A DNA stretch of 27,721 nt from the NCBI GenBank assembly GCA_017530275.1, contig JAFXMP010000214.1, forward strand, positions 1 to 27,721. The letters run 5' to 3'. Of this stretch, positions 1 through 27,721 are shown piece after piece; the first letter of the stretch is position 1; each line of letters opens with the position of its first letter. Made by a program: the position numbers and the translations under genes. The notes under the pieces were generated by a model. It saw only the letters and a program-made list of their open reading frames with translations, was not told where the DNA came from and did not search any database. Source of the DNA: Clostridia bacterium (GTDB taxonomy: Bacteria; Bacillota_A; Clostridia; Christensenellales; Aristaeellaceae).

Positions 1-76
1 CGCCAAATACATGGGGTTCGCCGTCGGGAATGTATTCCCAGGAGGGCAGGTAGGGATTGAACGCCTGCTTTTTCAT
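1..76 (-). CDS. Glycoside hydrolase family 43-type protein, N-terminal fragment cut by window edge
   Basis: Only the first 25 codons are inside the window. The start is the ATG at 76-74, and the reading frame runs off base 1. The visible protein begins MKKQAFNPYLPSWEYIPDGE and continues with a PHVFG motif. This is the usual opening of GH43 arabinofuranosidase/xylosidase-type enzymes (NPxLPSWEYxPDGEPxVFG), in which the next residues normally form the first blade of the five-bladed propeller. No signal peptide is present, so a cytoplasmic enzyme acting on imported oligosaccharides is likely. The start codon overlaps the stop of the upstream carboxylesterase as ATGA, and an AAGGTGA ribosome site sits inside the esterase's last codons, so translation is probably coupled. 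The substrate (xylan or arabinan side chains) cannot be told from this fragment. Confidence 0.75.
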   Translation of the reverse strand, partial: MKKQAFNPYLPSWEYIPDGEPHVFG

Positions 77-1605
77 GTGCTCACCTTCTTCAAATATTCC
101 TCCAGCAGAAAGCGCTGAAGCTCTGTTTCCGGGCATTGCTGCGGTGCGGCGGTATCACCGAAACGCATGCGCACCGGTTTTTCAGGATCAAATTGGGGCC
201 AATAGGGCAGGGTTTCCTGCTGGCTGTCTTCCCCGTTGGGATCGCCGGTTTTGATGAAATTGCACCAGTAATCGCACATCTGCCGGGCCAAATCGTAATG
301 CTTGCCCTTGAAGGGCCGCCAGCACTTGGCCAGGGTTTCAAAGAAGAACCACAGATCTACGGAGTGGAAGGTGCCGGGATTGTCCCAGCCGGGAATCTCC
401 GCGTCGAATTCATAATAGTAAAGCGGTAAATCTTTGCCCGTTCGCTGCTGATACAAGGCGGCGGCCCGCACGGCAAATTCGATGGAGTTCACAGCGCCTT
501 CTTTTCTAATGCTTTCTTCCGTAGCCGGATGAGAGAAGAAACCGAGGAACTTTTCCGCCTGCTCCCCGTAAGCGTCCTTCGCCATGACGGCAAGCTCTTC
601 CTCATTCTTCGCCTGGGGCAGTCCGAAAAACTCGCTGCTGGTATGGCCCAGCAGCACGGGGACGGACAGCCGGTTTTCATCCAGGAACCACTGCTGACTG
701 TTCCGAAGAGAAAACACGCCGTCCACCGCTTCCCCGAAGGTTTTTCCCCAGCCGTGAATGCCGTCCCATTCCAAGGCTTTGTTCCGCAGCGTCACGCCGT
801 CGATAGCCCGGGCTTCTTTGAGGCTTTTCACGCCTAAGAAATCGAAGAACGCTTTTCCGGCTTCCTCCGCGGACTGTAAATCGCTGCATAAGCCGAAGTG
901 GAAGGGGTAAGGCGGGGCAAACGCGCCGCTTTGGATGATGGCCCGCTGGAACAGGCCCTTGTTGTCCGGGCAAGTCAGCTGAGCTGACACGCTCATGCCG
1001 CCGGCGCTCTGGCCGCCGATGGTGATGTTTTCCGGGTCGCCGCCGAAGGCCGCAATGTTCCTTTTCACCCAGCGGGTGGCCGCCTGCTGATCCAGGAAAC
1101 CGAAATTGCCGGGAGCCTGGGGGGATTCAGCAGTGATTTCTGGATGGCACAGGAAGCCAAACACATTCAGCCGGTAATTTACCGTGACCACCACGACGCC
1201 GCGCCGGGCGATGCGTTCCCCGTCAAATTCCATTTCGGCGCTGTAGCCCACCTGCAATCCGCCGCCAAAGTACCATACGAACACCGGCATATCCTTCCTG
1301 CCGTCGGCGGGAGCCCAGATATTCAGGGTCAGGCAGTCCTCCCCCATGGGGATTTCCTTATCCACGTGCCATTCCCAGTCATACAGATTCTTGGGATCGG
1401 CGCTGATCGGCGCTTGAAGCGGAATGGGCGAAAAAGCGTAAGCCTCCAGTTCCCCTTCCCAAGGCGCGCAGGGCTGAGGCGCACGCCAGCGGTTTTCGCC
1501 CACGGGCGGAGCAGCGTATGGAATGCCTTTATAGCTGGTAATCCGGGGATCGGCAGCGGGTAGGCCCTTCACCCAGCCGCTTTCTGTTTTCACCTTGCGG
1601 ATCAT
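73..1605 (-). CDS. Type B carboxylesterase (para-nitrobenzyl esterase family)
   Basis: A 510-aa alpha/beta-hydrolase of normal length for the carboxylesterase type B family, which hydrolyses carboxylic esters. The N-terminal block around residues 25-50 (YKGIPYAAPPVGENRW) and the oxyanion-hole glycines at 114-116 (FGGG) are typical. The nucleophile elbow is GGQSAGG with Ser200; Gln replaces the more common Glu of GESAG, which is frequent in bacterial members. Glu325 (HTSSEFFG) and His414 (FHSVDLWFFF) complete the expected triad. There is no signal peptide, so the enzyme is probably cytoplasmic. A GAGGAGG ribosome site precedes the ATG. It is followed by a GH43-type gene in an ATGA overlap and diverges from a GH10 xylanase. 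By context it may remove acetyl or feruloyl esters from imported xylo-oligosaccharides; the true substrate is inference. Confidence 0.9.
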   Translation of the reverse strand: MIRKVKTESGWVKGLPAADPRITSYKGIPYAAPPVGENRWRAPQPCAPWEGELEAYAFSPIPLQAPISADPKNLYDWEWHVDKEIPMGEDCLTLNIWAPADGRKDMPVFVWYFGGGLQVGYSAEMEFDGERIARRGVVVVTVNYRLNVFGFLCHPEITAESPQAPGNFGFLDQQAATRWVKRNIAAFGGDPENITIGGQSAGGMSVSAQLTCPDNKGLFQRAIIQSGAFAPPYPFHFGLCSDLQSAEEAGKAFFDFLGVKSLKEARAIDGVTLRNKALEWDGIHGWGKTFGEAVDGVFSLRNSQQWFLDENRLSVPVLLGHTSSEFFGLPQAKNEEELAVMAKDAYGEQAEKFLGFFSHPATEESIRKEGAVNSIEFAVRAAALYQQRTGKDLPLYYYEFDAEIPGWDNPGTFHSVDLWFFFETLAKCWRPFKGKHYDLARQMCDYWCNFIKTGDPNGEDSQQETLPYWPQFDPEKPVRMRFGDTAAPQQCPETELQRFLLEEYLKKVST

Positions 1606-1811
1606 GATGTGTCCTCCTCATATTCGTTGATTGATCATTATTTTCGCATATCTTTCCCCAAAAAACAATGTAAGTCTTTTGTGGTTTTTGCTCATGCATG
1701 CTCAAATCATGCGAAACGCAAAAATAATACATATATCGCATCAAATGAACAGGAGAATCGAAATGAATCAAGAAATAATAAGACGATATCAACATCAGGA
1801 GGAATTTTTAG
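1606..1811. promoter_or_regulatory. Divergent control region between esterase/GH43 operon and xylanase
   Basis: This 206-bp AT-rich stretch separates the two divergent units and must hold both promoters. I cannot assign convincing -35/-10 pairs; TACATA near 1728 is only a weak -10 candidate for the plus strand. A cluster of CATGC words at about 1694-1714 (CATGCATGC, then CATGC again after a short spacer) forms nested direct and inverted repeats and could be an operator. A strong AGGAGGAA ribosome site for the xylanase is at its right end, and GAGGAGG for the esterase is at its left end. Confidence 0.45.
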
Positions 1812-3011
1812 ATGAAGAAGCTTATCGCCGTTCTGTCCGCGCTGACGCTGCTGTGCGCCTTCCTGCCCGCGGTGGCGGAGGAAATCTATGAACCGCTGTA
1901 TACCCTGGCCGCGCCTTACGGCTTTAAAATGGGCGCGCCGCTGTCCTTTGATCAGCTGCGGAACCCAAAATACCTGAACCTGGTCAAGTCCCATTTCAAT
2001 TCCATTACCGCCACCAACGAAATGAAAGCCTACTCCCTGCTGAACCTGCAGGCCACCAAGGCCCGCAAGGACGGCATGCCCGGCATGAACTACAGCGCGG
2101 CGGACCAGATGATGAAGTGGGCTCAGGACAACGGCATCGGCGTGCGCGGCCACGTGCTGGTATGGGACGCTTACATGACCGACTGGTTTTTCCGGGAGGA
2201 TTACGACAGCAAAAAGCCCTACGCGGACCAGGAAACCATCAAGGCCCGCACCGAAAGCTACATCACCGAAGTGGTGACGCATTTTGAAGAAAAGTTCCCC
2301 GGCGTGGTCTACTGCTGGGACGTGGTGAACGAAGCTGTGGGCGATAACGCCAACGAATACACCGCGGGCGACGCCCGCCATCTGCGCACTGTGCGCAGCG
2401 GCAGCCCCAACCTGTTCCGGGAATACATGGGCGACGATTACGTGGCGCTTGCTTTCCTATACGCCAAGAACGCGGTGGAAGCCCTGGGTGCGGACACCAA
2501 GCTGTATTATAATGATTACAACGCTTACTTCGGCGATAAAGCCCAGGCTATCCGCGCATTGATCGGCAGCGTGAATACCTTCGCCCAGAACGATAACGGC
2601 GAATTCCGCCAGCTTTGCGACGGCGTGGGCATGCAGGGCTATATCGGCGGCTACGGCGTGCAGGAAGGCTGCCTGGACGACAGCCACGTGGGCATGATCC
2701 GGGACGAGATCCTCAACTACGCGGCCATGGGCCTGGAAGTGCAGATCACCGAAATGGCTGTGCGCAATTTCGACCTGACCCAAGCGGACAAGCACGCGGC
2801 ATTCTACGCCAAGCTGTTCCAGATGTTCATGGACTTGAACAGCGATGACGGCAATCCCCTGAAAGCTGTTTCTATTTGGGGTCTCACTGACACGAACGCG
2901 CCTAAAGGCAATTATGTATACAACCTGAACAGCCCTTACGGCGGCCTGTTTGACATCAAGCTGAATTATAAGGATGCTTTCGTGAAGGTGTACGAGACGC
3001 TTATACGATAA
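1812..3011 (+). CDS. Secreted GH10 endo-1,4-beta-xylanase
   Basis: A 399-aa protein with a cleavable signal peptide (MKKLIAVLSA..., cleavage probably after AVA-E, residue 22-23) followed by one GH10 TIM barrel. No carbohydrate-binding or anchoring module follows, so it is probably released. GH10 landmarks in order are ATNEMK (67-72), RGHVLVW (112-118), the acid/base Glu174 in WDVVNEA, YYNDYN (232-237), the nucleophile Glu314 in QITEMAV, and SIWGLTD (354-360). It cleaves internal xylan linkages by a retaining mechanism. Two residues that are usually His differ: Asp119 where the family has VWH, and Tyr277 where it has QSH (QGY here). An AGGAGG site lies just upstream of the ATG. It stands alone and diverges from the esterase/GH43 operon, suggesting shared induction by xylan. 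Confidence 0.93.
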   Translation: MKKLIAVLSALTLLCAFLPAVAEEIYEPLYTLAAPYGFKMGAPLSFDQLRNPKYLNLVKSHFNSITATNEMKAYSLLNLQATKARKDGMPGMNYSAADQMMKWAQDNGIGVRGHVLVWDAYMTDWFFREDYDSKKPYADQETIKARTESYITEVVTHFEEKFPGVVYCWDVVNEAVGDNANEYTAGDARHLRTVRSGSPNLFREYMGDDYVALAFLYAKNAVEALGADTKLYYNDYNAYFGDKAQAIRALIGSVNTFAQNDNGEFRQLCDGVGMQGYIGGYGVQEGCLDDSHVGMIRDEILNYAAMGLEVQITEMAVRNFDLTQADKHAAFYAKLFQMFMDLNSDDGNPLKAVSIWGLTDTNAPKGNYVYNLNSPYGGLFDIKLNYKDAFVKVYETLIR

Positions 3012-3025
3012 AAGTTGATCCATGC

Positions 3026-3056
3026 GCATATTCTTTCCCTCCTTCCCGCATACTAT
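3026..3056 (+). promoter_or_regulatory. Candidate sporulation (sigma-E-like) promoter for the SANT regulator
   Basis: GCATATT (3026-3032) is separated by 16 bp from CATACTAT (3049-3056). These resemble the sigma-E -35 (KMATATT) and -10 (CATACAnT) of endospore formers. The -10 ends 33 nt before the ATG at 3090. A very similar block lies 34 nt before the 95-aa gene at 8310. Assigned by eye only. Confidence 0.35.
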
Positions 3057-3089
3057 GGAGCATACAGGTAAATTTGGAGGGATTATGCA

Positions 3090-3863
3090 ATGGAACAAAC
3101 CGCGCATTTGAGCCGAAACGGCTGGACCCAGGAAGAAACCGATCTTCTGTGGAAGGAAATCAGGGCAGCGCTGGACGCGGGCACGCCGCTGCGCGGCGTG
3201 TTTGACCGCACGGGCCAGGCTTTGGGCCGCAAGCCCAACAGCGTAAGGAATTACTACTATATGCAAATGAGGGAAAAGGGCGGCGAGGAGATGAAACGCG
3301 CCGCCCCTTTCGATACCTTTTCCGACGAAGAAATCCACGATCTGCTGCGCAAGGTGCTGCTGGGCCGGGGCAGCGGGCGGTCCGTGCGTGCGTGCGTGAT
3401 GGAAATGTCCGGCGGCGACCGCAGCCGCATGCTGCGTTACCAGAACAAGTACCGGGCCATCCTGCGAAAAAAGCCGGACCTGATCGATCAGGTATGCAGG
3501 GAACTGAAGCAAGAAGGGCTGCCCTGCCCGGATATTTCCATCACTGTTTCACCGCTGTCCTTCGCAGAAGAGGACCAGGTTGCCCGACCCTGCCAGGCTG
3601 ACCCGGACGTGCAGGCCATTCTGCGGGCTCTGTCGTCCCTATCCCGACGGGCCAGCGCGCCCGTGCCGGAAAGCGACAAGCTGCGGGTGCAGCGGGACCT
3701 GCTGCTGATTCAGGTGGAAGATTTGCAGCTTGCGGTCAAGGACCTGGTTCAGGACTGCAAAGAATTCCTGGGCGGCGACGGGGAAGAAAAGCAGCGGAAT
3801 TTGCCCGCTTTCTGCGATACCCTGACCGAACATATGGCAAAGCTGGAAGCCGCTGCCGGGTAA
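3090..3863 (+). CDS. SANT/Myb-like DNA-binding regulator (RsfA/GerR-like)
   Basis: A 257-aa probable transcription factor. Residues about 10-60 carry a Myb/SANT-like helix set (GWTQEETDLLW, then LGRKPNSVRNYYY), matching the N-terminal pattern of RsfA/YlbO-type prespore and mother-cell regulators. A second weaker repeat spans about 75-130 (FSDEEIHDLLRKVL ... RMLRYQNKYRAIL). The C-terminal part (about 195-255) is predicted coiled coil (LRVQRDLLLIQVEDLQLAVKDL), probably for dimerisation. There is no membrane segment or signal. GGAGGG lies 8 nt before the ATG. It is monocistronic: it follows the xylanase stop by 78 nt, has its own sporulation-type promoter candidate, and ends in a strong terminator. 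A link with sporulation is inference from family resemblance and promoter; it could equally be a general SANT-domain regulator. Confidence 0.7.
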   Translation: MEQTAHLSRNGWTQEETDLLWKEIRAALDAGTPLRGVFDRTGQALGRKPNSVRNYYYMQMREKGGEEMKRAAPFDTFSDEEIHDLLRKVLLGRGSGRSVRACVMEMSGGDRSRMLRYQNKYRAILRKKPDLIDQVCRELKQEGLPCPDISITVSPLSFAEEDQVARPCQADPDVQAILRALSSLSRRASAPVPESDKLRVQRDLLLIQVEDLQLAVKDLVQDCKEFLGGDGEEKQRNLPAFCDTLTEHMAKLEAAAG

Positions 3864-3868
3864 TAGCG

Positions 3869-3917
3869 AAAAAGCCGGAAGAAGCAGATTCATGACGCAG
3901 CTTCTTCCGGCTTTTTT
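3869..3917. terminator. Bidirectional intrinsic terminator
   Basis: A perfect 17-bp inverted repeat (3869-3885 with 3900-3916) has a 14-nt loop. It begins with an A run and ends with a T run, so it reads as a terminator on both strands. It lies between the convergent SANT regulator and ftsH-like genes and touches the ftsH stop codon. Confidence 0.93.
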
Positions 3918-5572
3918 CAATTCTGCGGAAGAATCTCTGCAAGCTCGTTTTCCCGCAGTGTTTCTTTCGTCAGCAGCTCCAGCGAAAGCCTCTCCAGTTC
4001 TTCTCTGTGCTCCTTCAGAAAAGTCCTGGTGCGGTCCATAGCCTCAAGCAGGATCATGCTTTCGTCCCGTTCCGGGTCGCCGGTCTCCCCCATGGCGTAA
4101 TCCTTGGCCATGGCGGCGGCGATTTCCCGTGCTTTTTTCAAATCGCTGGCCGCGCCGGTGGTCACATTCTCCTTGCCCAGCAGCATTTCTTCCGCGGCGC
4201 GCCCGCCCAGAGCGGCGCAGATCATGGAAAGCAGGTCCCTGCGGGAATGCAGCAGTTGATCGGGCTGCACGCTCATGGAATACCCCGCGGCGCCTCGTGA
4301 TGAAGGAATGATGGTCACGCGGGTCAGCCGCGCTTTGGGCATCAGACAATGGGTAATCAGCGCGTGTCCCGCTTCATGCCAGGCGGTCACGCGCTTTTCC
4401 GCGTCCGTCATCTGCCGGGGAGATTCCTCCCCTACCGTCACGCTGCAGAACGCGCTTTCCATATCGGTTTCCAGAATGGGGCCGACGCCCCGCCGCGCCG
4501 CGCGGATGGCGGCTTCATTTAATAGCGCTTCCAGCTGCGCCCCGGAAAACAGGGCGGTCTGCGCAGCCCAGGTTTTTAGAGAAATATCTTCATGCAGCGG
4601 CTTTTTCCGAGCATGCACCTCAAGGATTTTCAGCCGCTGATCATAGTCCGGCAGGCCCACTTCGATGCGCCGATCAAAGCGGCCTTCCCGCAGCAGCGCC
4701 GGGTCCAGCGTATCCGGCCGATTGGTAGCCGCCAGTACGATAATACCGTCTTTTCCTGAAAAACCACTCATTTCAGTCAGCAGGGCATTCAGGGTCTGCT
4801 CCCGTTCATCGTTTCCGCTGTCCCGCTTTTTGCCGATGGCGTCGATTTCATCGATGAAGATCACGCCGCCGCCCGCCTTGCGCGCTTTTTTGAACAGCTC
4901 CCGCACCCGGGACGCGCCGACGCCCACGTATACCTGTACAAAATCCGCGCCGCTCATGGCGAAAAAAGGGGCCTTGGCTTCCCCTGCCAGCGCCCTGGCC
5001 AGCAGGGTCTTGCCGGTACCGGGCGGCCCGTAGAGCAGCACGCCCTTTGGGGCACGGGCCCCATAATCAGTAAAGCGTTTGGGTTCCCGCAAAAAAACCG
5101 CTAAATCCATGAGGCTCTGCAAGGTTTCCCCGGAAGCCACCACATCCTGAAAGGTACTTTCCGGCACCCGTTCATCTGCCTGAACGGCGGCATATTTGCT
5201 GAGCCCCAACGCTCCTTTCCCCTGAGAACGGGAGAACAGGACAAATGCGCCAGCCGCGATCACGCCCAGCATCCACGGGGACACTCCGCTTTCCTGTTCC
5301 CGCACTTCAATATCCAGGGAAAGCAGCCGTTCTTTCCCATCCGCCGCCCTGGGATTGGATGTTCGCACGGCGGTACCGTCGGTGAGCACGGCCTGCCAGT
5401 ATTCTCCGCTGCCCATGGTCACGCTTTTTACCTGTCCCGTTTCCGCCATGGCCCAAAAATCCGTATAAGACAGAAGAACGGGCTGCCCGCCTGCTCCCCG
5501 CGCAAAAAACAGCAGCAATAACGCGCCTGTCGCAGCAAACACTGCCGGACCCATCCAGCGCCTGCGCTTCAT
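3917..5572 (-). CDS. ftsH: FtsH-like membrane-bound ATP-dependent zinc metalloprotease
   Basis: A 551-aa AAA+ protease, shorter than the usual 600-650 aa of FtsH. One N-terminal membrane segment (about 8-25) is followed by a small extracytoplasmic domain (SYTDFWAMAETGQV...) and a second membrane segment (about 98-114). The AAA+ module has Walker A GPPGTGKT (182-189), Walker B VIFIDEID (237-244) and the second region of homology ATNRPDTLDP...GRFDRR with Arg298 and Arg301. The protease domain has the zinc motif HEAGH (399-403) and a probable third ligand Asp477 (GAASDLKK). FtsH hexamers extract and degrade membrane and regulatory proteins. The linker before the AAA+ domain reads DVVASGETLQSLMDL instead of the near-universal DVAGxDEAKEEL. 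It is therefore probably a divergent paralogue rather than the housekeeping copy. GGGGGA precedes the ATG with 8-nt spacing. Confidence 0.88.
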   Translation of the reverse strand: MKRRRWMGPAVFAATGALLLLFFARGAGGQPVLLSYTDFWAMAETGQVKSVTMGSGEYWQAVLTDGTAVRTSNPRAADGKERLLSLDIEVREQESGVSPWMLGVIAAGAFVLFSRSQGKGALGLSKYAAVQADERVPESTFQDVVASGETLQSLMDLAVFLREPKRFTDYGARAPKGVLLYGPPGTGKTLLARALAGEAKAPFFAMSGADFVQVYVGVGASRVRELFKKARKAGGGVIFIDEIDAIGKKRDSGNDEREQTLNALLTEMSGFSGKDGIIVLAATNRPDTLDPALLREGRFDRRIEVGLPDYDQRLKILEVHARKKPLHEDISLKTWAAQTALFSGAQLEALLNEAAIRAARRGVGPILETDMESAFCSVTVGEESPRQMTDAEKRVTAWHEAGHALITHCLMPKARLTRVTIIPSSRGAAGYSMSVQPDQLLHSRRDLLSMICAALGGRAAEEMLLGKENVTTGAASDLKKAREIAAAMAKDYAMGETGDPERDESMILLEAMDRTRTFLKEHREELERLSLELLTKETLRENELAEILPQN

Positions 5573-5621
5573 GATTCCATCCCCCGTTTCCGTTTCGTAT
5601 CATCCGCTTTTGTATGCGGTC

Positions 5622-5627
5622 ATTATA
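5622..5627 (-). promoter_or_regulatory. -10 element for the ftsH-like gene
   Basis: On the minus strand a perfect TATAAT lies about 50 nt upstream of the ATG at 5572. No good -35 is visible at 17 bp (the hexamer there is TGGATT). It sits in the 174-bp divergent region shared with the penicillin-binding protein gene. Confidence 0.45.
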
Positions 5628-5746
5628 CAAGGAAGCAGAGACAAAATCCATGGTAATATCTTGCTGATTACCAAATAATAACAGACTGAAAAGTATTCTT
5701 TATTGGGAAAATGGAAGAATAGCAAGCAAATGGGAGGCGGCGCTGC

Positions 5747-8248
5747 GTGAAAAAAGGAAAATGGGGACGGGCTATCCGCCGGATGGACGGAAAAGAAAGC
5801 AGGGAAAACCAGAAAGATCTGAAGCGCCTGGACGGTATTCATCGCCGCAGCCTGAAAAGAGGCATTTTGTCAGGCTTATTGATCCTTCTTTTAAGCGGCG
5901 CTGCTGCCTTTTATTTCGTGTTCGACGTAGGCTCCTGGCAGCGTCTGGACCTGCAAAAGATCGTGAACATTCCCCAGACCGGCGCGGTCTACGACCAGAA
6001 CGGCGATTTTGTGTCCAAAATTCAGTCCACTCAGGACCGGGTGAGCGTTCCCCTGTCCAGCGTGCCCAAGGACGTACAGAACGCCTTTCTGGCTGCGGAG
6101 GATTTGCGGTTTTACCAGCATTTCGGCGTCGATCCCCTGCGCATATTCGGGGCTCTCCGCACCAATCTGCGTTCCGGTGAATATGCAGAAGGAGCCAGCA
6201 CCATCACCCAGCAGCTGGTGAAGCTCAGCCATTTGAGCACCCAGAAGACCATCGCCCGGAAACTGGAGGAAATGTACCTGGCCCTGCAATTGGAAAACCA
6301 ATGCAGCAAGGATGAAATATTGGAGATGTATCTCAATTACATTTATTTCGGCCGAGGCGCTTATGGCATCGAAGCCGCGGCCCGGGCTTACTATGGCATT
6401 CCTGCTGCCCAGCTGTCCGCCGCGCAGGGGGCGGCGCTGGCTGCGGTGATCAAAGCCCCTTCCGCCTATGCGCCGCACCTGCACCCTGAAGCCAACCGCC
6501 AGCGGCAGGAATATATTCTGCGCACCATGCGGGAAAACGATATGCTGTCGGAAGAGGACTATCAGCTTGCCCTTGCCCAGGACGTGACCCCTATTCAGCA
6601 AACGGCGCAGGAAGTGCGTTACGGCTGGTACATGGACGCGGTGCTGGACGAAGCGGAAAGCCTGCTGTCCTTACAGGCGGAAACGCTGCTGGGGGGCGGT
6701 TATCATATCTATACGGCCTTAGATCCCGAACAGCAGGACATCATCGACGGTCATTTTGAGCCGGAGAACAATTTTCCCGCCAATGCTTCCGACGGCACCA
6801 GGCCCCAAGCCGCCATGGCCTGCGTGGACGTTCACAGCGGCGCGGTGCGGGCCATCGAAGGCGGGCGGAAATACGAGGTACAGCGAGGACTGAACCGTGC
6901 TACACAGATGCGCCGACAGCCGGGTTCCTCCCTCAAGCCCCTGGCCGTGTACGCCCCCGCCATCGAAAGCCACGGGTATATGACCGCCAGCGTGCTCAAT
7001 GATACGCCCCAGAAATTCGGCAATTATTCTCCCCGCAACAGCGGCAATCTGTATTACGGCAATGTGACTGTCCGCACGGCGCTTAAAAACAGCCTGAACG
7101 TGGCGGCGGTATCCCTGCTCAATAAAATCGGCGTGGCTTCCGCCCGGGATTACCTGCAAAAAACGGGCATCGAGCTGGACGATCGGGACTGGAACCTGTC
7201 GCTGGCTTTGGGCGCCATGACCTACGGCGTATCCCCCGTGCAGTTGGCAGCCGCCTACGCGCCCTTCGCCAACGGCGGCACCTTTTACGCGCCTTATTTC
7301 ATCGAGCGCATCGAGGATTCGGCGGGAAACGTGCTGTACCGGCATGAAGTGACCGGGAACCGGGTGCTATCCACCCAGACCGCGTATCTCATGACCAGTC
7401 TTTTGCAAACGGTCACGTCCTCCGGTACCGGGGCCAAATTGAGCGGGGCAGGCACCCCCGTGGCGGGCAAAACGGGCACCGTGAACATGACCGGCGGCGG
7501 CAACCGGGATATCTGGATGGCCGCCTACAACAGCGACATTTCCACCGCTTTCTGGATGGGCTTTGACAACCCGGACAATCAGCACAAGCTGCAAAGCTGG
7601 GTTTCCGGCGGTGATTATACCGCCGCCATGGCCACTCGCTTTTTCAAAAGCTATTACGCGGACAAAGAAAAGCCCGCCTTTCTCAAGGCGGACGGCATCG
7701 TGTGGCTGAATATCGATCTGAAAGCCATCGAGTGGGCGGGCGAACCCATGCTGTCCACTAAGAATACACCCAAGAGCTACAGCATTTCAGAAGTTTTTTT
7801 ATCCTCCAACCGACCCACCAAAGAATCCAATGTGTGGAACGCGCCACGCACGCCTTCCGCTTTCTACGTGACCCATAACAATCAAGGCAATCCGGTGCTG
7901 GTGATTACCGCGGCGGACGCGGGAATATACCGCATCCAGCGGGACGCCATCGGCGAATGCATCATCCTGAACGAGCTGTACGGCAGCGCGGGAGAAACGC
8001 TTTATTTCACGGACAAAAAAGCCAAATTGGGCGTGGAATACACCTATCGGATCATTCCCATCAACGCGGAACTGCTGAACAACGGTATCCTGATGGAAGG
8101 CAAGCAGGCTGTGCAGGTAGCGCGGGCAAAAGCGCCCTCCGCAGGAAGCAGGATATGGGAGGATATTTCCAATCTGCTGTTCGGGCAGACGCAACAGGAC
8201 GACAACGCTGCGGGCGCTCTGTCCCTGTTCTGGCAGTCCGGCGATTAA
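5747..8248 (+). CDS. Class A penicillin-binding protein (GT51 transglycosylase + transpeptidase)
   Basis: An 833-aa bifunctional peptidoglycan synthase of the PBP1a type. A short basic cytoplasmic tail is followed by one membrane anchor (about 38-60). The GT51 domain covers about 75-250 with catalytic Glu118 (AAEDLRFYQHFGVD), GASTITQQLVK (149-159) and the KDEILEMYLN helix (188-197). The transpeptidase domain has Ser394-Lys397 (PGSSLKP), the SxN motif Ser449-Leu-Asn451 and KTG (575-577). The C-terminal region after about 650 looks like a fibronectin-III-like tail. It polymerises lipid II and crosslinks peptide stems on the outer face of the membrane. The start is GTG at 5747 with GGGAGG 9 nt upstream. 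It is divergent from the ftsH-like gene and followed by a small unknown gene after 61 nt. All catalytic motifs look intact. Confidence 0.95.
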   Translation: MKKGKWGRAIRRMDGKESRENQKDLKRLDGIHRRSLKRGILSGLLILLLSGAAAFYFVFDVGSWQRLDLQKIVNIPQTGAVYDQNGDFVSKIQSTQDRVSVPLSSVPKDVQNAFLAAEDLRFYQHFGVDPLRIFGALRTNLRSGEYAEGASTITQQLVKLSHLSTQKTIARKLEEMYLALQLENQCSKDEILEMYLNYIYFGRGAYGIEAAARAYYGIPAAQLSAAQGAALAAVIKAPSAYAPHLHPEANRQRQEYILRTMRENDMLSEEDYQLALAQDVTPIQQTAQEVRYGWYMDAVLDEAESLLSLQAETLLGGGYHIYTALDPEQQDIIDGHFEPENNFPANASDGTRPQAAMACVDVHSGAVRAIEGGRKYEVQRGLNRATQMRRQPGSSLKPLAVYAPAIESHGYMTASVLNDTPQKFGNYSPRNSGNLYYGNVTVRTALKNSLNVAAVSLLNKIGVASARDYLQKTGIELDDRDWNLSLALGAMTYGVSPVQLAAAYAPFANGGTFYAPYFIERIEDSAGNVLYRHEVTGNRVLSTQTAYLMTSLLQTVTSSGTGAKLSGAGTPVAGKTGTVNMTGGGNRDIWMAAYNSDISTAFWMGFDNPDNQHKLQSWVSGGDYTAAMATRFFKSYYADKEKPAFLKADGIVWLNIDLKAIEWAGEPMLSTKNTPKSYSISEVFLSSNRPTKESNVWNAPRTPSAFYVTHNNQGNPVLVITAADAGIYRIQRDAIGECIILNELYGSAGETLYFTDKKAKLGVEYTYRIIPINAELLNNGILMEGKQAVQVARAKAPSAGSRIWEDISNLLFGQTQQDDNAAGALSLFWQSGD

Positions 8249-8275
8249 TCACCTTCCCACCCCTTCCGCATACCA
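8249..8275 (+). promoter_or_regulatory. Candidate sporulation-type promoter for the 95-aa gene
   Basis: GCATACCATG (-10 candidate CATACCAT, 8268-8275) is preceded by a C/T-rich spacer and a CACC at 8249-8252, which would suit a sigma-K-like -35. The block from the C/T run to the -10 closely matches the one before the gene at 3090, at almost the same distance to the start codon. The call rests on this resemblance. Confidence 0.28.
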
Positions 8276-8309
8276 TGAAAGGGAAAACACCGTGTAAGGA
8301 GGAAGAACA

Positions 8310-8597
8310 ATGGATCAGGATAAAGTTTCCGCGGCGTCTCCCTTTTCCGCGCTCACGTATCAGGAACAGCAGGATCGATGGCTGGAATGGCGTTCCCGGC
8401 AATTGGATTACCGCCCCGCGGCAGTGGGGCAGGCACAGGAAACGTCAGCGCCGAAAGACAGAGGTGTGCCGCAGATGCGGCTACCCAATATGCGCATCGC
8501 TTCTCCCGTGCGCCATCGGGAATTGGATGAGGTCCTGACCCGCCACCGTCAGGCTATGCAGCGGGCAGGCGCGTTTCAGGCTACACCCATTGACTGA
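8310..8597 (+). CDS. Small hypothetical protein, 95 aa
   Basis: I do not recognise this protein. It has a strong AAGGAGG ribosome site 7-8 nt before the ATG, which makes it a believable gene. The sequence is hydrophilic, without membrane segment or signal peptide. The N-terminal third is rich in Gln, Trp and Arg (YQEQQDRWLEWRSRQLDYR) and probably helical. The middle is Pro/Ala/Gln-rich and likely disordered. The C-terminal segment (PVRHRELDEVLTRHRQAMQR) is a basic amphipathic helix candidate. It starts 61 nt after the penicillin-binding protein stop but has its own promoter candidate resembling that of the SANT regulator. Its last 17 nt overlap the convergent TraX-family gene. A spore-related role would be speculation. 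Confidence 0.65.
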   Translation: MDQDKVSAASPFSALTYQEQQDRWLEWRSRQLDYRPAAVGQAQETSAPKDRGVPQMRLPNMRIASPVRHRELDEVLTRHRQAMQRAGAFQATPID

Positions 8598-9447
8598 TGA
8601 AGTGCCTGATTTCATTCCAATGACGTATCACGCCGATCACCAGCAGATGGGCGGGATAGACCGCGTAAGGAACCCATCTGGGCAGGAGTAGACGGCGTTT
8701 CATGGGGATCGCTATCAGCGGCAGTGCCAGGATAGCCCAGAACTGGATGCGGGTAAGATCGCTCAGCACGCTCGCGGCGTAGGGCAGGAAAGAAATTTCC
8801 TTGAGCAAAGGAACGCCGAACAACTGCGTTAATTGCATGGTGCCCTGCCCCCAGTACAGGCAAAACACGATCATAAACCCAGTGATGGCTGTGCGGCGCT
8901 TCCGGCAGGCATACAGCAGCAAGATGAACAGGATACCCTTCCAGCCGTAATTAGAGTTCACATTGATGATGCAAGTGGTTAAGATCGACAAAACTGGGCC
9001 CCAATAGCGGCTGCCCATCCGGTTATTCCGAACCGAAATGATGGCGTTTAGGCCGATGAGCAGCTCAAAAAAAACGTTCAGCTCATACCACTTATGGTTC
9101 ATGGCCCAAAAGTAAACCGGCTGAGACAGGATTCCAAAAATTAGAAACCGAAGAGCGTATTTCCGTATGTTTCGGGTGTATTCCGCCCCCACGCACAGGC
9201 TCCAGGCGAACAAGGGGAAGGCCAGGCGTCCGATAAGGCGCATCTCATACACCCGAGGGAAGAAGGCCGCCCCCACGTGATCCACGATCATGCAGACCAT
9301 GGCAATCAGCTTAATCAGCCCGGTATTTTCATTGCCGTCCGTGCGGGACAGCACAACGGCTGTGCTGCCCGTTTCGATTTTTGCCTCACTCATGTCACAT
9401 AAATTCCTTATAAGAAGCATAGAATGAAAGGGTGGAAAAACCTCCAT
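8581..9447 (-). CDS. TraX family polytopic membrane protein
   Basis: A 288-aa integral membrane protein with about eight hydrophobic segments. The signature near the N-terminus is LIKLIAMVCMIVDHVGAAFF, followed by IGRLAFPLFAWSLCVGAEYTRN and YALRFLIFGILSQPVYF. These are typical of the TraX family, named after the F-plasmid pilin N-acetylation protein but common as chromosomal genes in Firmicutes. The family is related to membrane acyltransferases; here the substrate is unknown. The start is uncertain. The ATG at 9447 has AGGA 5 nt upstream, while the ATG at 9393 (MSEAKIE, 270 aa) gives an N-terminus closer to the conserved part, with AAGGA 11 nt upstream. There is no other conjugation gene nearby, so a role in conjugation is not supported. 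Confidence 0.85.
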   Translation of the reverse strand: MEVFPPFHSMLLIRNLCDMSEAKIETGSTAVVLSRTDGNENTGLIKLIAMVCMIVDHVGAAFFPRVYEMRLIGRLAFPLFAWSLCVGAEYTRNIRKYALRFLIFGILSQPVYFWAMNHKWYELNVFFELLIGLNAIISVRNNRMGSRYWGPVLSILTTCIINVNSNYGWKGILFILLLYACRKRRTAITGFMIVFCLYWGQGTMQLTQLFGVPLLKEISFLPYAASVLSDLTRIQFWAILALPLIAIPMKRRLLLPRWVPYAVYPAHLLVIGVIRHWNEIRHFISQWV

Positions 9448-9454
9448 ACATTTC

Positions 9455-9504
9455 CTGTCCCGCCCGATGGGCCGCTGAAAAGGCGCGGCAACAGGGCGGG
9501 ACAG
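9455..9504. repeat. Stem-loop between nitroreductase and TraX gene
   Basis: An 11-bp perfect inverted repeat (9455-9465 CTGTCCCGCCC with 9494-9504) has an inner GCCGC/GCGGC pairing (9471-9475 with 9485-9489). It lies just upstream of the TraX start on the minus strand. No T run follows on that strand, so it is more likely a leader or mRNA-stabilising hairpin than a clean terminator. Confidence 0.55.
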
Positions 9505-9533
9505 ACGATTTTTGGGGGTATCTTTCGATAGCT

Positions 9534-9636
9534 AAAGTAAAAGTGAAAAGTGCAAATTTATCATGCCGCAGCGGCTTTCAAATGTGTTTGCGGTTTTTTC
9601 ATATTCTTTTTTCACTTTCCACTTTTCATTTTTCCC
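9534..9636. repeat. Miniature inverted-repeat-like element with AAGTGAAAAGTG termini
   Basis: The left end (about 9534-9556, AAAGTAAAAGTGAAAAGTGC) and the right end (about 9606-9631, CACTTTCCACTTTTCATTTT) are imperfect inverted copies over roughly 23 nt. The core holds GCCGCAGCGGC and TGCGGTTTTTT. The element is AT-rich against GC-rich surroundings and ends exactly at the stop codon of the nitroreductase. It may be a MITE or a degenerate bidirectional terminator. Confidence 0.4.
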
Positions 9637-10197
9637 TTAATCCACGTAGGAGATTCTGTCTTCTTTGACCGGGTGCGCGTCTTTGGTATCAGCTGGCACG
9701 CCGATAGCAATAGCGATCACAAAATCCCAACCTTCGGGAAAATGGAGGGCCAGCCGGAAATCGTCGGTCTTATCCCCGGCAAAAGCGTCCTTTGGCATGC
9801 CGAGGATCACGCTGCCCAGCCCCAGGCTTTCAGCCGCCAGGGCAATGTTTTCCACTGCGATGCCGCCGTCGATGGGCGTATAGGGGTTATCCGGCATACC
9901 GGAAATGAAAATGACCGTAGGCGCGTGATAGAATACATGAAAATCGCTGTCGGCAAAACGCGGGCTGCGCTTGCCGGGATCGCGTTTCATCGCCTGCTCC
10001 CGCACGGCTGTGTTCATTTCATCCAGCAATTCTTGGTTGCGGACCACGGTAAAATGCCAGGGCTGACGGTTCACGGCGGAAGGCGATTCCACCGCCGCCT
10101 GCAAAATGGCGTTGAGCTGCTCCTCCGTGATCGGGGTGCTTTCATAGGCGCGGTGGCTGCGGCGGGCAGAAATCAGGCGCAGGGTTTCATTGCTCAT
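9637..10197 (-). CDS. Nitroreductase family FMN-dependent oxidoreductase
   Basis: 186 aa, a usual length for a single-domain nitroreductase-family flavoprotein. The N-terminus carries the FMN-phosphate-binding ISARRSHRAYES segment (9-20), followed by AAVESPSAVNRQPWHF (34-49), the conserved flavin-contact block. The C-terminal half has GIAVENIALAAESLGLGSV (112-130) and ILGMPKDAF, typical of the family. The enzymes use NAD(P)H to reduce quinones, nitro compounds or similar acceptors; the substrate cannot be read from sequence. The start chosen is the ATG at 10197, with AAGGAGG a few bases upstream; the frame stays open farther upstream but without a ribosome site. It is transcribed divergently from tadA across 65 bp. 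Confidence 0.92.
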   Translation of the reverse strand: MSNETLRLISARRSHRAYESTPITEEQLNAILQAAVESPSAVNRQPWHFTVVRNQELLDEMNTAVREQAMKRDPGKRSPRFADSDFHVFYHAPTVIFISGMPDNPYTPIDGGIAVENIALAAESLGLGSVILGMPKDAFAGDKTDDFRLALHFPEGWDFVIAIAIGVPADTKDAHPVKEDRISYVD

Positions 10198-10212
10198 CTT
10201 TTTTCCTCCTTC

Positions 10213-10242
10213 TTGCAATAACAGTTGATTGTATGGTATAGT
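10213..10242 (+). promoter_or_regulatory. tadA: Sigma-A-type promoter for tadA
   Basis: TTGCAA (10213-10218), an 18-bp spacer, and TATAGT (10237-10242). The expected transcript start at about 10249-10250 leaves only about 13 nt before the ATG at 10263, so the mRNA leader would be very short. Confidence 0.6.
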
Positions 10243-10262
10243 TCTGTTCGGTGGTGATACGG

Positions 10263-10718
10263 ATGCAAAAGCATGAAACATTCATGCGGGAAGCGCTGCT
10301 CGAAGCGAATAAAGACGAAAACGAGGTGCCAGTAGGCGCTGTGGTGGTATACGAAGGGCAGATCATCGCCCGGGCTCACAACGAACGGGAGGCAAACCAT
10401 CCCTTCGCGCACGCGGAAATGCTGGCCATGGAGCGCGCCTGCCAAAAACTGGGCACGCGCCGTCTGCATGGATGTACCCTGTATGTGACCCTGGAGCCCT
10501 GCCCCATGTGCGCGGGAGCCCTGATGATGGCGGAGATGGATCGATGCGTGTTCGGGGCTTATGATCCACGTCAGGGCTGCTGCGGCAGCGTGTACGCCCT
10601 GCCTGAGGACCCCGCGTTTTTCCATCGCGTGCCCTGCGCCGGGGGCGTGCTGGAGCAGTCCTGCCGGGAGATGCTGAACGTTTTTTTTGAAAACAAACGC
10701 TTCCAGGAAAAAGTATAG
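10263..10718 (+). CDS. tadA: tRNA-specific adenosine deaminase TadA
   Basis: 151 aa counted from the ATG at 10263. It is a zinc-dependent deaminase that converts adenosine to inosine at the wobble position of tRNA-Arg(ACG). Zinc ligands are His50 in the HAE motif (Glu52 is the proton shuttle) and Cys80/Cys83 in LEPCPMC. The block VPVGAVVV (22-29) and the FGAYDPRQG segment after the second motif are typical of TadA rather than cytidine deaminases. Two GTG codons at 10251 and 10254 are in frame. The ATG is preferred because homologues start at that point and because the promoter predicts transcription starting around 10250. GGTGGTGAT would then be the only ribosome-site-like sequence. It diverges from the nitroreductase gene. 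Confidence 0.95.
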   Translation: MQKHETFMREALLEANKDENEVPVGAVVVYEGQIIARAHNEREANHPFAHAEMLAMERACQKLGTRRLHGCTLYVTLEPCPMCAGALMMAEMDRCVFGAYDPRQGCCGSVYALPEDPAFFHRVPCAGGVLEQSCREMLNVFFENKRFQEKV

Positions 10719-10820
10719 CACGTTTTCCTGTCCTTTGTCATCCGTTTCCACTGAAAAAGCAAAAAGAAAACGGATAAATCGTGAACAGAATGTAACTTTT
10801 GCAGTTTGCGGGAAAAACGC

Positions 10821-10849
10821 TTGCGAAAGCCTGAAAGCTGTGCCATAAT
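10821..10849 (+). promoter_or_regulatory. Sigma-A-type promoter for the foldase gene
   Basis: TTGCGA (10821-10826), a 17-bp spacer, and CATAAT (10844-10849). The predicted start near 10856 gives a leader of about 42 nt before the ATG at 10899. Confidence 0.6.
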
Positions 10850-10898
10850 AGGAAAGACAAATAACCCGTTTTTCCGGGGAGAAAAGAGAGGAACCCTT

Positions 10899-12149
10899 AT
10901 GAACCGAAAGCTGAACCAAATCATGGCGCTGTGCCTGGCCTTATGTCTGGCGCTGGGCTGCTGCGCCGCCTTTGCGGAGGAAGCCGCCCAAAACCCCGTT
11001 CTGGTCACCGTTGACGGTGAAGACATCGCGCTGGACACCATCAATGAATTGCTGAATCAGCTGATTTCCGCCGGCTACGCCAATGAAGGCGATTATGCCA
11101 TGGCCATCGAATACGCCGTTCAGGATAAAGTGCTCAAGGGTAAAATTGCCGAATTGGGCCTGGATCAGTTTACTGAAGAAGAATTGGAAGCTTTCCGCGC
11201 GGAGGCCCATGAAGAATGGGAAAGCGCCATTGATTCCTATGTCAGCTATTTCCTGACCGAGGACACCGACGAAGCCCGCGCCCAGGCCCGGATAGACGGC
11301 GAGGCTTATTTCACCGCCTACGGTTACAGCGAAGATAGTCTGCTGGACAGCCTGAAGCTGAGCGCTTCCTACGATAAACTGGAACAGAGTGTGCTGGAAG
11401 GCAAAGATACCGCCATTTCCGAAGAGGATATCCGCGCCGAGTTTGAAGCCACCGCCGCCTCCCATCAGGCCGCCGTGGAAGGAAATATTTATCTTTACGA
11501 GCTTTACCAGAACTATTACGGCATGAATTTCTGGTACGTGCCCGAAGGTTACCGGGGCATCATCCATATCCTGATGAAGGTGGACGATGAACTGCTTTCC
11601 GCCTATCAGGACGCGCAGGCCGCTTACGAAGAATCCATTACCGACGAAGCGCCGGAAGGCGACGCAGAACTGAAAGCCGCCCTGGACGCCGCCAAAGACG
11701 CCGTGCTGGCCAGCAAGCAGGCGCAGATCGATGATATCTACGCAAAGCTGGCCCAGGGCGAAAGTTTTGAATCGCTGATCGCTCTGTATGGCGAGGACCC
11801 CGGCATGACCCAGCCCTCTTATCTGGCCGAAGGCTACGCCGTGCACAAGGACAGCGTGGTGTACGATCCTGTGTTCACCTCCGGCGCTTTCAGCGAAAAA
11901 ATGCAGAAGCCCGGAGACACCTCTGACCCGTTGATCGGTTCCTACGGCATCCACATCCTGCACTACCTGCGGGATATCCCCAGCGGCATCACCGAACTGA
12001 CGGACGAGATCAGCGCGGAGATCGAAGAATCACTCTATACGGAAAAAGTGAATCACTACTACGCTGAAACGCTGGAAGCCTGGATCGCGGAACACGACGT
12101 GGTATATCATCAGGAAGCCATCGACGCCTTGACCGCCCAGGCGGAATAA
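10899..12149 (+). CDS. Secreted parvulin-type peptidyl-prolyl isomerase (SurA/PrsA-like foldase)
   Basis: 416 aa. The signal peptide (residues 1-26) ends AAFA-EE, suggesting signal peptidase I cleavage. Two Cys at 21-22 follow LALG, a poor lipobox, so lipidation is possible but not convincing. The N-terminal half (about 30-210) is an acidic helical chaperone region starting VLVTVDGEDI, the usual SurA-N-like opening. The parvulin domain starts near residue 217 (YRGIIHILMK) and resumes at LAQGESFESLIALYGEDPG, ending in GSYGIHILHYLRD. An Ala/Glu/Asp-rich insertion of about 45 residues splits the domain, probably as a helical hairpin. The likely role is folding of exported proteins outside the membrane, such as the secreted xylanase. 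The ATG at 10899 has GAGAGG 7-8 nt upstream. It is monocistronic, with its own promoter and terminator. Confidence 0.88.
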   Translation: MNRKLNQIMALCLALCLALGCCAAFAEEAAQNPVLVTVDGEDIALDTINELLNQLISAGYANEGDYAMAIEYAVQDKVLKGKIAELGLDQFTEEELEAFRAEAHEEWESAIDSYVSYFLTEDTDEARAQARIDGEAYFTAYGYSEDSLLDSLKLSASYDKLEQSVLEGKDTAISEEDIRAEFEATAASHQAAVEGNIYLYELYQNYYGMNFWYVPEGYRGIIHILMKVDDELLSAYQDAQAAYEESITDEAPEGDAELKAALDAAKDAVLASKQAQIDDIYAKLAQGESFESLIALYGEDPGMTQPSYLAEGYAVHKDSVVYDPVFTSGAFSEKMQKPGDTSDPLIGSYGIHILHYLRDIPSGITELTDEISAEIEESLYTEKVNHYYAETLEAWIAEHDVVYHQEAIDALTAQAE

Positions 12150-12171
12150 TACAGCCAACCGCATCCATCCC

Positions 12172-12196
12172 ACCGCCGGCTCATCCGGCGGTTTTT
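12172..12196 (+). terminator. Intrinsic terminator after the foldase gene
   Basis: An 8-bp GC-rich stem (ACCGCCGG 12172-12179 with CCGGCGGT 12185-12192) has a CTCAT loop and is followed by a T run (12192-12196), 22 nt after the foldase stop. Confidence 0.92.
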
Positions 12197-12202
12197 GTGT
12201 GC

Positions 12203-12240
12203 GAAAAACGCCTCCGTCGGTTTGTGCAGAGGCGTTTTTC
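12203..12240 (-). terminator. Intrinsic terminator of the liv operon
   Basis: A perfect 12-bp inverted repeat GAAAAACGCCTC (12203-12214) with 12229-12240 and a 14-nt loop, starting 3 nt after the livF stop in the minus direction. The stem is flanked by A and T runs on both strands, so it can also back up the foldase terminator. Confidence 0.9.
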
Positions 12241-12243
12241 CTT

Positions 12244-12963
12244 TTATTGCGCCGCGCGCTTTTTTCCCAAATAGGCTTCCTTTACCTGCGGATTATCCAG
12301 CAGTTCCTTGCCCGTGCCGTGCAGGGTGATATTGCCCGTTTCCAGCACGTAGGCGGAATCGGCGATGCGCAGGGCGGCGTTGGCGTTCTGTTCAACCAGC
12401 AGGATGGTGATGCCTTCCTCATGCAGCGTTTGGATGATACGGAAAATATCCCGGATCACCAGGGGCGCGAGGCCAAGGGAGGGTTCATCCATCATCAGCA
12501 GCTTGGGCCGCATCATCATGGCCCGGCCCACGGCCAGCATCTGCTGCTCGCCGCCGGACAGGGTGCCAGCAGGCTGCCAGGAGCGTTCTTTCAGGCGGGG
12601 AAATAATTGATATACGTGCTCAATATCGGGTGCCAGATCGTCCTTGCTCAGATACGCGCCGATTTTCAGGTTTTCCAGCACCGTCAGGTTGGGGAACACC
12701 CGCCGCCCCTCCGGCACCATGCCGATGCCCTCCGCTACGATCTTCTGGGGGCTTTGGCCGCTGATCACCTGACCGTCGTAGGTAATGGTGCCTTCCCGGA
12801 TGGGCACCAGGCCGGAAATAGCCCGCAGGGTAGTGGACTTTCCAGCGCCGTTGGCGCCGATCAGGGTGACGATCTCGCCCTTTTCCACACTCAGGGAAAT
12901 GCCCTTGATGGCTTCGATGCCGCCATAGCTGACCTTTAAATCCTTGATATACAGCAGGCTCAT
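12244..12963 (-). CDS. livF: Branched-chain amino acid ABC transporter ATPase LivF
   Basis: A 239-aa ABC ATPase, last gene of the liv operon. Walker A is GANGAGKST (36-44), the signature LSGGE (135-139, LSGGEQQMLAVGRAMM), and Walker B LLMMDE (155-160) followed by PSLGLAPLV, which is characteristic of LivF. The segment GMVPEGRRVFPNLTV (81-95) is also a LivF hallmark. It pairs with LivG on the cytoplasmic face of the LivHM permease to power uptake of Leu/Ile/Val or related hydrophobic amino acids. The ATG overlaps the livG stop as ATGA, so the two ATPases are probably translated in step. It ends just before a strong terminator. Confidence 0.97.
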   Translation of the reverse strand: MSLLYIKDLKVSYGGIEAIKGISLSVEKGEIVTLIGANGAGKSTTLRAISGLVPIREGTITYDGQVISGQSPQKIVAEGIGMVPEGRRVFPNLTVLENLKIGAYLSKDDLAPDIEHVYQLFPRLKERSWQPAGTLSGGEQQMLAVGRAMMMRPKLLMMDEPSLGLAPLVIRDIFRIIQTLHEEGITILLVEQNANAALRIADSAYVLETGNITLHGTGKELLDNPQVKEAYLGKKRAAQ

Positions 12964-13802
12964 TCGTCATTCCCTCCCAAATAGGCGTCGATGACCGCCT
13001 GATTGTTCTGAATCTGCTCGGGGGTTCCCTCGGCGATCAATTTGCCGAATTCCACCACATAGATGCGGTCCGAAATGCCCATGACCAGGTCCATGTGGTG
13101 TTCGATCACGAACACGGTGAGATTAAAATCCTTCTTGATCTGCTGAATGAATGCGCCAAGCTCCAGCGTTTCCTGTGGATTCATGCCCGCAGCCGGTTCA
13201 TCCAGCAAAAGCAAAGTAGGTTCCGTTGCCAAAGCGCGGGCGATTTCCAGACGGCGCTGCATGCCGTAGGGCAGCGAGGTGGCTTTCTCGTTCGCCACAT
13301 CCTTGAGGCCAACGATATCAAGCAGATCGGTGGCTTTGATGCGGTTGCGCATCTCTTCCTTGCCGTTCAGGTGAAACGCGGCGGTGAACACGTTGCTGGT
13401 CCTGCGCAGGTGCGTGGCGATGAGCACGTTTTCAAAGGCCGTTTGGCTCTTAAACAGGCGGATATTCTGGAAAGTGCGGGCAATGCCCAGCTTGGTGATC
13501 TTATCCGGCGTGGGCGCGATGCGCATACCGGCGAATTTATCCGCATCGTTACCCGCGTAAAGATGCTTCATTTTACCGGTGGGATGATTGGCGACGATCA
13601 GTTTATCGTGAAAATACACCGCGCCGTTGGTGGGCTGATACACGCCGGTGACGCAGTTGAAGGCCGTGGTCTTTCCCGCGCCGTTGGGGCCGATAAGCGC
13701 AACGACTTCTCCCTTGTCCACACGCATGGAAAAATCGTTGACAGCGACGACGCCGCCGAACTGCATGGTGATATGTTCCAGCCGCAGCACGTTTTCGCTC
13801 AT
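12960..13802 (-). CDS. livG: Branched-chain amino acid ABC transporter ATPase LivG
   Basis: 280 aa. Walker A is GPNGAGKTT (38-46). The long insertion after it (KMKHLYAGNDADKF...) and the GIARTFQNIRLF segment are typical of LivG. The signature is the degenerate LPYGMQRRLEIARAL (instead of LSGGQ), followed by Walker B LLLLDEPAAGMNP. The C-terminal extension VVEFGKLIAEGTPEQIQNN is normal for the family. It forms the ATPase pair with LivF. Both ends overlap neighbours by 4 nt (ATGA with livM upstream and livF downstream). Confidence 0.97.
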   Translation of the reverse strand: MSENVLRLEHITMQFGGVVAVNDFSMRVDKGEVVALIGPNGAGKTTAFNCVTGVYQPTNGAVYFHDKLIVANHPTGKMKHLYAGNDADKFAGMRIAPTPDKITKLGIARTFQNIRLFKSQTAFENVLIATHLRRTSNVFTAAFHLNGKEEMRNRIKATDLLDIVGLKDVANEKATSLPYGMQRRLEIARALATEPTLLLLDEPAAGMNPQETLELGAFIQQIKKDFNLTVFVIEHHMDLVMGISDRIYVVEFGKLIAEGTPEQIQNNQAVIDAYLGGNDE

Positions 13803-14905
13803 TGCTTCTTCCCCCCTTCGGCTTTATTATTCGCGCCTATGTCCCATAGCTCCCTTTCCCCCATGATGCCCCGGCGGAAGAACAGCACAACGATCATGAT
13901 GATTACGGAGAAAACCACCAGACGGAATCCATTGCGCAGGAGAGGCACTTCAAAATTGCCGATCATCTGCTTTTCATCCAGGAACCTGAGCCACCATTCG
14001 GAGCAGGCCACGAACAGGAAGGAGGAAAGCACGCTGCCGGTCACGCTGCCCACGCCGCCGATGACCACGATGAGCAGGATCTCATAGGTCATGGCCGAGG
14101 TAAAGCTCTTGGCCTGCACGGTGGTCTGGTACATGGCCAGCATGGCCCCGCCCACTCCGGCAAAGAAGGAAGAAATGCAGAAAGCCAGCTGCTTGTGATG
14201 CGCCAGATTAATGCCCATGGCCTCAGCCGCCACCTCATCGTCCCGGATGGCCTTGAAGGCCCGGCCGTAATTGGAGCGGATCAGCATCACGATCAGGAGA
14301 ATACACACCCCCGCGATGATGAAGGGAATCAGGGTGGAAAGGTACACGACCACGTTCCCGTCCGCGTCCTTAATGTTGAAATCGTTGAAGCTGGGGAACA
14401 GACGCAGCATGTTGGAGCCGTTGGTCAGGGGGCCTAAGTTGTTCCACTGGAAGATGGCCCGGATGATCTCGGCAAAGCCCAGGGTGGCGATGGCTAAATA
14501 GTCGCTTTTCAGCCGCAGCACGGGCAGGCCGATCAGGAAGGCGAAGAACGCCGCCGCCAGGCCCGACAGGATCATGGCGATGACCACGGGCACGGTAAAC
14601 TGCACAAGGCCGCCGTTAAAATACTGGTACACCTGTGCGCGCACTTCCAGCGGGATGGTAAAAATGCCGTACACGTAAGCGCCGATGAGCATGAAGCCCG
14701 CCTGACCCAGGGAGAAGATGCCCGTAAAGCCGTTGAGCAGATTCATGGACACGGCCACCAGCGCGTAGGTAGCGCCTTTTTTCAGCACCGTGAACAGCAT
14801 GGAGGAGGGCGGCAAAATCTGCTCCGCGATAAACACCGCCGCGTAAATCAGCGCGACCACCACCCAGGTCACAATGAAGGGGCGCTTGGATTGCTCTTTG
14901 TTCAT
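13799..14905 (-). CDS. livM: Branched-chain amino acid ABC transporter permease LivM
   Basis: 368 aa from the ATG at 14905, which has GAGGTG 6 nt upstream; an in-frame GTG at 14914 is an alternative. A polytopic membrane protein with the LivM landmarks NLLNGFTGIFSLGQAGFMLIGAY near the N-terminus, RLKSDYLAIATLGFAEI in the middle, and the ATPase-contact loop GRAFKAIRDDEVAAEAMGI, followed by FAGVGGAMLAMYQ and EILLIVVIGGVGSVTGS. It forms the translocation channel with LivH. Its stop overlaps the livG start; livH ends about 10 nt upstream. Confidence 0.96.
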   Translation of the reverse strand: MNKEQSKRPFIVTWVVVALIYAAVFIAEQILPPSSMLFTVLKKGATYALVAVSMNLLNGFTGIFSLGQAGFMLIGAYVYGIFTIPLEVRAQVYQYFNGGLVQFTVPVVIAMILSGLAAAFFAFLIGLPVLRLKSDYLAIATLGFAEIIRAIFQWNNLGPLTNGSNMLRLFPSFNDFNIKDADGNVVVYLSTLIPFIIAGVCILLIVMLIRSNYGRAFKAIRDDEVAAEAMGINLAHHKQLAFCISSFFAGVGGAMLAMYQTTVQAKSFTSAMTYEILLIVVIGGVGSVTGSVLSSFLFVACSEWWLRFLDEKQMIGNFEVPLLRNGFRLVVFSVIIMIVVLFFRRGIMGERELWDIGANNKAEGGKKQ

Positions 14906-14915
14906 TCTGCTCACC

Positions 14916-15839
14916 TCACACCTTATCCGTGGCCGCTTCGCCGAAAAGGCCCGTCGGCTTGACCACCAGAATCACGATCAGCAGCGCGAACGTAAACGCG
15001 TCGGAGAAGGTGGCAAGGCCCAGGGGCTTTTCGATGATGCCGGATTTGAACAGGATCACGTCCAGGCCCTTGATGATGTTCTCCATGATGCCGATAATGA
15101 ACGCGCCAATCACCGCCCCGGGAATGGACCCGATACCGCCGAATACCGCCGCCACGAACGCTTTCAGGCCCGGCATAGCGCCGGAGGTCTGAATCACGGT
15201 GGAATAATTGGTGAAATACAGCACGCTGCCCACGCCTGCCAGGAAGGAACCGATGACGAACGTGGCGGAAATCACGTTATTGATCTTGATGCCCATGAGC
15301 TGGCTGGTTTCAAAATCCTTGCTGACCGCGCGCATGGCCATGCCGATTTTGGTTTTGTTGATCAGCGTCACGAGGGCTGCCACCAAGGCAATCACCAGGA
15401 TGGGGGTAATGACCGTGACCAGCTTGGTTTTCGCCGCGCCCAGCACGATGGTTTCGGAAATCCAGGGAATGGTGGGATACTGCTTATTCAGGCCGCCTGT
15501 GATATACAGCACCAGATTTTGCAGCGTGTAGCTGACGCCGATAGCGGAAATCATCACGCTCATGCGCGGCGCGGAGCGCAGGGGCTTATAAGCGACGCGC
15601 TCGATCAGAAAGCCCACCAGCGCCGTCACGATCAGCACCAGCGGAATGGACAGCCACAGCGGCACACCCGCCGCCACAATGTACACCATCAAGATGCCCG
15701 CCACCATGAACACATCGCCGTGGGCGAAGTTGATCAGGCGCAGGATGCCGTACACCATGGTGTATCCAATGGCGATCAGCGCGTACTGCCCGCCTACGGA
15801 TATACCGGAAAGCAGGTAGGGGAAAACAGTATCCCACAC
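14916..15839 (-). CDS. livH: Branched-chain amino acid ABC transporter permease LivH
   Basis: 307 aa from a GTG start at 15839 (MWDTVFPYLLSGISVGG), which has AAGGGAG about 10 nt upstream. The frame stays open to a TTG at 15887, but that would begin inside the preceding hairpin. LivH landmarks are GGQYALIAIGYTMVYGILRLINFAHGD at the N-terminus and the loop KTKIGMAMRAVSKDFETSQLMGI that contacts the ATPases. The C-terminal part has AAVFGGIGSIPGAVIGA. It is the second membrane subunit of the Liv transporter. The 166-nt gap to livJ holds two hairpins that could lower its expression relative to the binding protein. Confidence 0.95.
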   Translation of the reverse strand: MWDTVFPYLLSGISVGGQYALIAIGYTMVYGILRLINFAHGDVFMVAGILMVYIVAAGVPLWLSIPLVLIVTALVGFLIERVAYKPLRSAPRMSVMISAIGVSYTLQNLVLYITGGLNKQYPTIPWISETIVLGAAKTKLVTVITPILVIALVAALVTLINKTKIGMAMRAVSKDFETSQLMGIKINNVISATFVIGSFLAGVGSVLYFTNYSTVIQTSGAMPGLKAFVAAVFGGIGSIPGAVIGAFIIGIMENIIKGLDVILFKSGIIEKPLGLATFSDAFTFALLIVILVVKPTGLFGEAATDKV

Positions 15840-15870
15840 GGTCGGAGCACTCCCTTTCGTATTAACAATG

Positions 15871-15902
15871 AAAAGCGGCGGAGGCAAGCGAGCCCCCGCC
15901 GC
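15871..15902 (-). terminator. Attenuator-like hairpin just upstream of livH
   Basis: GCGGCGG (15875-15881) pairs with 15896-15902. On the minus-strand RNA the stem extends through one G-U pair and GGC/GCC (15883-15885 with 15892-15894) to a UCGCUU loop, then UUUU follows. It looks like a partial terminator between livJ and livH. Confidence 0.65.
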
Positions 15903-15942
15903 AACTTGACCGAGTTATTTCTATAGCTTTCTCGGAAGGGGG

Positions 15943-15989
15943 TCTGGGCAAAACCGCTCTTTGGTTACCAAAGAGCGGTTTCCCCCAGA
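15943..15989. repeat. Long palindromic hairpin downstream of livJ
   Basis: A perfect 15-bp inverted repeat around one central base (15951-15965 with 15967-15981, AAACCGCTCTTTGGT). It is extended outward by TCTGGG/CCCAGA (15943-15948 with 15984-15989). It lies 16 nt after the livJ stop in the direction of transcription. It may protect livJ mRNA or terminate part of the transcription. Confidence 0.7.
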
Positions 15990-16005
15990 AAATTCTCATA
16001 AATCA

Positions 16006-17163
16006 TTAGTCAACCGTCTGCTCAGAAACGAACACCCATTCGCCGGTGGCGTTGTCAATGGCCTTGACGAAAGCGGAGGTGCGGATGGCGTCGCCGTTTC
16101 CATCAAAGGCAATGTGGCCGGATACGCCGTCGATTTCCACGGAGGGCAGAATGGCCATCACAGCGGCGGAATCAATGGTACCGGCGGCCTGCAGCGCGGC
16201 CAGGGCCATATAATAGCCGTCATATCCCATTACGGACACGGCCGCGATCATATCGTTGCCGCCGTTGTTGGTCAGGGCTTCCGCGTCGCTGTTCAGCCAG
16301 GCCTTGAAGCCAGCGTCGAATTCAGCGTTCGCGCCTTCCTGATAGAAGGTGGTGATAATGACTTTCACACTGGTGCCCTTGGCGGCTTCCGCAACCACGT
16401 TGCTGTCCAGGGTATCGCCGCCCAGCACGGGAATTTCCATGCCCTGTCCTGCGGCCTGGGAAATGATCTGGGTGGAGTAGGCGATGGACACGGGGCAGAA
16501 GAACACGTCCGCGCTGTACATGGCGGCGTTGGTCAGGTAGGAAGTAAAGTCAGAGTTGCCAGTGGGGAAGTCTTCCTTGATCACGGTGCCGCCCAGGGCT
16601 TCAAAGGCCTGTTTGAAGTAGGTGATCAGGCCCTGGTCATAGTCGTTGCCCAATTCGCCCAGGCAGTACGCGGTGGTGGCGCCAAGAGCCTTGGAAGCGT
16701 AGTTGGCCAGAACGGTGCCCTGGAAGGGATCCAGGAAGCAAACGCGGAAATAGTGGGTGTTGCCGGCGGTGACCTGGGGATTGGTGCAGGTCAGGCCGAT
16801 AGCGGGGATCTTGGCGTCGGCAAAATACTGGGAACCGGCAATGGACACGCCGGAGCCGTAGGAGCCCAGCACCACGCTTACGTTTTCAGAAACCAGCTTC
16901 TGGGCGGCGGAGGGCGCCTTATCGGTGGAGGAGCCGTTGTCCGCGGTGACCAGTTCCACTTTGTATTCGACGCCGCCGATGGTGACGGTGGGAGTTACCA
17001 CGTTGGCGTACTGCACGCCCAGGGTTTCCTGCTTGCCGCCCGCGCCGGAGTCGCCGGAAGCGGGTTCATACACGCCGATCTTTACCACGGGCATATCGTC
17101 CGCCAAAGCGAAAGCGGGCGCCATCAGCGCCAGGACCATGATCAAAGCCAGAATCTTCTTCAT
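16006..17163 (-). CDS. livJ: Branched-chain amino acid ABC transporter substrate-binding protein
   Basis: A 385-aa periplasmic-binding-protein type I fold, first gene of the liv operon. The signal peptide (MKKILALIMVLALMAPAFALA) has a signal peptidase I style end and no cysteine, so there is no lipobox. The mature part starts VVKIGVYEPASGDSGAGGKQ, followed by the LivJ-type VVLGSYGSGVSIAGSQYFADAKIPAIGLTCTNPQV and YDQGLITYFKQAFEALGGTVIKEDF. It captures Leu/Ile/Val or similar ligands outside the membrane and delivers them to LivHM. GGAG lies 9 nt upstream of the ATG, with a near-consensus promoter before it. The ligand is inferred from the family only. Confidence 0.95.
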   Translation of the reverse strand: MKKILALIMVLALMAPAFALADDMPVVKIGVYEPASGDSGAGGKQETLGVQYANVVTPTVTIGGVEYKVELVTADNGSSTDKAPSAAQKLVSENVSVVLGSYGSGVSIAGSQYFADAKIPAIGLTCTNPQVTAGNTHYFRVCFLDPFQGTVLANYASKALGATTAYCLGELGNDYDQGLITYFKQAFEALGGTVIKEDFPTGNSDFTSYLTNAAMYSADVFFCPVSIAYSTQIISQAAGQGMEIPVLGGDTLDSNVVAEAAKGTSVKVIITTFYQEGANAEFDAGFKAWLNSDAEALTNNGGNDMIAAVSVMGYDGYYMALAALQAAGTIDSAAVMAILPSVEIDGVSGHIAFDGNGDAIRTSAFVKAIDNATGEWVFVSEQTVD

Positions 17164-17205
17164 TCATTCCATCTCCATTTCTAATTGAGAATTGATTCAG
17201 GCATC

Positions 17206-17234
17206 ATCATACAATCATTTTTATATTTTTACAA
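17206..17234 (-). promoter_or_regulatory. Sigma-A-type promoter of the liv operon
   Basis: On the minus strand TTGTAA (17229-17234), a 17-bp spacer and TATGAT (17206-17211). Transcription would start near 17199, giving a leader of about 36 nt before the livJ ATG. No T-box or other large leader fits in this space. Confidence 0.75.
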
Positions 17235-17278
17235 GCAGTTATCGAAAAAAATGCAAAGCGGATACAATGCAAGTCAGC

Positions 17279-18178
17279 TTAAATAAGCCCCTTGGCCATC
17301 ATCGCCGCGCCGCGGGCCGGGGAATACCGCGGCGAAATCAGGCGCACATCCGGCAGTTCCGCGTGAATGCATGCTTCCGTCATGGCTCGGATGGGGGCGT
17401 ACCTGTTCAGAATGCTGCCTGTCATGGCCGCTTCGCCGTCCCGCATACCAGTTTTCCGCCAGCCAGTAATCACCAGTTCCGCAAGATCGTTCGCGGCTTT
17501 CCGGGCAATCTCCCCGGCAGCCTCGTCCCCCGCTTCCAGGGCGGGAAGCAGCAGGGGGGCCATGGCGGCGATTTCCTTTTTCCCGGTGCCGGGAGCGTAC
17601 AACCAGGTGATCACGCCGCTGATGTCCTTTGTGCCTAAGAAATCAAACGTCTTTTGTTTCAGGCATGTATCCTTTCCCCTGCCGTCCTCCGCCCGGACCG
17701 CAGCCATGAGGATATCCCGGCCGATGGCGTAGCCGCTGCCCCCGTCGTCGATCAGGTAGCCCCAGCCTCCGACCCGGAAGCTGTTCCCGGCAAGATCACG
17801 GCCATAGCAAATAGCTCCCGTCCCGGCGATGAGCACGGCTCCGTGGCCCCGGATCGCTCCGGCCAGGGCAATTTCCTGATCGCCCACCAAACGCAATCGG
17901 CCCGCGTATCCGGCGCTGCGTACCGCCTGCGCAACCATTTCAGCGGCGTCCCGGTTGCTGACTCCTGCCATACCAATGACCAGCATGGCGCACTCTTCAA
18001 GCCCCCCGGGCTGGCTGCTCATATAGGCGACTGCGTCCCGTACGGTTTTTTCCACCTTTTCCCGGGACACGCCGTTCACATTCAGGGGGCCGAAGGACTG
18101 CGACGCCGTTTCGCCGCTTTCCTTCAAAACGCACACCTCGGTTTTGGTGCCGCCTCCGTCCCAGCCGCAGCAATACAT
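17279..18178 (-). CDS. BadF/BadG-type ATPase, probable N-acetylglucosamine (or MurNAc) kinase
   Basis: 299 aa from the ATG at 18178 (AAAGGAAG 7-8 nt upstream; a TTG 18 nt farther upstream is in frame but lacks a site). It is an ASKHA-fold sugar kinase of the BadF/BadG/BcrA family. The phosphate-1 motif is WDGGGTKTEV (6-15). LVGDQEIALAGA holds the probable catalytic Asp, and the phosphate-2 motif IAGTGAICYG is followed by GGWGYLIDDGGSGYAIGRD. These match GlcNAc kinases of the NAGK/MurK group. It lacks the Fe-S cysteines of benzoyl-CoA reductase subunits, so a sugar kinase is much more likely. It sits 66 nt downstream of a UgpC-type ATPase on the same strand, fitting uptake and phosphorylation of amino sugars. 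The substrate is inference. Confidence 0.85.
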   Translation of the reverse strand: MYCCGWDGGGTKTEVCVLKESGETASQSFGPLNVNGVSREKVEKTVRDAVAYMSSQPGGLEECAMLVIGMAGVSNRDAAEMVAQAVRSAGYAGRLRLVGDQEIALAGAIRGHGAVLIAGTGAICYGRDLAGNSFRVGGWGYLIDDGGSGYAIGRDILMAAVRAEDGRGKDTCLKQKTFDFLGTKDISGVITWLYAPGTGKKEIAAMAPLLLPALEAGDEAAGEIARKAANDLAELVITGWRKTGMRDGEAAMTGSILNRYAPIRAMTEACIHAELPDVRLISPRYSPARGAAMMAKGLI

Positions 18179-18202
18179 AAAAACGCTTCCTTTCAAGAAA
18201 AT

Positions 18203-18229
18203 GGCAGGCCGCCGCCGGGGCAGCCTGCC
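18203..18229 (-). terminator. Intercistronic hairpin between ugpC-type gene and sugar kinase
   Basis: GGCAGGC (18203-18209) pairs with GCCTGCC (18223-18229) around a GC-rich loop. On the minus strand it is followed by ATTTTC. It is a weak terminator or attenuator between two genes read in the same direction. Confidence 0.5.
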
Positions 18230-18244
18230 GTATCGCTTTTTTCT

Positions 18245-19324
18245 TTATTCCTTGATTACTTTTTCCGTTTCCCCATCGAATAGATACACGTTTTCATAAG
18301 GGATGGAGAAGGTGATATCCTTGTCGGCTTCGGGGGTGTCGTGGCTGTCCACCTTGAGGATGGCCTGATCATTGCCCGCGTTGACGTATACGTTGGTATT
18401 GTCGCCCAGCATTTCGGTCAGTTCCACATTGCACGTAACCACATAGGCGTTTTCCTTGCTGCCCAGCTGGATATGCTCGGGCCGGAAGCCGAACACGATT
18501 GCTTTGCCTTCATATCTGCCGATATCCGGCAGCTTTTTGCTCAGATCCAGCTTCCTGTCGCCAAAGCTGATCGCGCCGTTTTCCACCTTCCCTCGCAGGA
18601 AGTTCATGGGCGGCTCGCCGATGAAGCCCGCCACGAATACATTTTCCGGCTCAAAATAGAGTTGATAGGGCGTGCCGGTCTGCTGCACGTAGCCGTCCTT
18701 CATCACCACGATGCGGTCCGCTAAGGTCATGGCCTCGGTCTGGTCGTGGGTCACATAAATGGTGGTGGCTCCGGTTTCCCGGTGGATCTGCGCGATTTCA
18801 TAGCGCATGGTCACGCGCTGCTTGGCGTCTAAGTTGGAAAGGGGCTCGTCCATGAGGAATACGCCCACTTTTCGGATGATAGCCCGGCCAATGGCCACGC
18901 GCTGGCGCTGTCCGCCGGACAGGGCCCGAGGCAGCCGGTCCAGATAATCCGTAAGGCCCAATATGCGGGCGATATTGTTGACCCTCTGCTCGATGATATC
19001 CTCGTCTACCCCCTGGAGAGTGAGGCCGAAAGCGATATTATCAAATACCGTCATCTGGGGGTACAGGGCATAGCTCTGGAACACCATGGCGATTTCCCGT
19101 TCCCTGGGACCCATTTCGTTGGCCCGCTTGCCGTTGATCAAAAAATCGCCATTGGAAATGTCCTCCAGGCCTGCGATCATGCGCAGGGTAGTGGATTTTC
19201 CGCAGCCGGAGGGACCGACGAAAACAACAAACTCCCCCTTTTCAATTTCCAAATTGAAATTGTGCACGGCATGGAAGCCGTTGGGGTAAATTTTGTTGAT
19301 GTTTTTCAGCGTCAGGTACGCCAT
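18245..19324 (-). CDS. ugpC: UgpC/MsmK-type sugar ABC transporter ATPase, stand-alone
   Basis: A 359-aa ABC ATPase with a C-terminal OB/TOBE domain, normal for the MalK/UgpC/MsmX group. Walker A is GPSGCGKS (37-44), the signature LSGGQRQRVAIGRA starts at 135, Walker B is VFLMDE (155-160), and the switch His193 lies in YVTHDQTEA. The C-terminal domain (about 235-359) contains GFRPEHI, the regulatory-domain motif. No permease or binding-protein gene is adjacent, so it may serve several sugar transporters as MsmX/MsmK does. TAAGGAGG precedes the ATG. It diverges from an AraC-family regulator and is followed by a sugar kinase. A palindrome GAACGTTC (19341-19348) lies 17 nt upstream of its start. 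Confidence 0.94.
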   Translation of the reverse strand: MAYLTLKNINKIYPNGFHAVHNFNLEIEKGEFVVFVGPSGCGKSTTLRMIAGLEDISNGDFLINGKRANEMGPREREIAMVFQSYALYPQMTVFDNIAFGLTLQGVDEDIIEQRVNNIARILGLTDYLDRLPRALSGGQRQRVAIGRAIIRKVGVFLMDEPLSNLDAKQRVTMRYEIAQIHRETGATTIYVTHDQTEAMTLADRIVVMKDGYVQQTGTPYQLYFEPENVFVAGFIGEPPMNFLRGKVENGAISFGDRKLDLSKKLPDIGRYEGKAIVFGFRPEHIQLGSKENAYVVTCNVELTEMLGDNTNVYVNAGNDQAILKVDSHDTPEADKDITFSIPYENVYLFDGETEKVIKE

Positions 19325-19353
19325 GTTAATACCTCCTTAAGAACGTTCGCGCA

Positions 19354-19382
19354 TGGACAAAACGGATTTGCTTTGATATAAT
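19354..19382 (+). promoter_or_regulatory. Sigma-A-type promoter of the AraC-family gene
   Basis: TGGACA (19354-19359), a 17-bp spacer and a perfect TATAAT (19377-19382). The transcript would start near 19390, about 28 nt before the ATG. It lies in the 93-bp divergent gap with the ugpC-type gene. Confidence 0.8.
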
Positions 19383-19417
19383 TACAGATAAATTCTACCT
19401 CATAGGGGGAGTATGCC

Positions 19418-20170
19418 ATGAATGACATCGTTTACGCGGCGCAGCTGACAGCGGTTCACGGGAGTCAGCCGCTGCTTCACGAGCAATGGGAACTCATTTT
19501 CTGCCTGTCCGGCAGTGGAGAATACGCCATCGGCGGCCAGCGGCTGGCTCTCGCCAAGGGCGATATGGCAGCCGTTCCGCCCCAAACGTCCCACTTCTGT
19601 ACAGCCGACAGGGGCTTCAAATCCATCCAATTGCTCGTGGACAAGCCCACCTTGTTGATCAAGGACGCCTGCCTGGTGCACGGCGATGGCAGCCCCCACC
19701 TGCAGGCCGCTTTTGAAGGAGCGCTGTATCATTACGGTTCCGAGCTTCCCGGGAAAATCCATCTGCTCGCCGCTTACGGGAGCCTGATCGTCTGTTATCT
19801 GGCGGTAGGCAAGACAGGACGAACCTTGCCTCCCGTAATATCGGAAATCGAAGGAGATATCCGCAGCCGGTTTTCCGACCCAGCCTTCGAGCTGGAAGCG
19901 TATCTGCGCTCCCTGCCCTTCAACTACGATTACCTGCGCAAATTGTTTCAGCGGGAAATGGGCGTAACGCCCCTGCAGTACCTGAACAGCCTGCGGCTGC
20001 GCACCGCGGCGGAAGCCTTGCTCAGCATGGAAGGGACGGCTGGCAGCGTAACGGAAATCGCTCGCATGTGCGGCTTCCGGGAACCCCTGTACTTTTCCCG
20101 AATGTTCAAAAAGAAGTACGGCCTTTCCCCCACCCTTTACGCCGCGGCCGGAAAGCGGCCTTACCCCTGA
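19418..20170 (+). CDS. AraC family transcriptional regulator
   Basis: 250 aa. The N-terminal part (about 10-90) looks like a cupin-type sensor barrel (HEQWELIFCLSGSGEYAIGGQRLALAKGDMAAVPP). The C-terminal part (about 150-245) has the paired helix-turn-helix of AraC/XylS: LRKLFQREMGVTPLQYLNSLRL for the first and VTEIARMCGFREPLYFSRMFKKKYGLSP for the second. GGGGGAG precedes the ATG. It lies between a divergent ugpC-type gene and a convergent GH105 gene, whose end it overlaps by 10 nt. It probably responds to a sugar and controls the ugpC/kinase pair or the rhamnogalacturonan operon; which one is not visible. Confidence 0.93.
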   Translation: MNDIVYAAQLTAVHGSQPLLHEQWELIFCLSGSGEYAIGGQRLALAKGDMAAVPPQTSHFCTADRGFKSIQLLVDKPTLLIKDACLVHGDGSPHLQAAFEGALYHYGSELPGKIHLLAAYGSLIVCYLAVGKTGRTLPPVISEIEGDIRSRFSDPAFELEAYLRSLPFNYDYLRKLFQREMGVTPLQYLNSLRLRTAAEALLSMEGTAGSVTEIARMCGFREPLYFSRMFKKKYGLSPTLYAAAGKRPYP

Positions 20171-20640
20171 TTCGGAAGAAGCAGGATTTCCGTATAGCAC
20201 ATCAGGAAGGGTGCCACGCCCTTAGCGTCGTTCTTCACCACGGGCTCGGAAATATAATAGGCGTAGGTGCCGTCCCGGCGGCGGTTGTCTTCCGGCCCCA
20301 GTCCGGCCACCAGGCAAATATTGCTTAAGCACAGCTGGCCGTCGGAAAATTCCAGGCAAGTGTCCACAATCCCGTCGAAGGTTTTCTTGCCCAGCGCCGC
20401 GTACTTGCCGTCCAACACTCCCAGCCGGGCCCCTTTCAGCATGGCGTAAGCGATCATGGAACTTCCGCTGCTCTCCTGATAATTGCCTTCCCGGCCCCCC
20501 TGATCCATCACCTGGTAATACATACCCGTGTCTGGCGCGGCGAAAGGGGCTGCATCAGCCATGAGTTGGGCGAAAATGCCCGCTATGCTGTCCCGCTGGC
20601 TGCCCAAAGGCAGTATCTCCACCAGGTCTGCCAGCGCCAC
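20161..20640 (-). pseudogene. GH105 unsaturated rhamnogalacturonyl hydrolase, C-terminal part after a frameshift
   Basis: A 159-aa continuation of the GH105 enzyme whose N-terminal part lies just upstream in another frame. It opens ALADLVEILP, which in GH105 enzymes follows directly after the RAIGWF-type motif at the end of the N-terminal fragment. It contains the usual YYQVMDQGGREGNYQESSGS segment and ends ...VAPFLMCYTEIL, both typical of YteR/YesR-like (alpha/alpha)6 barrels. A GTG at 20640 could restart translation, but without a good ribosome site. Its last 10 nt overlap the convergent AraC gene. Alone it cannot be an active enzyme; together the two parts make about 379 aa, the normal length. 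Confidence 0.85.
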
Positions 20641-21299
20641 GGAAAACCACCTATGGCCCGCAGCCAGAAATTGCCGCTCAAGCCAGTTTCCTTGTCACAC
20701 CAGAAGGCGGTTTTGCTGGCGTCGTACCCATGGAAATAGAGACCGGTCTTTCCGTCCCGCATGCGGGCATGCACGGTTTCCACCTGGCGCGCGATATCGG
20801 AATAATCCCCCGTACCAAATTGTTTTTCGTACAGGGCGGCGAAGGGCTGGGCCATGTAAACGCCGTCAAGCCACACCTGATGCGGGTAAATCTGCTTATG
20901 CCAGAAACTGCCCTCCCAGGTGCGGGGCTGCTCATCCAACTGATTTCTCAAAAAATCAGCGGCCTTCCGGTACTTTTCCTTGCCTGTTTTCTCATACAGC
21001 TCGAATAGTACCCGACCCTCGTTGATATCGTCCAGGCTATGGGCGTCAACCTTATAATCGCGGATGGAACCGTCCTCCAGCACGAAGTAATCGATAAAGC
21101 TCTCCACAAAGGTGAAATACCGGCTGTCTCCGGTGATCCGCGCCATGGAAAGCAGGGCAGTGACCATACACCCGTCGATATAGTTCCAGCACGCGGGCAG
21201 ACCGGCCCGCAGTCTTTCCACATTCCACACTGTGCGCTTTGGGGAGGATTGTTCGATCAGGCTCACCACATAGCGGTCAATATCTTGATATCGTCCCAT
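20583..21299 (-). pseudogene. GH105 unsaturated rhamnogalacturonyl hydrolase, N-terminal part before a frameshift
   Basis: A 238-aa frame with true GH105 similarity up to about residue 217. Visible motifs are WNYIDGCM (38-45), HSLDDINEGRVLFELY (87-102), PHQVWLDGVYM (139-149, with the catalytic Asp145 equivalent to Asp143 of B. subtilis YteR), LYFHGYD (187-193) and SGNFWLRAIG (208-217). After ATA-GG at 20650 the frame departs from the family and the last about 20 residues (GFPWRWQTWWRYCLWA) are spurious. One missing base between 20650 and 20649 would restore RAIG-WFSVALADLVEILP. Active GH105 removes the unsaturated uronate from oligosaccharides made by rhamnogalacturonan lyases, in the cytoplasm. 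It is the last gene of the sugar transport operon, 23 nt after the preceding membrane protein. Confidence 0.85.
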
Positions 21300-21322
21300 G
21301 TTTCAGATAATCTCCACTGTCT

Positions 21323-21985
21323 TTATGATGCGCGGGCACTGTTTTTCGCGTCCGCGAAGATTCGTTTGAATAAACGCTTCATACCGATGAACAGCATATC
21401 CCATCCCATGGCGAAAAGGCCGAACAGGATCGGGCCCACCCCCAAGGGCGCTGCTTCCGACCTATGGGTCAGCGCGACGGTCACGGTATTGACCGCATTG
21501 TAGGTCTGCGCCACGCAGAACACCACCGCAAAGGCGTACAGCACATTCAGAGGCAGGGATACGAATTTTTTCGGAGGAATCATCATCCACCGGTCGTTGG
21601 CTTTTTCCGGCTTGGCAATGAAGCGGAAAATGTTGTTGGTAATGATGTCCGTGACAAACCCCAGAGCAACGGCGGTGATCGCCAGCAGATCCAATGGATC
21701 GGCTACATACATGCCTAAGCCCCAGATGAAGAAGTAGCACACGATCCCGGCCATCCACGCCTTGATGAGCACGGCCTTGACCCAGCTCGCCATTTTGATG
21801 CCGGCGGCGGCGGATTGGTATTTCCGCAGTTCCTGCCTGCTGACGGGCGGAGAGTTTTCTTCGGTGGCGTTCACCAGATCATCCACGGCTTTGACATTCA
21901 GCTTATAATATTCCGCCGCGGATTTTTCCTTTTCCTGGGCGGGCTCCCGCTTTTTCTCCGGAAAAGGCCGCTTTTTACTCGCCAT
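21323..21985 (-). CDS. Unknown four-helix membrane protein P4 of the sugar transport operon
   Basis: 220 aa, not recognised. A charged, probably cytoplasmic N-terminus of about 65 residues (MASKKRPFPEKKREP..., helical stretch EYYKLNVKAVDDLVNAT) is followed by four predicted membrane segments at about 74-94, 99-121, 143-163 and 183-201. The loop between helices 2 and 3 is basic (KPEKANDRWMMIPPKK), so both ends should be inside. The loop between helices 3 and 4 reads TVTVALTHRSEAAPLG, close to ITVALTREESPISPTG in the neighbouring P3. AAGGA lies 6 nt before the ATG; the gap after P3 is 9 nt. The context suggests a role linked to the ABC transporter or its ATPase. It does not resemble DUF624/YesL. 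Confidence 0.75.
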   Translation of the reverse strand: MASKKRPFPEKKREPAQEKEKSAAEYYKLNVKAVDDLVNATEENSPPVSRQELRKYQSAAAGIKMASWVKAVLIKAWMAGIVCYFFIWGLGMYVADPLDLLAITAVALGFVTDIITNNIFRFIAKPEKANDRWMMIPPKKFVSLPLNVLYAFAVVFCVAQTYNAVNTVTVALTHRSEAAPLGVGPILFGLFAMGWDMLFIGMKRLFKRIFADAKNSARAS

Positions 21986-21994
21986 ACGTTTTCC

Positions 21995-22558
21995 TTAAGC
22001 GTCTTCGCCGCTAATATCGATGGCGGCCATATCGCTATTGCCGGCTACGTCCACATTCGTGTTGATCTTCCGGATTAAGGGAGCGTACACAGGCAGAAGC
22101 GCCAGCAGGGCCGTGCCGATGATGACCAACACCATGTGCACCTGTATCACGCCTTGAGCCACGGATACAAAGGCATTCTTCCCCGTGGGGCTGATGGGGC
22201 TTTCTTCCCGGGTGAGGGCCACCGTGATGCGGCTGCCATAGTAATAATCACAGTAAATCAGGACGCCGATCATCAGAAACGTGAGCACCAGCATGGGCAC
22301 GTTGGTTTTTTTGCGGTGGGGAAACGAATTGAGGAAAGTTACCAGCGCCAGGGCTGAAAACAGCATGGTTGAAAACTCCGCCAGCCCCATATGGGGGCCG
22401 TTGATGAGGGCGGTGGTATTGGCGATCTGGCTCAGGTTCAGGGAGTAATACACATAGGCGGCCACCAGCACCAGCATGGCGATGAGCTGCGGCTTTCGTT
22501 TCAGAGCGACCAAACGCTTTCGGTAAAATTCCCTGAAAACGGAAGGATTCTTCGTCAT
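21995..22558 (-). CDS. Unknown four-helix membrane protein P3 of the sugar transport operon
   Basis: 187 aa, not recognised. A basic N-terminus (FREFYRKRLVALKRKP) is followed by membrane segments at about 24-41, 60-78, 88-106 and 133-157. The loop between helices 2 and 3 is short and basic (PHRKKTN), which places N- and C-termini in the cytoplasm. The outer loop between helices 3 and 4 carries ITVALTREESP, shared in altered form with P4. The helix 2-loop pattern SALALVTFLNSFPHRKK resembles SCALFMTNTHSRRKYY of P1. It starts 3 nt after the ATPase stop, with the ribosome site (GGAGG) inside the last ATPase codons, so coupling to the ATPase is likely. Confidence 0.75.
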   Translation of the reverse strand: MTKNPSVFREFYRKRLVALKRKPQLIAMLVLVAAYVYYSLNLSQIANTTALINGPHMGLAEFSTMLFSALALVTFLNSFPHRKKTNVPMLVLTFLMIGVLIYCDYYYGSRITVALTREESPISPTGKNAFVSVAQGVIQVHMVLVIIGTALLALLPVYAPLIRKINTNVDVAGNSDMAAIDISGEDA

Positions 22559-22561
22559 CGT

Positions 22562-23635
22562 TTATCGCGCCTCCTTTCGGATCGCATTGGTGGTTTCTTT
22601 GTCAAAAAAGTGCATTTTGCCAAAGCGAAGGGCCACTTGTTCGCCATTGCGGTAGGACATCCAGCCCCGCAGCTTGGCCGTAATGCGGCAATTATCGCCC
22701 ATATAGCCCTGCACCAGGGTATTCATGCCCAGGTTTTCATTGGTGCTTACCTTCACCAAAACGCCTTGGCCCTGAGAAATATCCTCCGGCCGGACGCCTA
22801 AGATGATGGTTTTGCGGTCATAGGGCCGAAGCAGGTCCTTCTGTTCTTCCGTCAGTTCCGCTTCAAAGCCCTTGCCCTTGAGCTTACCATTCTCAAAAAT
22901 CACTTCAAACATATTCATGGGCGGCAGCCCGATAAAGCTGGCGACAAATGTGTTATTGGGCGCATCGTACAGTTCCAGGGGGGTGCCCACCTGCTGCACA
23001 TGGCCCATAGACATACACACGATGCGGTCGGCCAAGGTAAGGGCTTCCGTCTGGTCGTGGGTCACGTACAGGATCGTCGCCTGCAGGCGCTTATGCAGGA
23101 GCAAAATCTCCCGCCGGGTGGAAGAACGCAGTTTGGCGTCTAAGTTTGACAGGGGTTCGTCAAACAGGAACACCTTGGGGTTGCGCACGATGGCGCGTCC
23201 CATGGCCACGCGCTGCCTTTGTCCGCCGGAAAGCTGGGCGGGCTTTTTGTTCAGTTGGGCCGTCAGATCCAAAATCTCCGCGGCGGCCAGCACCTTTTTA
23301 TGGATCACGTTGGGGTTTTCCTTGCGCAGGGTCAGGGAAAACGCCATGTTTTCGTAAATGGTCATGTGGCCATAGAGGGCATAGTTCTGAAACACCATGG
23401 CCATGTCCCGATCCTTGGCGGGAGCACGGGTAATATCCTTGCCGTCCAGCATCAGCGTGCCCCGGGAAATATCCTCCAATCCAGCCACCATGCGCAGGGT
23501 GGTGGACTTGCCGCAGCCGGAGGGGCCAACCAGCACGATCAGCTCCCCGTCTTTCACGTCCAGATTGAAGTCGTACACAGCCTGAACGTTGTTATCATAG
23601 ATTTTATCCAGATGCCGCAGTTGTAGCTCAGCCAT
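22562..23635 (-). CDS. ugpC: UgpC/MsmX-type sugar ABC transporter ATPase, operon-encoded
   Basis: 357 aa. Walker A is GPSGCGKS (37-44), the signature LSGGQRQRVAMGRA starts at 135, Walker B is VFLFDE (155-160), and the switch His lies in YVTHDQTEA. The C-terminal TOBE/OB domain contains GVRPEDI and is of normal length. The Q-loop region reads YALYGHMTIYENM where the family usually has YALYPHMT, so Pro89 is replaced by Gly at the surface that contacts the permease. It is clearly homologous to the ATPase at 18245-19324, but the two differ throughout. It is flanked on both sides by unknown four-helix proteins, which is unusual: LplABC-type importers generally borrow an ATPase encoded elsewhere. 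GGAGGA precedes the ATG. Confidence 0.94.
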   Translation of the reverse strand: MAELQLRHLDKIYDNNVQAVYDFNLDVKDGELIVLVGPSGCGKSTTLRMVAGLEDISRGTLMLDGKDITRAPAKDRDMAMVFQNYALYGHMTIYENMAFSLTLRKENPNVIHKKVLAAAEILDLTAQLNKKPAQLSGGQRQRVAMGRAIVRNPKVFLFDEPLSNLDAKLRSSTRREILLLHKRLQATILYVTHDQTEALTLADRIVCMSMGHVQQVGTPLELYDAPNNTFVASFIGLPPMNMFEVIFENGKLKGKGFEAELTEEQKDLLRPYDRKTIILGVRPEDISQGQGVLVKVSTNENLGMNTLVQGYMGDNCRITAKLRGWMSYRNGEQVALRFGKMHFFDKETTNAIRKEAR

Positions 23636-23647
23636 GTATTCTCCTCC

Positions 23648-24115
23648 TTACGCCTGTAAAGAAGCGGTGTATTTTGCCAGCGCCTGGCTCTTTTTCAGAT
23701 TGACGGCCGCGCCGGCAAAAAGGCAAACGGCGGATGCCACCAGGTAAATCACGACCCGGATAAACTGTCCGTCCCCCATGACGGCAGCGCCGCTTACCAT
23801 GGTGCGGTGCGCGTCTGCGGGCAGGATAAAAATACGGATGATCTGGACGATCCCCAGGCCAATCATGACCCAGGAATAAACGGTCTTGTAGTTTTTCACG
23901 CCCTCCGAGCACAGGAACGTGATCAGGAGGAAAACGAGGTTATAAATGATGGACGCGCCGATGAGGATGGTGTAATAATACGTGCCCACATCGGATTTAT
24001 AGATACTGATGAAGAAAAGGACGTCAAACACGATAGCCAGCAGGGCAAGCCTGGAAGAGGCTGTATTCTTTGTATAACGCATACGGTCAATCTGCGTTGT
24101 GCGATCGTCTGTCAT
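23648..24115 (-). CDS. Unknown four-helix membrane protein P2 of the sugar transport operon
   Basis: 155 aa from the ATG at 24115, which overlaps the P1 stop as ATGA and has AAAGGCGG 7 nt upstream. Not recognised. A hydrophilic N-terminus of about 20 residues (MTDDRTTQIDRMRYTKN) is followed by membrane segments at about 21-40, 48-70, 79-99 and 118-138. The short loop between helices 2 and 3 (SEGVKNYK) is basic, and the tail (KKSQALAKY) is basic, giving both termini inside. The outer loop between helices 3 and 4 (PADAHRTMVSGAAVMGDGQ) is small. No catalytic or metal-binding motif is visible. It ends 12 nt before the ATPase start. Confidence 0.75.
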   Translation of the reverse strand: MTDDRTTQIDRMRYTKNTASSRLALLAIVFDVLFFISIYKSDVGTYYYTILIGASIIYNLVFLLITFLCSEGVKNYKTVYSWVMIGLGIVQIIRIFILPADAHRTMVSGAAVMGDGQFIRVVIYLVASAVCLFAGAAVNLKKSQALAKYTASLQA

Positions 24116-24705
24116 GCTGATACCGCCTTTCCGGAGGAACGGAGCAGTTTCTGTTCTTCCCGCATCATTTTCTTCTTCCAGAAATAATTCACGATCAGAA
24201 GCACGGCGGCAAGGATTGCCACGCCGCACACGAGATAATGGATGTCGAACCAGAAAGTGGAATCGGTGTAGGTCCCGCGGCGGGACAAGCGCTTTTCAAG
24301 CTCCGCGAAGTCCACCGTGGTTAAATACTGGGTCTTGAAAGCGCTCACCTCAAGGTGGCACCAAATTGCCATGGCGCATTCCGCCGCGACGTTTACGGCG
24401 GTGGCAACGGTATTGCCGATATAGTATTTGCGCCTGGAATGAGTGTTGGTCATAAACAGCGCACAGGACAAAAGGATCATCCCAATGGAACCCCTGAGCA
24501 GCGTGCGGTTGAAGGGCTGCATATCGTAATAGATTCTGGCGCCCTCCACCTTGGCTGAATCCAAATTGTTGGGATTCGGAATCATGGAATAAAGCGTGTC
24601 GAACAGATCCGTCAGCAGCCCCAGCGAATAAACGAACACCAGCGCTCCGGCCACCAGGGAAATGAAACACACGATCCTTTGGAAGACAACCTGTTTCTTA
24701 TACAT
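24112..24705 (-). CDS. Unknown four-helix membrane protein P1 of the sugar transport operon
   Basis: 197 aa, not recognised. Membrane segments lie at about 10-32, 71-88, 97-119 and 154-176. A 38-residue outer loop follows helix 1 (DTLYSMIPNPNNLDSAKVEG...) and a second outer loop of about 35 residues (LTTVDFAELEKRLSRRGTYTD) follows helix 3. The helix 2-3 loop THSRRKYY and the tail KKKMMREEQK are basic, so both ends are predicted inside. The signal is not cleavable. It is the first of the four small membrane genes and starts 112 nt after the binding-protein gene, across two hairpins. Its stop overlaps the P2 start (ATGA), suggesting that P1 and P2 act together. Confidence 0.75.
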   Translation of the reverse strand: MYKKQVVFQRIVCFISLVAGALVFVYSLGLLTDLFDTLYSMIPNPNNLDSAKVEGARIYYDMQPFNRTLLRGSIGMILLSCALFMTNTHSRRKYYIGNTVATAVNVAAECAMAIWCHLEVSAFKTQYLTTVDFAELEKRLSRRGTYTDSTFWFDIHYLVCGVAILAAVLLIVNYFWKKKMMREEQKLLRSSGKAVSA

Positions 24706-24737
24706 GTATATCTCAGCCCCTTCAGGATGAGCCCGCC

Positions 24738-24764
24738 GCTCCGCCCCGGAAAAAAGGGCGGAGC
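24738..24764 (-). terminator. Intercistronic hairpin before the small membrane genes
   Basis: GCTCCGCCC (24738-24746) pairs perfectly with 24756-24764 over 9 bp, with a CGGAAAAAA loop. No T run follows on the minus strand. It probably dampens transcription or stabilises the upstream binding-protein mRNA end rather than ending the operon. Confidence 0.5.
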
Positions 24765-24795
24765 AGCGAGCCGATAGGTTTTTTGATCATTGGTT

Positions 24796-24809
24796 CCGGC
24801 AAACGCCGG
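24796..24809 (-). repeat. Small hairpin after the solute-binding protein stop
   Basis: CCGGC (24796-24800) pairs with GCCGG (24805-24809) around an AAAC loop, 8 nt after the stop of the solute-binding protein. A short stable stem at this place is typical of binding-protein genes expressed in excess. Confidence 0.4.
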
Positions 24810-24817
24810 GGAAAGCC

Positions 24818-26884
24818 TTATTCGATGGTGCCTTCGTAGTATTCCAACAGACGGGCCCAGGCGTCGTTCTTCAGTTCGGTGTATTCATAGCCGAACCAAT
24901 CGTTTTCAGCCTTGGCAGCCTGTTCCTCGGCGGTCATGCCGTCGGGAATGCCGTTCACCACGATTTCGTCAAAGAGGTTGAAGTTGTTGCTGAACTGCGC
25001 CAGCAGATCGCTCAGGGCGTTCAGGTCATCGGTCTCGGTGGTGTAGTGGGGCAGGGTGGTGGGAACGGAGGTATACCAGCCGTTCTCAGTAATGGCCAGC
25101 TCGGGATGCTTGATGGTGCCCAGGCCGATGGCGGCGGAAATCTTGGCGGCGCCTTCCTTGCCTACATCATGGGTGCACTGATACTCGAAGGCCTGGCTCT
25201 TGATGAAGGTCAGGGTGGAGCCCAGGTAGCGGCGGGCAAAGTTGGTGTAGTTGCCGGAGGCCAGATCCCACAGGTTCTGCCGGGTACCGTCGGCAATCAC
25301 GGGCATCTGCTTGCCATTGAAGATGAAGGTCTCGTAGGAGCCGTCCGCATTGGTGTTGATGAAGGCGTCGGGGCCGTAGCTCATGAGGATCTGGCCCTTT
25401 TCGGAGTACGCATAGTTGATCAGTGCCAGCAGGGCGTCCAGCTTGGCTTCGTCGCCAGCCACGCCGGCCTTGGAGATGGCCCAGGCGTTGCCGGGCTTCA
25501 CAGAACGCCAGGATTCGGTAAAGCGCATGTACACGCCTTCTTCATTGGTGCCGTCAAACCAGCGGGACACGGGCACCATGATGGCCATGTACTTTTCGCC
25601 TTCCTGCAGCTTGGAGTTCAGGATAGTCTGGGTCTGATTGTAGTCGTAGGACATGAAGCCCAGGTCGTCGGGCAGGTAGTTCTTGGTGGAGCTGGTTTCG
25701 GCCTTGGTCATGAAGTCGGCGGAAATCAGGCCTTCCAGCGCCATATCGTGCATCTTGGCGGCGGCTTCGTAAGCGATGGCAGTCTGACGGCCATCCACCA
25801 GTTCGCCGTCGGTGTTCACATACAGATAATCCTGGCGGGATTCGTAACCGCGCACGCCGAAGAGCGGGCCGCCCAGGCGGTACACGTCAGGCCTGCGGGC
25901 CATGGAATTTTCTTCACGGGAGAACAGGCCCTGGATAGAATCGGTGCCGTTCAGGCTCTGGGGATTGGCCACCACGCAGCGCAGCAGGGCCACCATTTCA
26001 TCGGCGTCCCAGCAGGCGTCATAGCCCGCGAACAGGTTGGAACGGGTCGCGCCATAGTAGCCGTCATAGGTCTTGTCAATATATTCGCGCAGCATATTGA
26101 CAGCTTCCACGCCGCTCATGACGCCCTTTTCGTTCATCTTTTCCACGATGTTGCCATAAGCGTCATAGTTCTTGGTGAGGGTGATCACGGCGGTGCCGTC
26201 GGCATTGGGGGTTTCAATGGCGATGGAGCCGCTGGTGGGCATGAAGGGCTGGTACACGGGGGCTTGGGTATCCTTGCAGGCTTCGGCGGTGAATTCGCCT
26301 TCGCCGTCCAGGAGCTTCTGCAGGTAGTCCACACGCATCAAGGGCATCTTTTCGATGTCGTTCACACCGTCAAAGTAGGGAGCGAAGTAGAACGCGCCGG
26401 TGTCGGTGTTGGCGGTGATGGACAGCCGCACGATGGGGTTTTCGTCGAAATACTTGATCACGTTGGGGATCTTGTCGGCGTATTCAGCCAGGTTCACCAG
26501 GCTGCCGATTTCGCCGTATGCGTTGATGGTCGCGGACGGGCCGAGCACCATGTCCACTTTGTCCAGCTGCTCTTTCCAATAGTCGAATTCTTTGGAATCG
26601 CTGTTGCCCTGGTAGAAAGAGCCGTCGATGATAATGTTGTTGCCGGTCAGCTCGCTCAGCACTTTTTCCATTTCAACCCAGGTGGGCTTCAGGTCGCCGG
26701 TATGGTAGGTGATGCCGTCGGCCAGGGTGATGCCCTCGCCAGCGATATCAGCGCTGAAAGCAAGGCCGGTATTGGCGTTGTTGTAGCCAACGGCCATGCG
26801 CAGGGTGACGTCTTCCGCGCTGGCCACCGCCAATACGGACAGAGCCATCATGCATACCAGGAAAAGAGACAGGATACGTTTCAT
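24818..26884 (-). CDS. Sugar ABC transporter solute-binding protein (LplA/YtcQ-like, family 1)
   Basis: 688 aa, larger than the 500-560 aa usual for LplA/YtcQ proteins. The signal peptide MKRILSLFLVCMMALSVLAV ends SA-ED; the only Cys (residue 11) is not in a lipobox, so the protein should be cleaved by signal peptidase I. Features typical of large extracellular solute-binding proteins are LKPTWVEMEKVLSELTGNNI near the N-terminus, a lobe with many aromatic residues, NAWAISKAG, and LLALINYAYSEKGQILMSYG in the second lobe. It is expected to bind an oligosaccharide and hand it to the LplB/LplC-type permease. The GH105 gene at the end of the operon suggests unsaturated rhamnogalacturonan oligosaccharides, but the ligand is inference. 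GGAGGA precedes the ATG; the permease ends about 20 nt upstream. Confidence 0.9.
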   Translation of the reverse strand: MKRILSLFLVCMMALSVLAVASAEDVTLRMAVGYNNANTGLAFSADIAGEGITLADGITYHTGDLKPTWVEMEKVLSELTGNNIIIDGSFYQGNSDSKEFDYWKEQLDKVDMVLGPSATINAYGEIGSLVNLAEYADKIPNVIKYFDENPIVRLSITANTDTGAFYFAPYFDGVNDIEKMPLMRVDYLQKLLDGEGEFTAEACKDTQAPVYQPFMPTSGSIAIETPNADGTAVITLTKNYDAYGNIVEKMNEKGVMSGVEAVNMLREYIDKTYDGYYGATRSNLFAGYDACWDADEMVALLRCVVANPQSLNGTDSIQGLFSREENSMARRPDVYRLGGPLFGVRGYESRQDYLYVNTDGELVDGRQTAIAYEAAAKMHDMALEGLISADFMTKAETSSTKNYLPDDLGFMSYDYNQTQTILNSKLQEGEKYMAIMVPVSRWFDGTNEEGVYMRFTESWRSVKPGNAWAISKAGVAGDEAKLDALLALINYAYSEKGQILMSYGPDAFINTNADGSYETFIFNGKQMPVIADGTRQNLWDLASGNYTNFARRYLGSTLTFIKSQAFEYQCTHDVGKEGAAKISAAIGLGTIKHPELAITENGWYTSVPTTLPHYTTETDDLNALSDLLAQFSNNFNLFDEIVVNGIPDGMTAEEQAAKAENDWFGYEYTELKNDAWARLLEYYEGTIE

Positions 26885-26904
26885 GATTTGGTTCCTCCTT
26901 TAAA

Positions 26905-27721
26905 TTATTCCTTCACACCGCCGGCGTTGGCACCTTTGGCGAAGTACTTCTGAATGAAAGGGTAAATGATCAGGATGGGGATGATGGAACAGACGATCAG
27001 GGCGAAAATGATGGAATCAGGCGCGTAAGGCGCGGTCCAGCCGCCCAACTGCTCCAGGTCGGTATACTGTTCCAGCTGGTTGCGGATAAATACCTGCAGG
27101 GGCTGTTCGTTGGTATTTGAAATCATCTGCCGGGCCCAGAAGTAGCCGTTCCAGCGGCTGATGGCGAAGAACAGGGCCACGGTGGCGATGGTAGATTTGC
27201 TCATGGGGATGAACACCTTGGAAAGCACCTGCATTTCCGTGGCGCCATCCACGATGGCGGCTTCCTCGATCTCGCTGGGCACGTTTTCAAAGGCGTTTCG
27301 CAGGAGGATGATGTTCATGGCCGCCATGCCCATGGCGATGACCACCAGCCATTTATCGTCCATGATGCCCACCGAGTTGAACACCGATTTTGTGGCCAGG
27401 TAATTCAGGTACTGGGGCACGATACCGGCGGAGAACCACATGGTGAACACGAGGAAGAAATTGAAGGTTTTCCGGAACAAAAGCCGCTTTTTGCTCAGCG
27501 CGTAGCCGCCTAAAATGCTCACGCCCAGAGACCAGATGGTGCCGTAAATGGTCAGGAACAGGGTGTTGGAGTAGGCGTTCCAGAACTGGTTGTTGCCAAA
27601 CATGGCGGCGAAGGCTTCAAACTGGATGTCCTTGGGGAAAACGATCAGTTCCTGATACTCCACCGCGTGCCGGCCGCTGATGGAAGCGGACACGGCGTAC
27701 AGGAAGGGATACAGGCACAGC
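26905..27721 (-). CDS. Sugar ABC transporter permease (LplC/YtcP-like), N-terminus beyond window edge
   Basis: The frame is open to the right edge, where it reads LCLYPFLYAVSASISG, the usual family start region, so the true start lies outside. Inside the window are about 272 residues with five or so membrane segments. The conserved cytoplasmic EAA loop is EIEEAAIVDGATEMQVLSKV, followed by FIPMSKSTIATVALFFAISRWNGYFWA, typical of the MalG/LplC group. With a partner permease (probably just outside) it forms the channel for the solute-binding protein encoded next. ATP would come from a UgpC/MsmX-type ATPase, most simply the one in the same operon. Confidence 0.92.
   Translation of the reverse strand, partial: LCLYPFLYAVSASISGRHAVEYQELIVFPKDIQFEAFAAMFGNNQFWNAYSNTLFLTIYGTIWSLGVSILGGYALSKKRLLFRKTFNFFLVFTMWFSAGIVPQYLNYLATKSVFNSVGIMDDKWLVVIAMGMAAMNIILLRNAFENVPSEIEEAAIVDGATEMQVLSKVFIPMSKSTIATVALFFAISRWNGYFWARQMISNTNEQPLQVFIRNQLEQYTDLEQLGGWTAPYAPDSIIFALIVCSIIPILIIYPFIQKYFAKGANAGGVKE

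Follow-up and report, generated by a model that had tools for sequence, protein, structure and literature searches.

A likely alginate-type ABC importer with four additional membrane proteins in Clostridia and Spirochaetales

Type I sugar importers are made up of a solute-binding protein (SBP), two permeases and two ATPases, as the available part of PMC11466899 sets out with examples from Bacillus subtilis. The alginate importer of Sphingomonas handles a uronic-acid substrate and works with cytosolic depolymerising enzymes (excerpts of PMC7055323), and Streptobacillus moniliformis has an AlgQMS-type glycosaminoglycan importer, Smon0123/Smon0121-0122/Smon0120, which feeds a cytosolic unsaturated glucuronyl hydrolase (excerpts of PMC5717064). 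The B. subtilis importers YtcQP-YteP and YesOPQ are linked to galacturonan/rhamnogalacturonan use and are most probably energised by the shared ATPase MsmX, according to the accessible sections of PMC5730181.

Here we describe a locus within a 27,721-nucleotide stretch of DNA from a Clostridia bacterium, which we call the window. From sequence comparison, we consider it likely that the gene row permA-permB-SBP-P1-P2-ATPase1-P3-P4 encodes one alginate-type type I ABC importer with four dedicated integral subunits, P1-P4. The permeases, SBP and ATPase place it in the type I (CUT1/AlgQMS-type) class, while four further membrane genes set it apart from a composition of SBP, two permeases and ATPase pair only. 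Because the core matches a type I importer and the composition does not, we regard the module as a variant. The excerpted description of the Smon0123/Smon0121-0122/Smon0120 importer names no components beyond the SBP, the two permeases and a pair of ATPases, whereas the module adds P1-P4; indeed the available parts of PMC5717064 and PMC7055323 describe AlgQMS-type importers, whose permeases, SBP and ATPase are of the same kind, without any P1-P4-like proteins. The accounts of YtcQP-YteP and YesOPQ in the accessible sections of PMC5730181 likewise make no mention of such proteins, and the module, unlike these systems, has its own ATPase, ATPase 1. No account of such a module was found among the matches listed in open-licence PMC text.

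The Sphingomonas sp. A1 complex AlgQ1/AlgQ2-AlgM1-AlgM2-AlgS-AlgS (PDB 4tqu) matches permA, the SBP and ATPase 1. The likeness extends to a uronic-acid substrate and cytosolic depolymerising enzymes, which for the module are predicted from genes. The module differs in its four extra membrane proteins, in the length of the SBP (677-1002 aa, versus about 500 in the Alg importer) and in its hosts, which are Clostridia and Spirochaetales MAGs. The initial annotation had placed the locus with LplABC/YtcQP; that relation is looser than claimed, and among solved structures AlgM1 and AlgQ1/Q2 come closest.

Importer core and ATPases

Two MalF/MalG-type permeases belong to each importer. Permease B, of the MalG/AlgM2 side, is encoded at 26905..27693 on the minus strand (PF00528, 50.9 bits); its frame is open up to the window end, and its relatives are mostly 296 aa long. 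Permease A, present in relatives, is expected beyond the window; the order in relatives is permA, permB and then SBP, with both permeases upstream of the SBP. The permA of locus L081 matches AlgM1 (4.3e-58). The EAA coupling motif is found in 44/44 permA and 58/59 permB relatives and is absent from P2, P3 and P4; 2 of 25 P1 match a loose version of the pattern, in an outside loop.

The large SBP (688 aa, 24818..26884, minus strand) is AlgQ1/AlgQ2-like: a 13-member profile matches AlgQ1 (1.1e-39), and the window sequence by itself has no Pfam or NCBIfam match. Its N-terminus is signal-like and has no lipobox Cys. By a crude hydropathy test, 71 of 75 SBPs have a signal-like N-terminus, and 24 of the 75, distant members included, carry a crude lipobox pattern and are still accompanied by P1-P4. 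SBP anchoring is therefore ruled out, by this crude pattern, as the general reason for P1-P4.

ATPase 1 (22562..23635, minus strand) is a MalK/MsmX/AlgS-type ATPase with an OB domain and intact catalytic motifs. Its earlier assignment as UgpC-type agrees with a score above the UgpC subfamily cut-off (435.5 versus 432 bits); PF00005 and PF17912 are also above cut-off, and TOBE_2 is below. Walker A and the signature are found in 91/91 ATPase1 sequences, Walker B in 88/91 and the H-loop in 90/91. ATPase 1 is nearest to MsmX, and the match to AlgS (1.9e-94) follows MsmX and others. The best tree split gathers 88 of the 91 ATPase1 sequences and one from a truncated locus with a support of 1.0, leaving the three most distant ones outside the clade. 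A second MalK-type ATPase, ATPase 2 (18245..19324, minus strand), is also present downstream in many close relatives; it was not found downstream of P4 in most distant loci (L083-L091, L095-L097), which rules it out as a fixed part of the module.

That ATPase 1 lies inside the P genes and forms a mostly separate lineage would fit P1-P4 and ATPase 1 being a separate ABC-type machine, with permA, permB and SBP drawing on ATPase 2 or another MsmX-like ATPase. Among the matches listed for 13 genomes, there are 3 to at least 21 UgpC-like ATPases per genome, ATPase 1 included, so the permeases could borrow one. We nevertheless judge this arrangement improbable: ATPase 1 is nearest MsmX and near AlgS, ATPases of the kind that work with EAA-motif permeases, and the motif lies in permA and permB and in none of P2, P3 or P4. 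In addition, both permeases and the SBP are present wherever the contig reaches in the loci found (59 of 81 loci, the other 22 being cut upstream, as well as a further 14/14 loci and L095-L097).

The four membrane protein families

P1 (197 aa, 24112..24705) and P2 (155 aa, 23648..24115) precede ATPase 1, and P3 (187 aa, 21995..22558) and P4 (220 aa, 21323..21985) follow it. All four are minus-strand frames at the places first assigned to them, with spacings of -4, 12, 3 and 9 nt; P2 starts at an ATG within a longer GTG frame, giving a P1/P2 overlap of 4 nt. Each encodes a protein with four predicted helices and no known family, P4 having in addition a long cytosolic N-tail. Comparison with six relatives gave dN/dS values of 0.07-0.31, which indicate purifying selection and hence real proteins.

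Hydropathy profiles averaged across 70-81 homologues per family, like the AlphaFold models of P1 (pLDDT 89.1) and P3 (pLDDT 84.5), agree with four membrane helices, and charge predicts that the termini are inside and that a basic loop lies between helices 2 and 3. With segment borders set manually, conservation is lowest in the outside loops for every one of the four proteins. P1 and P3 are most conserved in their cytosolic parts, whereas in P2 and P4 the membrane helices are more conserved than the cytosolic parts. Many P3 and P4 have conserved tails, yet the tails vary; the N-tail is absent from the most distant P4 and so cannot be an essential contact.

Searches of Pfam, NCBIfam and known structures gave no convincing match of P1-P4 to known curated families. 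For the window proteins no Pfam or NCBIfam score passes the cut-off, the Pfam scores for SpoIIIAC, PhoLip_ATPase_C, EI24 and others all falling below it; nor does any NCBIfam score pass for ten distant P relatives. No Pfam family (E ≤ 0.01) is common to more than 3 of the 24-25 relatives of each P protein: CD20 was rejected for P1, with a best single E of 6.3e-6 and hits in 2/25 P1 only, as were Acyl_transf_3 and others, scattered over 1-3 members each. Among the matches listed, one of 120 P1 homologues carries a precomputed PF00115 assignment, and a few homologues are named phosphoethanolamine transferase, DltB or DUF1097 in source records; we take these as chance labels on helical proteins. 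Sequence searches of known structures returned nothing at E ≤ 1 for P1 and P2, a designed helical bundle (2.7e-5) and then two weak matches for P3, and one receptor (E 0.8) for P4.

The initial annotation had also proposed that the four proteins form the pairs P1/P2 and P3/P4. The likeness of P1/P2 and P3/P4 lies in their arrangement; profile comparison found no homology, either among P1-P4 or with the permeases (probability at most 3.2%, compared with 91% for a permA-permB control), with close and wide alignments alike. By this comparison, P1-P4 appear to be four unrelated families. They would nonetheless probably pair as P1/P2, which are naturally fused in one MAG locus (L073), and P3/P4. 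YesL/DUF624 (PF04854), which is linked to the yes operon, resembles P1-P4 as a small protein that crosses the membrane several times and lies near sugar importers, but shows no profile match with them (hhalign probability 0.3-3.6%, control 100%). PF04854 is not among the Pfam matches of window P1-P4 at E ≤ 1 or of relatives at E ≤ 0.01, and DUF624 genes occur elsewhere in 7 of 8 genomes carrying the module.

Of 101 loci, 86 show the full P1-P2-ATPase-P3-P4 order; among the 15 incomplete ones, 14 end at a contig edge and one has a P3 recognisable by position only. The neighbours of the ATPase thus do not vary freely, and the order holds even where P1 scores only 30-52 bits. Among 297 genomes, P1 and P3 share an identical set of 17 carriers, and P2 and P4 are found in those 17 and an eighteenth (G103), which has a weak P1 (1.9e-7) and a weak P3 (E 0.008). 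P1 is single-copy in 23/24 and 55/56 positive genomes in two surveys. Since loci were collected via P3 or P1, importers without both would escape, save in 13 permease-surveyed genomes. These 13 genomes hold 119 AlgM1-like permeases (E ≤ 1e-15), and the best one in each genome is that of the module; module permeases are 45-100% identical to the query and all others at most 40%.

The module is carried by gut bacteria that are known mainly through metagenomes, in MAGs whose titles give Clostridia or Spirochaetales. A phylum-wide survey found the module in 1/398 genomes, the centre genome itself, so it is rare outside its groups. No P3 relative was found in the viral contigs searched and no P1 relative in the plasmid or phage records searched. 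Apart from the lack of a known function, nothing favours P1-P4 being unrelated membrane genes held nearby by operon inertia; their fixed order across Clostridia and Spirochaetales MAGs down to barely detectable similarity, together with their co-occurrence, nearly always in single copy, makes such chance neighbourhood hardly credible.

Uronate enzymes and possible roles of P1-P4

Directly after P4 lies a GH88-type uronyl hydrolase gene (20161..21299, minus strand), which is split between two overlapping reading frames, 20583-21299 and 20161-20640, each with PF07470; it is therefore broken or misread in this sequence. Relatives carry one single frame there or close by, about 376 aa long, confirmed as PF07470 in L087. 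An AraC-type regulator (19418..20170) lies on the opposite strand between ATPase 2 and the GH88 gene, and a minus-strand ORF at 19400-20200 was discarded as antisense to it.

Neighbours in the loci tested include GH28, GH88, GH4, KduI and heparinase II/III-like genes, with Pfam confirmation for the GH28 of two loci and the GH88 of two loci. Of ten neighbour proteins tested, three are unrelated to uronates (PALP, MatE, LRR) and one has no match; L062, L065, L073 and L075 are among the loci with no such uronate-enzyme gene directly after P4. By the crude hydropathy test, signal-like N-termini occur in 1/32 downstream genes of 505-535 aa and 2/71 of 370-395 aa, sets counted by length that may include others. 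The predicted substrate is uronic-acid oligosaccharides, most likely pectin fragments.

The proposal that P1-P4 are accessory membrane subunits of the importer remains the best reading of their order and co-occurrence. Gene order, joint occurrence, the nearly private ATPase lineage, the fusion and the uronate neighbours point to one machine, and the evidence linking P1-P4 is genetic throughout. The P1/P2 and P3/P4 pairs may lie against the permease dimer and contact permease and ATPase through the basic loops on their cytosolic side. In this way they could keep the private ATPase in place and stabilise or gate a wider passage for chains that are long and negatively charged; cytosolic GH28/lyase and GH88 enzymes would afterwards cut these chains.

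It is rather unlikely, though worth weighing, that P1-P4 stay outside the translocation path as regulators or anchors only, holding or switching the ATPase, docking the SBP or tethering cytosolic enzymes. The conserved basic cytosolic motifs, the conserved tails of many P3 and P4 and the lipobox-free window SBP are consistent with such a role; the variation of those tails, the P1-P4 that accompany even SBPs with the crude lipobox pattern and, for SBP docking, the poor conservation of the outside loops argue against it.

More speculatively still, and on balance doubtful, P1-P4 as accessory subunits might be stoichiometric and enclose an AlgM1-AlgM2-type permease to form a wide, gated channel for pectin of polymer length, cut inside the cell by endo-acting polygalacturonases/lyases: a pit-free Clostridia/spirochaete counterpart of the Sphingomonas alginate "superchannel". 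Provided that each permease has six helices and each subunit is present once, its membrane part would consist of six different proteins with about 28 helices in all.

If P1-P4 are indeed subunits, the type I importer class is open to enlargement into a bigger complex by four extra membrane subunits, and families now without a function would gain one (among the matches listed, at least 2768 homologues of P1 and 422 of P3 at E ≤ 0.01, and at least 469 relatives of P4). The module offers a testable route by which rumen bacteria could take up long chains of the pectin type.

Four membrane proteins in a fixed gene order

The initial annotation described a UgpC-type ATPase flanked by the small proteins P1 (24112-24705), P2 (23648-24115), P3 (21995-22558) and P4 (21323-21985), and these positions and the spacings of -4, 12, 3 and 9 nt were all borne out. 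All five open reading frames are on the minus strand, that of the MalK-type ATPase (ATPase1) at 22562-23635. The four membrane segments assigned to each of P1-P4 reappear in hydropathy averaged over 70 (P1), 71 (P2), 81 (P3) and 80 (P4) homologues. In wide alignments with segment borders set by us, Lys and Arg make up a fraction of 0.20-0.26 inside versus 0.03-0.07 outside. AlphaFold models of P1 (pLDDT 89.1, pTM 0.82) and P3 (pLDDT 84.5, pTM 0.73) show four long helices, and dN/dS of P1-P4 against six relatives is 0.07-0.31.

P1-P4 had been called unrecognised, and indeed nothing in the searched libraries matches them convincingly: Pfam and NCBIfam returned none above cut-off for the window's proteins, and the partly covered results of our open-licence PMC literature searches held no account of the four. 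A set of 5.8 billion proteins contains at least 2768 homologues of P1 and at least 422 of P3 (E <= 0.01); the best 120 listed for each are mostly nameless, the remainder hypothetical or oddly labelled. Protein P0077 (323 aa) carries a tandem pair of P3-like units, and in locus L083 a P3 relative lies inside a 345-aa frame (6533-7570, minus strand), far above the usual length.

A genome scan with a P3 alignment gave 86 loci, of which 80 were retained, with record titles naming Clostridia, Clostridiales, Christensenellaceae, Lachnospiraceae, Oscillospiraceae, Oribacterium and Spirochaetales. Searching 297 genomes from a single order with P1 yielded 17 positives, some very distant; stretches from 14 of these all have permease A (permA), permease B (permB), a solute-binding protein (SBP), P1, P2, ATPase, P3 and P4 in that order, and six further stretches (three with very weak P1 matches) agree up to contig limits. 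Overall, the P1-P2-ATPase-P3-P4 order proved fixed in relatives, complete in 86 of 101 loci, window included. This count contains L073, where P1 and P2 are naturally fused (7827-8891, plus strand; 354 aa, one MAG). Fourteen of the 15 incomplete loci end with the contig; the remaining one, L097, gives no P3 profile match, although a frame of 164 aa containing four hydrophobic segments occupies its P3 slot. P3 of L095 is detected at E 0.008 only. PermA, permB and SBP are all present in 59 of 81 loci; the remaining 22 are truncated on the upstream side. Not every locus counts as independent, as three pairs among the 80 have identical P3 and L029, L030 and L032 share one assembly. That 1.6-Mb assembly (G007), with P1 in two of its three loci, may represent mixed strains or true paralogues.

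At E <= 1e-5, P1 and P3 occur in the same 17 of 297 genomes, and P2 and P4 in those plus G103, where P1 appears at 1.9e-7 with a wider profile and P3 very weakly. P1 is single-copy in 23 of 24 locus genomes (the exception being G007), in 55 of 56 positives among 200 family members, and in 16 of 17 positives among 119 genomes from the family of a spirochaete locus, these 17 including one contig-end scrap and one P1 with an internal stop. Phylum-wide, one of 398 genomes was positive, the centre genome itself. Because every locus was found through P3 or P1, modules with neither are invisible to the search.

An importer of known kind and its ATPase

The importer core is of a known kind. PermA of L081 matches AlgM1, the alginate importer permease (4.3e-58), and a 13-member SBP profile matches the binding proteins AlgQ1/AlgQ2 (1.1e-39 to 3.9e-36), although uncut SBPs have 677-1002 aa versus ~500 for AlgQ. 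The window SBP (24818-26884, minus strand) has a signal-like N-terminus without a lipobox Cys, as do many close relatives, which is unusual if the host is single-membraned; SBPs of several distant relatives have a lipobox-like site. Among the first 81 loci, with permeases picked by length, the EAA coupling motif is present in 44/44 permA and 58/59 permB. It was found in none of P2, P3 and P4, and 2 of 25 P1 fit a loose EAA pattern, in an outside loop.

ATPase1 matches MsmX best, with AlgS, the alginate importer ATPase, among the next, and its catalytic motifs are kept. The best tree split (support 1.0) unites 88 of 91 ATPase1 sequences with one ATPase from a truncated locus and leaves out three ATPase1, the most distant ones. 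Thirteen genomes encode 119 AlgM1-like permeases (E <= 1e-15), and in each the module's ranks first (45-100% identity to the query, the rest <=40%, with a small gap in the three most distant genomes), which ties the P genes to one importer among many. The eight genes form one genetic unit with a largely private ATPase. Alternatively, P1-P4 and ATPase1 could be a separate machine, with permA-permB-SBP served by ATPase2 or another MsmX-like ATPase. Such ATPases are plentiful (13 genomes give at least 128 MalK-type matches with E <= 1e-60, ATPase1 counted), and many close relatives have ATPase2 (18245-19324, minus strand), MalK-type and 48% identical to ATPase1, behind the module. In the window, the gene for an AraC-type regulator (19418-20170, plus strand) comes between the two. 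We consider such a division of labour unlikely.

Neighbouring genes and candidate substrate

The window's GH88 gene (20161-21299, minus strand) is open in two overlapping frames of 238 and 159 aa, so this sequence contains either a frameshift or a reading error; in relatives the gene is a single frame of ~376 aa. Behind P4 lie GH88 (window, L087), GH28 (L042, L087), GH4 (L061, L063) and KduI with a short-chain dehydrogenase (L085), and some loci are without a GH28- or GH88-sized gene there. Heparinase II/III-like and DUF4962-like proteins (the latter below cut-off in L096) occur in L095-L097, and a cupin, a short-chain dehydrogenase and an IclR regulator in L095; unrelated genes farther off or in other loci are PALP and MatE (both in L008) and an LRR protein (L098). 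With GH28 among the neighbours, pectin would be the best-fitting substrate. Tallied by length, and not all identified, 32 downstream genes encode 505-535 aa and 71 encode 370-395 aa. By a crude hydropathy test, 1/32 and 2/71 of these have signal-like N-termini versus 71/75 SBPs, so the cutting is apparently intracellular. Passages of PMC7055323 describe that Sphingomonas A1 takes in alginate as a polymer, which cytosolic lyases then cut.

Elsewhere, the window encodes a branched-chain amino acid type ABC importer (12244-17163, minus strand) beside a BadF/BadG-type ATPase (17279-18196), a TraX-family membrane protein (PF05857; 8581-9447, minus strand) and, at the far end, a GH10 enzyme and a carboxylesterase (1812-3011, plus strand, and 73-1605, minus strand).

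A putative role for P1-P4

We propose four steps, in decreasing order of support. P1-P4 are probably physical members of the importer complex. P1 would pair with P2, as the fusion suggests, and P3 with P4, as their position suggests. Their basic inner loops may touch the ATPase or permease, and the four proteins might help to pass long anionic chains.
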